Assembly: GCA_019359725.1 (NCBI GenBank) | Contig: JAHHGR010000014.1 | Coordinates: 1 to 64,000, forward strand | Reading direction: 5' to 3' | DNA from: Aphanocapsa lilacina HA4352-LM1 | GTDB lineage: Bacteria > Cyanobacteriota > Cyanobacteriia > Gloeobacterales > Gloeobacteraceae | Length of the DNA: 64,000 bases | In this document: positions 1-64,000 of the stretch, one piece after another | How the letters are laid out: every line of letters begins with the position of its first letter | Position numbering within the stretch: position 1 is the stretch's first letter | Position numbers and translations under genes: made by a program | The notes under the pieces: model-generated | Database searches by the model: none | Seen by the model: only the letters and a program-made list of their open reading frames with translations | Told to the model about the DNA's origin: nothing

Positions 1-108
1 CTTGCAATGTTGCATGTGTCAGGAAGTCAGTTATGTGCATTGGCTGGGAAAATTGCTGGGCAGCTGGAGGCGCAGGGTCTGGCCCCTCGAACTGTGTGCA
101 AGCGTTCA

Positions 109-285
109 CTGATTCAACACTTCTGGGAGTATCTGAAGGACAGGCTGAGTTGGAAGTTGTTCAAAGACTTGAAAGAGTTGCAGGAGAAAGTGTGCGAGCT
201 GATGGTGAATACAACGAAAGAGGTCATAGCATCGTTGTCGGGCTATCCCTGGATCCTCGACTCTTTAAATCGCGCAGGTATTTAG
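109..285 (+). pseudogene. IS630-family transposase C-terminal remnant
   Basis: Translation ...HFWEYLKDRLSWKLFKDLKELQEKVCELMVNTTKEVIASLSGYPWILDSLNRAGI* resembles IS630 transposase C-termini (FWEYLK...IASLTGYPFIL.AL..AGI); the upstream catalytic portion is absent from this frame. Confidence 0.6.
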
Positions 286-429
286 CTAAACGGTATGAGA
301 GGTTCGAGGTCGACTTTGGATCACTGCGCTCTCGGTGGCGGTTGTCGTGGTTCGAATAGTTCTTTGATTGCACCTCGAGACCCGGATAAAAGCGAGACGC
401 TACAAGTAATGGTCTTGACCCGTAAAACT

Positions 430-687
430 AGTGGAAGACCACACTGATTATGATGCGTGCCTGGGATACAACCACCAACTGGCACGCTCGCTCGTCGAAG
501 CACACCACCGGCTTGGCCGGATCGAAACGGCTGTGCGTACAGCTGCAGCACGTCCTCCATCCGCCAGACGAACTCGGCCCTTACCCTGGAGATGCACCAT
601 TGCTCTTTGAGCCCGGGCTTGAGTTCGTTTTTTTAGGGTGCGACGGACGGTTTCCTCCGAAATACTGTCCACCAAGCGCGGTTGCAC
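430..687 (-). pseudogene. IS630-family transposase internal remnant, frameshifted
   Basis: Minus-strand pieces in different frames: RLVDSISEETVRRTLKK, then MEDVLQLYAQPF, then DPAKPVVCFDERACQLVV; together they match the consecutive IS630 order with frameshifts. Confidence 0.6.
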
Positions 688-1025
688 CAGTCTGTCCGCC
701 AGTGGTCTCCCACTAGCTAACGGGAAAGCTGCCGCCCAACACGGTGCTGCAGCGCATTGCCACCCGGTGGCGATTCTGCCTGAAGTCGAGCGGGCTGGAA
801 GGCGATGGCCAGCTTGCGGCTAATTTGACGTTCCGCCTCTGCATTAACTAACATGAAGCAGAGAAGCGGGTCGAATCCCCGGACGAGCGCCCAATCGCTC
901 TGAAGCTTTCGCAATTCTGCCGGTCGCAAGACCGCCGGACCTACCGGTCAGAGGCCCGGTCGGCAGAAAAAGTTTCCGGCCATGGATTTGCAGGTCTTCT
1001 CCTTGTCACTTACCGGGAGATCTCC

Positions 1026-2339
1026 ATGGCCACTGCATTTTTGGCACTCGGGCTCAGCGAGTCCGTGGTGAAGGCGCTCGACGAACTCGGCTTCGAGCGG
1101 CCGACGCCGATTCAACAAAAGAGCATTCCCTTTTTGCTGGACGGCCGCGACCTGCTCGCCCAGGCCCAGACCGGCACCGGCAAGACGGCCGCCTTCGGCT
1201 TGCCGCTGGTGGATCGCGCAGACGCGCAGGACATGCGGGTCCAGGCTTTGGTGCTCGCCCCCACGCGCGAACTGGCCGTGCAGGTGTGCGAGGCCATTCA
1301 TACCTACAGCAAGCACTCGGGTGTGCGGGTGCTGCCCATCTACGGCGGCCAGCCCATCGACCGCCAGATGCGCCGCCTGCGCGCCGGTGCGCAGATCGTG
1401 GTGGGCACCCCCGGGCGGGTACTCGATCTGATGCGGCGCGGCAGTCTGGATTTGACGGCCGTGCGCACGCTGGTGCTCGACGAAGCCGACCAGATGCTCG
1501 ATATGGGCTTTAGCGAGGATGTCCAGGCGATTCTCGAATCGGCGCCCCCGCAGCGGCAGCTGGTCTTCTTTTCAGCAACGCTGCCTGCAAGTATCCGCAA
1601 ACTCGCCGCCCGCCACCTGCGCACGCCGATGACCCTCACCATGCCCGCCGAGGAACGCGCCACCCCGGCCATCGCCCAGCGGGTCTACTTTGTCAATTTC
1701 AAAAACCGCGCCCAGGCGCTTACCCGTGTGCTCGCAGCCGAAGATCCGGCCTCGGCCTTGATTTTTACCCGCACCAAACAGGCGGCGGACGAACTGGCCG
1801 AACAACTGCAAGACGACGGCCACCGCGCCGAGGCCCTGCACGGAGACCTCAACCAGAGTGCGCGCGAGGCGGTGCTGGGCCGCTTTCGCCGCCAGCAGCT
1901 CAACATGGTGGTGGCGACGGACGTCGCCGCCCGCGGTCTCGATATTGCCGATCTCAGCCATGTGATCAACTACGACCTGCCCCAGGACGGCGAATCGTAC
2001 ATTCACCGCATCGGCCGCACCGGCCGGGCGGGGCGCACCGGGGTGGCGATCAGCTTTGCCCTACCCACCGACCGCTATCGGCTGCGGCTTATCGAACGGG
2101 CGACCGGCTCGACGCTGATTCCGGCTAAAATCCCTTCGGCGGGCGAAATTCAGGCGCGGCGTACCGAACGCCTTGTCGAGCAGCTGCGCAGCCAGTTGCA
2201 AAATTCCGTGAGTGACCCAAGTTTCGCGGTTTACCGCGGGGTGGTCGAGCAGTTGCGCGACGAATTCGATCTGAGCGATATCGCCGCCACTTTTCTCAAG
2301 CTCGCCCAACAGCGGCCGGGCAGTGTCGCCATCAACTGA
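1026..2339 (+). CDS. DEAD-box ATP-dependent RNA helicase
   Basis: AQTGTGKTAAF, PTRELAVQV, VLDEADQML, SAT, ARGLDIADLSHVINYDLP, HRIGRTGRAG motifs. Confidence 0.95.
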   Translation: MATAFLALGLSESVVKALDELGFERPTPIQQKSIPFLLDGRDLLAQAQTGTGKTAAFGLPLVDRADAQDMRVQALVLAPTRELAVQVCEAIHTYSKHSGVRVLPIYGGQPIDRQMRRLRAGAQIVVGTPGRVLDLMRRGSLDLTAVRTLVLDEADQMLDMGFSEDVQAILESAPPQRQLVFFSATLPASIRKLAARHLRTPMTLTMPAEERATPAIAQRVYFVNFKNRAQALTRVLAAEDPASALIFTRTKQAADELAEQLQDDGHRAEALHGDLNQSAREAVLGRFRRQQLNMVVATDVAARGLDIADLSHVINYDLPQDGESYIHRIGRTGRAGRTGVAISFALPTDRYRLRLIERATGSTLIPAKIPSAGEIQARRTERLVEQLRSQLQNSVSDPSFAVYRGVVEQLRDEFDLSDIAATFLKLAQQRPGSVAIN

Positions 2340-2394
2340 GGCGCAAACTGTCCAGGCTTGCGACCGCCCGGTTGGCGGCTCGGGCGGCTGGTGC

Positions 2395-2433
2395 GCTCCG
2401 CCACAATTCGGATAGATTGTGGCGGAGCCTTTT
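2395..2433 (+). terminator. Rho-independent-like terminator hairpin after the helicase
   Basis: Perfect 13-bp stem gctccgccacaat / attgtggcggagc with 8-nt loop tcggatag, followed by ctttt; lies 56 nt after the helicase stop. Confidence 0.65.
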
Positions 2434-2444
2434 GGTCTTGTCCG

Positions 2445-2720
2445 ATGCTGCCGCCGCTCATTCAATCGTGTCCCGGTTGCCGGGGACGGGGCTTCCTGCC
2501 CAACCCCAAGCTGCCTGAAGCCCTGTGCCGACAGCGGCAGGACTGGAGCACCACGACCTGGTACACCGCCTGGGAGGCTATGTGCGAGGATTACGGCGGA
2601 GCGGCACTCCCGTGCCCGTTCTGCCTGGGCAGCGGCACATTGTTGACGGCCGCGGGCGAGCAGGTGGCGCAAGTGGTCCGCTTTTTGCACTCGCCGTCCG
2701 CTCCGCACCCAAATTTGTAG
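2445..2720 (+). CDS. Small conserved-type protein with two CxxC zinc-finger-like motifs
   Basis: ORF with CPGCRGRGF and CPFCLGSG (DnaJ-type CxxCxGxG-like); just upstream of the glutathione reductase. Confidence 0.6.
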   Translation: MLPPLIQSCPGCRGRGFLPNPKLPEALCRQRQDWSTTTWYTAWEAMCEDYGGAALPCPFCLGSGTLLTAAGEQVAQVVRFLHSPSAPHPNL

Positions 2721-2729
2721 AGGAACCCC

Positions 2730-4091
2730 GTGGCATCTGAGAGCTGCGATTTGCTGGTAATCGGCGCCGGTTCCGGGGGGCTGGCCGCGGCCAAGCGCGC
2801 GGCAGGCCACGGGGCGAAGGTAATCCTCATCGAAGAAGATCTAGTAGGCGGCACCTGCGTGATCCGCGGCTGCATCCCCAAAAAGTTGATGGTCTACGCT
2901 TCGCACTTTGCGCACCTGTACGAGGACGCGGTGGGCTACGGCTGGCAGAAAGTCGAGGCGCGCTTCGACTGGCAAACCCTGGTGAGTGCCGTCGATCGCG
3001 AGATCCGACGCTTGAGTGCCCTGCACGTGGGGCTGCTTGAGAACATGGGTATCCGGTTGGTTTACGGCCACGCCGGTTTCATCGATCCGCGCACCGTGGA
3101 AGTGGACGGGCGAAAATTCACAGCCACCAAGATCTTGATCGCCGTGGGCAGCGAGGCGGTACTGCCGCCCACCCCCGGCATCGAATACGTCGCCACCTCC
3201 CGCCGGATGTTCAAACTGCCCGAGCAACCCGACCGGCTTGCGGTGATTGGCGGCGGCTATATCGGTGTGGAATTTGCCTGCCTGATGAACAGCCTCGGCT
3301 CCCAAGTCACCCAGATCCTGCGCGGCGATGCGATTTTGCGCGGCTTCGACGAGGACATCCGCCTGCACCTGCAGCAGAGCATGGCTAATCACGGCATTGC
3401 CTTTTGCCCCGACACCGAGGTCGAAAAGATCGAAAAGACCGCAGCGGGCCTCAGCTTGAGCCTTGCGGGCGCTCGAAGTTCGGGCCTCACCGTCGATGCG
3501 GGCGTGCTGTTCGCGGTCGGTCGTGCGCCTAATATCGGCGGCCTCGGGCTCGACAACGCCGGGGTGGAAATTGTCAAAGGGGCCCTAGCGGTGGACGAGC
3601 GCGCCCGGACCAACCAGCCCCACATCTACGCCGTGGGCGATTGCACCAACCGCGTGATGCTGACTCCCGTCGCCATCGCCGAAGGTCGGGCCTTTGCGGA
3701 TCGCGAGTTCGCCAACCTGCCTACCCGGGTGAACTACAACACCATCCCGACGGCGGTGTTCAGCCAGCCGGAGGTAGGCACGGTCGGTCTGAGCGAGGCC
3801 GAGGCCAAACGGCAGTTGGGCGAAGCGAGCGTCACAGTCTACCGGGCCCGCTTCCGCTCGCTGTATTACAATCTAGCGGGCCGCGACGAGCGCACCTGGA
3901 TCAAGCTCGTCGTCGATAGACAAAGCGACCGGGTCGTGGGAGTGCACATGGTCGGCAAGGACGCCGCTGAAATCATCCAGTCGGTGGCGATCGCCGTCAC
4001 CATGGGGGCCACCAAGCGCGACTTCGATGCGACGATGGCGCTGCACCCGACCACCGCTGAGGAGTTCGTCACCTTGATGTCCTCCTCCTGA
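2730..4091 (+). CDS. gor: Glutathione-disulfide reductase
   Basis: FAD motif VIGAGSGGLAAA, redox-active GGTCVIRGCIPKKL, second GGGYIGVEFA, C-terminal HPTTAEEFVT. Confidence 0.92.
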   Translation: MASESCDLLVIGAGSGGLAAAKRAAGHGAKVILIEEDLVGGTCVIRGCIPKKLMVYASHFAHLYEDAVGYGWQKVEARFDWQTLVSAVDREIRRLSALHVGLLENMGIRLVYGHAGFIDPRTVEVDGRKFTATKILIAVGSEAVLPPTPGIEYVATSRRMFKLPEQPDRLAVIGGGYIGVEFACLMNSLGSQVTQILRGDAILRGFDEDIRLHLQQSMANHGIAFCPDTEVEKIEKTAAGLSLSLAGARSSGLTVDAGVLFAVGRAPNIGGLGLDNAGVEIVKGALAVDERARTNQPHIYAVGDCTNRVMLTPVAIAEGRAFADREFANLPTRVNYNTIPTAVFSQPEVGTVGLSEAEAKRQLGEASVTVYRARFRSLYYNLAGRDERTWIKLVVDRQSDRVVGVHMVGKDAAEIIQSVAIAVTMGATKRDFDATMALHPTTAEEFVTLMSSS

Positions 4092-4207
4092 AGCCCCAAG
4101 GCGGCCGCTCCGCTCGATGTCCGTAGAGCCAAAATCTACCAACCGAAGGATTCTCCGCGGCAGCGAAACCTGTCATCACAGTTACAGCGTGTACCAGGAA
4201 ATGAGCT

Positions 4208-5005
4208 ATGGATTTGGGTCTCACCGGCAAGGTCGCTGTCGTCACGGGGGGTGACTCCGGTATTGGTAAAGCAACCGCCGAACGGCTTGCCCAAGAAGGT
4301 GCAAGCGTTGCCGTAACGGATAGAACGTCGGAGTCGCTTGAGCGGGCAACCGAAGAGATTGGAAAATTTGGCGAGGTCTTTGGGGTGCAGGCCGACCTGA
4401 CCAAGCCGGATGACGTCGAGAGCGCCAGACGTCGGATTCTTGAGCGCTTTGGCGCCGTTCACATTCTTGTCCATGCCGCAGGGATCACAGGTGCGAGTAA
4501 GGATTTTCTCGAGCTGAGCGATCAAGATTGGTACAAAACCATCGAAGTCGATCTGATGGCGGTTGTCCGAACCTGTCGCGCCTTTATTCCGGCGATGCGC
4601 GAGGCGGGTTGGGGACGGGTGATTTTGCTGAGTTCAGAGGACGCTCTGCAGCCCTATCCTGAAGAAATGCCGTACTGTGCCTGCAAAGCGGGGGTGCTCA
4701 ATCTGGCCAAGAATTTATCCAAAGCCTATGCCGGGGACGGTGTGCTGGTGAACACCGTCTCCCCCGCATTCGTCGCCACTCCGATGACGGACGCCATGAT
4801 GGAAAAGCGTTCGCAACAGATGGGCATCAGCATCGAGGAGGCGGTCAGCACTTTCTTGGAGCAGAATCGTCCCTATCTCGAACTGAAGCGGCGCGGTCGT
4901 CCGCAGGAGGTGGCGGATGTCATTGCCTTTTTATGTTCTGAGCGGTCGAGCTTTGTAGTGGGTGCGAATTGGCGGGTGGACGGCGGCTCGGTTGGCAGTT
5001 TGTAG
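4208..5005 (+). CDS. SDR-family NAD(P)-dependent oxidoreductase
   Basis: VVTGGDSGIGKATAERL Rossmann motif, Y-x-x-x-K (YCACK), C-terminal VVGANWRVDGG. Confidence 0.88.
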   Translation: MDLGLTGKVAVVTGGDSGIGKATAERLAQEGASVAVTDRTSESLERATEEIGKFGEVFGVQADLTKPDDVESARRRILERFGAVHILVHAAGITGASKDFLELSDQDWYKTIEVDLMAVVRTCRAFIPAMREAGWGRVILLSSEDALQPYPEEMPYCACKAGVLNLAKNLSKAYAGDGVLVNTVSPAFVATPMTDAMMEKRSQQMGISIEEAVSTFLEQNRPYLELKRRGRPQEVADVIAFLCSERSSFVVGANWRVDGGSVGSL

Positions 5006-5134
5006 GGAGCAATTTGGTCTTTTCGGAGGAACGGCCTAGCTATAGGAACAGTTTCTTCGACAAGAACACCGATCCTATACGGATGTCGCCCCCGTTTTTG
5101 CGTCGAGGTCCGACTGAATGGCGGCGCAAACCAA

Positions 5135-6847
5135 TCAGGCCGGGGCGGTGTAGCGGCGCTCGACGGCATCCAGGATGCGTTCGCGGCTCTCGGTGGCAGA
5201 AAGCGCTCGATCTGCTTCGATGCGGGCCGCTTCCTCCGCAAGGTCGCGGTCTTTGATCGCCTCGCGAAACCAGCACGAGTAGTCGCCCGAGCGCAGGTGA
5301 AACAGCCAGGTCTCCTCGTCGACGCCCACCGCCATCTGCCGGAACAGCTCCAGGTTGTGGGCGCGCAGGTTGAGCCGCGCCTGCGGACCGCGAAAATAGA
5401 AGCTCCTGTCTTCACCGAGTTTGCCCTCGGCGTATTTGCGCAGGTGGCGGCGGCGCTCGGCGCGGGGCGGGGCGATGCGAAACAGATACGGCGCTTCCCC
5501 GGTGTGCCGGTCCCAGGCCATCACCTCGCCAGGCTGCAGCTTCGGCGGATCGAGCTGCGGCGCGCTCAAGCCGATCCGCTCGCAGAAGGCGGCGATCGTC
5601 CGCGCGGGGTGTTCGCCGACGGCGTAGACGCTGTCGACGGGCAGCAGGGCTGCCGCTGAAACGCTCTCCGGGTGCACCGTCACCAGCACCATGCCCTGAA
5701 GGGCATGGGGCAGCGTCAGCGTCGCCGGGTCCCAGGTGGAGGGCAGCAGGTGATGGGCCTCGTCAACGACAATCCAGTGGGGGCGACCCGTCTGCACCCG
5801 CAGCAGTTGCAACTGCGGCAGCAGATCGGCGAAGTAGCCCGGACGATCGGCAAGCTGCACTCCCAGTAGGTTGACGATGACGTTTTGGTCGGGTTGGGCG
5901 AGCAGTTCGAGCACCTTGGCGGGTTGCGGGGGTTGGGAACTGTCGCCCAGAACGAGGGAGCCCTCGAATTGCTCGTAGTCGCCCTCCGGATCGACCAGGC
6001 AGAACTGGTAGCCCTGCTCGATCACACGTTCGAGCATGCCGGCGGTGAAGGTCGATTTGCCGCCGCCGGAGGTGCCCGCGAGCAGTACGCTCGTGCCGTA
6101 GGGGCGCAGGCTGATCTCGCTCCGGTCGGTGCCGGTGCCGAGCAAGATATTGTGGCGCTCGATGCCCGGCTCGAGATCTTCGAGGTCCGAATCGACGAGC
6201 CGTTCAACCAGCTCGATCACCCCCGCCCCCCGCGCCCCCGCAGTCACGAGGTCGGCCTGTTCTTTGAGCATCGGCAGGGCGTTGGCGACCGCCACGGCGC
6301 ACTCGCAGGCTCTCAAAAAGGCGTGGTCGTTCTCGGCGTCCCCCACGCCCACGACGTTGTGCGCCGACAACCCCAATTCCTCCAGAGCCACCGCCAGGCC
6401 GCTCGCCTTGTTGACCCCGGGCGGCAGGACCATCACCGCTCCTTTATTAAAGATCACCTGCAGTTCGAGTCCCAGGTCGCGGATCGCTTCGAGTACGGCC
6501 GTCTCGTTCGGCTCCCAGGTAGCCACGATCACCCGCCCGAGCGAAAGCGGCGAGACGCCCCGCTCGCGCAGCCGCTCGACGAACGCCTCGGGCGGCTCGG
6601 GACCCAGGCGGACTGCTTCTTTGCTCGCGGGCCGGTAGAGCAGGGCGCCGTTCTCGGCCACCACCCGCTCGAAAAGTTCGAGATGGGCAAAGACGCGCGT
6701 GAGATCGTCCAATTCTCGGCCGGTGACCAGCAGCAGCTTGCGGCCGGAGTTGCGCAGGCGTTCGAGGGCTTCGAGGGTGCGATCGTCGACGCGGCCGTCG
6801 GTGGCCAGGGTGCCGTCGTAATCGCAGGCGAGTGCCAGGTAATGCAT
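5135..6847 (-). CDS. HAD-IIB-type phosphatase fused to HerA/DUF87-like P-loop ATPase
   Basis: N-terminal ACDYDGTLATDG, VVGVGDAENDHAFL (HAD motifs); central Walker A AGTSGGGKSTF, Walker B WIVVDEAHHLL. Start taken at MHYLALACDYDG. Confidence 0.85.
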   Translation of the reverse strand: MHYLALACDYDGTLATDGRVDDRTLEALERLRNSGRKLLLVTGRELDDLTRVFAHLELFERVVAENGALLYRPASKEAVRLGPEPPEAFVERLRERGVSPLSLGRVIVATWEPNETAVLEAIRDLGLELQVIFNKGAVMVLPPGVNKASGLAVALEELGLSAHNVVGVGDAENDHAFLRACECAVAVANALPMLKEQADLVTAGARGAGVIELVERLVDSDLEDLEPGIERHNILLGTGTDRSEISLRPYGTSVLLAGTSGGGKSTFTAGMLERVIEQGYQFCLVDPEGDYEQFEGSLVLGDSSQPPQPAKVLELLAQPDQNVIVNLLGVQLADRPGYFADLLPQLQLLRVQTGRPHWIVVDEAHHLLPSTWDPATLTLPHALQGMVLVTVHPESVSAAALLPVDSVYAVGEHPARTIAAFCERIGLSAPQLDPPKLQPGEVMAWDRHTGEAPYLFRIAPPRAERRRHLRKYAEGKLGEDRSFYFRGPQARLNLRAHNLELFRQMAVGVDEETWLFHLRSGDYSCWFREAIKDRDLAEEAARIEADRALSATESRERILDAVERRYTAPA

Positions 6848-7178
6848 GGGCGGTTTTTGTCGATCGATGCGTTCACTTTGCCCAAACGGCGCCCGGCGTT
6901 GCAAGAACCCTCGGGCAGAGCCGCTGCGACGGGAGTAGGCGTTGCGCCGGGCTTCTCGTCGCCTGCATCGAAGCGACCCGGCGGGTACGACGGCCTGCAG
7001 TCCTTCGGGGATGGCCCTGAAATCTGTTTGTTGCTCAACTGTTCAAATGGCACCCACAGGACGAGCGGCAACCGGCAGATTGGCCAAAAACTTCGACAGA
7101 CCACCCTTCCAGGCCCACCGCCTGACCCCTTGCACCCGAAACCTGCTCTAGGCTGGTCTGGCTGAGCGGAGAATCTGA

Positions 7179-7649
7179 ATGCACCCGGACGCGCTGTTGT
7201 TTTTTGAACAGGACTTTTGGCCCGAACTGGAGTGCATGCCGATGGGTGTGCGCTACAAGCTGGATCGGTGCGCCACCAAGGTGAGCCTGCGCCACTGGCA
7301 ACTGCTGGATACCGCCGAGCGCGAGGAACTGGTGGCCCTGCCGGGCGAAGGCGCCGAGCAGGCGGATTTCTACCGCGCGCGGCTGGAGGAACTGGCCCGC
7401 AAGTACGGCTTTGCCCTGGTGACTATCGATCCCGACCCGGCTCCCTGGCAGGCCGATAGCAATCGGCTGGATCTGGAGGCGGCATTTTGGCGGGCCTTAA
7501 GCCCCTTCGAGCGCTTCGTCTGCCTCAAAGCCCAGGCTTCGAGCAAACAGGCGGACCTGCTCCCCCGGGTACTCGCCCGGCTCAAAGAAAACCACCCGGC
7601 GACGCTACCGGGCGGGGAGGTTCGATTAGAAACTCCTGGCTGTCGGTGA
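7179..7649 (+). CDS. narM: Nitrate reductase associated protein (NarM-like)
   Basis: Matches remembered family pattern: FEQDFWPELECMPMGVRYKLDRCATKVSLRHW...R.EL; no database search made. Confidence 0.7.
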   Translation: MHPDALLFFEQDFWPELECMPMGVRYKLDRCATKVSLRHWQLLDTAEREELVALPGEGAEQADFYRARLEELARKYGFALVTIDPDPAPWQADSNRLDLEAAFWRALSPFERFVCLKAQASSKQADLLPRVLARLKENHPATLPGGEVRLETPGCR

Positions 7650-8235
7650 GGTAAGCCGCAAGCGGCCCCTCGGGCGCTCCGAAATCGACGCAGACCGCCT
7701 GGGGGGTGAGCACCGGTGTGTGGTAGTGCCCGAAGACCACCTGGATGCCGGGGGTCCAGTACTCGGGCATGTCCCACCAGCGGATGCGGTAAATCTTGCC
7801 CTGAGTGTCATGGAAGCGCGGCCCCCACAGGTGTTCGTCGCTCGCACAGGTGGGGCTCCAGTAGGCATGTACGACAGCGATCTGCGGGAAGAGCAGCACC
7901 GTCGGCAACCCGGCAAGCCAGGCTATCAGCCGCTCGCGCCAGGGGGCGCTCTGGGAGCGGATGCGCTCCAGGGTGGCGGCAAGGCCGCCACCCACCTGCA
8001 CGGGGTTGCCCTTGAGCGCCCGCAGGAGTTTGTCGTCGTGGTTGCCCTTTACGGCCCGATAGCGCTGGGTGATGAGCGTGTCGAGCACCCGCACCGGGTC
8101 AGGTCCGCGATCGACAAAATCCCCCACGAAGACCGGTTCGTAACCGGCGGGCAGGCGCGCCAGCAGTGTAAACAACTGCTCGGCACTGCCGTGGACGTCG
8201 CCGATCACGGCAAGCTTTGGGGAAGGAACGCTCAT
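7582..8235 (-). CDS. Calcineurin-like metallophosphoesterase
   Basis: VIGDVHGSAEQL, VFVGDFVDRGPDPVRVLD, VKGNHDDKLLR, VFGHYHTP motifs. Start taken at MSVPSPKLAVIGDVHG. Confidence 0.88.
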   Translation of the reverse strand: MSVPSPKLAVIGDVHGSAEQLFTLLARLPAGYEPVFVGDFVDRGPDPVRVLDTLITQRYRAVKGNHDDKLLRALKGNPVQVGGGLAATLERIRSQSAPWRERLIAWLAGLPTVLLFPQIAVVHAYWSPTCASDEHLWGPRFHDTQGKIYRIRWWDMPEYWTPGIQVVFGHYHTPVLTPQAVCVDFGAPEGPLAAYLTDSQEFLIEPPRPVASPGGFL

Positions 8236-8282
8236 GGTGTCGATCGTCACCCCAAAGCCCGCCAACGGCAAGGGTCGGTTGA

Positions 8283-8501
8283 TTAGATCACCCCAACGGT
8301 GGCGCGGGGCGCCTGGGGTTCGACGGGCGGCTCGGCAATAGCGGCGGTATCGATGAAGAAAATTGCAGCGCAGCAGCAGCAGCGGTGGCTCGACAGACCG
8401 AAGAAGGGGGCCAGCCGCTCGATGCCCCGGCGGCGCGAGATTCGACTGCTGGGACTGCCACAGTGGGGGCAACGGCTCTCAATAGACTGGCGGTTCATCA
8501 C
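8283..8501 (-). CDS. Small putative zinc-ribbon protein
   Basis: 72-aa ORF with CPHCGS...HRCCCC pattern; upstream of the phosphoesterase on the same strand. Confidence 0.4.
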   Translation of the reverse strand: MMNRQSIESRCPHCGSPSSRISRRRGIERLAPFFGLSSHRCCCCAAIFFIDTAAIAEPPVEPQAPRATVGVI

Positions 8502-8724
8502 TCACCCTCCTCTTCTCTCAGTACGCCCGGTCCACCCGGCCCGGACACACTTTTATTGTACTACAAGCATATTACAAGCTCAATACACGCCGGATTCCCG
8601 GTCGGCAGTAGGATTATAGCCCATTTATGGTCCTTTGTCCATGTCAAGCGCGCCACGCGGGGGCGCTGGAACCCTTCCAGCGGCCCACCTGTCTACAATG
8701 GGCGATTGTATCCACCGAGGTTGT

Positions 8725-10560
8725 ATGCCCCTGGCCGTGTGGCGCGCTCATGCTTCTTTGACGTTGATTTTGCTGGCAGGTTTCAATCCGCTGGTACCGA
8801 TGGCCGCCTTGGCCCAGGCGGATGTTCCCCGGACGGCCACGGCGCGGCCCGCCTGGATCGCGCGCAGCGACGCGAACGCCCGGCTGTTGTTGGAGGTGAC
8901 GGCGCGCTTCGCTCCTGAGCAGGCGACTTCCTTCGGTATCGACGGTTTGGACGAGCGCATCAGCGATCTGGGCGTCGGTTACGACCAGCGCCAGCAAACG
9001 GCGTTTACCGAGGCGGCGGCCGAACTGGAGCGGCGGCTCGCCGCCGAGAAAGACCCGCTTGTGCGCCAGGATCTCGAAATTTTGATCGAGGCGGCCCGGG
9101 ACAACGCCCGCGGGTTCGAGTTGAACCGCAAGTATACACTTCCCTACTTCAACATGTCGCAACTCCTGTTTGGGAGTCTGCGCAGCCTGCTCGACGACCA
9201 GGTGGTCCCCGCCCGCCGTCCCGCCGCCCTGGTCCGCCTCAAGCGCTATGCGGGTCTGGAGCCGGGTTATCAGCCGATTACACAACTGGCCCAGCAGCGC
9301 ATCCGCGAGCGGCTGAACCAACCGGGGATCTTGTATCCGTTCCAGGCGCAGCTCGAAAAGGACCTTGCCAACAACGCTTCCTTCGTCGCGGGGATGGGCC
9401 AACTTTTCGAGAAGTACAATATCGCCAGTTATCAGGAACCGCTCGCGCGGCTCAAAAGCGAACTAACCGCCTACGACGGCTTTTTGCGCAAGGAAGTGCT
9501 CCCCAAAGCCAGGAACGATTTTCGCCAGCCGCCGGAACTGTACGCGTTTGCCCTCAAGCAGTACGGCGTCGATCTGCCCCCGGCCGAACTGACAGTCCTG
9601 GCGCGCGCCGCCTTTGCCGACATCCAGCGGCAGATGCAGGCGCTCGCTCCCCAGGTGGCCAAAGCGAAGGGCTACCGTTCCACCGACTACCGCGACGTCA
9701 TCCGCGATCTCAAAAAAGAACAACTGCTCGGTGAGGCGATCCTGCCCCACTACCAGGAGCGCCTCGGTCAAATCGAGCAAATCATCCGCCGCGAGAAGCT
9801 CGTCACCCTCCCCGATCGCCCCGCGCGCATCCGCCTGGCTTCCGCCGCCGAAAGTGCCGCCACCCCGGCCCCCAACATGCGCCCACCCCGGCTGTTGGGC
9901 AATAAAGGCGAGCAAGGCGAATTTATCTTGCCTCTGAACATCCCGGCCCCGCCCGGCACTTCCGCCGGCAAGTCCGAGAGGGTGGACGATTTTACCCACG
10001 CCGCCGCCTCCTGGACGCTCACCGCCCACGAAGCCCGCCCCGGCCACGAATTGCAATTTGCCTCTCTAGTCGAAAAGGGCGTCTCCACCGCCCGCGCCAT
10101 TTATGCCTTCAACAGCACCAACGTCGAGGGTTGGGCGCTGTACGCGGAGGCGATCACCCTGCCCTTTATGCCCCCCGAGGGACAGCTCATCTCGCTGCAG
10201 GCCCGCCTGCAGCGCGCCGCCCGCGCCTTTCTCGATCCGGGTCTGCAGGCGGGCACGGTGACGCGCGAGGAGGCGATGCGGGTGCTCACCCAGGAGGTGA
10301 TGCTCTCGCAGCCCTTCGCCAACCAGGAAGTCGAGCGCTACACCTTCCGCGCCCCCGGCCAGGCGACTTCCTACTTCTACGGCTACACGCGGCTCAGCGA
10401 GCTGCGCAAAGACGCCGAGAAGCAAATGGGCAGCCGCTTCGACGCCCAAAAGTTCCACGACTTCATCCTGGCCCAGGGGCTGTTGCCGCCCGCGCTGCTG
10501 CGAAAAGCCGTCCTGGAGCTGTTCGTCGCCACAGGGTCCGGCGCGGCCAACGTCCGCTGA
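8725..10560 (+). CDS. DUF885-family secreted protein (putative metallopeptidase)
   Basis: N-terminal signal-like hydrophobic stretch; HEARPGHELQ, NVEGWALYAE, GQATSYFYGYTRLSELR typical of DUF885. Confidence 0.85.
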   Translation: MPLAVWRAHASLTLILLAGFNPLVPMAALAQADVPRTATARPAWIARSDANARLLLEVTARFAPEQATSFGIDGLDERISDLGVGYDQRQQTAFTEAAAELERRLAAEKDPLVRQDLEILIEAARDNARGFELNRKYTLPYFNMSQLLFGSLRSLLDDQVVPARRPAALVRLKRYAGLEPGYQPITQLAQQRIRERLNQPGILYPFQAQLEKDLANNASFVAGMGQLFEKYNIASYQEPLARLKSELTAYDGFLRKEVLPKARNDFRQPPELYAFALKQYGVDLPPAELTVLARAAFADIQRQMQALAPQVAKAKGYRSTDYRDVIRDLKKEQLLGEAILPHYQERLGQIEQIIRREKLVTLPDRPARIRLASAAESAATPAPNMRPPRLLGNKGEQGEFILPLNIPAPPGTSAGKSERVDDFTHAAASWTLTAHEARPGHELQFASLVEKGVSTARAIYAFNSTNVEGWALYAEAITLPFMPPEGQLISLQARLQRAARAFLDPGLQAGTVTREEAMRVLTQEVMLSQPFANQEVERYTFRAPGQATSYFYGYTRLSELRKDAEKQMGSRFDAQKFHDFILAQGLLPPALLRKAVLELFVATGSGAANVR

Positions 10561-10602
10561 GCGCCCGCCGCCGACTGCGCAGTGAATTGAGCGGATTTGG
10601 TA

Positions 10603-10950
10603 TCAACCGGGGTTGCCGTTGCCGCGCTCCCGGTCTTTGCGGATGAGGTAGTCGTTGATCGCTTCCTGACGACGATTGGAAGCCCTCAGTTCATCGACCG
10701 CCTCCCGCAGTTCGATGACGTTCTGGTCGAGTCTAGCAATAGTATCTACGGCCACGTTGATAAATCGTTCACCGAGATTGGCCAGCCGAGCGAGGTTTTG
10801 ACTGTTGGTCACGGTGGCCTCCTGCAGTTCGCCAATACGCTGGCTGTTGGCCAGGGTGGCCGCCCGCAGCTCCGCTATCAACTCGCCGTGCTGGTCAAGG
10901 CGCTGTTCAGACCGGTCAAGACGTTCTTCCATCGGGTAATCCTCGATCAA
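10603..10950 (-). CDS. Small coiled-coil protein, paralog of 14079-14402
   Basis: MEERLDRSEQRLDQHGELIAELRAATLANSQRIGELQEAT... heptad-like; the close second copy supports a real gene. Confidence 0.7.
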   Translation of the reverse strand: MIEDYPMEERLDRSEQRLDQHGELIAELRAATLANSQRIGELQEATVTNSQNLARLANLGERFINVAVDTIARLDQNVIELREAVDELRASNRRQEAINDYLIRKDRERGNGNPG

Positions 10951-11162
10951 CCATCAACAAACGTGTCGCTGTACAGAGTATGCCTCTGAGCTTGCGCCGA
11001 ATCACGCTGTGCTGCCATCGTGCTACAAGAATGGCACACAGACCGGGGTGGGGAGTTTGCCAACCGCATTGCCAGGCTGTGCGGACGCCGCCCCGAGGGT
11101 TCGACGGTGGGTTGGCAGATCTTGAACCGCCCTGGCGTCGCGCGCTCGGCGGTCCATTCTGT

Positions 11163-11372
11163 GCTCCCGGCCGGGCGACTTCGTACTTCTACGGCTACAC
11201 GCGGCTCAGCGAGCTGCGCAAAGACGCCGAGAAGCAAATGGGCAGCCGCTTCGGCGCCCAAAAGTTCCACGACTTCATCCTGGCCCAGGGACTGTTGCCG
11301 CCCGCTTTGTTGCGAAAAGCCGTCCTGGAGCAGTTCGTCAATTCTGAAACTGTCGGTACAAAATCCCGCTAA
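11163..11372 (+). pseudogene. Duplicated 3' fragment of the DUF885 gene
   Basis: ATSYFYGYTRLSELRKDAEKQMGSRFGAQKFHDFILAQGLLPPALLRKAVLEQFV nearly identical to the C-terminus of the 8725-10560 product; high nucleotide identity to 10351-10525. Confidence 0.85.
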
Positions 11373-11531
11373 GCGTACAGGAACAAGAACGTCCGGTCGC
11401 CTGACCTTTGACGCTGCACCGTGCTGGATATGGGCACGCCCTTGCCGGTGGTGGTCGCGAAGGGCACGACGGTTGTCCGGTGCCACCTGGTATCATAAAC
11501 ACCATTCTTTCCTACGAAGGCAAGGTGGGCT

Positions 11532-12968
11532 ATGGGATGGGTGGGTGTGGGGTGTCGGCGGGGCCGCGCGGCGCGGTGGTGGGGCCTGGGTCTGGCGGCG
11601 GCGCTGGGGGTGTGGGCGTCGCCGGTGGGGGCGCAGGTGGAGTTTTTGCCCGCCCAGAGTATACCCATTGGCGACGATCCCGTGTCTGTGGCGTCGGGGG
11701 ATCTGGACGGCGACGGCGACCTCGACCTCGTCACGGCCAACAGCGGCTCGCCTCCCGACTTCATAGACAACGTGTCGGTGCTGCTGAACAGTGGCGACGG
11801 CAGCTTCGCTCCCGCCCGGTCGTTTGCGGCCGGGAGTCGTCCCGAATCTGTGGCCTTGGGCGACCTGGACGGCGACGGCGACCTGGACGTTGCCACGGCC
11901 AACGGAGGCACCGGCGACGTGTCGGTGCTGCTGAACAACGGCGACGGCAGCCTCGCCCCCGCCCGGTCCTTTGTGGCCGGGCAAGTCATCGTTTCTGTGG
12001 CGTTGGGGGACCTCGACGGCGACGGCGACCTGGACATCGTCGCCGCGGACCCCGGCTTTTATGGGTTAAACGAGATCGACGTGCAGGTGCTGCTGAACAG
12101 GGGCAACGGCAGCTTCGCCCCCGCCCAAACCTTTTTGGCCGGGGACATTCCCTACTCGGTGGCGTTGGGGGACCTCGACGGCGACGGCGACCTCGATATC
12201 GCCGTTGGTGGCTCCTTTTTGGACACCGTGTCTGTCTTGCTGAACAACGGCGACGGCAGCTTCGGCCCCGCCCAAGAATTAGAGGCCGGGGACGTTCCCG
12301 TCTCGGTGGCGTTGGGGGACCTCGACGGCGACGGCGACCTGGACCTCGCCACGGTCAACGCACTCTCCAACAACGTGTCTGTGCTGCTGAACAATGGCGA
12401 CGGCAGCTTCGCCCCCGCCCAATCGTTTGCGGCCGGGGATGAGCCCGATTCGTTGGCATTGGGGGATTTGGACGGCGACGGCGACCTTGACATCGCTACG
12501 GCCAACTTCTTCTCCGACAGCGTGTCTGTGCTGCTGAACAGCGGCGGTGGCAGCTTCGGCCCCGCCCAATCTTTCGCGGTCGGGCACATTCCCAACTCTG
12601 TGGCCTTGGGTGACCTGGACGGCGACGGCGACTTGGACGTTGCCACCGCAAACTTAGACTCCTCCGACGTGTCGGTGCTGGAGAACATCACGCAGGATGT
12701 TTCCCCCTTGACCATTGTCGCCCTCTCGCCCGCCGGCGGCCCCGCTGGCACCGAGGTGACCCTCACCGGCACGGGCTTCACCGGCGCCACCGCCGTCACC
12801 TTCCGCCTCGGCTTCCCGCAGCGGCGGATCCCGGCCGAGTTCACGGTCCTCTCCGACAGCGAGATCCGGGCGGTGGTGCCAGAGGAGGCCAAGACCGGCC
12901 GCATCACCGTGGAGGCGCCGGAGGGGCAGGCCGTCAGTCCCACCGTGTTTTTCGTGCTCGGGCCGTGA
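11532..12968 (+). CDS. Secreted FG-GAP/VCBS-repeat protein with C-terminal IPT/TIG domain
   Basis: Signal peptide-like N-terminus; repeated SVALGDLDGDGDLDIATAN...VSVLLNNGDGSFAPAQSF units; C-terminal GPAGTEVTLTGTGFTGATAVTF. Confidence 0.88.
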   Translation: MGWVGVGCRRGRAARWWGLGLAAALGVWASPVGAQVEFLPAQSIPIGDDPVSVASGDLDGDGDLDLVTANSGSPPDFIDNVSVLLNSGDGSFAPARSFAAGSRPESVALGDLDGDGDLDVATANGGTGDVSVLLNNGDGSLAPARSFVAGQVIVSVALGDLDGDGDLDIVAADPGFYGLNEIDVQVLLNRGNGSFAPAQTFLAGDIPYSVALGDLDGDGDLDIAVGGSFLDTVSVLLNNGDGSFGPAQELEAGDVPVSVALGDLDGDGDLDLATVNALSNNVSVLLNNGDGSFAPAQSFAAGDEPDSLALGDLDGDGDLDIATANFFSDSVSVLLNSGGGSFGPAQSFAVGHIPNSVALGDLDGDGDLDVATANLDSSDVSVLENITQDVSPLTIVALSPAGGPAGTEVTLTGTGFTGATAVTFRLGFPQRRIPAEFTVLSDSEIRAVVPEEAKTGRITVEAPEGQAVSPTVFFVLGP

Positions 12969-13219
12969 GGCGGGAGCGCTCCGGTACGGACGGTTTGCGC
13001 GCCGATTTTTCGTCCGATCTTGGGATTGCCGTTGCATAGACAGCGCCCGATAATACACCCATCCAACGCTGTCACTCTGTTTGTCACTCGACTTCGTAAG
13101 TAGTAACTGGGACCGTTGCGCAATCGGGCTATGTGCGTATGGAATAAGCTGCAATTTTGGTCGACACTATTTTAGTGCGACTACTTTTGCTGTTCTTGAC
13201 CTAACAGGAAAAAATACCC

Positions 13220-14050
13220 TTGCCCGACCCACTGGCCAACCTGACCGACGAGCTGAATAAGAAGTTTCATAACGCCCCGGACAGACTCCTCGCTCGTTTG
13301 GAATTGATTCTGGATAGCTTACAGTTCAAAGTGTTTGCCGCAAGGCAGCTCTGGAAAGTTGCCCCCTACGTAGAGCCGCCGGTACCAAGAAGCATCTGGC
13401 GCGAGTACCACCCGGTTTACACGGCTTTGCGCCGCCTCACTCCCCACTGGCGGCCCGACTTTGTGATCGATGTCGGCGCTTCGACGGGCATCTGGTCCGA
13501 TGTGGTTTGCCAGTTGTTTCCCGCCGCCCGGTTCATCTTGATCGATCCGCTGGGCGAGGAACACGTGCGCTCGGATCGCCGTTATGCCGAACTCCACCCC
13601 GAATTTGAATGGGTTTACGAGGCCGTTGCCGAGCGCGCGGGCAAAGCGACGCTCCTGGTCGATGCCAACTTGTACGGCAGTTCTCTGCGCTATCTGCACA
13701 GCGACGCAGAGCACTCCCGCAGGAGCGTGCAGGTCACGACGCTGGATGCGTTGGCCCAGCAAAAACAGATCCGTGGCCGCGGTCTGCTCAAAATCGATGT
13801 GCAATTTGGCGAGCATCTGGTGCTGGAGGGCGCCAGGGATTTCCTGACCCAGGTGGACGCGCTCGTCGTCGAACTAACCCTCGAACCGCCGCCCGACACC
13901 ATGCCGTCTTTTCTCGAATTGCTGCAAAGGATCGACCGATTGGGCTTGGTCTACGGCGACGACGCCGGCAACTGGCGCTCTCAAAGCGGGGGGCTTTTGC
14001 TGCAAAAGGACATTCTCTTTATCAGGCCCCATCTGCGCGACGGCTTGTAA
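13220..14050 (+). CDS. FkbM-family methyltransferase
   Basis: FVIDVGASTGIWSDVV, FILIDPL, VQVTTLDAL, LLKIDVQFGEHLVLEGA; TTG start. Confidence 0.82.
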   Translation: MPDPLANLTDELNKKFHNAPDRLLARLELILDSLQFKVFAARQLWKVAPYVEPPVPRSIWREYHPVYTALRRLTPHWRPDFVIDVGASTGIWSDVVCQLFPAARFILIDPLGEEHVRSDRRYAELHPEFEWVYEAVAERAGKATLLVDANLYGSSLRYLHSDAEHSRRSVQVTTLDALAQQKQIRGRGLLKIDVQFGEHLVLEGARDFLTQVDALVVELTLEPPPDTMPSFLELLQRIDRLGLVYGDDAGNWRSQSGGLLLQKDILFIRPHLRDGL

Positions 14051-14078
14051 TCTTCGCCAATAAGGCAGGCGAAGCGCT

Positions 14079-14402
14079 TCAGTTGCCGTTGCCGCGCTCC
14101 CGGTCTTTGCGGATGAGGTAGTCGTTGATCGCTTCCTGGCGGCGGTTGGAGGCGCGCAGTTCCTCGACGGCCAGGTCGAGGCGGGCGGTGCTGCCGCGCA
14201 GCTCGGTGAGGGCCTCGACCACAACAGTGATGAAGCGCTCACCAATATTTGCCAGCCGATCGAAGTTCTGGGCGTTGATTAAGGTGGCTTCCTGCAGTTC
14301 GCCGATGCGCTGGCTGTTGGCAAGGGTGGCTGCGCGCAATTCCACTATCAATTCCCGATGCTGGTCAAGCCGTTGCTCGGACCGGTCGAAACGCTCTTCC
14401 AT
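14079..14402 (-). CDS. Small coiled-coil protein, paralog of 10603-10950
   Basis: MEERFDRSEQRLDQHRELIVELRAATLANSQRIGELQEAT...ASNRRQEAINDYLIRKDRERGNGN; shares a 57-nt identical 3' segment with the first copy. Confidence 0.7.
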   Translation of the reverse strand: MEERFDRSEQRLDQHRELIVELRAATLANSQRIGELQEATLINAQNFDRLANIGERFITVVVEALTELRGSTARLDLAVEELRASNRRQEAINDYLIRKDRERGNGN

Positions 14403-14618
14403 CGGGCAATCCTCAACGCAGCGTCAATCGGATGTCGCCATACAGGATAAGTCAAAAAGCGCAGGCGGCAAACGCCGTGCGGCTGCCGTCGTCCTACAAA
14501 GATGCCCCTCAGACTGGCGGCGCCCTGCTTTCACACGAACGACCGACACGCCTGCCGCTCTTGCATTGTTGCCGTCGCGCAAGGCACATCGGTTGTGCGC
14601 CGGCATCGAATACAGTGA

Positions 14619-15632
14619 GTGCGATTCCTTTCACGAAAGCCGGGGCAATCGATGGGGCATGGGTTTGTGAGCGGTGGCGGAAGCTGCGCGATGCGGTGGT
14701 GGTGGAGTCTGGGGCTTTCGGCGGTGCTGGGGGTGTGGTCTTCGCCCGCGGTGGGACAGGTGAATTTTCTGGTCGCCCCGAGTTTCCCCGCCGGGGACTC
14801 ACCGCAATCGGTGGCCTTGGGGGACATCGACGGCGACGGCGACACCGACATCGCCACGGCCAATGCAGACTCCGACGACGTGTCCGTGCTGCTGAACGAC
14901 GGCACCGGCACTTTCGCCCCCGCCCGATCGTTCGCGGCAGGGGATTCGCCCCGCTCTGTGGCCTTGGGGGACCTGGACGGCGACGGCGACCTGGATGTCG
15001 CCACGGCCAACCGCGGCTCGTATCCCTCCTACGGTAACGTGTCCGTGCTGCTGAACGACGGCACCGGCACCTTCGCTCCCGCCCAATCGTTCGCGGTCGG
15101 ATACTCCCCCAGCTCTGTGGCGCTGGGGGACCTGGATGGCGACGGCGACCTGGATGTCGCCTCCGCCAATTTTTACTCAAAAGATGTGTCTGTCTTGCTG
15201 AACGTCGGCGGTGGCAGCTTCGCCCCCGCCCAAGCCTTCGTGGCCGGGAACCGTCCCAAATCGGTGGCCTTGGGGGACATCGACGGCGACGGCGATCTCG
15301 ACATCGCCACGGCCAACTATAGATCCGAAACCGTCATAGTATTTCAAAACATTACCCAACAGACTGCCCTCCCCGCCATCGCCTCCCTTGCTCCGCGCTC
15401 GGGCCCCGTCGGCACCGAGGTGACCCTCACCGGCACGGGCTTCACCGCCGCCACCGCCGTCACCTTCCGCGACGGCTCGGGGCGGCGGCGCATCCCGGCC
15501 CAGTTCACGGTCGTCTCCGACAGCGAGATCCGGGCGGTGGTGCCCGCGGGCGCCGCCACAGGCCGCCTGACGGTGACGACGAGCGCAGGCAGGGCGGTCA
15601 GTCCCGTCGCCTTTTTTGTCATCGGACGCTGA
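14619..15632 (+). CDS. Secreted FG-GAP/VCBS-repeat protein with C-terminal IPT/TIG domain
   Basis: Same architecture as 11532-12968 with fewer repeats. Confidence 0.85.
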   Translation: MRFLSRKPGQSMGHGFVSGGGSCAMRWWWSLGLSAVLGVWSSPAVGQVNFLVAPSFPAGDSPQSVALGDIDGDGDTDIATANADSDDVSVLLNDGTGTFAPARSFAAGDSPRSVALGDLDGDGDLDVATANRGSYPSYGNVSVLLNDGTGTFAPAQSFAVGYSPSSVALGDLDGDGDLDVASANFYSKDVSVLLNVGGGSFAPAQAFVAGNRPKSVALGDIDGDGDLDIATANYRSETVIVFQNITQQTALPAIASLAPRSGPVGTEVTLTGTGFTAATAVTFRDGSGRRRIPAQFTVVSDSEIRAVVPAGAATGRLTVTTSAGRAVSPVAFFVIGR

Positions 15633-15648
15633 GGCGGACGGGTCTTTG

Positions 15649-18108
15649 CTATTCGCGTTCCTGCGACCCAATAGGCTCGCCGGGAGGAATGGCCGGGCGG
15701 TCCTCCGGTTTGCGCGGCTGGTAGTCGCGCTTGAGGTAACCGGCAAGTTGCGCGCGCTGGTAGCCGCGGTGGGCGCGGGTGGGTTCGTCCGTTCCGGGGT
15801 TGCGGCCCAGCCAGTTCACAAGATTTTGCAGGTGCCGGTGGACTGCCGAGCGCACCGCAAGCGGGTTGTTCGCGTGGGCGGCCAGATCCAGCAGAGCGCC
15901 GATCCAGGCGTCCTGGGCAACGCGCTGCAGCGCCGCGTCGTAGGGGTCGGTGGCGCCGGGAGATTGCCAGATGCGGGCGGTAACCGCGCCCAGCACCTCG
16001 GCCAGATCCGGCAGGCTCGCATCGAAATCTTTCTGGTAGGCAAGGCGGGCGGCGCGCTCCGGTTCGCACAGCAGCGCGAAGGTGTGGCGTGTCACCGCTT
16101 CTGCCGGAGCGTAAGGATCGAAAAGGGCGCCGGTGTGGCCGGAGAATAATTCGCGCGTGCGCTCGTAATCGGGCGGACGCGGGGCAATCAGGGCGCGGGC
16201 GGCGGGGGGCACCCGCAACTCGGCAGGGCTTACCGCCGCAAGCAACAGCTCCAGCCCGGCCCGCTGGCTGGAGGCGGGAACGGTTTTTGGCGGCGGCTGG
16301 CCGTCGCCGCGCAGGGCGTAGCCGTATTCGGCGCCCCCCAGCAGCTTGCTTGCCGCCGTGAGCGCGTAGCGATGGCCAAGATAGAGCGGCACCAGCACCT
16401 CTTCGAGGGTGGCCAGTGGCATCCCGGTGCGGATATTGCCCTCGCCGAAGCGGGCGAGCCCGGCCCGCCGCGCCGCCATCTCGGTCCGCAGACCGACCAG
16501 CGGGTCTTTGCCGTTGTCCCAGAGGTTGGCAAGCGGCTGGGCGGAGGCGATTGGCCGCGCGTCCGGGTCGGCCAGGTATTTCAGGCCCCGGGCGCGGGCC
16601 TCGGCGAGGATCGCCTCGCGGCCCGCGCGCGCGTCCGCTCCGGGGGCGAACTGCGTGTAGCCGAAGCGGATGGCGGTTTTGTCCCACGCGCCGATGCCGG
16701 TGGCGTAGGCTTCCTCCAGACGGGGCAAGCCGTCGGTTCCAAGCGGGGTCCAGGGGGCCGGATAGTCCATCACCGAGGCGCGGCCGGTGTTGGAGGCGGC
16801 AAAGTTGTGCAACAAACCCAGGGTATGGCCGACCTCGTGGGCAGAGAGCTGCCGCAGGCGCGCGAGCGACATCGCCAGCATCGGGTCGGCGCTTTCGCCG
16901 GCCGGGCCGTCGGGGTTTTTGGTGTAAGGTGCGAGCCGGCCTTCGGCAATCAAGTAGTCCTGGCGGACCCGCAGAGAACCGAGGGTGACATGACCTTTGA
17001 TGATTTCGCCGGTGCGCGGATCGGCCACCGAAGCGCCGTAGCTCCAGCCGCGGGTGGCCCGGTGCACCCACTGGATGACGTTGTAGCGCACATCGAGGGG
17101 GTCCGCACCCTCCGGCAGCATCTCGACGCGAAAGGCATGCTTAAATCCCGCCGCCTCAAAGGCCGCCTCCCACCAGCGCGCCCCCTCGAGCAACGCCGTG
17201 CGCACCGGCTCGGGTGTGCCGGGATCTAGGTAATAGACAATCGGTTTTACCGGTTCACTCAGCGCAGCGGCGGGATCTTTTTTCACCAAGCGGTGGCGAA
17301 GAATAAATCGCCTGGCGATCGGTTCGCCAATCGGAGCTGCGTAATCGGCCCAGCCGGTGGTGAGATAGCTCGATCGCGGATCGGCTGGAACGGGTTCGAA
17401 TCCCGCATTGGGCAGGCGCACGAATGAATGGCGGACCCGCAGGGAGATCGCCTGCGGGTCCGCGGCCACATCCAGCACGAAGTTGCCGGGATCCTCGCCG
17501 GTAAAGGTGAGCCTGGCCTCCATCTCGGTGTTGTCGGCAAAGGCTTTGGTGCGCTCCAGATGGGGCGCGCTGCGGCTCGGGTCGAGCTTGAAAGCGCCCT
17601 GGCGGGTGCGTTTGAGCCGCTCGACGACGCCGTGAGCGTCGCGCACGACAAAATCGGTCGCATCGACGAGCAGCCGCCCGCCCGATTCGGCCGCGACCGT
17701 AAAACCCCAGAGCACGCTCTCGGCGAACGCTTCGCGTACCGCCCGGCGTTCGGCCGGGTTGGCGCTTGTGGCGCGAAAGCGCGGGTTGGGCATCACCAAA
17801 AGCACCTTCGGCCCGACCCGCTCGAAGCGGACGACGCGCTCGCTGCCCAACTGCCCACGATCGAGGCCGACGTCGTTGGAGCCAAGACCCGCCGGCAGCG
17901 AGACCACGTAGAGAAATTCTTCATCGAGGCGCGGGATCTCCAGCCAGATTCTGCCCTCCCCGCCGTCCCAGTAGAGCGGAAAGAAGCCGTCGCGCCGGTC
18001 GAATCCGGCGGTCTTCGTCTCGATCGGGGGTGGGGCGGCGGCGACATCGCCCAGGAATACCCCGAGCCCGAGCAAGACAACAGCAAAGATCCGGTGTAGC
18101 GGGGACAA
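15649..18108 (-). CDS. Zinc-dependent metalloprotease (DUF5117/DUF4953-like)
   Basis: Signal-like N-terminus; HEVGHTLGLLHNFAAS zinc site; FPLYWDGGEGRIWLEIP start. Confidence 0.85.
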   Translation of the reverse strand: MSPLHRIFAVVLLGLGVFLGDVAAAPPPIETKTAGFDRRDGFFPLYWDGGEGRIWLEIPRLDEEFLYVVSLPAGLGSNDVGLDRGQLGSERVVRFERVGPKVLLVMPNPRFRATSANPAERRAVREAFAESVLWGFTVAAESGGRLLVDATDFVVRDAHGVVERLKRTRQGAFKLDPSRSAPHLERTKAFADNTEMEARLTFTGEDPGNFVLDVAADPQAISLRVRHSFVRLPNAGFEPVPADPRSSYLTTGWADYAAPIGEPIARRFILRHRLVKKDPAAALSEPVKPIVYYLDPGTPEPVRTALLEGARWWEAAFEAAGFKHAFRVEMLPEGADPLDVRYNVIQWVHRATRGWSYGASVADPRTGEIIKGHVTLGSLRVRQDYLIAEGRLAPYTKNPDGPAGESADPMLAMSLARLRQLSAHEVGHTLGLLHNFAASNTGRASVMDYPAPWTPLGTDGLPRLEEAYATGIGAWDKTAIRFGYTQFAPGADARAGREAILAEARARGLKYLADPDARPIASAQPLANLWDNGKDPLVGLRTEMAARRAGLARFGEGNIRTGMPLATLEEVLVPLYLGHRYALTAASKLLGGAEYGYALRGDGQPPPKTVPASSQRAGLELLLAAVSPAELRVPPAARALIAPRPPDYERTRELFSGHTGALFDPYAPAEAVTRHTFALLCEPERAARLAYQKDFDASLPDLAEVLGAVTARIWQSPGATDPYDAALQRVAQDAWIGALLDLAAHANNPLAVRSAVHRHLQNLVNWLGRNPGTDEPTRAHRGYQRAQLAGYLKRDYQPRKPEDRPAIPPGEPIGSQERE

Positions 18109-18170
18109 TTTCGGGCCTCGCGTTGCAAAACATTTTTTACGCTACCACTCCGGCCCCGCGGGATCGTGCC

Positions 18171-19235
18171 CTAGCGAACAGCCGCGCCCGGCCCCGCAAA
18201 ATAATCGAACCCGGCGCGGGCGATCTCGGCGATGAGCCGCTCGCGCTCGGCGGGCGGTTGCCCAGGCGCCTGGACAAAGACGGCCACGGCCAGATGACCG
18301 GCCTTGCCCGGCAGGGTAACGATCCCGGCGTCGTTGTAGCCGCCTGGATTGGTGCCGGTTTTGTGGGCGACGGTGGTTCCTGAGGGCAGGTTGCCGGGAA
18401 TGCGCTTCGCACCGGTGGCGCAGCGCTCCATGATCCCAAGCAACAGCCGGTTGGACTCTGGCTTGAGGATGTCGCCGCGCTGCAGACGCACCAGCAGGCG
18501 GCCAACCGCCTCCGGCGTGGCTGTGTCGCGCGGATCGCTCTGGAATTGCCGCTGCGCTTCCTCCCGGGCGGCGGGAGAGACCGCCGCAAGCAAACGTTCG
18601 AAGCGCTCCAGCGTCAGGTCCGAGGCGGCCGGCAATTGCCGCACCCCGCCGCCGTCTGCCAGTAGTTCCAGTTCCGGGCGATCGACGCGCAGACCGGTGA
18701 TCTTTAGCGTTTGCAGCCGCCTTGTCACCGCTTCACCGCCCCCGGCCAGGCTTAGCAGCAGATCGCTTGCGGAGTTGTCGCTGTAGATCATCATTAGTTC
18801 GATCAATTCGCGCACGCTCAGCACCGAACCGACCGCATCCCGGCGCTCGGCGAGCGGACTGTTCGGACGCAGGTCGCTCGCCTTGACGGTCAGTTTGCGT
18901 TCGAGGTTCAACTCGCCGCCATCGACCCTATCGAGAACGGCGATGGCGATTGGAAGTTTGTAGACGCTCGCCATCGAAAAGCGCTCGGCTCCCTTGAGGG
19001 TGACCGTCCGCCCCGATTCGACGTGCACGATGGCAGCACCGACCCGACCGCCCAACCGCTCCGCCAAGCGGGTCACCTGCCTGCCCAACGGCTCCAATAC
19101 CAGGTCGCCGGCGGGCGGCGCATCGACAGCGCCAGGAACCGCCCAAGCCACGGGTACTCCGTAGACCAAACTACCCAGCCATAGACCGACCGTGCCCAAT
19201 CCTTGCAGAAGGGGCCGGACGAGGGGTGTGCGCAT
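18171..19235 (-). CDS. Class A beta-lactamase (serine hydrolase)
   Basis: SxxK (SMASVYKLPIA), SDN (YSDNSASDLL), KTGT motifs; N-terminal hydrophobic segment. Confidence 0.85.
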   Translation of the reverse strand: MRTPLVRPLLQGLGTVGLWLGSLVYGVPVAWAVPGAVDAPPAGDLVLEPLGRQVTRLAERLGGRVGAAIVHVESGRTVTLKGAERFSMASVYKLPIAIAVLDRVDGGELNLERKLTVKASDLRPNSPLAERRDAVGSVLSVRELIELMMIYSDNSASDLLLSLAGGGEAVTRRLQTLKITGLRVDRPELELLADGGGVRQLPAASDLTLERFERLLAAVSPAAREEAQRQFQSDPRDTATPEAVGRLLVRLQRGDILKPESNRLLLGIMERCATGAKRIPGNLPSGTTVAHKTGTNPGGYNDAGIVTLPGKAGHLAVAVFVQAPGQPPAERERLIAEIARAGFDYFAGPGAAVR

Positions 19236-19468
19236 ACAGCGCTCCTTGAAATCTCCGGTTCGGATCGTAAAAGAACACCGGTGCTACTGCCTGAAATTCC
19301 CTTTGCAGAAGGGTTCTCTTCCTTGTAATTGGGGAATTATGGACGCTTTTTGTGTCCGTCTGCGCTCCTGGCTTTGCCGTCCTATCGAAGGAAAATCCCG
19401 CCCGTATCTTTCGCGAGTGCCGCTCTGACTCGATCCCACTGCGACTCGATGGTGTTTGCGGCTAGCCT

Positions 19469-19894
19469 GTGAACGGCAAACCATCGTTACAAGAAGCCTT
19501 GAACCGTTACAAGCTCCCTCTGCGAGTACTGATGAGCGCGTTTGTGATTGTCGCAGGCACGCTGCACTTTCTCAGCCCGGCACCGTTTATCAAAATCGTG
19601 CCCGACTATCTGCCTGCCCCCGCATTGCTCGTCTACGTGAGCGGTTTTTTTGAGATCTTGGGCGGCATCGGTTTGCTGATTCCGCCTTTGCGTCGAGCGG
19701 CTGCCTGGGGACTGGTCGCTCTGTTCATCGCCGTTTTTCCCGCCAATGTCAACATGGCCGTCAACGACATCGTCCTGCAGGGGATCCCTCACATTCCACT
19801 GCTGTACTGGCTGAGGCTACCTTTACAGGCGGTACTGATCGCCTGGGCCTGGTGGCTCAGCCGTCCCGAAGCCGATCCTGGGGCAATCACTTGA
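19469..19894 (+). CDS. DoxX-family membrane protein
   Basis: Four hydrophobic segments; GTLHFLSP..F.KIVPDYLP, GFFEILGGIGLLIPPLRR, FPANVNMA. Confidence 0.8.
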   Translation: MNGKPSLQEALNRYKLPLRVLMSAFVIVAGTLHFLSPAPFIKIVPDYLPAPALLVYVSGFFEILGGIGLLIPPLRRAAAWGLVALFIAVFPANVNMAVNDIVLQGIPHIPLLYWLRLPLQAVLIAWAWWLSRPEADPGAIT

Positions 19895-20013
19895 GCAGGT
19901 GTCGAGTGTCAGCTACACTTGGGCAGCCTTGAAGCGCTTATCACGCGTAAAAACGGTCGGCTGCTCAAAACCCGGGCGGGCAACGGTTTTCAACCCGGCG
20001 CCTGCCCCAAGGC

Positions 20014-20748
20014 TCAATGCGGGCTCGCGGTCGGACGCACGACGATTTCGCCGACATCGACGTCGCCGGGTTGCTCGATGGCGTAAGCGATGGCCCGCGC
20101 GACCGCCTCCGCCGGGATCGCGATCTGGCGGTACGTCTTCATCGCGTCGCGCCCGGCCGCGTCCGAGATGCTTTCGGCTAGCTCCGATTCGGTGACGCCC
20201 GGCGAGATGACTGTCACGCGGATCTTGTCGGTTTCCTGCCGCAGGCCGTCGGAAATTGCCCAGACGGCATACTTTGTCGCGCAGTAGACGGCAGCGGTGG
20301 GGGAAACCGCGTGCGCCCCGATGGAGGCGATGTTGATGATTTGACCGGAGCCCTGCGCCTCCATGCCGGGCAGAACGGCGGCGATGCCGTGCAGAACGCC
20401 GCGGATGTTCACGTCGATCATCCGGTCCCACTCCTCGACTTTGAGCGCGGCGAGCGGCGAGAGCGGCATCACACCGGCGTTGTTGATGAGCACATCGACC
20501 CGGCCGAATTCGGCCCTGGCAAAATCGACGAGGGCCTGGGTGTCCGCGCGGCTCGTCACGTCCACCGCGCGCAAACGGGCGGAGCCGCCTTTGTCCGCGA
20601 TGCCCGCGACCAGCTTTTCGAGCCGCTCGACGCGACGCGCACCGGCGACGACATGGGCGCCGCCCTCGGCGAGCAGGCGGGCTGTGGCTTCACCGATCCC
20701 GCTGGAAGCGCCGGTAATCACCACAACTTTTCCTTTGATCTTTGCCAT
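20014..20748 (-). CDS. SDR-family oxidoreductase
   Basis: VVVITGASSGIGEATARLLAEGGAHV, NNAGVMPLSPL, YCATKYA; start at MAKIKGK. Confidence 0.9.
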   Translation of the reverse strand: MAKIKGKVVVITGASSGIGEATARLLAEGGAHVVAGARRVERLEKLVAGIADKGGSARLRAVDVTSRADTQALVDFARAEFGRVDVLINNAGVMPLSPLAALKVEEWDRMIDVNIRGVLHGIAAVLPGMEAQGSGQIINIASIGAHAVSPTAAVYCATKYAVWAISDGLRQETDKIRVTVISPGVTESELAESISDAAGRDAMKTYRQIAIPAEAVARAIAYAIEQPGDVDVGEIVVRPTASPH

Positions 20749-20939
20749 CGGATTTCTTCTCGGTTTGGCGGGGCCATTCGCACCGGCCATGGCAGCAAGA
20801 TATCCTCCAGAGTCCGTCGGACGGTAGACCAGAACTCGTCCGTTCTTGCACAATCCTCCGAAAGATTTCGGTCGGGGCGGTTTAGAAGAAGAGACGGAGC
20901 GTGTGTTACGACTTGGGCATCTTGGCCAAAACATCGGCA

Positions 20940-21866
20940 ATGCAGGACGATAAGCTTGTCACATCGGCGCTCGAACTTGCCCGTCTGCTCGAACGGTGCA
21001 CCGGGACCGATGGCGTTCACGCCACGGCCATTCCCCGCGTGGTTGTGGTACGTTCGTCGCAGCCGATCGAGCAAATCCATACGATCCAACAGCCCGCCGT
21101 ATGCTTTGTCGCCCAGGGGCGCAAGCGCGTCATGGCCGGGCGAACGGTCCACCTTTACGACCGCGCCGAATACCTTGTCGCATCGGTCGCTGTGCCGATC
21201 GTGGGTCAGATCCTCGAAGCCAGTCCGGGCACGCCCTACCTCTGTTTGCGCCTCGATCTCGATCCGGGTGTGCTCGGCGCGCTGATGCTGGAAGCCAAGG
21301 CGGCCGGCGGCGAGGGCGACCCCCCGCAACCGGCCCTCTCGATCAGCGCCGTCACGCCCGATCTGTTGGACGCCTGCGTCCGCCTGGTGCGACTGCTCGC
21401 GGCGCCGCGCGACATTCCAGTTCTGGCGCCGCTTGCCGAGCGCGAGATACTCTACCGCCTGCTGCTGGGCGAGCAGGGCTCGAAGCTGCGGCAGATCGCC
21501 AGCGCCGAGGGCAAGCTGCAGCAGGTCAACCGCGCCATCGTCTGGATCAAGCGCCACTTTCGCGAGCCATTCCGTGTCGATACCGTCGCCGCCGAGGCGG
21601 GCATGAGCCCTTCGACCTTCCACGAGCATTTCAGGGCCGTCACCTCCATGAGTCCGCTGCAGTACCAAAAGCAACTGCGTCTGCAGGAGGCGCGCAAGCT
21701 GATCTTGTCGCAGTCGCTCGCTGCGGCCGAGGCCGGTCATCTGGTCGGCTACGAGAGCCCGTCCCAGTTCAGCCGGGAGTACAAGCGCACCTTCGGCGCC
21801 CCGCCGGCCCGAGACATCGCGCGCCTCAAAGAAATGCCCGCCTGGCAACGCGGTTTTCCCACCTGA
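20940..21866 (+). CDS. AraC-family transcriptional regulator
   Basis: AraC_N-type N-terminus (QPAVCFVAQGRKRVMAGR) and HTH VDTVAAEAGMSPSTFHEHFRAVTSMSPLQYQKQLRLQEAR; divergent from the SDR. Confidence 0.9.
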   Translation: MQDDKLVTSALELARLLERCTGTDGVHATAIPRVVVVRSSQPIEQIHTIQQPAVCFVAQGRKRVMAGRTVHLYDRAEYLVASVAVPIVGQILEASPGTPYLCLRLDLDPGVLGALMLEAKAAGGEGDPPQPALSISAVTPDLLDACVRLVRLLAAPRDIPVLAPLAEREILYRLLLGEQGSKLRQIASAEGKLQQVNRAIVWIKRHFREPFRVDTVAAEAGMSPSTFHEHFRAVTSMSPLQYQKQLRLQEARKLILSQSLAAAEAGHLVGYESPSQFSREYKRTFGAPPARDIARLKEMPAWQRGFPT

Positions 21867-21874
21867 CACCTGCT

Positions 21875-23362
21875 CTAGCTAGCGCTGTTGGGTCGGCGCA
21901 AACGGCCGATCAAATCGTGGAACAGCTGCCAGTCGTCGTCTTGATCGATGGCGGCCCAAACCGCCTCGATGGCCGGACGCAGCAGCACTGTGAAGGGGTT
22001 GTGGCGGTGCAGCCTTTCGCCGACGCGCTCCGACTCCGCTTCGGGCAGGCTGGCGAGGGCGCGGAAGTAGGCGTCGCGCCACGGCTCGAAGGCTTCCTGC
22101 GCCCCGGCCGCCGGGGCGACAATCGCCCCTTGATCTTCGCGCCAGCGGCGCTCGAACGCGGCGGCAAGCGCCCGGAAAAAGTCGTGGTAGCCCGCCTGGG
22201 CCGCCTCCAGGTAGAGCAACGTCGCGTTGAGCAGGGACGCCCCCAGACCCGGATCGAGCGCTCCGAAGCCCAGCTTGGCGAGCATCCGGGCCGTGTAGTG
22301 GCCGGTGTAGTGCGCGTCGAAGACGGCCAGACCCGCCTCCAGATCCGAGGCCGGAACCACCATCGCCAAAGGGATCTGCAGCGCCTCCAGATTGAGCCGG
22401 CAGATAAGCGGCTGGTTGCCGTAGCTGTAGCGGCCGTAGTGGTCGAAGTAGGCGGCGGTAAAGCCCGGATCGAACGTGTCGATAAAGGCGTAGGGGCCGT
22501 AGTCGAAGCTCTCGGCGCAAATCGACATGTTGTCGGTGTTGAGCACGGCGTGGGTAAAGCCCACCGCCATCCACTGGGCGGCCAACTCCGCCGTCCGTCC
22601 CACCAGTTCGCGGTAGAAAAGGGCGTAGCGCTCGGGTTCGGCTGCGTAGTGCGGGTAATAGTAAGCGATCACATAGTCGAGCAACTTCTGGGTCAAGTCC
22701 TTACGCTTCAAGTAGTGGAGCCGCTCAAAGGTGCCGAAGCGAATGTGGGAGCGGCTCGTACGCACCAGCACCGCAGAGCGCGTGGGCGAAGGTTCGTCGC
22801 CGCGCCAGAGCGCCTCGCCCGTTTCGATCAGACTCAGGCTGCGGGAAGTGCGCACCCCCAGGTGGTGCAGCGCCTCGGAGGCCAGCACCTCGCGCAGACC
22901 GCCTTTGAGGGTGAGCCGCCCGTCGCCGCCGCGCGAATAAGGCGTGGTGCCCGAACCCTTGGTGCCAAGGTCGTACAGTTCGCCGTCCAGGCCACGCACC
23001 TGTCCGTACAGAAAGCCGCGCCCATCGCCCAGGTGGGGGTTGTACTCGCCGAACTGGTAGCCGTGGTAGCGCATTGCCAGAAACGGCCCGCGGCCCTCGA
23101 AGCGGCCGAACGCTTCGATAAAGTGCTCGTCGCCGACGGTGGCCGGATCGAGGCCCAACAGCCGCAAAACCCCGTCGCCCCGAAAGCGCAGCCGGTGCTC
23201 GGGAAAAGGGGCGGCGGCCACCAAGTCGTAATAGTCGTTCCCGAGCGCGCTAAAGGCCGGCTCGTAATCTAGTTGCAACAGCGGATTGTGGGCGCTTGCA
23301 TCGGTATCCAAAGCGCACTCCAAATCGGGTTCACCATCTAGCCTAAGCACTTTGGCCTGCAC
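21875..23362 (-). CDS. selO: SelO/YdiU (UPF0061) protein adenylyltransferase
   Basis: [74 protein letters not shown]...DYGPYAFID. Confidence 0.93.
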
Positions 23363-23417
23363 CGACTGTGCCCACAGGAGTGGTTAGCATGGGGCGGAGA
23401 CCCGCTATCGACCGACC

Positions 23418-25337
23418 ATGGGCTTGATTTCGCTGCAATCAGTACGCAAGAGCCTTGGCCTAAAGGTACTCCTGGAGGGTGCCACCTTCAGCCTGGAGAC
23501 CGGGGACAAGGTGGGGCTCATCGGCACCAACGGCTCGGGCAAATCGACGTTGCTCAAGATCCTGGCCAGGCTCGAAGCGGTCGATGCGGGCCAGATCCAG
23601 ACAGGCCACGGGGCACGGGTGGTCTATTTGCCCCAGCAGCCGGAACTGGATCCCGAGCGCACAGTCATCGAGCAGGTGTTCGCCGACAGCGGCGAGCGGA
23701 TGGACCTGGTACGCGAGTACGAGCAGTTGGTGGCCAAACTTACGCACCACCCGGACGACCCGGCGCTGAATGCCCGCCTGGCCGCCCTGATGCAGCGCAT
23801 GGAGACCGGCGGAGCCTGGGAACTGGAGACCCAGGCGAAGATCGTCCTCACCAAGCTCGGCATCGCCGATTTTGAGGCCAGAGTCGGCACGCTCTCCGGG
23901 GGCTACCGTCGGCGCATTGCTCTCGCCACCGCGCTACTTGCCGAACCGGACGTGCTGTTGCTGGACGAACCTACCAACCATCTCGACGCGCTCTCGGTGG
24001 AATGGCTGCAAAGCTACCTGGGCCGCTTTCGCGGCGCCCTGGTACTGGTCACCCACGACCGTTACTTTCTCGACAAAGTCACCGGCCGCATTCTGGAATT
24101 GGACCGGGGTGCACTGACCACCTACAGCGGCAACTACGCCTACTATCTGGAGAAAAAGGCACTCGCCGAGGATGCCGAAGCAAGCAGCCAGCGCAAACAC
24201 CGGGGGGTGTTGCGCCGCGAACTCGAATGGCTCAAGCGCGGACCCAAGGCCCGCTCCACCAAGCAAAAAGCCCGCATCGAGCGCGCGCGCGCCCTGCAGG
24301 AGCAGCCATTTCGCCAGGCCAAGGGCAAAGTCGAAATCGCCACCCCCGGCCGCCGCCTCGGCAGCAAAGTGATCGAACTGGAAAACGTCAGCAAGGCCCA
24401 TAACGGCCGGACGCTCATCGACCGCTTCAGCTACAAATTCACCCCGGAGGATCGTATCGGCATCATCGGCGGCAACGGTGCCGGCAAATCGACCCTGATG
24501 GACATCATCACCGGCCGCCAGAGTGCAGATGCGGGCACCGTCGAGATCGGTTCCACCGTCCACATCGGCTACTTCGACCAGCACTCGGAAGCATTGCTTG
24601 CCGCCATGGACGACAACCAGCGGGTGATCGACTACATCAAGGCGGTGGGCGAACTGGTCAAGCTGGAGGGCGGCGCGGTGATCACCGCCTCGCAGATGTT
24701 GGAGCGCTTTCTTTTTGCGCCCAACCAGCAGTACGTGCCGCTGGAGCAGCTCTCGGGCGGTGAGAAGCGCCGGTTGTTTCTGCTGCGCGAGTTGATGGCC
24801 GCCCCCAACGTGCTGATCCTCGACGAGCCGACCAACGATCTGGACGTGCCCACCCTGGCGGTGCTCGAAGAGTACCTCGAGGATTTTAACGGCTGTGTCA
24901 TCGCCGTCTCCCACGACCGCTACTTTTTGGATCGGGTGGTGGACACGATTTTTGCCTTCGAGGAGAACGGACTCATCCGCCAGTACCCCGGCAATTACAG
25001 CATCTACCTGGAGCACAAAAAAGCCGAAGAAGACACCCAGGCTGCAACGGCAAAATTCGCCAAACCCGCTCCAGCGGCCAAACCCAAATCGAGCGAAATA
25101 CCATCCCCCGACCGGCCGCGCAAGCTTTCATCCAAAGAAAAGCGCGAGCTGCAGACCCTGGAAGCCAAAATCGCCCAGATGGAGGATGAGCGTACCCAAC
25201 TGGAACAGAGCCTGGGCAGCGCTGATCCCGGTGATTTCACCCAGGCCAACGCCGTCTACGAGCGCATGGGTGAATTGACCCGCCACCTCGACGAAGCGAC
25301 CGAGCGGTGGATGTCCCTCGCCGAACTCGACTCCTAA
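23418..25337 (+). CDS. ABC-F family ATP-binding cassette protein
   Basis: Two Walker A (GTNGSGKSTL, GGNGAGKSTL), two signature motifs (LSGGYRRR, LSGGEKRR), no TM domains, C-terminal coiled coil. Confidence 0.93.
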   Translation: MGLISLQSVRKSLGLKVLLEGATFSLETGDKVGLIGTNGSGKSTLLKILARLEAVDAGQIQTGHGARVVYLPQQPELDPERTVIEQVFADSGERMDLVREYEQLVAKLTHHPDDPALNARLAALMQRMETGGAWELETQAKIVLTKLGIADFEARVGTLSGGYRRRIALATALLAEPDVLLLDEPTNHLDALSVEWLQSYLGRFRGALVLVTHDRYFLDKVTGRILELDRGALTTYSGNYAYYLEKKALAEDAEASSQRKHRGVLRRELEWLKRGPKARSTKQKARIERARALQEQPFRQAKGKVEIATPGRRLGSKVIELENVSKAHNGRTLIDRFSYKFTPEDRIGIIGGNGAGKSTLMDIITGRQSADAGTVEIGSTVHIGYFDQHSEALLAAMDDNQRVIDYIKAVGELVKLEGGAVITASQMLERFLFAPNQQYVPLEQLSGGEKRRLFLLRELMAAPNVLILDEPTNDLDVPTLAVLEEYLEDFNGCVIAVSHDRYFLDRVVDTIFAFEENGLIRQYPGNYSIYLEHKKAEEDTQAATAKFAKPAPAAKPKSSEIPSPDRPRKLSSKEKRELQTLEAKIAQMEDERTQLEQSLGSADPGDFTQANAVYERMGELTRHLDEATERWMSLAELDS

Positions 25338-25460
25338 AAGACCGCGCTATTTTCGAGCGTCAAAGATACGAGGGACGGCCGACTTTCAAAACTGCGTCGG
25401 GACGATCGGGGCGACCGGATTCAGAATTTACGACGACACTGCATAGTCCGAACAAAATAT

Positions 25461-25656
25461 CCCTGATCTGTCAGACATGGATGAAACGTTAATGTCTCGT
25501 GGGCTGAAACGCCCTGCCTTCGTTGAAAAGTCTCAGTCTGACAGATCAGGGTTAGAGCGGTTTTCGGGTGCTTACTGCACACCCGATGCTGTAGAATGCT
25601 TGCGCAGGGAGCATCCCAGCGTGTGGTTATGTAGAGTCAGGTCGCGAACCGCTCTA
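25461..25656. repeat. Nested inverted-repeat element
   Basis: 16-bp perfect IR ccctgatctgtcagac (25461-25476) / gtctgacagatcaggg (25536-25551), followed by 10-bp IR tagagcggtt (25553-25562) / aaccgctcta (25647-25656) containing smaller stems cgggtg/cacccg and gatgct/agcatc. Confidence 0.6.
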
Positions 25657-25827
25657 GGCGATTGCGGGCATTTGCGCAATGCCATGGATGCCGTTCTCCA
25701 ACAGGCTACGTCCTAACCTAAATGGCGATAGCTATAGCACAAATTATCGATGCCATTTTCCCAGGCTCAAGCATCCAGCTCTTGGAAGAGCATATCATTT
25801 GTGGAAAAGGTTTGTAGTTCCTTCTTG

Positions 25828-27369
25828 CTACAGAGAATGAACCTGTGAGAAAGATTCCCGCAAACCGTTGCAGCTCGAAAGCAGTGCCGGAGGCGTGAGC
25901 GCAGCTGGCTGAACCGGGGCGCGGTTCCCCAGCCAGACTTCCAAACCACCCAGGGGATTGTCGGCGTAAGTCCACTGGCCCTCGGCTTTGACGGCGACTC
26001 TGGGGCCGAAGGGATTGGCGGTGCCGATAAACAGGCCCGCCGGGGTCGAGACGATGTTGCGGATGCCGTAGTTGTAGACGTTGCCGAAACCGCGCCGGTC
26101 CACCGGCAACCAATTCTCGCCGTCGAAAGTGCGCCAGAGTTCAGAACCGCCCTCTTCGTCCACCAGGTTGTCGAGGCCAATCAGTTCGATGATCCGGCGG
26201 ACTTTTGCACTCGTGGCGATATCGGGGCTCATGTAGCGCAAGATCGAACTCCAGTTCATCGTACCGGCGTACAGCCAGCCGTCGTGGGCGCCCATCCGCC
26301 AGATGTAGCCGTTGCGCACGTTGTTGAAGCCGTCGGTAAAGCCGCTGGCCGGAAAGCGCCCGTCGGCGCGCCGCTCGCCGACCAATAAATCCCAGGAGCC
26401 GTCCGGATGGACCCGCAAAATCTCCGCCCCAGCCGGGCCGATGTTGTTTTTCAGGTCGCAGCCGCCGTTCTGGATACCCGTTCCCAGGTACAGCGCGCCT
26501 TTGAAGGGAATCAAACTGACCGCCACCTGGTTGAGGGCGCCGCGGCCCGCACCGCCCTGGATCACGCACTCCCAGCGGTAGGGCGGTTGACCTTCCGCGT
26601 CGGTGCGCCACAACTGAAAACCGGCGTTGTTGAAGGTGCCTGCGTAAAGGTGATCCTCGAAGGTGTTCATGATAAACACCGTCAGGTTGCCGGGATCGCC
26701 GAAGCCGGGTTCGTTGACCGCCCGCCAGATGCCGCCGGCCGGATCGTCGCTCTCGAAGATCATGCAGACGCCGCTGGCGTTCTGGTTGCCGCCTTTGGCC
26801 CCGGTGGGGGCGGTAAAGAGCTTGCCCTTGAAGGGCACCAGCAGGCGGATGCTCGTAAAGGCGAGACCCATCAGGCCGCCTTCGGAGACCGCCTCGAAGT
26901 GCACGCCGTCTTCTGAGCGGACGATCTGCGCTCCCGGTCCCTGGGCGCGGGAGAAATTGCCCAGGTAGAGGGTCGGTCTGCTGTCCGAGGCGCCCTGAAA
27001 CAGGGTCAGCGAACGAAAGCCCATCTCGCGGGCGATGTACTGACCGTGGGAACCCAAGATGAGTGGCGAGCGGAAGACCCGCTCCCAGTGGTCGCTCACC
27101 GGGTCGAAGCGCCAGATCTCAGCAGGGGCGACGCGCTCCTCAAAGTCCGTTGCCGTCAGATCCGAGGCGTCCACGGGCCAGAATTCGGTCTGCAGGGGGA
27201 TCATCGTCTTGAGCTTCTGCAGCACGGCGCGGGTGGTGCCCACGTAGAGTCGGCCCTCGAACCAGCCCATTGCGTGGGCATAGCTGTTGAAGCCGTCTCC
27301 AAGGCCGTTGCGGCAGGTCTTGCGCAGATCTTCCAGGCGCAGGCCGGGCCGCGGTTCGGGGTTGCCCAT
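25828..27369 (-). CDS. Uncharacterised 513-aa protein, possible beta-propeller-like repeats
   Basis: Repeated LYVGT / LYLGN / LYAGT / LYLGT / LYAGT / LFIGT blade-like segments; last gene of the PKS operon. Confidence 0.7.
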   Translation of the reverse strand: MGNPEPRPGLRLEDLRKTCRNGLGDGFNSYAHAMGWFEGRLYVGTTRAVLQKLKTMIPLQTEFWPVDASDLTATDFEERVAPAEIWRFDPVSDHWERVFRSPLILGSHGQYIAREMGFRSLTLFQGASDSRPTLYLGNFSRAQGPGAQIVRSEDGVHFEAVSEGGLMGLAFTSIRLLVPFKGKLFTAPTGAKGGNQNASGVCMIFESDDPAGGIWRAVNEPGFGDPGNLTVFIMNTFEDHLYAGTFNNAGFQLWRTDAEGQPPYRWECVIQGGAGRGALNQVAVSLIPFKGALYLGTGIQNGGCDLKNNIGPAGAEILRVHPDGSWDLLVGERRADGRFPASGFTDGFNNVRNGYIWRMGAHDGWLYAGTMNWSSILRYMSPDIATSAKVRRIIELIGLDNLVDEEGGSELWRTFDGENWLPVDRRGFGNVYNYGIRNIVSTPAGLFIGTANPFGPRVAVKAEGQWTYADNPLGGLEVWLGNRAPVQPAALTPPALLSSCNGLRESFSQVHSL

Positions 27370-27375
27370 GGGGTA

Positions 27376-28968
27376 CTACTCGACGTAGCCGAGCATCTGC
27401 AGCTGTTCGAGCAGCTTCGCCTTTTCGGCTTCGCTGATGCTGCCTTCGTCGGTTTTACCCTGGCCTGCCAGGGCCGCCTCGCCGGTGCGCACGGGGTTCA
27501 CCATCAGGTACTCGTCGTTGAAAAAGTCGACGGTGACCTTGCCCTCGAAGTTGTCGGGGATGGGTAGGCCGAGGCTGTAGAGCAGCGTGGCGGGCGCGTC
27601 GTGGATATTGTGGCGCTCACCCACAAAGCCCGAGCGAATGCCGGGGCCGAAGGCCAGAAACACCCCGTCGGGGTGGTGGGTACCCAGTGGTTCGGGCCGC
27701 TTCTCAACCACCGGGTACACATCGCGGATCGACACGAAGCCGTGGTCGCGCAGGGTGAGGGTCAGATCCGGGGCTTCGGGCAAGGCCGCTCCGTTGTAGA
27801 TGTCCTCGCGCTTGCGCACGGCGGTGATGACCCGCTCACCGGTGGTCGGGTCGACGAGCGCTTCGAGATCGGCGATGAGCCGTTCGCGAAATGCCTTGTA
27901 CTCCTCGGGGGCAATGCCGGGATCGCCCGATTTGACGGCGACGCGAATGACGATGCCGTTGCTTGAGGGGGTCGGACAGTAGGCGCTCGTCTTAGTGAAG
28001 TCGACGTTGGCGAACCAGGAGGCGGTGGGACGGCCGTCGTCGTTGCCGTCACCCGCCTTGAGCACCAGGTAGCCCTTTTCGGCGAGGTAGGCGTTGATGC
28101 GTACGACCTCAAAAGAGGCCGTAAAGCCGTGGTCGGAGTTGAGGAACACCTGGCAGTCGGGACCGGCCAATTCCACCAGTTGCTCAATCCAGCTATCCAG
28201 CTTGCGAAAATATTCGAACGAGAGGGCGCGCAGGGTGAGGTACCCTTCGCTCGGCTCCTCGGGGATCAAGTTCGGATCGAGATAGTAGTAGATCTGGTGC
28301 TGGAGTTTGTCGGTGCCGTCGAAGAGCACCGCCATCAGATCCGGATTATCTTCGGTGAGCAGCTTCTTGGCCACTGCGAACCAGTTTTCGTCGCGGCGGA
28401 TATGGTAGCGGATCCAATCGGCTAGATCCCCCTGGTTGAGCGCTTCCATGATCTGCTTTTCGTGCTCGAAGTCCCAGGCGAGGTTTTTGGGGCTGAAGTC
28501 GGGCAGTTCTTTGAGGCGTTCGTACAGTTCAGGAGGCGAAGTGCTGCGCCGCAGGTGCTTCCAGTGGGTGAAACCGGGCACCAGCGAACCGGTGTTGGGC
28601 CGGGGCGGGGCGGTAAACGGATAGTTGAGGGCAACCACTTTTTTGCCCGCCCGGGTGGCGATCGACCAGATCATCTCGGTCTGCACGTCACGGGCGTCGT
28701 AGAGCGTGTAGAAGACGTCATCGCCCTTTTCTTCCATGCGGATGAAGTCGTAGACGCCGTGGTTGCCCGGGGTACGCCCGGTCATAAACGAGACCCAGGC
28801 GGGTGGGGTGAGCGGGTTGGGCGTCGAGAGCAACTTGGAGCGGGAGCCCTGCTCGAAGATTTTTTTCATAAAGGGCATGGCCAGACCGAGGCCGGGCAGT
28901 TCTTCGACCATCTGGTCGAGCACCGTGAAAGTGGCCCCGTCCAAACCGATTGCTAAAGTTCGAGTCAT
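27376..28968 (-). CDS. Alkaline phosphatase superfamily / type I phosphodiesterase-like protein
   Basis: IGLDGATFTVLDQM...TPPAWVSFMTGRTPGNHGVYDF...FLNSDHGF; 6-nt gap to the downstream gene. Confidence 0.85.
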   Translation of the reverse strand: MTRTLAIGLDGATFTVLDQMVEELPGLGLAMPFMKKIFEQGSRSKLLSTPNPLTPPAWVSFMTGRTPGNHGVYDFIRMEEKGDDVFYTLYDARDVQTEMIWSIATRAGKKVVALNYPFTAPPRPNTGSLVPGFTHWKHLRRSTSPPELYERLKELPDFSPKNLAWDFEHEKQIMEALNQGDLADWIRYHIRRDENWFAVAKKLLTEDNPDLMAVLFDGTDKLQHQIYYYLDPNLIPEEPSEGYLTLRALSFEYFRKLDSWIEQLVELAGPDCQVFLNSDHGFTASFEVVRINAYLAEKGYLVLKAGDGNDDGRPTASWFANVDFTKTSAYCPTPSSNGIVIRVAVKSGDPGIAPEEYKAFRERLIADLEALVDPTTGERVITAVRKREDIYNGAALPEAPDLTLTLRDHGFVSIRDVYPVVEKRPEPLGTHHPDGVFLAFGPGIRSGFVGERHNIHDAPATLLYSLGLPIPDNFEGKVTVDFFNDEYLMVNPVRTGEAALAGQGKTDEGSISEAEKAKLLEQLQMLGYVE

Positions 28969-28970
28969 GG

Positions 28971-29255
28971 CTAATCCTGATTGAGTTTACGGGTTACAAA
29001 GCTGACCAGTTCCTGGACGGAGATATCGCTGACGTACTTGCCGTCGCGCAAAATCAATTCGCTGAAATCGAGTTTGCGCTGAAAGTGCTCCTCGATTTCC
29101 ACCACCAGATGCACGTAGTCGATCGAAGCAAATTCGAGTTCTTCGACCAGGCTGGTCTGGGGCTGGATCTGCTCGACATCAAGGTCCCAATCTGCGGTCA
29201 TCTCCATCAATATTTCGATGATTTCGGTTTCGACTTTCTGGAGTGTGACTGTCAT
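28971..29255 (-). CDS. Acyl carrier protein
   Basis: 94 aa; TSLVEELEFASIDYVHLVVEIEEHF matches the ACP 4'-phosphopantetheine region with ASID as the likely modified serine. Confidence 0.85.
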   Translation of the reverse strand: MTVTLQKVETEIIEILMEMTADWDLDVEQIQPQTSLVEELEFASIDYVHLVVEIEEHFQRKLDFSELILRDGKYVSDISVQELVSFVTRKLNQD

Positions 29256-29275
29256 CGGCTTTCTCTTGTAAATGG

Positions 29276-32200
29276 TTAAGGTTGCCAACCGCAGACGGCA
29301 AAAACTTCGCCGGGGGCGTACCAGAGCCGCACACCAAAGCGGTGCTCGCCGTGGACGATGGTCATCTCGGTGCCCTCCGGGTTGCGCGCCACCACCTGCC
29401 ACCGCCGGGGCGCCCCCTCCAGGCCCGTGCCGAAGGCCTTGGCGGCGGCTTCTTTGGCGGACCAGAGGCCGATGAGGGCCAGGTCCGTAGGCGAACTCAC
29501 CAGTGCCAGTTCGGACGGATCGAAGGCGGCGGTGAGCCAATCGGTGGAACCGAGCCGCTCCAGGCGCTGCAAATCGATCCCCAAGGCCAGATCGTAGGCG
29601 ACCGCCGCCACCGCGTGCCCTTCGCTGTGGGCAATCGAGACTTCCGGCAATGGACCGAAGGCTGCCAGGGCCGCGCAGGAAACCACCGGTTTACCGCGTG
29701 CGTTGCCTAGAATCTCAAAGTCGGCAGGGGCGAGTTGCAGGCCGTAGGCCGCCTCGGTCCATTGCCGGAGGGCTTCTTTGGCTGCGAGGCGACCCAAAAG
29801 CCAGTCCCGCCGCCGGGGGCCTTGATCGGGCAGGGCATACCAGTGGGTGCGCTCCGCCTCGTTCAAGATCAGGTGGGCGGTGACCCGCTTCCAGATTTCC
29901 CAGCTCTCTTCGAGGTAGTCACCCGGATTCTCGTAACGCCGGACAAATAGCCCGGTCTCGGCCTGCATCCAGGGCTCGGACAGATAGTTGACCTGCGGCG
30001 CCACCCGGAAATCCTGGTAGCGCGGCGGCGAGAGAAAGAAACGGCTCTGCCAGCCGGTGAGGCGGTACAGCACGCGCCCTTCGCCATCGATGTAATCGAG
30101 GTGCGATTCGGTGGCATTCTCGCTCAAGTAGCGCGAGGTGCAACGGCACAACAGCCGGGTACCGGGCGGGGGGGACGCTCCGAACTGCTCGAAGGAGCGC
30201 ACCTGGAACGGAAACATGCTGAACTCGGGGCTGTCGATATCCTGCGAGAGCCAGAAGGCCGCAAGCTGCCCCGCCGCGTCGATCAGGCTCTGCTCGATCT
30301 GAAAGACGCCCAGGCGGCCGTCGGCAAAAAAGTCCCCGGTGCCCCAGACGCCTAGATCCGCCTGGATGCCCCGTTCGCCGCAGCAGTGGATGTGCTTGAG
30401 GCTCTGGAAGCGCGGCCCGTGGAACATGCCGGTGCTGTAGAGCCGGTCGTCCGCCAACTCTTCGCTGAGCGGCCACAGCGCGCCGGGATCGAGGTCGCGG
30501 GGGGCCGGGGCGCTCGGGTAGTCGGCGGCGACTGCGATCACTGCCTCGAAAGCCGACAGCCGCACGCTTGCATCTTCGTCGCTTAGCTGAAAAAGCTGCG
30601 CCTGGTAGCGGCCGTCCGGAAGCCGCCGCAGTACCGCTTCGACGGTAAGGGCGCCGCGGTCGAGGGCAAGCCAGCGAAAGCCGCGCACCTCGCCCATAGC
30701 GGTGACCACACCGTTTCCACCGGCCAGATACACCGCCGCCTCCGCCAGAAGCTCCATGCTCGTGGTGAAGGGCAGAATCGGCAGGGGCAACAGCGCAGGC
30801 TGCAGCGCCGAGGGGTTGCCCCCCAGGGTATGGTCGCGCAGGAAGACGTCCTCGTCGATGGTGAAGCGGCGGCGGCAAACCAGCGACTGCGCATCCAGAT
30901 GGATCACCTGACCCAAGAGCGGCCCGGGATCGGCGCTGACGGCCACTTCTGCGGCCTCGGCGGGCGCACCGGTCAGCAGGGCGCTGAGCATGCGGTCCTG
31001 GCTTGCCAGAAACTCCTGCATCAAGGCGAAGTGGTCGGCGATGACCGCAGCGGCCCCCAGATCGTGGCCACTGGTAGGTGTCTGGATGGGCGCGGGGGCA
31101 GCGGGCGGATTCTCCGCAATCGGGACGGCTCGTTCGAGCGTGGCCAGGGCCGCTACTGCCGGCTCCTGGGACGGGGAGCGTGTGGATACGGGCGCGGGCG
31201 CGGGGAGCGGACTCGGCGGATGTGAGCCGTTGGTGGCGGCTTGGGGCGCAGGGACGGGAACGGCGGGAGCCTGCCGCTCGGGCAGCACAAAATCCGGCGG
31301 CAACTCCATGTGCGGCAGCGTCAGATCCAGAACGCGGCCCCGGCGCTTCGGTTTGGCTTCCCCCGGTGCCGGAGGCTGAGGAAGCAGTCCGCGTCGGCTA
31401 TAAAAAGGCGCGAAGCTGACGTGCTTGCCCGAGACGAACAGTTGGCCCACCAGATGCTGAAGTTGTTCCAGGCCGCTCTTGCGCTGGCTGTTGACCGGCA
31501 CGGCTTTGTAGTCGCGGCCTTTGAGCACGTCGTCCACAAAGCCCGTCAGGTTGCCGCTCGGTCCCACCTCGACGAAGTGGCGCACCCCCTGGCTATAGAG
31601 CGCTTCGAGGGTCTCGCGAAAACGCACCCGCGAGGGCCACTGCCGCTCGCCGAGGGTGCGGATGCCCTCCGGATCGTCCGGAAAGAGCCCGACGCTGGCG
31701 CAGCTGAACAGCGGCGTGTGGCCGGGACCGACATCGAGGGCGTCGTAGAAGCCCCGCAGTACCTTGCCCGCCCCTTCGAAGAGCGGTGTGTGATAGGCAC
31801 GGTCGAAAGGCAGGCGGCTGCAGATAGCCCCGGCCGCCTGCAGCCGCTCACCGGCTTCGGTGATGGCCTGCTCGTCGCCAAAAAGCACCACCTGGTTCGG
31901 GCAGTTGTCCATTGCCAGGTGCAGCCGGCCTTCGAGATCCGCCAGCACCCGCTGTAGATCGTCGCTTTTGACCGCTCCCACCGCCAGCAGCGCCCCGCGC
32001 GGCACGATATTCATCTGTTCGAGCCGCTGGTAGAGCCCATTGAGCAACAGCAACTTTTCCATCATCTGGGAGCGGTCCGTGAGGCGCACCACGCCCGAGG
32101 CCACGAGGCTGGTGAGTTCGCCGGTGCTGTGGCCGACCATCACATCCGCTTTGATCTCAAATTGCTGGAGCAGTTCGTAGAGGGCCATGCTGGCGGTGGC

Positions 32201-34138
32201 CACCGAGGCAACGGCCAGTTCCATCTGATAGATCGCCCCGTGGGTCTGTTCCTGGACCTGTGCGTCGATGGCGGTGGGCGGCGGAAAGATGTAGCGGCTG
32301 GGCGGGTGCGGCCTATCTGCGCCCAGGGCCGAATCAAGAAAATCGAACCACTCGCGCACCACCGGAAAGTGCAGACACAGATCGGCGAGCATGTTTGGGT
32401 ACTGGCAACCTTCGCCCGGGAAGATCATCGCTGTCTGCGCGTCTGCCATTTCGGAGGTGACCTCGCCGTACATCACGCCGCCGCGCAGACGGACGCGGCC
32501 GGGTTCTTTGAGCTTCTCGACGGCTTGCCTGAGTTTTTTATCGAGATCCGCCCGGTCCTTGGCGACGACGGCCAGACGGCAATCTCCGGCGGTCCCGGCC
32601 GCCTGGTTGCAGGCGATCTGGGCGAGCGGGAGGGCGGGGTGCACAGCCAGAGTGCGCTCGATCTTGGCGATTAGCCCCGGGCGATCGTCCGCGGCGAAGA
32701 CTACCAGCTCGGTGGGCCAGCGCCGGTGCAAAACCGTATCGGGACCGGTGGGGGTGTGCTCTTCGAGAATGGCGTGGGCGTTGATCCCGCCGAAGCCGAA
32801 GGCGTTGATCCCGGCGCGGCGGGGGCGCTGGTTGGCACTCACCCAGGGCCGGGTGGCATTGTTCAGGTAGAAGGGCGTCTTCTCGACCCCCAGGTCCGGA
32901 TTGACCGCATCGAGCAACGTCGGCGGCAGCACTTTGTGGTAGAGGGCAAGCGCCATTTTGATGAAGCTTGCTGCCCCCGAAGCCGGGATGCAGTGGCCGA
33001 TCATCGATTTGACCGAACCCATGCCGACGCGGGGCAGGTCTCCCTCGCGCGCTCCATAGACCTGGGCGAGCGCTTCCATCTCGGTGCGATCGCCCACCGG
33101 GATACCGGTGCCGTGGGCTTCGACCAGATCCACCGAGGCCGGGTCGATGCCGGTAAGCGAGTACGCCTCTTCAAGAGCCAGCACTTCGCCCTCCAGGCGC
33201 GGGGCGAGCATGCCGAGGGCTTTGCCGTTGCTGGAGCTGCCGACGCCGCGCACCACCGCGTAGATGCGATCGCCATCCAGCTCGGCGTCGGCCAGGCGCT
33301 TGAGCACAAGGATGCCGCAGCCCTCGCCCATGACGTTGCCGTCGGCGGCCCGATCGAAGGGCCGGATATTGGTGCGCGAGAGCGCCCCCAACTGGCAAAA
33401 GGCCATATTGTACTGCGGCGGCAGCGAAGCTTGCACCCCACCGGCCAGAACCAGGTCGCACCGGCCGCTCGCCAGTTCTTTCATGGCCAGTTCGACGACG
33501 ATGAGCCCCGAGGCGCAGGCGGCATCGACCAGATAGTTGGGTCCCATCAAATCGAGACGGTTGGCGATCCGGCCGGTGATCACGTTCGGCACCATGCCCG
33601 GCACCACCTCGGCGTTAAAGGCGGGGGCACTCTTGCGCAGAGCCCTGTGCACAGTGGCCAGGGCTTCTTCGCCCAGTTCCGGACAGACCCGCCGCAGGGT
33701 ATCCATAGTCTGGTCCAGCACCAGGGTCTGCTGGAGCATCGCCATGTGGCCCCGGTTGACGTAGACGCCGTGGCCAAGGATGATTCCCGCTTTTTTGCGG
33801 TTGAAGGGTCGATTGAGGTAGCCCGCGTCGGCCAGGGCATCGCGGGCAAGTTTGAGGGCGATAAAGTGGTCGGGCTCGGCGGCATCCAGGGTATTGGGCA
33901 TGATCCCGAATTCGGTCGGATCGAATTCGGCCAGTTCACCCAAAAAACCGCCCTTGCAGGTGTAGATCCGGTCTTGCTCTTGTGAAGTCGGGTCGAAGTA
34001 GTGCCGTGCCCAGGAAGCCGGCGCCTCGCTCACCGCGTCGACTTTGTCGACGATGTTCTGCCAAAAATCGCCGGCGGTGGCCGCCTTTGGGAACAGCGCG
34101 GCCATGCCGACGATGGCGACGGGCTCGATGGGGTTCAT
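29276..34138 (-). CDS. PUFA/Hgl-type polyketide synthase: KS-AT-DH with C-terminal 4'-phosphopantetheinyl transferase
   Basis: KS (VDAACASGLIV, EAHGTGIPVGDRTEM, GSVKSMIGH), AT (FPGEGCQYPNM, VGHSTGELTS), DH (DHTLGGNPSALQP), C-terminal PPTase (GIDLQRLE...WSAKEAAAKAFGTG). Confidence 0.92.
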   Translation of the reverse strand: MNPIEPVAIVGMAALFPKAATAGDFWQNIVDKVDAVSEAPASWARHYFDPTSQEQDRIYTCKGGFLGELAEFDPTEFGIMPNTLDAAEPDHFIALKLARDALADAGYLNRPFNRKKAGIILGHGVYVNRGHMAMLQQTLVLDQTMDTLRRVCPELGEEALATVHRALRKSAPAFNAEVVPGMVPNVITGRIANRLDLMGPNYLVDAACASGLIVVELAMKELASGRCDLVLAGGVQASLPPQYNMAFCQLGALSRTNIRPFDRAADGNVMGEGCGILVLKRLADAELDGDRIYAVVRGVGSSSNGKALGMLAPRLEGEVLALEEAYSLTGIDPASVDLVEAHGTGIPVGDRTEMEALAQVYGAREGDLPRVGMGSVKSMIGHCIPASGAASFIKMALALYHKVLPPTLLDAVNPDLGVEKTPFYLNNATRPWVSANQRPRRAGINAFGFGGINAHAILEEHTPTGPDTVLHRRWPTELVVFAADDRPGLIAKIERTLAVHPALPLAQIACNQAAGTAGDCRLAVVAKDRADLDKKLRQAVEKLKEPGRVRLRGGVMYGEVTSEMADAQTAMIFPGEGCQYPNMLADLCLHFPVVREWFDFLDSALGADRPHPPSRYIFPPPTAIDAQVQEQTHGAIYQMELAVASVATASMALYELLQQFEIKADVMVGHSTGELTSLVASGVVRLTDRSQMMEKLLLLNGLYQRLEQMNIVPRGALLAVGAVKSDDLQRVLADLEGRLHLAMDNCPNQVVLFGDEQAITEAGERLQAAGAICSRLPFDRAYHTPLFEGAGKVLRGFYDALDVGPGHTPLFSCASVGLFPDDPEGIRTLGERQWPSRVRFRETLEALYSQGVRHFVEVGPSGNLTGFVDDVLKGRDYKAVPVNSQRKSGLEQLQHLVGQLFVSGKHVSFAPFYSRRGLLPQPPAPGEAKPKRRGRVLDLTLPHMELPPDFVLPERQAPAVPVPAPQAATNGSHPPSPLPAPAPVSTRSPSQEPAVAALATLERAVPIAENPPAAPAPIQTPTSGHDLGAAAVIADHFALMQEFLASQDRMLSALLTGAPAEAAEVAVSADPGPLLGQVIHLDAQSLVCRRRFTIDEDVFLRDHTLGGNPSALQPALLPLPILPFTTSMELLAEAAVYLAGGNGVVTAMGEVRGFRWLALDRGALTVEAVLRRLPDGRYQAQLFQLSDEDASVRLSAFEAVIAVAADYPSAPAPRDLDPGALWPLSEELADDRLYSTGMFHGPRFQSLKHIHCCGERGIQADLGVWGTGDFFADGRLGVFQIEQSLIDAAGQLAAFWLSQDIDSPEFSMFPFQVRSFEQFGASPPPGTRLLCRCTSRYLSENATESHLDYIDGEGRVLYRLTGWQSRFFLSPPRYQDFRVAPQVNYLSEPWMQAETGLFVRRYENPGDYLEESWEIWKRVTAHLILNEAERTHWYALPDQGPRRRDWLLGRLAAKEALRQWTEAAYGLQLAPADFEILGNARGKPVVSCAALAAFGPLPEVSIAHSEGHAVAAVAYDLALGIDLQRLERLGSTDWLTAAFDPSELALVSSPTDLALIGLWSAKEAAAKAFGTGLEGAPRRWQVVARNPEGTEMTIVHGEHRFGVRLWYAPGEVFAVCGWQP

Positions 34139-37100
34139 GGACACCTCGCCAATCGATTGAGCGCACGCGAACAGTTGCTCTCACCGTCTTCGAGCACCAG
34201 CCGCACCCGCCCCTGGGAGTCGATCACCGTCGCGTCGTAGACAATCTGGTGATCGCGGACGCTGGTGAGGCGAAAGGCGATGCGCAGCGGGGCTGCAAGC
34301 GGTTCGCTGTCGAAGCGGACCACCCGGCCGATGCGACTGGGAAGGGCAAAAGAGCCCTGGTGGGTGCGCGCCCAAAATAGCGCCAGCTGCGGAATCGTAT
34401 CCAGAAGACCCGGATCGAAAAGCCAACCGGGTAAGGTTTCGGCGGTCTCGAAGAAGCGGGCGGGCTCGCTCGGCCGCACCCGCGCGTCGATGCCCTGCTC
34501 GCCTAGGCGGTCGAGGGCGGTGAGCAACTGGAAGTGCGGACCGTGGAAGGTGTGATCCCGGTAGGCGGTGGCGACATCGAGGGTACTACCCGCGACCGCA
34601 AGCGGCGCAGGCACCTCAACAGCTGCCCCCTCAAGCCGGGGGCGCATAACCACCAATGCCCGGTAAAACGGCGCTTTTTTCTCGGGATCGAAAATTTCGG
34701 CGCTCACCTCAAGGGCGTCGGCGTCGGCGTGGACGGAGGCGCGGGCACTCAAAGTCACCCGCTTGCTCGCCCCTGCACCGCTGTCGGCATCGAGAACGAC
34801 GCCGCGCAGCACGCGCAAGTCGCGCACCTCCAAGACGATCTGATCGGGCCAGGCATTCTGGACGAACTCGGCCAGCCATTCGAGGGCGACCGTCGCAGGC
34901 AGCACCGCTTTGCCATCCATGGAGTGATCGCGCAGGTAGGGATCGCTCGCCAGGGTGAAGGTGTGATCGAGCGTGACGCTGGTGTTGGGTTGCAGCACAA
35001 ACGGCGTGCGGATCAAGGCGAAGGGCCGCACCGGGGCGGTAGCCGCGGCCTCGGGCTTGAAGTTGCCGCGGGTGGCCTCGGCGGTCTCCCAAGGGCCTTC
35101 GCCGACCACCACTTCGATATCTGCGAGCTGGCCGTAGGCCAACTCGTCGAGGAAAGCCTGTCGGCCCGCCGCTAGCGAAATCGGCACGACATTGCGCTTG
35201 CGGAACTGGGCTTTGATGGCCTCGGTCGCCATGCCCGAGTCCCACGGTCCCCAGTTAAAGGAGATCACGCGGGCGGCGGGCCACTGGCGGCGCATCTCAA
35301 AAGCCATGCGGTTGAGCATTTCGTTGGCGGCGGCATAATCCACCTGGCCGCGGTTGCCGAAGCGTCCGGCCACCGAGCTGAACAAGACCACCAGCTTGAG
35401 GGTCTCCGGCCGCAGGCAGCGGGTCAAAGTAAAGGCGAGATCGACTTTGGTGTCGAAGACGCGGCTAAAAGACTCGAAGCTCTTGTCGGCAATCAGCTTG
35501 TCCTCGATGATTCCCGCTCCGTTGATCACCGCGTCCAGGCGACCGTAGCGGGCGTAGATGTCCTCGACCAGCGCGATCAGATCCGCCTCACTGCCGACGC
35601 TGTGGTAACCCACCCGGGCGCCCAACTGCTCGAAGCGCGCCAGGTTCCGGGAGATGGCCCGCTCCTTGAGCAGGTTTTGCACCTGCTGCTCGATGGCGGC
35701 GGGGGTGGGGGTGCGGCCGGACGCCTGCAGCCGGGTCAGAAAGATCTTGCGCAGGGTGGCGATATTTTCGATGCCCGCCGTCTCCACCGATTCAGGGGTG
35801 GGAACCGGGGAGCGGGCGCAGACGATAAGGGTCATGCCGGTCGCCGCCAGGTCCGCCGCGATCTCAGCGGTGATCCCGCGCGCGCCGCCCACGACCAGGG
35901 TCACCCAGTCGCGGCCCGGGACCAGCCGGGGTGGCCCATCACCGGTAAAGGGTGCCGGGGTGGCCTGGAAAACGGTGCGCCGTCCGCCCGGGTAGCCCAC
36001 CTCCTGGCGGCTGTCGGCCGCCAGCAGTTCGGCCACGATGCACGCGGCCATCTGAGCCGGATTCTGGCTCTCGTCGAAGTCGAGGGCCTTTGCGTGGGCC
36101 TCGGGCCATTCCTGGGCGACGGTTTTTACAAATCCACAGGCGGCTCCGCCGACGGCAAGACCGGGGCCGATGATACCCCCCCGGCCCAGTTGCCCCCCCA
36201 GGTAGGAAGCGGCCACGACATGGGCGTTCGCCCCAGCCGCGAGCAGATCGGCGCTGCAGTCGTGAAGCATTTGAAAGAAACTCTTGGCCTGCACCTGGGT
36301 ATGCACTCGCCACTCGGCGAGGCTCTGGGGCGAGCCCGGCCGGGCGAGGGCCGTCAGGTGCACTACACCCGACGCCGGGCCGAAGCGCTCGCGCAACTCG
36401 CGCACGCAGGTACCGAGCAACTCGGGCGATTGCAGCACGGCGGCGGGGATCAAGGCGCTGCGCGCCCCGGCGGCCTGGAGAGCGGGCACCAGGGCGCCCG
36501 CTACTCCCAGTTCGTCCTCGGCAATCAAAAACAGGCCGCTCAGGGTGCGGCCCTCAGTCCGCGGTAGAGGCAGGGTCCGCGCTTCCATCAGGTAGCGCGG
36601 CGCGGCCTCAGCCGCGGACGAGGATTTTTTTGGGCTTTGGCCCCCCTCGGCGGCCGTGGAGGGGATAGCACCCAGGGCGAGCAATTGCTCGATGAGGATG
36701 TTGAGCGTTTTGGCGCGGGTCAGCGACTCCATCTGGCTTTGCAAGGGCGTCGTCCACTCGGCGGGCAGCGCCTTTTGCAGCGCCCCCATAATCTCGACGC
36801 GCTTGATCGAATCGATACCCAGTTCCGCTTCGACGTCTTGATCGAGGCCGAGCACCTCCGCCGGGTAACCGGTGCGCTCGCTCACCAACTCCAGAATCAT
36901 CCGCGTCAATCCCTCGCGGTCGAACCGGATGGCGGGGGCGGCGGCGGCTGGAGCCGGGGCAGCAACGGCAGGCGACGCGCTCGCACCACCCAGGGCGAGC
37001 AATTGCTCGATGAGGATGTTGAGCGTTTTGGCGCGGGTCAGCGACTCCATCTGGCTTTGCAAGGGCGTCGTCCACTCGGCGGGCAGCGCCTTTTGCAGCG

Positions 37101-40100
37101 CCCCCATAATCTCGACGCGCTTGATCGAATCGATACCCAGTTCCGCTTCGACGTCTTGATCGAGGCCGAGCACCTCCGCCGGGTAACCGGTGCGCTCGCT
37201 CACCAACTCCAGAATCATCCGCGTCAATCCCTCGCGGTCGAACCGGATGGCGGGGGCGGCGGCGGCTGGAGCCGGGGCAGCCGGGGCCAGCGTGGCCGCA
37301 CCGTTAGCACTCTTTGCCGGTGCCGGTGCGCCGTGGGCTGCAGAACCGTTGGCCACGGGCACAACCGGGAGAATTGGCGGGTGGACCGCGAGCGGAGCAG
37401 TGGGAGTGGGTGGCGGTGGAGCCGGAGGCGAAGCCGTCGGCAACACAACGGGTGCGGGCGCAGGCAGCGCCGGTGCCGCCGGGGACATGGCGCTCAGCAT
37501 GGGTGGGGCGGCGGGAGCTGGGGGCGCACTTAGCGGTCTGCCGGCGGCAAACTGCAGGAAGTGGCGCATCACTTGCTCCTCGGTCGCTAGGAACTGGCGC
37601 ATGGTCTGCTGGTAGGCCATGTAGGCCTGCAGGGCGAGGTCGTTCGACATGGAGTTGCCTTGCGTGGTGGGTAGCTTGGACGGTCCAGCCGACGCGCCAG
37701 GGGGGGCGACGGGTGAAACAGGAACCGAAGAAACAGGGGCGGCGGCGGCGGGAGCAACCGGCATGTGACCGTTGGTGCGTCCATTGGGGGAGGCGGAAGC
37801 CGGGGCCGACGCCGTGCCGTTGGCGGCGTGGCTGACGACGGTGATCGCCGGGGCGGACGGCGGCGCTGGGGTAGTGGCGGCTTGAACCGGGGCGGCAGGC
37901 TTTGCCGGTGCCGGTGGCGGCGGGGTAGCAGGTTGCTCCCGGGGCGCGACGACGGCGGTGACCCGCGGGGCGGTTTCCAGTGTCAAAGGCGGTTTTTTGC
38001 CGGTGTAGGCTACCGGTTCGCCTGCGGGCCGCGCCACACCGCCGTTGATCAGCCAGGCGGTGGCGGAGCGGGGCGGCTTGGAAGCGGCCAGTTGGGCCGG
38101 GCTGAGCAGTTGGGCCGGGCGCCCGTCGAACAGTGCCGACCAGCGCACACTGACACCGCTGGCTGCAAGCGTTCCCAGGGCCAGCAGCAATCCCCGCAAA
38201 CCGCCACCCTGGCCGTCCAGGGACACAGCCGTGTGCTCGCTGCCTGTGAGAATCTGGCCGATGAGGCGGGTGAGCACCATCTTCGGACCAATTTCGATGA
38301 AGACCCGCGCCCCGGCGGTATGCATCGCGCGGATCTGCTCGACGAATTCGACGGAATTGAGCAAATGGTCGCCCAGTTGTTCACGGATAGCCTGGGGATC
38401 CGACGGGTACGGGCGAGCGTTGGCGTTGGCGTACACCGGCAGCGTCGGCGGTTGGACCGCCGCCTGCTGAATCGCCTCTGTCATCGGAGCCTGGGCGGCC
38501 TGTACCCGGGGCGAATGGAACGCGCCCGCCACGTCGAGCATCCTGGCGTTGCCGCCCTGCTCGACGAGATGTTCGACGATCTGGAGGAGCTTTGGTCTGT
38601 CGCCAGAGAGAACAATCTGGTTCGGGGCGTTGTGGTTGGCCACGATCACCTCGCCGCTGCCGAGTTCGGCCAGGATCGCCTCGACCCACGCCCGGTCGGC
38701 CATCACCGCCGCCATCGCTCCGTCCCCTTCGCCGCAGGCGGCGGCCATCACCCGGCCTCTCACCTCCGACAGGCGCAGAAAATCCTCGCGCGTGAGCACA
38801 CCCGCCGCATGCAGCGCCGCGTACTCGCCGTAGCTGTGGCCGCAGACCACCGCCGGTGCAAGACCCAAACTCGCCGCCAAATCGAGAAAACCCGCTTCGA
38901 TAGCCCCGAGCGCCGGTTGGGCCACCTGGGTGCGGGTGAGTTCCTGCCGCTGGCGGGTCTCGTCGGCTTCGCCGTGGGCGGCGGGCGGATAAATAAAGGC
39001 ACTCAGTGCCCGCGGCAATCGGCCCGCCAGGAGTGCGTCGGCCGCTTCGATGCTGTCGCGCAACTCCGGCCGATAAAGGGCGGCTTCTCGACCCATGTTC
39101 GGGTACTGCGAACCCTGGCCGGGAAAGACGAAGGCGACGCGCTCGGCCGGGACGGCGGGACCGAGGCCCAGGCGGATGTGGTCGGGCAACTCCACCGGCT
39201 GGGAGGAAGCGAGGGCAACCTCCGCCTGCTCGATGGCCTGGGACAACTCCTTGAGGTTGTCTGCGACGATGGCGAGGCGAAACGGCTGAACGCCGCGAGT
39301 TTGGGCCTGGCGCGCGCAGGTATAGGCCAGATCGCGCAGGGAGTGACTGACCCCGGAAGTTGCCGCCTGCCGGATAGCGCGCAAGTCTTTGAGCAAGGCG
39401 TCCTTGCCGCCCGCCTGCCAGACAAACAGCTCCAGCGGCCAGCCGTCGGCGCCGGGGGCGCACGCGCGCCCGCCACCGGTGTACTCTTCAAGCACGGCGT
39501 GGAAGTTGGTGCCGCCAAAACCAAACGCACTCACCCCGGCCCGGCGCGGATGCCCCGCCTCGGCAAACCAGGGGCGTGCATCCGAGAGGAGATAGACCGG
39601 GCTTTGCGGATCGGAGATCGCTGCCAGGGGCGTGTCGATCGCATGGGCGGGCAGCACCCGCCGGTGCAGTGCCAGTGAGGCTTTGATGAGAGCCGCCACC
39701 CCGGCGGTGCTCTTGGTGTGACCGATGAGCACCTTCACTGAGCCGATGGCGCAGGACTTGCTCTGCGCCTGCTCGGCCACCAGCGTCTCGGTGAGGGTGG
39801 TCAGCTCCGAGCGATCCCCGAGGGCGGTGCCGGTGCCGTGGGCTTCGTAAAGCCCCAGTGTCTTGGGCGAGAAACCGGCCTTGCGGTAGGCCCGCTGCAC
39901 GGCGCGCTTCTGGCCCGCCGGCAGGGGGGCGGTCATGCCGAGCGCCTTGCCGTCGCTGGAACCGGCGGTCGACTTGATCACCGCGTAGATGCGGTCGCCG
40001 TCGCGCTCGGCGTCGGCCAGGCGCTTGAGGACCACCATCGCCAGCCCTTCACCGATCACGATGCCGTCGGCCGCCTGATCAAAGGGCCGCGGCTTGCCGC

Positions 40101-42894
40101 CCGGAGTGAGCGCCTGGGTCTTGCTGAAGCAAAAGTACGGGAACGGTCCCTGGCTGGTGTCGACGCCCCCGGCGATCACCATCGCGCTGTGGCCCGTTTC
40201 CAAGTCGCGCACCGCCAGGTGGATGGCGGCGAGCGACGAGGCGCAGGCGGCATCGACGGTGAAGTTGGAGCCGCCGAAGTTGAAGCGGTTGGCCACCCGG
40301 CCGGCGACGACGTTGGCCAGCAGACCCGGGAAGGACTCCTCGGTCCACTCGGGCAGGCGGTCGTAGACCTCGGGGTCGGTGTGGCCGACGATGCGGGGAA
40401 TCTCGGAGCGCGCCGCGTACTGTTGACCTAGGTCGCCGACGCTGCCGCCGATGCCGAAAATCACCGAAGTGTGCTCGCGGTCAAATTCACCCGTCTCGTA
40501 ACCGGCGTCGGCAATCGCCTGGCGCACCGCCTCCAGGGCCAATAGCTGCATCGGCTCGATCGAGCGCAGCGATTTGGGCGGAATACCGAAGCGCACCGGG
40601 TCGAAGGGCACGTCCTCCAGGAAACTGCCCCAGCGCGAGTAGACCTTGTCGCGCTTGTTGGGGTCGCTGTCGAAGTAGAGCCGCCAGTCCCAGCGGTGGG
40701 CAGGGATCTCGCTGATCGTGCTCACTTTTTTGAGGATGTTTTCCCAGTAGGTCTGGCCGTCGAGCGCTCCCGGCAGCAGCGTGCCGATGCCGACCACGGC
40801 GATGTCGCAGGGGCGGTTGGCGTGAACGTCCTGGTCAGCTTCGACTGCGGACTCCGCGAAACCGGCCAGCTGCTCGCTGCCGATTTCACTCACCGTGGCG
40901 TGCAGGTCGCGCACGGTGCAGACCCGGTCGCGCATCGTGGCCACCTGGCCAATCATGTACATGCCGTCTTTGATCTGGGTGGGTTCATCGACCACCTCGA
41001 TGCCCGCGGAGCCGCGCACCATACCCTTTGAGGCGGTGCGCAGGCGGCCCAGGGTCAGATCCTCGAGACCGTTTTTGACTTCTTCTGCCGAATTGCCCGC
41101 CTGGAGCATCCGGCGGCGCGTCTGGTAGAACTCGTGGGCAAAAGGCGTCACCGCGCAGCGGCTGGCATGGCCCGGACCGGTCTCCAGGTTGATCGTGCGC
41201 CGGCAGGCGATGGCCTGCTGCTGGAACTGCGGGACGATAGCACCGCAGGAGACCGCCTCTTCGGTGAACAGATAGGCGCTGCCCATCAGCACCCCGACCT
41301 TCATGCCCCTCTCCGCCAGAGGAGCGGCCAGAGCGCTCACCATCGCCGCCGAGGCCGCGTCGTGGATACCGCCGGCAAACAGAATGTGCATGCGCCCAGC
41401 CTTGTCGGGGCCGACTTCGGCAAGCAGCATCTGCACCATGCTTTCCCAGAGCAGGAAGCTGCTGAGCGGGCCGACGTGGCCGCCGCACTCGCGCCCCTCG
41501 AAGACGAAACGGCAGGCGCCCTGCTCCAGGAACATCTTGAGCAAGCGGGGCACCGGCACGTGGATGTAGGTGGCGATGCCGATCGATTCGAGGTGGGCCG
41601 CCTGGTCGGGCCGCCCTCCGGCAATCAGGGCGAAGGGCGGCTTGATTTCTTTGACGGCCTTGAGTTGCTCTTCGCGCAGCGCGTGGGAGACAAAACCCAA
41701 AATGCCTACTCCCCAGCTACGATCCCCGAGCAGGGCGCGGGTCTTGCTCAGTAGCGCATGCACCTGCTCGCCGCGCATCAGCGCCAGAGCCAGCAGCGGC
41801 AGGCCGCCGCCCCCTGCGACCGCTTCGGCAAATTCGGCCGTGTCGCTCACCCGGGTCATCGGCCCCTGAACGATCGGGTACTCGGTGCGGTGCGACTCGG
41901 CAAGCGGCGCAGCGGGCTTGAGCGGCTGCAGGCGGCGAGCCGTCTCGATGATCCTGGCGCTCTCCTTGAGGATGGCCTGCACCAGGCGGCCAGTGGTGCG
42001 GTAGCGATCGCGCAGACTTGCTGCCAGACCGATTGCCTGCCCCAGCGGCCAGGCCGTCGCAGCCGGATCGCCCCAGCCGATACGCTCTGCAGCCTCGATG
42101 CGCCACTGGCGGAGGCACTGAGGGCGATCCTCGCCCAGATCGAGGCGCTCGGCGAGCGCCTGCAAAGAGGCGATCGCCGCAAAGCCGGGCCGCGCGAGCA
42201 CCCGGCAGGGAATGTCGAGCCGCTCCCCCAGCGCAACGGCTTCCTGACCGTTGAGCTCGTTCAGGTGGCGCTGCCGCTCGGGATCAAGGGGCGATTCGGG
42301 CATCAGCCACATTTGGTCGTCGAGCACCACCCCGGCCGCTCCCGCCACCCGGCAGGCCGCCGCCGTGTGCACCCCAATGCCGCCCTCCACGTACAGCGGA
42401 CCGAACCCCGCCTGCAACAACTTCTGCGCAAGCACGAACGCCGAATCCTCGCCCACCCAGCCGCCGCACTCGTGGCCGCGGGCCACCAGCCCATCCACCG
42501 CCACCCCGGTGTGCGCAAGCCGCTCGGCTTGCTCGATATCGATGACCTCCAGCAGCACCCGGCGCCCCTCGACCGCGCCCAGACCCGCCAGGATGGCGGC
42601 AAGTTCGTCCGCTTCCCAGGCGCTGATCACCAGCCAGTGGGGTTGACCTTGAAGCTCCCGCAGCAATTCGACACTCGTACCCACCTGGCCTGCCGCAAGC
42701 CGCAAGCCGCACACGCCGCCCGCCGCTCCAGCCGCCTCGCGCAACTTGCGCAGACTGGCCGCGGCTACCGGTAGCGCACCGTCCGGACAGAACTCCCTGT
42801 CCAAAATGCCGACTCCGCCCGCGCGCACTGTGGCAATGGCAATACCGGGATAGGTAAATTCAATAGGACTTATCGCTAAGCAGGCAAAGTTCAT
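34135..42894 (-). CDS. PUFA/Hgl-type polyketide synthase: NMO/PfaD-like x2-KS-AT-ACP-ACP-KR-DH
   Basis: N-terminal NMO-like segments (GLVARGHECGGWVG; YPIVQGPMTRVSD...FEGRECGGHVGPL), KS (VDAACASSLAAIHLA, EAHGTGTALGDRSE), AT (VFPGQGSQYPNM, GHSYGEYAAL), two ACPs (ELGIDSIKRVEIMGALQ x2), KR (VGGARGITAEIA...VINGAGIIEDK...YAAANEMLNRMA), DH (DHSMDGKAVLP). Confidence 0.93.
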   Translation of the reverse strand: MNFACLAISPIEFTYPGIAIATVRAGGVGILDREFCPDGALPVAAASLRKLREAAGAAGGVCGLRLAAGQVGTSVELLRELQGQPHWLVISAWEADELAAILAGLGAVEGRRVLLEVIDIEQAERLAHTGVAVDGLVARGHECGGWVGEDSAFVLAQKLLQAGFGPLYVEGGIGVHTAAACRVAGAAGVVLDDQMWLMPESPLDPERQRHLNELNGQEAVALGERLDIPCRVLARPGFAAIASLQALAERLDLGEDRPQCLRQWRIEAAERIGWGDPAATAWPLGQAIGLAASLRDRYRTTGRLVQAILKESARIIETARRLQPLKPAAPLAESHRTEYPIVQGPMTRVSDTAEFAEAVAGGGGLPLLALALMRGEQVHALLSKTRALLGDRSWGVGILGFVSHALREEQLKAVKEIKPPFALIAGGRPDQAAHLESIGIATYIHVPVPRLLKMFLEQGACRFVFEGRECGGHVGPLSSFLLWESMVQMLLAEVGPDKAGRMHILFAGGIHDAASAAMVSALAAPLAERGMKVGVLMGSAYLFTEEAVSCGAIVPQFQQQAIACRRTINLETGPGHASRCAVTPFAHEFYQTRRRMLQAGNSAEEVKNGLEDLTLGRLRTASKGMVRGSAGIEVVDEPTQIKDGMYMIGQVATMRDRVCTVRDLHATVSEIGSEQLAGFAESAVEADQDVHANRPCDIAVVGIGTLLPGALDGQTYWENILKKVSTISEIPAHRWDWRLYFDSDPNKRDKVYSRWGSFLEDVPFDPVRFGIPPKSLRSIEPMQLLALEAVRQAIADAGYETGEFDREHTSVIFGIGGSVGDLGQQYAARSEIPRIVGHTDPEVYDRLPEWTEESFPGLLANVVAGRVANRFNFGGSNFTVDAACASSLAAIHLAVRDLETGHSAMVIAGGVDTSQGPFPYFCFSKTQALTPGGKPRPFDQAADGIVIGEGLAMVVLKRLADAERDGDRIYAVIKSTAGSSDGKALGMTAPLPAGQKRAVQRAYRKAGFSPKTLGLYEAHGTGTALGDRSELTTLTETLVAEQAQSKSCAIGSVKVLIGHTKSTAGVAALIKASLALHRRVLPAHAIDTPLAAISDPQSPVYLLSDARPWFAEAGHPRRAGVSAFGFGGTNFHAVLEEYTGGGRACAPGADGWPLELFVWQAGGKDALLKDLRAIRQAATSGVSHSLRDLAYTCARQAQTRGVQPFRLAIVADNLKELSQAIEQAEVALASSQPVELPDHIRLGLGPAVPAERVAFVFPGQGSQYPNMGREAALYRPELRDSIEAADALLAGRLPRALSAFIYPPAAHGEADETRQRQELTRTQVAQPALGAIEAGFLDLAASLGLAPAVVCGHSYGEYAALHAAGVLTREDFLRLSEVRGRVMAAACGEGDGAMAAVMADRAWVEAILAELGSGEVIVANHNAPNQIVLSGDRPKLLQIVEHLVEQGGNARMLDVAGAFHSPRVQAAQAPMTEAIQQAAVQPPTLPVYANANARPYPSDPQAIREQLGDHLLNSVEFVEQIRAMHTAGARVFIEIGPKMVLTRLIGQILTGSEHTAVSLDGQGGGLRGLLLALGTLAASGVSVRWSALFDGRPAQLLSPAQLAASKPPRSATAWLINGGVARPAGEPVAYTGKKPPLTLETAPRVTAVVAPREQPATPPPPAPAKPAAPVQAATTPAPPSAPAITVVSHAANGTASAPASASPNGRTNGHMPVAPAAAAPVSSVPVSPVAPPGASAGPSKLPTTQGNSMSNDLALQAYMAYQQTMRQFLATEEQVMRHFLQFAAGRPLSAPPAPAAPPMLSAMSPAAPALPAPAPVVLPTASPPAPPPPTPTAPLAVHPPILPVVPVANGSAAHGAPAPAKSANGAATLAPAAPAPAAAAPAIRFDREGLTRMILELVSERTGYPAEVLGLDQDVEAELGIDSIKRVEIMGALQKALPAEWTTPLQSQMESLTRAKTLNILIEQLLALGGASASPAVAAPAPAAAAPAIRFDREGLTRMILELVSERTGYPAEVLGLDQDVEAELGIDSIKRVEIMGALQKALPAEWTTPLQSQMESLTRAKTLNILIEQLLALGAIPSTAAEGGQSPKKSSSAAEAAPRYLMEARTLPLPRTEGRTLSGLFLIAEDELGVAGALVPALQAAGARSALIPAAVLQSPELLGTCVRELRERFGPASGVVHLTALARPGSPQSLAEWRVHTQVQAKSFFQMLHDCSADLLAAGANAHVVAASYLGGQLGRGGIIGPGLAVGGAACGFVKTVAQEWPEAHAKALDFDESQNPAQMAACIVAELLAADSRQEVGYPGGRRTVFQATPAPFTGDGPPRLVPGRDWVTLVVGGARGITAEIAADLAATGMTLIVCARSPVPTPESVETAGIENIATLRKIFLTRLQASGRTPTPAAIEQQVQNLLKERAISRNLARFEQLGARVGYHSVGSEADLIALVEDIYARYGRLDAVINGAGIIEDKLIADKSFESFSRVFDTKVDLAFTLTRCLRPETLKLVVLFSSVAGRFGNRGQVDYAAANEMLNRMAFEMRRQWPAARVISFNWGPWDSGMATEAIKAQFRKRNVVPISLAAGRQAFLDELAYGQLADIEVVVGEGPWETAEATRGNFKPEAAATAPVRPFALIRTPFVLQPNTSVTLDHTFTLASDPYLRDHSMDGKAVLPATVALEWLAEFVQNAWPDQIVLEVRDLRVLRGVVLDADSGAGASKRVTLSARASVHADADALEVSAEIFDPEKKAPFYRALVVMRPRLEGAAVEVPAPLAVAGSTLDVATAYRDHTFHGPHFQLLTALDRLGEQGIDARVRPSEPARFFETAETLPGWLFDPGLLDTIPQLALFWARTHQGSFALPSRIGRVVRFDSEPLAAPLRIAFRLTSVRDHQIVYDATVIDSQGRVRLVLEDGESNCSRALNRLARCP
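36671..37281. repeat. Tandem direct repeat encoding two identical ACP domains
   Basis: 36671-36963 and 36989-37281 (293 nt each, offset 318) read as identical base for base. Confidence 0.92.
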
Positions 42895-43612
42895 CTTCTC
42901 TAAATCCTCTGTAAAATATGCGTCGATTGGGTGAGGCTGCCAAAAAATGTCCGATCTTTCTTGAGAAACAGTTCAAAGCAAACCCCGGAACAACCTACGA
43001 CCAGCAAATAAATGCGACCTACCAAAGCAAGGCAACGCACTTGTCGGGCTGCCTGACGAGCTATTTGGTGGACACAATTCAATCACCCCCGAATAGAACA
43101 GGTTGTAGCCACTTACACCGTTGCCCAGCGTTCCGGTAGGTACGTTCGGCACCAATTTCAAGCTCAAACCTTCAACTCGGACGGGCAGGCCCCCGCAACC
43201 CCGCCGCTCTCCGATGCATAGTTATCATACTTTCATCGGATCTTGCAAGTTCTTGAACACACTTTGGTTGCGTATCCCGGCTTTGTCAAGCCCAACAAGA
43301 GGCGCCATCGTGCCTGTTTCACCGCTTCGCTGGAATGTGTGTTTTAAAGCACTAAAGAAGTGAAATTCACAGTAAGTCTTAGTATTTACTGGATTTATTA
43401 AGATGGGTTGTAATAAAGATATCTTGTGCAAACTGAATTGCTGAAATTCCACAAATTGGGCTTGTTGACGGGTCGCATCGATTCGGTGATCTTTGGCGGG
43501 CAAGTTGGGGAAAAGTGCGGCTGCTCCGTCGTATTGCAACTTCCTTTAGTTTGTCCGTCTCCCCTGGTACGATGCCCTAAGATGGCTATCGCATGCATCC
43601 GAAGGGGGTATC

Positions 43613-44128
43613 GTGATCGACTTGAGTAAGATTCCCGCCCGCCCGAAGGAGGGCCTGATCAACGTTCTGGTGGAAATTCCCGGACGTTCCCATAACAAGT
43701 TTGAGTTCGACAAGGACCTGGGGATTTTTGCCCTCGACCGTGTGCTCTATGCTGCAGTGTACTATCCGGGCGATTACGGTTTTGTCCCGAAGACGCTGGC
43801 GGATGACGGCGATCCGCTCGATGGGCTGGTATTGATGGACGAGCCGACTTTTACAGGATGTCTTATCGCTGCGCGGCCGATCGGGGTGCTCGGGATGATC
43901 GACAGCGGCGAGGGGGACGAGAAGATTCTCTGTGTGCCCGTCAAAGATCCGCGCTACGCAGGGGTCAAGGATCTTTCGGACATCGCCCAGCACCGCCTTG
44001 ACGAGATTGCCGAATTTTTTGCCACCTACAAACGCCTTGAAAAAAAGGTGACCGAGATCACCGGCTGGCAGGGGGTGGAAGTGGCTCAACGACTTGTGGA
44101 CCAATCCATCGCGGCCTACACGCCGTAA
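43613..44128 (+). CDS. ppa: Inorganic pyrophosphatase
   Basis: [16 protein letters not shown]...[24 protein letters not shown]...[15 protein letters not shown]. Confidence 0.95.
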
Positions 44129-44153
44129 ACCAACCAAGGGGGGTAAGGAGCCC

Positions 44154-44531
44154 ATGCTACGCACCGTGCTACTCGGCAAAATCCACCGCGCCACCGTGAC
44201 TGGAGCCTGTCTGGAGTATGTGGGTTCGATCAGCATCGACAGCAGTCTGCTCGCGGCGGCGGGTATCCTGCCCCACGAACAGGTGCACGTCGTCAACCTC
44301 AGCAACGGCGCGCGCCTGGTCACCTACGCCATCGAGGCCAGCGAAGGTTCTGGGGCGGTGGTCCTCAACGGTGCAGCGGCCCGTTTGGCAGCAGCCGGCG
44401 ATCGGGTGATTATCCTGGCCTACGGCCAGGGCACGGCTGTTGAACTGGAGCACCACCAACCCCAGGTGGTGTACGTCGATGCTCACAACCGCATCGTCTC
44501 AGTCCACAGGAGCGTCGAACACGCTGGTTGA
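44154..44531 (+). CDS. panD: Aspartate 1-decarboxylase
   Basis: MLRTVLLGKIHRATVTGACLEYVGSISIDSSLLAAAGILPHEQVHVVNLSNGAR; GS cleavage site. Confidence 0.95.
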   Translation: MLRTVLLGKIHRATVTGACLEYVGSISIDSSLLAAAGILPHEQVHVVNLSNGARLVTYAIEASEGSGAVVLNGAAARLAAAGDRVIILAYGQGTAVELEHHQPQVVYVDAHNRIVSVHRSVEHAG

Positions 44532-46032
44532 GATTTGGGCTTTTGCGCTGCTGGTGCTCAACAGCCTGGCAGCCCTGTGGCTTTTCACCTACGGGATCAA
44601 CGCCTACTGGCTGACCGCCCGGCGCGGGGTGCCGCCGCCGGTGCCGCCTGCTCCCGGGCGGTGGCCGCTGGTGACGGTGCAGCTGCCGGTTTTCAATGAA
44701 CTGTACGTCTGTCGCCGCCTGCTTGCGGCGGCCTGCGCCCTCGACTACCCGCGGGAGGCCCTGCACATCCAGGTGCTCGACGATTCCACCGACGAGACGG
44801 TCCAACTGCTGGCCGCCGCCATTGAGGAGCAACGGCGGCTCGGCTTCAGTATCGAACATTTGCATCGCAAAGAGCGCCACGGCTTTAAAGCCGGCGCCCT
44901 GGCCGCCGCCACACCCCTGGCGAACGGTGAATACATCGCCATCTTCGATGCGGACTTTTTGCCGCCCCCGGACTGGTTGAAGCGCGCCCTGGTGCACTTT
45001 GCCGATGGGCGCGTCGGGCTGGTGCAGACGCGCTGGGGACACACCAACCCGGGCTATTCGCTGTTGACCCGGTTGCAGGCGCTCGGTATCGACGGCCACT
45101 TCGCCGTCGAACAGCAGGCGCGCTGCGCCAACGGCTACTACTTCAATTTCAACGGCACCGCCGGTGTGTGGCGCAAGCGGGCGATCGAAGCCGGTGGCGG
45201 CTGGCAGGCCGACACCCTTGCAGAAGATCTCGACCTCAGTTACCGCTGCCAGTTGGCCGGTTGGAAAGCGGTCTATGACGGGCGGATCGTCGCCCCGGCC
45301 GAGTTGCCGGTCTCGATGGCCGCCTACAAAATGCAGCAGTACCGTTGGGCCAAAGGCAGCATCCAGTGCGCCCGCAAATTGCTCGGCCGGGTGATGAGCT
45401 GTGGGGGCAGCCCGATGCAAAAGCTACAGGCGGTGCTGCACTTGACCGGCTACGCGGTCCATCCGCTGATGGTCTGGATTGTGCTGTGTTCGGTGCCGCT
45501 GTTGACGGTCAGTTGGGTGGGGCAGCACCCGCTCAGCCTGGTCTGGGGAGCGCTGATGGTGCCTGCCACCTTCGGGCCGCCGACGCTTTACCTGACGGCC
45601 CGGCGCGATCTTGATCCGTGCGGTTGGCGCCGCTCACTCGCGGCGGTGGCGCTGCTTGCGGTTCTTGGGACCGGGTTGTCGCTTTCGAATAGTCGCGCTG
45701 TACTCGCGGGCCTTTTTGACCGGGGAGGCGCTTTTCGGCGCACCCCCAAATTTGCCGTGGTGGCCGGGGGCGATCGCTGGGAGCACAAGCGCTACCGCCT
45801 CCCCTTCGATTGGGGCAGTTTTGTGGAACTCGCCCTGAGCCTCTATGCCGGTTGGGGGATGCTCCTGGCTGTCCAGGGACGCGCCTGGGGTATGCTGCCG
45901 TTTTTGTTGCTCTACGTGCTCGGATACGCTTACGTAGGGGGCCTCGGACTGTGGCAGCATCTTCGCCCTACCCGGCAAAGCAACGGGACGCAGCCCCTGG
46001 CCGCAAGCGCGCCCCAGACCCGTCGGCTCTGA
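44479..46032 (+). CDS. Family 2 glycosyltransferase, cellulose synthase-like, membrane-bound
   Basis: TVQLPVFNE, VLDDSTDET, AIFDADF, TLAEDLDLSYR, QQYRWAKG (QxxRW); several TM helices. Start uncertain, overlaps the panD 3' end. Confidence 0.88.
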   Translation: MLTTASSQSTGASNTLVEIWAFALLVLNSLAALWLFTYGINAYWLTARRGVPPPVPPAPGRWPLVTVQLPVFNELYVCRRLLAAACALDYPREALHIQVLDDSTDETVQLLAAAIEEQRRLGFSIEHLHRKERHGFKAGALAAATPLANGEYIAIFDADFLPPPDWLKRALVHFADGRVGLVQTRWGHTNPGYSLLTRLQALGIDGHFAVEQQARCANGYYFNFNGTAGVWRKRAIEAGGGWQADTLAEDLDLSYRCQLAGWKAVYDGRIVAPAELPVSMAAYKMQQYRWAKGSIQCARKLLGRVMSCGGSPMQKLQAVLHLTGYAVHPLMVWIVLCSVPLLTVSWVGQHPLSLVWGALMVPATFGPPTLYLTARRDLDPCGWRRSLAAVALLAVLGTGLSLSNSRAVLAGLFDRGGAFRRTPKFAVVAGGDRWEHKRYRLPFDWGSFVELALSLYAGWGMLLAVQGRAWGMLPFLLLYVLGYAYVGGLGLWQHLRPTRQSNGTQPLAASAPQTRRL

Positions 46033-46085
46033 ACCGCTCATCCCATCGCAGCGTCCGCACCTGTAGATTCAATCGGAGAGATAAC

Positions 46086-47246
46086 ATGCGCTTTTTTGTC
46101 CTTCTGGCACTGTCGGGCTTGCTGGCTGGTTCGGCTTTGCCGCCGATCCCGGCGGCAGCGGCCCCCGTCGCCCTCGCTTCGCAAAGCGAAGCCTTGCTGG
46201 CCGACGGCCCTTACGCCGTCGCTGAGGCTGAGCAGGTGGTGCTCTTCGACCGCGAGCGCGGCAAGGAACTGCCCGTGTACGCGGCCTATCCGCAGCAACC
46301 GGGGCGCTACCCGGTGATTGTCTTCTCCCACGGCTCGGGCGGTTCCGGCAAAGAAAAAGCGCTGATCGCCCGCTTCTGGGCCGGCCGCGGCTACGTGTGC
46401 CTCAATCCGACCCACGCCGATTCGATCGCCCTGCAGCGGGCTACAGGTCAGGCCCAAACGGGCGGCATGCTCCAGTCGGCAAAGCGCCTGGCCAATGACC
46501 CGGGGGCCTGGCAAAACCGCGCCCGGGACATTTCTTTGGTGATTGGCTCCCTGGGAGAACTCGAAAGGCAGATCCCCGACCTCAAGGGCAAACCCGATGC
46601 GCGCAATATCGGGGTGGGCGGTCACTCGCTGGGAGCTTTTACCGCCATGCTCATCGGCGGCGCGCGCATCGATATTCCCGGCGGTGGGCGGGCCGTGAGC
46701 TTTGCTGACAACCGGGTGCGGGCGATTCTGTTGCTCTCCGCCCAGGGCAGCGGCCAGCAGGGCCTCACCGAGCGCTCGTGGGAGGCGATGAACCGCCCGA
46801 CGATGACGGTGACCGGCTCGCTCGACCGCGGAATCACCGGCCAGGGGCCGCAGGAGAAGCTCGAACCGTTTACGCTTGCCCCGCGCGGTGACAAGTACGG
46901 TCTGCTTATCGAAGGGGCGAACCACGGCTCCTACACCGGCCGCTTCGCCGGGCAAGGCGCAGAGCAAGAGCCCCAGGCAGGACGCCTGGGCAATCTTCCC
47001 CCGCAGATGCGCGAACGGTTGCAGGAGCGGTTTCGGGCTGGGGGAGGTGAGGGCGGCGGACGGATGGGCGGCGGCATGCGGGCGCGCGGCGGGGCAGATC
47101 AGACGGCCATATTCGGCTATGTCAAAGTGGCCACCGCTGCCTTCTGGGACGCCTATCTCAAAGGCGACGAGCGCGCCCGCGCCTATCTGCAGTCGGACGG
47201 GCTGGTCAAATTCAGCAACGGTGCTGTCGACCTGCGCCGCAAGTAG
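46086..47246 (+). CDS. Secreted alpha/beta hydrolase (PAF-acetylhydrolase/dienelactone hydrolase-like)
   Basis: Signal peptide; YPVIVFSHGSGGSG oxyanion region, GVGGHSLGAFTAML nucleophile elbow. Confidence 0.82.
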   Translation: MRFFVLLALSGLLAGSALPPIPAAAAPVALASQSEALLADGPYAVAEAEQVVLFDRERGKELPVYAAYPQQPGRYPVIVFSHGSGGSGKEKALIARFWAGRGYVCLNPTHADSIALQRATGQAQTGGMLQSAKRLANDPGAWQNRARDISLVIGSLGELERQIPDLKGKPDARNIGVGGHSLGAFTAMLIGGARIDIPGGGRAVSFADNRVRAILLLSAQGSGQQGLTERSWEAMNRPTMTVTGSLDRGITGQGPQEKLEPFTLAPRGDKYGLLIEGANHGSYTGRFAGQGAEQEPQAGRLGNLPPQMRERLQERFRAGGGEGGGRMGGGMRARGGADQTAIFGYVKVATAAFWDAYLKGDERARAYLQSDGLVKFSNGAVDLRRK

Positions 47247-47249
47247 TCC

Positions 47250-48460
47250 TTACTGCCTGGGGCCGAGGCCGGTGTCACAGCGGTAAATTACCGGAAAAGC
47301 GCCGCCTTCAGGTTTGGCCGCGTAGTACAGGAACGGTCCGAGGTCGGTAATAAAGACCTCCGGATCCTTGCACACCTTTTCACTTGCATCGCTGCACTGG
47401 CGAAAATCGGGCGCATTCGGATCGATCCCCGCCAGCCAGATGTCCGAAGGCAAGTCCTTATTGGTGGACAGCGGACTGTCCGAGGTGACCATAAATACAT
47501 AAGATTTGCCGTTGTGCTTGAAAAATTCCGGCGACTGGACAAACCTACCCTTCGATGGCGGTTTGAGCGCGTAGATCTTGCTCCAGGCGCCGTTTACCTG
47601 GCGGTAGATCCCGAGGCTGCTCTCGTTGATGAGCGCAAAAAACAGGTACTCGTCCCCATATTCCGGCGCCTGCCACATAAAGACGCTCTCCTTAGGGCCG
47701 GCATCGAAGGTGAGTTGTTCGAGCTTTTGGGTGTCGATGTCGTACAAAAAGGCCTGGCGCACACCCTGCACCACCGCGCTGTAGGTCATCGCCCGCCGCC
47801 CTTCCACCCAGCGCAGACCCTGCACATCCGCGCCGGGGACTTGTTGTTCACTACCCGCATCGTCCAGGTTACGCCATTTGGTGAGAATATCGGTGGTGGC
47901 CTGCTCGGTCGTGCGCTGCAAATAAGAAATGCGCGGAGACGGATCGCCGCGGTCGAGGCTGCCGATGGGCGCAAAGCGGTTGTTGCCGAAGGGGAGCACT
48001 TCTGAGATCCACACTTCGCCCTGCTTGCGGGCGCGGGCCACGGTGCGCCCACCCGCAGCATTCGCCGCAGTTAGACAATCTGGGGTTCGCTGCTGGTGAA
48101 GACCCACTCGGGGCCGTTGCCCACCTCGTTGGGCACCGTCAGGGCCCCCTCCGCCACCAGCACCGCCGCCCCGTTCGGGGGCACAAAATTGCCCGTCGCC
48201 CGATCGACGTAGCCAATAAACACGCGACCATCCTGCGCAACCCAGGTAAACCGTTCCCCAGCCTGATCAAACTCCGGATCAAAAAGCCGCACACTCGGAT
48301 CGGAGACGATCACATCGGCGTGGGTCGGGCCAGGCCAGGAAACACCAGTCCCGATTGAGGCGACCATCGCCAGCAGCCAGCGGCAGGAGCGCTGCCATTG
48401 CTGCTCGAATAAACCAACTGGGAAGGCCGGAGGGAAATCATTGCGTGTTCTCAGATACAT
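47250..48460 (-). pseudogene. TolB-like secreted protein paralog, interrupted by a frameshift
   Basis: Two ORFs (48071-48553 and 47250-48107) cover the N- and C-terminal halves of the family seen at 48753-49889 and 50078-51304; break at GNGPEWVFTSSEPQIV*. Confidence 0.85.
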
Positions 48461-48752
48461 GCAACTTCTATACCAACAGGACGCTACGCACATACGATAA
48501 GCCGTTCCCAGGCGGAAGTGCAGGAAAATCTTATAAAGATCTCCGGCGAGCACCCAAGTGAAGGAGCAGGACTTTCCTGGCGCTATGAGTAAATGTGCGC
48601 ATTTATAATATACTCACGTTGGTCCTGCGCGCTTAGAAAGCCGGACGGGCCAACCCGGTCTGCTTCCGGGCGCTCGGTAGCCGTTTGACTATTGAATGGA
48701 GGATCCACCACCTGCAACTGCCTGTATTTGTCAACCCTACAAAATTTTTTCG

Positions 48753-49889
48753 ATGCTGATTAATCCCTACAAATTTCCGGCTATTTTGTCACTCTCGTTC
48801 GCTATTTTTTGCTGTACAAGTCAACACAAATCTGCCCTTGCCCAGTTTGTCCCCACCGATATTTTGATCACCGAAGCGCCGATTATCGACCCTGAATTCG
48901 ATCAGGACAATGCTCGCTTCACCTGGGTGGACAGCGCCGGGGACGTCTGGATCGGCAATGTCGATCCGCAGACGGGCAACTTCGAACCAGCCGACGGCAA
49001 AAGCATCGCCGTCGACAGCGGCGCGGTCCCAGTCGAGGTGATCGGCAACGGCCCCGAGTGGGTCTTCACCAGCAGCGAACCCCAGATTGTCTACACCAAG
49101 TTCGACAACGGCCGCTACGCCCTCGGCCGCGCCCGCCTGCAGGACGGCGTCTGGTCCGGGGGGATTCTCGAGAACGGCCGCGGTCGCTTCGGACCGATCG
49201 GCAGCCTCGATCGCGGCGATCCGTCTCCGCGCATTTCGTACATTGGCCGCGATGAGAACCGCAAACAGGTCACTTTTTGGCGCGGGCTCGACGAACCATC
49301 CGCCGAAGAGGCGATCCCCGGCTCCCAGCCGCCGGGCGGGCGCTGGGTGGACGGCAGACGGGCGCTAGTGCTCACCGAGCGCGTCGGCAGTGGGCGGCAA
49401 GGGTTCATGTATGACGTCGACAGCGGTGTGCTCGAACAGCTCACCTTCGACGGCGGCATTAAAAAAGCGATCTTTATGTGGCAAGCGCCCGAGTACGCCA
49501 ACGAGTACCTGTTTTTCACCCTCATCAACGAGCGCGAAATCGGTGTCTACCGAAAGGTTGGCGGAGCCTGGACGAAGATCAATACGCTCAAGCCGCCGAC
49601 GAGCAATGACTACCTTTGGTCGCCGGAACTGCTGGTGTACGAGGGCAAATCCTATATCTTTGTGGTCGCCTCCAGCAGCGCGGACCAAGCGAGTAAGACG
49701 ATCCCCACCGAAATTTGGCTGGCGGGGATCGACCCGGAGGCCCCCTTTTACCGGCAACTGAGCGACGCAACCCCCAGAGTCCGCAAAGACCCGGAAGTGT
49801 TCATTACAAACGACGGTCCGATGATTTATTACCTAGCCTTTCTCACACCACTCATCTCAGCCATCTACCGGTGTGAGACCGGGCTTTAA
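48753..49889 (+). CDS. TolB-like secreted protein (paralog family member)
   Basis: Signal-like N-terminus; DPEFDQDNARFTWVDSAGDVWIG, FMWQAPEYANEYLFFTLIN, EIWLAGIDPEAPFYRQ, DPEVFIT. Confidence 0.75.
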   Translation: MLINPYKFPAILSLSFAIFCCTSQHKSALAQFVPTDILITEAPIIDPEFDQDNARFTWVDSAGDVWIGNVDPQTGNFEPADGKSIAVDSGAVPVEVIGNGPEWVFTSSEPQIVYTKFDNGRYALGRARLQDGVWSGGILENGRGRFGPIGSLDRGDPSPRISYIGRDENRKQVTFWRGLDEPSAEEAIPGSQPPGGRWVDGRRALVLTERVGSGRQGFMYDVDSGVLEQLTFDGGIKKAIFMWQAPEYANEYLFFTLINEREIGVYRKVGGAWTKINTLKPPTSNDYLWSPELLVYEGKSYIFVVASSSADQASKTIPTEIWLAGIDPEAPFYRQLSDATPRVRKDPEVFITNDGPMIYYLAFLTPLISAIYRCETGL

Positions 49890-49904
49890 CCCGCACCTCC
49901 CCGG

Positions 49905-50027
49905 GTGCGCACCGATCCGGAGGTCTTCATTGCCGATAGTGAACCATTGATTTACTTTTTGGTTTTGCTCGACCCCAAAACCCCGGCTGTCTTTTGGGCC
50001 GACACCGGGCTCGGGCCGTCACCGTAA
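49905..50027 (+). pseudogene. C-terminal remnant of a further TolB-like paralog
   Basis: VRTDPEVFIADSEPLIYFLVLLDPKTPAVFWADTGLGPSP* aligns with the C-termini of the neighbouring paralogs; no N-terminal part present. Confidence 0.75.
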
Positions 50028-50077
50028 GCGAATTGCCCCGGAGCTTTCAGGTTCCGGAGCCAAGCCTTCGACAACCG

Positions 50078-51304
50078 CTACGGCAGGGGCGGTCCGAGTT
50101 TGCTGTCGCAGCGGTAGATCACCGCACTTTCGCCGGGGGCGGGCACCGCAGAGTAATAGATATACGGTCCATTCTGGGTGATGTAGACTTCCGGGTCTTT
50201 GCGGGTCTTCTCCGACGGGTCGCTGCACTGGTAATAAAAGGGTGCCGCCGGGTCGATCCCCGCCAGCCAAATTTCGGTCAGGGCTGTGCGGGTGGTCGAT
50301 TGCGGGCTATTGGAGGAAGCCATAATCAAATACGACTTGCCGTTGTAGACAAACGGCTCTGGAGACTGAATAAATTTGCCCTTGGAGGGCGGTTTGACCG
50401 CGGCTATCTTGGTCCACACCCCTTCGATTTTGCGGTAGACCCCAAGGCTGCTCTCGTTGATGAGCGCGAAGAAAATGTATTCGTTGTCGAACTCCGGCGC
50501 CTGCCACATGAAGACACTTTCTTTGGGGCCGGAATCGAAGGTGAGCTGTTCAAAAACTTTGGTGTCGACATCGTACAAAAACGCCTGACGCACGCCGTTA
50601 ACCACGGCGTTGACCGTCAACTGGCGCTTGCCCGGCACCCATCGCAACCCCTGCACCTGCTCACCCGGCACCCGTTCCTCGGTACTGGCGTTGTCAATGT
50701 TGCGCCACTTGAGGATGAGGGCCGCGCCATTGTTGACCACTTTTGGATAGGAAATCCGCGGCTTCGGATCACCGGGATCTAGGCTGCCAACCGGTCCAAA
50801 GCCGTTTTTACCGTCCTCTAGCAAAGACGACACCCACTGGCCTTCGGCAAATTTGGCCTTCGCCAAAAATCGCACTCCGTTCGCGTCAAGCGCAGTATAG
50901 GTCACCACATCTCCGGCAGCGGAGTACACCCATTCTGGGCCATTGCCCACGTCGAGAGTGCGCGCAGCGTCCTCGGCCACCAGCTTGCTCTTGCCGGAAG
51001 GCGGATCGAAATTTCCGGTCACCGGATCGATTTTGCCGATCCAGACTTTGCCGTCGTTGCCAGACCAGACAAAGCGGTTGTTGTCCTGGTCAAATTCTGG
51101 ATCGAACAATCGGCTGTCGAGGCCCGAGACAATCACGTCCTCTTCGGTGGTCTGTCCGGCGACCGGTTGGGACCAGAGGGCCGATGTCGCCGGGCCAAGG
51201 GCTGCCGCCGCCGCTAAGGGGATGCATGCGCAAAGCACCCAGTGTCGCCAAGTTTTTGAAAGCAAAGCATTGCGCCAAGAGGGTTTTTGGTTTATGTGCA
51301 TATG
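50078..51304 (-). CDS. TolB-like secreted protein (paralog family member)
   Basis: DPEFDQDNNRFVWSGNDGKVWIGKIDPVTGNFDPP...FMWQAPEFDNEYIFFALINESSLGVYRK; signal-like N-terminus. An in-frame upstream start at 51322 is possible. Confidence 0.75.
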   Translation of the reverse strand, partial: HMHINQKPSWRNALLSKTWRHWVLCACIPLAAAAALGPATSALWSQPVAGQTTEEDVIVSGLDSRLFDPEFDQDNNRFVWSGNDGKVWIGKIDPVTGNFDPPSGKSKLVAEDAARTLDVGNGPEWVYSAAGDVVTYTALDANGVRFLAKAKFAEGQWVSSLLEDGKNGFGPVGSLDPGDPKPRISYPKVVNNGAALILKWRNIDNASTEERVPGEQVQGLRWVPGKRQLTVNAVVNGVRQAFLYDVDTKVFEQLTFDSGPKESVFMWQAPEFDNEYIFFALINESSLGVYRKIEGVWTKIAAVKPPSKGKFIQSPEPFVYNGKSYLIMASSNSPQSTTRTALTEIWLAGIDPAAPFYYQCSDPSEKTRKDPEVYITQNGPYIYYSAVPAPGESAVIYRCDSKLGPPLP

Positions 51305-51441
51305 TAAACTTCGTAGAACCACTGACGCTCTGATAATCTATGACATCCTGCAGCGATGTCAAGCAAAGTAGCTTAGGCGAATCAACGCAGCCTGGCGTAA
51401 AACTGCGCATTTGCCGCAAACCGAAGCCTGCAGCGCGGCTA

Positions 51442-51741
51442 TCAGGAGCCCCGCTCACACTTTTTTAGTTCGACCTGTTTGGATTTGATTTGCCAGTTCA
51501 GCTGGCCGATGCGGCTTTCTGCAGCCAGCTGGGTGGATTGATCGACCTCGATGCGGGTTTTTTCGAATTCCACATCGCTTTTGAGCGCCAGCAGTTGCCT
51601 GCGCGCGTCCTCACAAGGGTCCGCTGCCTGAGCAAGCTGTGCTGTACCGGGAGCCGCCTGAACCGCAACAGCGAACGCAAGCGTTGCAGCGGTCGTCAAG
51701 AGAATTATTTCTACTTTCAACAAAATCCGGAACGAGTTCAT
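51442..51741 (-). CDS. Small putative secreted coiled-coil protein
   Basis: Hydrophobic signal (LLTTAATLAFAVAVQAAPG), then CEDARRQLLALKSDVEFEKTRIE... and a C-terminal cysteine. Confidence 0.55.
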   Translation of the reverse strand: MNSFRILLKVEIILLTTAATLAFAVAVQAAPGTAQLAQAADPCEDARRQLLALKSDVEFEKTRIEVDQSTQLAAESRIGQLNWQIKSKQVELKKCERGS

Positions 51742-52049
51742 GGCTTTCCTATCTGCAATAATTGATGGGTTGCTATTCCACAGCACGCTCGGCAGCAGCA
51801 CCCACGTTGACGCTGTTGGCTGGGGAGGACGGGCCTTTGGTGTGACATACTTTTTTTAAAACATAGTTGCGCAGCCATCTTCCACTTTTTGTAGGAAATG
51901 CACGGCTGAACGACGCACAAAGGCTGTGGATCTTCGTCCATGTCCATGGTAAATTGGACGGCACGGGAAGCCCTGCCGTCTGCCGTCGGCCAAGTCGGCG
52001 GATACCATAGAGTAACGTTCTTTAAAATTTTGCAACCAGTGCGTGGGGG

Positions 52050-54998
<2,949 letters not shown>

Positions 54999-55045
54999 GA
55001 CGCAGCCAGGAGCGAGATATTTGCTATTCTGAGCCCAGCTTGAAG

Positions 55046-56383
55046 ATGATTCGGATGCTCAGAACGATTGGCTGCCTGCTCGCGGCACTCTACTGCTTTG
55101 TGTGGCTGCGGATTCCCGAGGACGTGTTGGGGGTGGTGCTGCCGGTTCAGCGCCTGGCGGGCTGGCTTGGGCTGGTGGTGGTGCTTGCGGCACTGCTGTT
55201 CGATGTCGCTCCTGGGCCGGGGCGACTCGCCCGGGGATACCTGGGGGCTGTGGTGCTGTTTGTGGTCTATCTGGGTGTGGATTTTTTGTTGCGATTTTTG
55301 GGCAATCCGGGTGTGTTCAACGCTTACTTTGATCTGCCCTTGTTCGCTTCGGATGTGGCAAAATACCTCGCCTCGTTTGCCTCGGCCTATGTGGTCTACT
55401 TTACCTTGCGCCGCCATTCGCACATTGAGCATATCCTCATCCGGCTGCTATTGCTTTCGGGGAGTCTTTCGATCGCCCTCGCCTACGGATTTTTGTTTTT
55501 GTATTTCCAGGGTTTTACAACGGACAACGAGGTGCTTGCCCACACTTTCGGAGGTTATTTGGGAGTGTGGGAGACCGACGGAGTATTGCCGCGTCTCGCG
55601 GGGACTACCGCCGAGCCGCAGCAATTTGCCATCGTCTTTTTGACGCCGTTGCTGTTGATGCTTTCAAGTCGCTATATCGGCCGATTTTGGCCAATCGCCC
55701 TGACTGGGGTGGCGGCTCTAGCCATCTCCCAATCTAAGTTTTCGATCGTCTCGATTTTGCTGGTGTTGGTATATGTCTTCTGGATTTACCGTCGCTTTCG
55801 CCTGGGCATCGTCCTGGGCTCGGCGGTGCTGCTGCCACCTGTGGGCTATTACATTGCTACCCTGCCCACCTTCAACGACACCTTCAGCGATCTACTAGTC
55901 AGCGGGGCGGTGGTCGAGCGCGCCTCGAACGCCGGCAATCTGGTGTCGATTATTCTGGCGAATTTGTTTACCGGCATCGGGGCGGGTCAGTACGGACCGT
56001 TCGTGGGTTATGTGGCGATGGGCAACAAGGATTTCTTGCCGAAGACGTACTATCCCAACTTTGATTTTTTGAAGATTTTTGCTGAGACCGGCTTGATCGG
56101 CTTTGGGTTGGTCGTGGCGATGCTGGTGCGGTTATTCGGCAATTTTTTCCGGGCGCTGGCGCTGATGGCCGACGAAGGGCGGGAGCGCCTGCTGGCCCTG
56201 CTGTTGGGTGCTATCGCAATCGTGCTCAATATGTTCATCGGCTACGAATTTCTGCACGTCTTTTTCTGGGTGAACGTGGGCTTTTTGATGTTCCTGGCTG
56301 AAAGGGCGTTCGAATCGACCGAGCCCGCAACGGCGGACCCAAGCCGAGCCGAGCCGGACAACGTGGGTGCCTACCGCCTCTGA
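55046..56383 (+). CDS. Polytopic membrane protein, O-antigen ligase/polymerase-like
   Basis: About 10 or more hydrophobic segments; GIGAGQYGPF...FLKIFAETGLIGFGLV typical of Wzy/O-antigen ligase families. Confidence 0.7.
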   Translation: MIRMLRTIGCLLAALYCFVWLRIPEDVLGVVLPVQRLAGWLGLVVVLAALLFDVAPGPGRLARGYLGAVVLFVVYLGVDFLLRFLGNPGVFNAYFDLPLFASDVAKYLASFASAYVVYFTLRRHSHIEHILIRLLLLSGSLSIALAYGFLFLYFQGFTTDNEVLAHTFGGYLGVWETDGVLPRLAGTTAEPQQFAIVFLTPLLLMLSSRYIGRFWPIALTGVAALAISQSKFSIVSILLVLVYVFWIYRRFRLGIVLGSAVLLPPVGYYIATLPTFNDTFSDLLVSGAVVERASNAGNLVSIILANLFTGIGAGQYGPFVGYVAMGNKDFLPKTYYPNFDFLKIFAETGLIGFGLVVAMLVRLFGNFFRALALMADEGRERLLALLLGAIAIVLNMFIGYEFLHVFFWVNVGFLMFLAERAFESTEPATADPSRAEPDNVGAYRL

Positions 56384-56455
56384 GGGTCCGGTGTAGGCGC
56401 CAATCGGTCTTGCAGCGCTGCGGGCCAACTACCCTGCGCCGCACCCCTGGAAGCC

Positions 56456-56540
56456 GTGCTCGGCAACCTCGCCATCTTTCCCGACATGGGCCGGCCCGGC
56501 AGCATAGAAGGCACTAGAGAGTTCGCCGTCTCTTGTCCTT
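56456..56540 (+). pseudogene. RelE/ParE-type toxin C-terminal remnant
   Basis: LGNLAIFPDMGRPGSIEGTREFAVS resembles ParE LA.FP.MGRPGRV.GTRELVV; no complete ORF. Confidence 0.45.
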
Positions 56541-56634
56541 GTTCACAGGCGGGAGCCGCAACGCCTTGCCGTCCTTGCCGTCCGCGACGGACGCAGGGAC
56601 CCGCAAGGGTAATAACTCAGGTCCGAAAAGATCC

Positions 56635-58176
56635 TCAGCGCCCTGCTGTGGCCAAAGTGCGATCCATTTGGGTGCGAATCTGGGTGCGAATTTCTTCGCG
56701 AAACTCGAAAAAGTGCTCGCCGTGGGCGCAGACCGTGAGGTAGGGTCCTAGGACCTGGGGGTTGCGCTGCAGGAGATTCAACAACTGCGACCAGAACAAA
56801 ACGCGCGTCTCGGGCCGCTGCACTCCCTGCAGCCAGATGATCTTGAGCAGGCCACGCAGTTCGGGTAAATCGGGCATCTTGAAGGGGCGTTTGCCCTTGG
56901 GCATGCCTAGATCGAGCGCGTGGCGGTAGCAGCGGCGCATGAAGCGCGCCGGCTCGTACAACTCCCAAAAAGCTTCCACGTACTCTTCGGCGATCTGCTC
57001 GATAGGACGGGTGGGGCGGAAGTTCATCAGGGTGCTCTGGTTCATACCGGTGCCGCTCGCCAACAGCCGGTTTTCTTTTTCAAGGCGGTTCCACAGAGCC
57101 GTACCGGGTAGGGCCTGCAGCATGCTGAACATCGCGTCGGGAATCGCGGTTTGCTCGACAAAGCGGACGATCCGGCCGCCCGCCCCGGCTTTTTCGTTGT
57201 CGAAGCCGATAATGAATCCGGCCAGAAGCCTCAGCCCCGCCCGGGTAATCTTCAGGCACGACTCGCTGAGGGGCTTGCGGTTGTTTTGGAATTTTTGGGT
57301 GAGGGTGAGGCTCTCCTCGTCGGGGGTCTCGATACCCAAAAACACCGAGTCGAAGCCCGCCTCGACCATCAGTTCGAGCAACTCGTCGTCTTCGGCCAGA
57401 TTGATCGAGGCCTCGGTGGTAAAGCGAAAAGGAAATCCGCGCTCCTGCATCCAGGGGGCAAGTTGCTTGAGCATAAGCTTGACGTTGCGCTGGTTGCCGA
57501 TGAAGTTGTCGTCGACGACAAATACCGAGCGGTTCCAACCGAGATCGACCAGGGCCTGCAGTTCGGCGAGCAGTTGCTCGGGGGTCTTGGTGCGCGGCTT
57601 GCGCCCGTAGAGCACGATGATGTCGCAAAATTCGCACTGAAAAGGACAACCGCGCGAGAACTGCACCGACATCGAATCGTAAGCGTCCAGTTCCAATAAA
57701 TCGAAGCGCGGCACCGGGGTGAGGGTGACATCGGGCTTCTCGGCGGCCCGGAACACCCCGCTCGCCTCGCCCGCGGCCAGGGCCGCCAGAAACTTCGGAA
57801 TGGTCAACTCGCCTTCGTCTAGAACCAGATAGTCGGCTCCCGCTTCGAGCGCATCCTCGGGAATCGAGGTCGGGTAGGGACCGCCTACCGCCACCTTGAC
57901 GCCCCGGCGCACCCCTTCGCGGATCAGGTGCAAAAAATCGTCCTTCTGCACCATCATCGCCGAGATAATCGCCAGGTCCGCCCAGGCCCAATCCGCCTCG
58001 CTCTCAAAGCGGACGTTGCGGTCCACCAGGCGAAAATTCCACGGCTGTGGCAGCATCGCCGCCACCGTCACCAACCCCAGAGGCGGCAGCAGCACCTTGC
58101 GGCCGATCAAATTGAGCACCCGCTCAAAGGACCAGAAGGTTTTTGGAAAAATCGGCGAGAACAACAGCACGTTCAT
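56635..58176 (-). CDS. B12-binding-domain radical SAM protein
   Basis: VGGPYPTSIPEDALEAGADYLVLDEGE, CPFQCEFCDII radical SAM cluster, VDDNFIGN, GFDSVFLGIETPD. Confidence 0.92.
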   Translation of the reverse strand: MNVLLFSPIFPKTFWSFERVLNLIGRKVLLPPLGLVTVAAMLPQPWNFRLVDRNVRFESEADWAWADLAIISAMMVQKDDFLHLIREGVRRGVKVAVGGPYPTSIPEDALEAGADYLVLDEGELTIPKFLAALAAGEASGVFRAAEKPDVTLTPVPRFDLLELDAYDSMSVQFSRGCPFQCEFCDIIVLYGRKPRTKTPEQLLAELQALVDLGWNRSVFVVDDNFIGNQRNVKLMLKQLAPWMQERGFPFRFTTEASINLAEDDELLELMVEAGFDSVFLGIETPDEESLTLTQKFQNNRKPLSESCLKITRAGLRLLAGFIIGFDNEKAGAGGRIVRFVEQTAIPDAMFSMLQALPGTALWNRLEKENRLLASGTGMNQSTLMNFRPTRPIEQIAEEYVEAFWELYEPARFMRRCYRHALDLGMPKGKRPFKMPDLPELRGLLKIIWLQGVQRPETRVLFWSQLLNLLQRNPQVLGPYLTVCAHGEHFFEFREEIRTQIRTQMDRTLATAGR

Positions 58177-58373
58177 GACTAACCAGACCGCAAGAATGGG
58201 TAACAGTATATCAGACAATGGATTCGATATACTGTCTGAATCGGCTGATACTCTCCATAGAGGGGAGGGAAGTAACGCAAAAATGCGGTTTTTATGGGCT
58301 TCCTTCGCACGTAATCGTGGTTGGCAGCGTTAAATATAGACATGCAGTTCGCATAAATTGAGCCGAGATGGGC

Positions 58374-59858
58374 TCACTCGGCCGTCGGCCCCTCCAGCAG
58401 TCGCGCGGCGATCAGACGGGCTTCGAGATCGCGGCGGCGGGCGATTTCGGCCCTCAGCAGCACCTGCAGACGACGGACCAGTTGGGTCAGTTTTTGGGTT
58501 TCGCGGGCGCTGTAGCGGTGGGGCGGGTCGGGGATCGGCTCCAGGGAACCCCAATCCGGATCGAGGGCGACGGGGGAAGCCGCCTGCCGGGCCGCCGGAG
58601 TGTAGATGCAATTGCCTGTGGCGATTGAGGTTCTGCCCAGCACGCGATTATCGACGAAGTGGTTGTCGCCGTTTTGGCCCCGGCAGGTCAGATCGCCCGT
58701 AATCACGTTGAAGGCGTAATGGCCGTGGGTGGCAGCATCGATAGTCAGTGAGGCCAGGGTGCAATGGGTGATGTACACCCCGAGACCCGTGCCGCCCTGC
58801 TGGTTCACTGCGACACGGCCCAGATCGCAGTGACTGAAGCGTTGATTGGCTGCTCCCGGATAATCGAGGTGGACATCGCCCACGGCGGAGTTGACCACTT
58901 TGAAGCCGGGCCGCACGGCGTTGCTGTAAAGGTTGCCCACATCCGGGCAGTTGGAGATGAGCGAACCGGCGACGATGTTGGGGGTTGGGTGGCGGATGCC
59001 GCAAAGGCTGCGGCAGTTGGCAAAGGTCGCAACCCCGTAGCCCGTAAAGACAAAGCCGGTCTTGAAGCCCACCAGTGCCATGCCCTCGCACTGAAAGTCG
59101 CCCCCTTCGGCGCGCAGAAATTCGCATTGCCCCTGTTGTCCGGCTGCGCGCACTTCGCCGTGCACCTGGGAGAAGAAGATCCCAATTGGGCCGATTCCTA
59201 CCCCCAGACGCACCGAGATATAGGGCGAGACGCGGTTGTTTTCGCACTGCAGCGCGTTGAAGCGCAGCATGTTGCAGGCGTCGCCTGGAAGCACGCTGTT
59301 GGTTAGGTGCAACGCCGAATAGAGCGTCTGGGCCGGGTCGGCGGGATCCCCCGCGCTGCGACCGCAATCTTGAATATTGAGGTTGCGAAACTCGCCGTCC
59401 TGGCACTTGTCGATGAGCAGCCCGGCGCCATCGAAGCGGTTGATGGCGACATCGGTAAAGAGCGGATAGGCGATCTGCTGGAGGTAGATGCCGTGGCAGC
59501 GGGCGGGTCCGCCCCGGTGACTCCCCTGCAACTGGAGATGTTCGAGCACGATCCCCCAGGAGAAGCCCTCCGCATTGGCGAAGTATTCGAGGGCGCCGCG
59601 ATTGGCGTAAGTGTCGGGCAGGTCGCACAGGATAATGGAGTAGGCGTTGCTGGGCCCGGCGATGCGCACGGTGCTTCCGCGCGTTAGCGAAGCCGGGACG
59701 ACCAGGGGCCGGGTGATCCGCCAGTACCCTCCGGGTATATAAAGGTTCGTCCAGCCGTCTGCGAGTGCTTTTTGCAACACCTGCCAGTTGTCGAACTTGC
59801 CGTCGCCCACGCAGCCGAACCGGCGGATGTCGGTCGCCTCTTCTTTGAAAGTTTCCAA
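58374..59858 (-). CDS. Right-handed parallel beta-helix / pectate-lyase-superfamily protein
   Basis: DIRRFGCVGDGKFDNWQVLQKALADG...LYIPGGYWRITRPLVVP; repeated short beta-helix-like rungs. Confidence 0.72.
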   Translation of the reverse strand: METFKEEATDIRRFGCVGDGKFDNWQVLQKALADGWTNLYIPGGYWRITRPLVVPASLTRGSTVRIAGPSNAYSIILCDLPDTYANRGALEYFANAEGFSWGIVLEHLQLQGSHRGGPARCHGIYLQQIAYPLFTDVAINRFDGAGLLIDKCQDGEFRNLNIQDCGRSAGDPADPAQTLYSALHLTNSVLPGDACNMLRFNALQCENNRVSPYISVRLGVGIGPIGIFFSQVHGEVRAAGQQGQCEFLRAEGGDFQCEGMALVGFKTGFVFTGYGVATFANCRSLCGIRHPTPNIVAGSLISNCPDVGNLYSNAVRPGFKVVNSAVGDVHLDYPGAANQRFSHCDLGRVAVNQQGGTGLGVYITHCTLASLTIDAATHGHYAFNVITGDLTCRGQNGDNHFVDNRVLGRTSIATGNCIYTPAARQAASPVALDPDWGSLEPIPDPPHRYSARETQKLTQLVRRLQVLLRAEIARRRDLEARLIAARLLEGPTAE

Positions 59859-59894
59859 GTGTGTGTCCCGAACGAACCCGACCCGAGTTTAGCT

Positions 59895-60599
59895 ATGCAT
59901 TCCTGGAATCTCACGCCCCAACAGGCGATCGAAGTACAAAAACAACTGGCGGCCCAGACCGTCCGGACGGGCGAACCCGAGAGGGTGCAGCGCGTCGCCG
60001 GGGTGGATGTGAGCTTCAATCCCCGTGAAGCCAACGCGGTAGTACACGCGGTGGTGGTGGTGCTGAGCTATCCGGGTCTCGAGGTCATCGACCGGCAGGC
60101 GGTGAGTGCGGCGGTGGATTTTCCCTACATTCCGGGACTGTTGAGCTTTCGCGAGGCGCCGCCGATTCTTGCCGCCATCGGCCAACTGTCTCAGAAGCCG
60201 GACCTGGTGATCGTCGATGGCCACGGCTACGCCCACCCGCGCCATCTGGGGATCGCCTCCCACCTGGGTCTTTTTCTCGATGTGCCCACGATCGGCTGCG
60301 CCAAGTCGATTCTGGTGGGTCGCCTTGCCGGGGAGGTGGCCGAAGCGGCCGGTTCACTTGCGGACTTGCTCTGGCGCGGCGAAGTGGTGGGGCGCGCCGT
60401 CCGCACCCGCAGCCGCGTGCAGCCGGTCTATGTCTCCCCCGGCCACCGTCTGGGTCTGGACAGTGCTGTCGAATGGGTGCTGCGCTGCAGCCGGGGCTAT
60501 CGGCTGCCGGAGCCGACCCGCCAGGCTCACAAGTACAGCAATCTGGTGCGTCAGGCCCGCCAGCCCACCAGCCTCAACGGCCTGAGCGGCGCAAAATAA
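59895..60599 (+). CDS. nfi: Endonuclease V (deoxyinosine 3'-endonuclease)
   Basis: RVAGVDVSF, YIPGLLSFREAPPIL, LVIVDGHGYAHPRHLGIASHLGLFLDVPTIGCAKS. Confidence 0.92.
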   Translation: MHSWNLTPQQAIEVQKQLAAQTVRTGEPERVQRVAGVDVSFNPREANAVVHAVVVVLSYPGLEVIDRQAVSAAVDFPYIPGLLSFREAPPILAAIGQLSQKPDLVIVDGHGYAHPRHLGIASHLGLFLDVPTIGCAKSILVGRLAGEVAEAAGSLADLLWRGEVVGRAVRTRSRVQPVYVSPGHRLGLDSAVEWVLRCSRGYRLPEPTRQAHKYSNLVRQARQPTSLNGLSGAK

Positions 60600-62226
60600 A
60601 TACTTGCTGGACACCGACGGGCATCCAACGCTCGACGCGGTGCTGCTCGTAGAGAGCGTAGCCGTCGATCGGTCCAAAAGCAAAGACAAATTCGTCGCGG
60701 TCCACCCACCACCAGCTCCTGCCCGGTTGGGCGCGGTACCTCGAGTCGTACAAATACCAGCCGTTGAATTCGAAGCCGCCGTCGGTATTGCCGGGACTGA
60801 GCCGCCCCTCGGCCATCGCCGCGCGCAACACCTGCCATCGCACCCGGTTCCAGGCCAGGTAGTCATGGGTGGTGGCGGCGGCAAATGCCCCGCAGCCCAA
60901 AATCAATGCCAGGGCTACCCCCAGGAGGGCACCGGGCACAGCCCGCGGCGGTGGCGCGAGGGCGAAGATCATGACAAGCGGAAAAAAGTATAGCAAATAA
61001 CGGTCGTAGGAAGCGGTGCGTGGGGCAATCAGCACGAAGTAGAGCGCGATACCCACCCAGGCGAAGGCGACGAGCCATCGCTCGCCCCGGCCGCTGCTGA
61101 CGGCCACAAAGGCAATCAGGCCTGCCCCGACGGCGGCGAGGGCGGTGATAGCGAGCCAGAAACCTGCCGGGGCCGTTGGGATATGGGGTAGCCAGAGGGT
61201 AAAAGTATCCTTGAGAATCGGAAAGCCGGCGCCGCAGTCGTAGAGCACCCCACCGAAAATTTGGGGGATCAGGGCGTCGCGCAGCGAAGTGCTGCCGGCG
61301 GCGGCAATAGCCACCATCGCCGCTGCAAACACCCCCCCCGCCCCGGCGGCCAACCACTTTTGGCGCCACGCCAGTGGCCACCAGCGACCGACGGTGGCCA
61401 CCATGAGCCAGGGCACCAGAAACAGCCCGACGTAGAGCGCCGCTTGCGCCAGCGAACGGACCGAGCGGCCCAGGCCCTCCGCACTCAGGAGCAGCCGCAC
61501 CAGTTCGCCCGCCTGCTCGCTGTAGGTCTGGGGCAACCGCCCGGTCGCGGCAAGCCATCCCTGGTAGAGGACAAGAAATGCAACTATAACTACTGCGGGC
61601 AATGCGGCTTTGAACAGCGAACCTGCCCGTGAGCCGTGCTTAACCAGGTAGCCCGCAGCAAAGGCGAGCGGCAACGCCAGGGCAAACTGGCGCGTCAGCA
61701 CCGCGGCGCAGGCAAACAGGGTTCCCATGGCAATGCTTCGGCGCGAATCGGTGCGGATCCCCCGGACGAACAACCAGATAGCCGGGGTGCAGAAGGCGTA
61801 GAAGGGCACGTCGGTCATGAACGTGAAGGCCAGATTCACGTAAATTGGGTTGACCGTCAGCAGCAGCGCTCCAAGCAAGGCCAGCGGCAAACCGGCTCCC
61901 AGTTCGCGCCCCAGCGCGTAGGTGGAGGCTGCCCCCACCCAGGCGAGCACGAGCGTCGATAAGCGCAGCGCCGTGAAGGAAAAACCGTCGGGCAGGCAAA
62001 ATAGCGACCCCCACAGCACCTGAGCGATCTGGCTGGCGGGTGCCCAGTCGGTAAGCTGCAGATCCCCTTTGTCCAGAATCGACTGCACGGCCTTGGCGTA
62101 GGCCCAGTCGTCGTTGAGGGGAAAGTCCCCCACGGGATTGACCAGCAGAGCGAGGAGGCACCAGACGAGGGCAAGCCCGACGATTGCCGCAACGTCTTTC
62201 CAGTTGGGGAGGATTGTCCGAGCCAC
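60574..62226 (-). CDS. GT39/ArnT-like membrane glycosyltransferase
   Basis: GDFPLNDDWAYAKAVQ (DD near N-terminus after first TM), ~11 TM segments, YDRYLLYFFPL. Confidence 0.75.
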   Translation of the reverse strand: MARTILPNWKDVAAIVGLALVWCLLALLVNPVGDFPLNDDWAYAKAVQSILDKGDLQLTDWAPASQIAQVLWGSLFCLPDGFSFTALRLSTLVLAWVGAASTYALGRELGAGLPLALLGALLLTVNPIYVNLAFTFMTDVPFYAFCTPAIWLFVRGIRTDSRRSIAMGTLFACAAVLTRQFALALPLAFAAGYLVKHGSRAGSLFKAALPAVVIVAFLVLYQGWLAATGRLPQTYSEQAGELVRLLLSAEGLGRSVRSLAQAALYVGLFLVPWLMVATVGRWWPLAWRQKWLAAGAGGVFAAAMVAIAAAGSTSLRDALIPQIFGGVLYDCGAGFPILKDTFTLWLPHIPTAPAGFWLAITALAAVGAGLIAFVAVSSGRGERWLVAFAWVGIALYFVLIAPRTASYDRYLLYFFPLVMIFALAPPPRAVPGALLGVALALILGCGAFAAATTHDYLAWNRVRWQVLRAAMAEGRLSPGNTDGGFEFNGWYLYDSRYRAQPGRSWWWVDRDEFVFAFGPIDGYALYEQHRVERWMPVGVQQVFILRRSGR

Positions 62227-62408
62227 GCTTGCACCTGTGCCGTTTCCGAAAAGTCTACAGGCTCATCAATGCAGGGGAAGCCGGTGGTCGGTCCGAGGCG
62301 ATCGCGTTAGCGTGGTTGGCAACTTGTGCGCCCCTGCAAACCCGTCCGACGCTTTGCAGCCTGTTACCCGCTGCGCCGCACCCCTCTGCCGCTTTGAGAT
62401 TAGCCGCC

Positions 62409-64000
62409 ATGTCCCAATTCGACCAGGGTTCTGCACCCGTTTACGTTCTGGGAGCTGGGCCGGCGGGCCTTGCCGCCGCCTATACGCTCACCAAGTTGGG
62501 TTACCCCGTTGTGGTCGTCGAGCGCGACCGCTGCGTGGGCGGATTGGCCCGCAGCATCGAACACCAGGGCTTTATTCTCGACTACGGTCCCCACCGTTTT
62601 TTCACCAAGCTCGCTCCGGTGCTCGCCTTCTGGGATGAGGTGCTCGGGTCTGAGCAGGTGACGGTCAACCGCCTCACGCGCATCTACTACGGCGGCAAAT
62701 ATTTTTCCTATCCACTCAAAGCCTTTGAGGCGCTTTTCTCACTGGGCTTTATCGAAAGTGCCCGCATCGTGTTTTCCTACGCTGAAGCCCAACTGTTCCC
62801 GAACCGCGCGCCCAAGAATTTTGCCGAGTGGGTGAGTGCCCGCTTCGGCAGGCGGCTGTATGAGATTTTCTTCGAGGGCTACACCGAAAAGCTCTGGGGC
62901 ATCCGCTGCACCGAAATTTCGGCGGACTGGGCCGCTCAGCGCATCAAAGGGCTGTCGCTGCTCAAAGCGGTCCGCAATGCCCTGCTGGGTAACGACGGCA
63001 AGGTCAAAAGCCTGATCGACCAGTTCCAGTTCCCCCGCCTGGGTTCGGGGCAACTCTACGAGCGCACCGCCGATTATCTGACCGCTCACGGCCAGACGGT
63101 CCTGCTCGATACCGAGGTGGTGGGTCTGCATCGCTCGGGCGAACGGGTTACCGCCCTCACCCTCAAAGACCGCGAGAGCGGTCGGGAGGCGGTGGTGGAC
63201 TGCTCCGCCGTGATCTCTTCGATTCCCCTGTCGTTGCTTGTCCAGCAGTTGGAACCGACTGCTCCTGCGGAGGTGCTTGCCGCAGCCCGCTCGCTGAAGT
63301 TTCGCAACACGGTGCTGGTATACGTGTTCGTCGAAGGAGAAGATCTCTTTCCAGACAACTGGCTCTATATCAATGATCCGACCGTCGAGTTAGGGCGGGT
63401 GACCAACTTTGCCAACTGGTCGCAGGATATGCTGGGCGATCGGACCCGCACACCGCTGTGTTGCGAGTACTGGTGCCAGTTCGACGGCACCTGGAAGATG
63501 CCCGACCACGAACTGGTGGCCCGCGCCGGGCGCGATTTGCGCCGGATTGGGCTGTTGGGCAACCAGAAAGTCTCGGACGGCTTCGTGGTCCGCCTGCCGC
63601 GCACCTACCCAATTTACGCGGGTAATTACAAACAGGCCCTGGCCACGATTCAGGACTACCTGGGCCGTTTTGCCAACCTGCAGGCGGTGGGCCGCTACGG
63701 AGCGTTCAAGTACAACAATCAAGATCACAGTTTGCTGATGGGCATCCTGGCTGCCGAGAACGTCGCCAGCCCCGGCAAGCACGACCTCTGGTCGGTCAAC
63801 TCCGACAGCGAGTATCAAGAAGAAGCCAAGTCCGGCGAGAAAACCACCCCCGCTCCCCCACGACCGGTGACCGGGGGATTGAAACTCCCCGAGCCCATCG
63901 CCAAACTCAGCTCCCAGATGGGGGGCTACCTGATCACCGGCGGCCTGGCGACGGTGGTGGATGTGGGGATCTTTGCGGCCCTCACCCAACTGGGGCTCTG
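62409..64000 (+). CDS. FAD-dependent oxidoreductase (UDP-galactopyranose mutase/protoporphyrinogen oxidase-like) with C-terminal GtrA-like domain; truncated by window end
   Basis: VYVLGAGPAGLAAAYTLTKLGYPVVVVERDRCVGGLARS...FILDYGPHRFF; last visible residues GGYLITGGLATVVDVGIFAALTQLGL match the start of a GtrA domain; no stop within the window. Confidence 0.82.
   Translation, partial: MSQFDQGSAPVYVLGAGPAGLAAAYTLTKLGYPVVVVERDRCVGGLARSIEHQGFILDYGPHRFFTKLAPVLAFWDEVLGSEQVTVNRLTRIYYGGKYFSYPLKAFEALFSLGFIESARIVFSYAEAQLFPNRAPKNFAEWVSARFGRRLYEIFFEGYTEKLWGIRCTEISADWAAQRIKGLSLLKAVRNALLGNDGKVKSLIDQFQFPRLGSGQLYERTADYLTAHGQTVLLDTEVVGLHRSGERVTALTLKDRESGREAVVDCSAVISSIPLSLLVQQLEPTAPAEVLAAARSLKFRNTVLVYVFVEGEDLFPDNWLYINDPTVELGRVTNFANWSQDMLGDRTRTPLCCEYWCQFDGTWKMPDHELVARAGRDLRRIGLLGNQKVSDGFVVRLPRTYPIYAGNYKQALATIQDYLGRFANLQAVGRYGAFKYNNQDHSLLMGILAAENVASPGKHDLWSVNSDSEYQEEAKSGEKTTPAPPRPVTGGLKLPEPIAKLSSQMGGYLITGGLATVVDVGIFAALTQLGL

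Follow-up and report, generated by a model that had tools for sequence, protein, structure and literature searches.

An Ars-like iterative lipid-synthase operon of Gloeobacter whose phosphodiesterase alternates with a sulfotransferase among relatives

Neither the product nor the release step is known for most types of bacterial secondary-lipid synthase. Among the described systems, the Ars phenolic-lipid pathway is the closest to the operon reported here: in Azotobacter, the acyl chains made by ArsA are C23–C25 in length and ArsD carries a PPTase annotation (PMC4824345), and the Ars cluster of Beijerinckia indica represents Type P in the classification of Shulse & Allen (PMC3098273). Type O, whose letter adjoins P in the KS-tree lettering, is carried by Gloeobacter violaceus, Dinoroseobacter shibae and Parvularcula bermudensis and was listed with no product given; the PPTases of Types M–T, O and P included, display the motifs x(G/D)xP and hShxH and no P0 motif (Shulse & Allen 2011, PMC3098273). 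In the CurM/OLS systems, a sulfotransferase (ST) sulfonates the β-hydroxyacyl-ACP and a thioesterase then releases a terminal alkene, with loss of CO2 and sulfate (PMC3903477). Finally, the thraustochytrid PUFA synthase contains a heterodimer of two ER domains, one stabilising the other, both of which retain the His (PMC13311796).

Here we describe a five-gene operon found in a window of 64,000 nucleotides (the whole stretch of DNA that was analysed), taken from a Gloeobacteraceae assembly of 99 contigs and 4.2 Mb. Gloeobacter is an early-branching cyanobacterial genus without thylakoids, and its envelope lipids bear on cyanobacterial evolution. Comparative genomics narrows the question of how this synthase terminates to the swap of a single position, held either by a phosphodiesterase (PDE) or by a CurM-type ST, and to an obligate partner, P5.

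Architecture and affinity of the synthase

The operon encodes two multidomain synthases (P1 and P2), a free ACP, the PDE (P4) and P5 (Table 1). The original prediction, made from the DNA alone, had described five packed minus-strand genes, and all five were recovered in place from open reading frames and Pfam matches. P2 starts at an ATG at 34138 that overlaps the P1 stop codon by 4 nt (ATGA), with a GTG at 34144 as an alternative start; the gaps that follow measure 20 nt (P2 to ACP), 2 nt (ACP to PDE) and 6 nt (PDE to P5). Pfam assigns NMO, KS, AT, PP-binding, KR and PS-DH domains to P1, and KS, AT, PS-DH and ACPS domains to P2. This content supports the prediction of an iterative lipid synthase, here of type I, that supplies its own ER and PPTase activities.

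Table 1 Features of the operon and the evidence for each
Feature	Coordinates	Strand	Evidence
P1, PksA-like synthase, 2919 aa: NMO(degenerate)-NMO(ER)-KS-AT-ACP-ACP-KR-DH	34135..42894	-	ORF, Pfam/NCBIfam
NMO1, FabK-like, catalytic His replaced (GGW)	41905..42894	-	Motif comparison with relatives
NMO2, FabK-like enoyl reductase, GGH intact	40915..41889	-	PF03060, TIGR03151; GGH invariant
KS1, active Cys (DAACASS)	39475..40806	-	Pfam, motif, KS tree (ArsA grouping)
AT1, malonyl-type (GHSYGEY)	38245..39132	-	PF00698, motif
Tandem ACP x2, PUFA-type LGIDSIKRVEI motif	36670..37287	-	Pfam, motif
KR, SDR Tyr conserved	35239..35901	-	PF08659, motif
DH1, PS-DH type dehydratase, DHxxxGxxxxP	34177..34986	-	PF14765/PF21089, motif
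P2, PksB-like synthase KS-AT-DH-PPTase	29276..34138	-	ORF, Pfam
KS2, active Cys retained	32756..34126	-	Pfam, motif
AT2 (GHSTGE)	31424..32425	-	PF00698, motif
DH2, PS-DH type dehydratase	30041..30922	-	PF14765, motif
PPTase domain of P2: P1a RGKP, P1b' VSIAH, no P0 motif	29279..29947	-	PF01648, motif check
Free ACP, 94 aa, carrier Ser conserved	28971..29255	-	Pfam, NCBIfam, motif
PDE (P4), AlkP-superfamily type I phosphodiesterase	27376..28968	-	PF01663 E 1.3e-48
P5, β-propeller protein	25828..27369	-	AF2 model, Foldseek, co-occurrence

All five genes recur in unchanged order in G. violaceus (on the PCC 7421 chromosome), in G. kilaueensis and in a third genus-mate, that is, in 4/4 Gloeobacter genomes examined, with per-domain identities to the three other genomes of mostly 66–99%. 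Since domain and gene order are repeated in all three, the operon is not a product of chance or misassembly. Synteny with G. violaceus runs upstream to 58 kb and ends directly after P5, which therefore marks the edge of the cluster on that side. The number of ACPs in the synthase varies between relatives (one in G. kilaueensis, two in the window, three in G. violaceus and five in Haliea), and the two copies in the window are near-identical. Two more Pfa/Hgl-like synthase loci are present in the window's genome (contigs C69:603-8396 and C6:57775-72921). G. kilaueensis showed nothing closely matching either locus, which leaves the cluster in the window as the one conserved across the genus.

Judged by its sequence, the synthase is closest to the ArsA/ArsD phenolic-lipid FAS, on which the double NMO, the KS tree and the PPTase motifs concur. 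KS1 lies in a supported clade (97/95) with the ArsA-type KS of Beijerinckia indica and Methylosinus plasmids, as sister to these two and outside them; the KS domains of the two other Pfa/Hgl-like loci fall outside this clade. The Beijerinckia cluster encodes an NMO-NMO-KS-AT-ACP2-KR protein and a DH-PPTase protein along with two type III PKSs; its NMO2 and KS are 57% and 53% identical to those of the window. The Ars systems of Azotobacter vinelandii and B. indica thus share with the window a double NMO on a KS-AT-ACP-ACP-KR core, a DH-PPTase protein in the operon, the KS clade, the PPTase motifs and a degenerate first NMO. By contrast, the DH-PPTase protein of the window carries an additional KS-AT, the operon adds a free ACP, the PDE and P5, and no type III PKS (chalcone-synthase-type) gene was found in it among open reading frames or Pfam matches.

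This comparison also changes how the fusions are viewed. They had been taken for an unusual rearrangement of a Pfa/Hgl system, an interpretation that finds no support, since the Beijerinckia Type P cluster likewise has a fused double NMO and a DH-PPTase protein. Of the two enoyl-reductase-like domains predicted in P1, only NMO2 is intact: the GGH motif is confined to NMO2 and is invariant there. NMO1, which receives no Pfam call and is seen as a 330-residue block kept in relatives, has GGW in the window and GGR, GGQ or GGV in some relatives, Ars-type proteins among them. With its His replaced here and in some relatives, NMO1 is a degenerate partner. By analogy, the NMO1–NMO2 pairing may parallel the thraustochytrid ER heterodimer, although NMO1 lacks the His.

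A standard PUFA or heterocyst-glycolipid synthase of the Pfa/Hgl type shares the KS-AT-tandem ACP-KR core with the window; P1 exceeds the NCBIfam cut-off for PfaA (TIGR02813, 1157.7 versus 1010.1 bits), and its tandem ACPs carry the LGIDSIKRVEI motif. We nevertheless regard this assignment as very improbable. KS2 retains its active Cys and is therefore no CLF, so neither the KS-CLF pair of PfaC nor the KS-CLF-AT organization of the HglC partner is present, P2 being KS-AT-DH-PPTase. Pfam and motif searches of P1 and P2 detected PS-DH domains only and no FabA-type DH such as the DH2 of PfaC, there is no separate PfaD, the ER and PPTase are fused to the synthases, and KS1 groups with ArsA in another KS clade. 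The two other Pfa/Hgl-like loci in G. violaceus are a better fit to this class. The sponge swf PKS family, which combines a reductase with a sulfotransferase, was also considered and was ruled out by its different domain order.

Because the PPTase of the window fits the rule for Types M–T (x(G/D)xP and hShxH present, P0 absent) and G. violaceus is a Type O carrier, the synthase is probably Type O, with the two other Pfa-like loci of G. violaceus as competing candidates. The operon is thus real and conserved, and its synthase is of a class described before but with no product assigned; the text of PMC3098273 makes no mention of a phosphodiesterase.

P5 accompanies the synthase

We searched a single set of 390 genomes from one cyanobacterial class with three queries: P5, the DH-PPTase part of P2, and the PDE. 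Positives numbered 15, 13 and 10 genomes, respectively. P5 is present in 13/13 of the DH-PPTase genomes, for which the probability by chance is about 2e-22 (about 4e-13 when counted by genus), and in 10/10 of the PDE genomes. Two P5 genomes had no DH-PPTase match: in G008 the synthase is cut by a contig end, and G131 has a divergent Ars-like synthase. The synthase is also found in three further P5 genomes, those of Haliea sp. E1-2-M8, a deltaproteobacterial MAG and Symplocastrum torsivum. P5 is thus an obligate companion of the synthase. Against genome contigs, a single-sequence P5 query returned three loci, a reach that an alignment query would have extended; a plasmid search found no P5.

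Labelled uncharacterised at the outset, P5 indeed has no Pfam match, but it is no orphan: it is a β-propeller that goes with the synthase in cyanobacteria and proteobacteria alike. Its AlphaFold (AF2) model is a β-propeller with a pLDDT of 85.3, for which Foldseek retrieves generic propellers only (TM about 0.3–0.5, normalised by query length). The conserved residues include several Arg, Trp and Asn and no His. An arylsulfate sulfotransferase-like propeller was ruled out by the absence of a conserved His and of any ASST match in Pfam, alignment or Foldseek. Some relatives carry P5 as a fusion with a methyltransferase (L039 and L046) or a PlsC-like acyltransferase (L045), and on this basis it belongs with tailoring enzymes.

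A second locus of the window's genome (L121; contig C3, 984-5633) encodes a P5 paralogue, a TauD-type oxygenase and two sulfotransferases. At least two other Gloeobacter and related genomes conserve a locus of this kind, and in Symplocastrum one adjoins P5 (L047). The L121 locus likely contributes to the same pathway in trans. A halogenase function for its dioxygenase was rejected on the HGE motif, which provides a carboxylate ligand; from its sequence, a hydroxylase or desaturase appears likelier.

A phosphodiesterase and a sulfotransferase alternate beside the ACP

The metal ligands and Thr54 of the PDE are conserved (alignment and residue check). No export signal is evident in it, its fold model is poor (pLDDT 60), and on plasmids only haloarchaeal proteins of 25–29% identity were matched. 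In one P5 genome (G216), the ACP downstream of P2 is instead fused to a sulfotransferase whose nearest solved structures are the CurM ST (4gbm, E 1e-62) and a cyanobacterial OLS ST (4gox). Using this ACP–ST protein as a query against all 15 P5 genomes, we found full-length fusions in G131, G216, G254, G292 and G387, exactly the five that have no PDE, so that a CurM-type ST occupies the PDE slot in these sister clusters. The ten PDE genomes returned a free ACP or distant sulfotransferases only, and the window's genome itself an ACP match and a distant trans ST pair, with no CurM-type ST on the terminal ACP. Across 18 P5 genomes (these 15 plus the three named above, all PDE-type), 13 have ACP and PDE, 5 have the ACP–ST fusion and none has both. 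At genus level the exclusion is modest (p 0.003). Sulfotransferases of another subfamily are present in trans in PDE genomes.

The two enzymes are thus mutually exclusive, which establishes an interchangeable position and not the same chemistry. Phosphodiesterases hydrolyse phosphodiesters or transfer them and, unlike STs, are not known to use PAPS. Fusions of an ACP to a CurM-like sulfotransferase, associated with iterative synthases of Ars-like type, are seen at L036:8085-9419 and in G131, G254, G292 and G387; these clusters are predicted to make long-chain terminal alkenes and differ from the modular PKS of OLS.

Most relatives have an α/β-hydrolase next to P5, the PDE or the ST. Downstream of the synthase in Haliea, the deltaproteobacterial MAG and Symplocastrum, the order is ACP-PDE-hydrolase, with no ACP–ST. 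The arrangement ACP-(ST or PDE)-hydrolase parallels the ACP-ST-TE order of CurM/OLS, and the ACP of the ST-type sister clusters is fused to a genuine ST of the CurM kind. Given how an ST and a thioesterase effect release in CurM/OLS, the ACP, PDE and hydrolase together are laid out like a termination cassette in which the PDE takes the place of the ST. The window differs from CurM/OLS in having a PDE for the ST, no neighbouring hydrolase and an iterative ArsA-like synthase. The hydrolase is absent beside the Gloeobacter cluster, and only weak, partial matches to it occur elsewhere in Gloeobacter. Although present in most PDE clusters, it thus appears to have been lost in this genus, where a termination cassette of this kind would not by itself account for release. 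In the papers searched, a coverage that excludes most subscription journals, the DH-PPTase/P5 co-occurrence, the PDE/ST alternation and the parallel between ACP-PDE-hydrolase and ACP-ST-thioesterase are undescribed.

Possible roles of the phosphodiesterase

With moderate confidence, we view the operon as an iterative FAS/PKS of the ArsA/ArsD branch in which the PDE would do what the ST does in sister clusters, either terminating the chain or acting at the head-group stage. In such a pathway, the fused PPTase would activate the ACPs, AT1 would load malonyl units, KS1 and KS2 would condense them, and the tandem ACPs of P1 would carry the growing long acyl chain. Reduction would fall to the KR, both PS-type DHs and the single functional FabK-like ER, which is paired with its dead copy. 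The finished chain would pass to the free ACP, where the translationally coupled PDE may act in termination or on the head group, as the counterpart of the ACP-fused CurM/OLS-type ST. The α/β-hydrolase would be the thioesterase in most relatives, missing in Gloeobacter, and P5 may be a dedicated partner or a late tailoring or binding protein.

Alternatively, the PDE and P5 may act after release. The synthase would then yield a long-chain fatty acid or diol, the PDE would trim or transfer a phospho head group, and the PDE/ST alternation would reflect phosphate versus sulfate heads. The polar head-group role suggested in the original prediction survives in this form, as a possible but doubtful alternative, while the comparison of genomes places the PDE where a CurM-type ST would sit. 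Consistent with action after release, the PF01663 family, in which the PDE keeps every metal ligand and Thr54, includes head-group transferases such as the GPI ethanolamine-phosphate transferases; additional sulfotransferases occur in trans with P5 paralogues, and the P5 fusions to methyltransferases or the PlsC-like acyltransferase fit as well. However, the gap of 2 nt between ACP and PDE and the fusion of the alternative ST to that same ACP indicate an ACP-bound substrate, and the closest characterised STs act on β-hydroxyacyl-ACP. It is quite unlikely, in our judgement, that the PDE cleaves off or recycles the 4'-phosphopantetheine arm of the neighbouring ACP (as an ACP hydrolase, or by releasing an acyl-phosphopantetheine) in opposition to the fused PPTase. 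The adjacency and coupling of ACP and PDE, with a PPTase in the same operon, would suit such a role, but it leaves the replacement by an ACP-fused CurM-type ST unexplained, and known ACP hydrolases have different folds.

If the PDE does act on the ACP-bound chain, as we favour, it could be a phosphorus-based counterpart of the CurM/OLS ST: transfer of a phosphoryl or phospho-head group onto the β-hydroxyacyl chain would activate or cap it for release, giving a terminal alkene or a phospholipid-like product, with P5 as an obligate new component. We put this specific chemistry forward as speculative and rather unlikely.

Elsewhere in the window, two FG-GAP/TIG repeat proteins lie near each other (11532-12968 and 14619-15632) and have no relation to the operon. 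A divergent, membrane GT2 glycosyltransferase and a family-less minus-strand protein of 245 aa (43586-46032) adjoin the operon here and also in G. violaceus and G. kilaueensis; a head-group enzyme is possibly among them.
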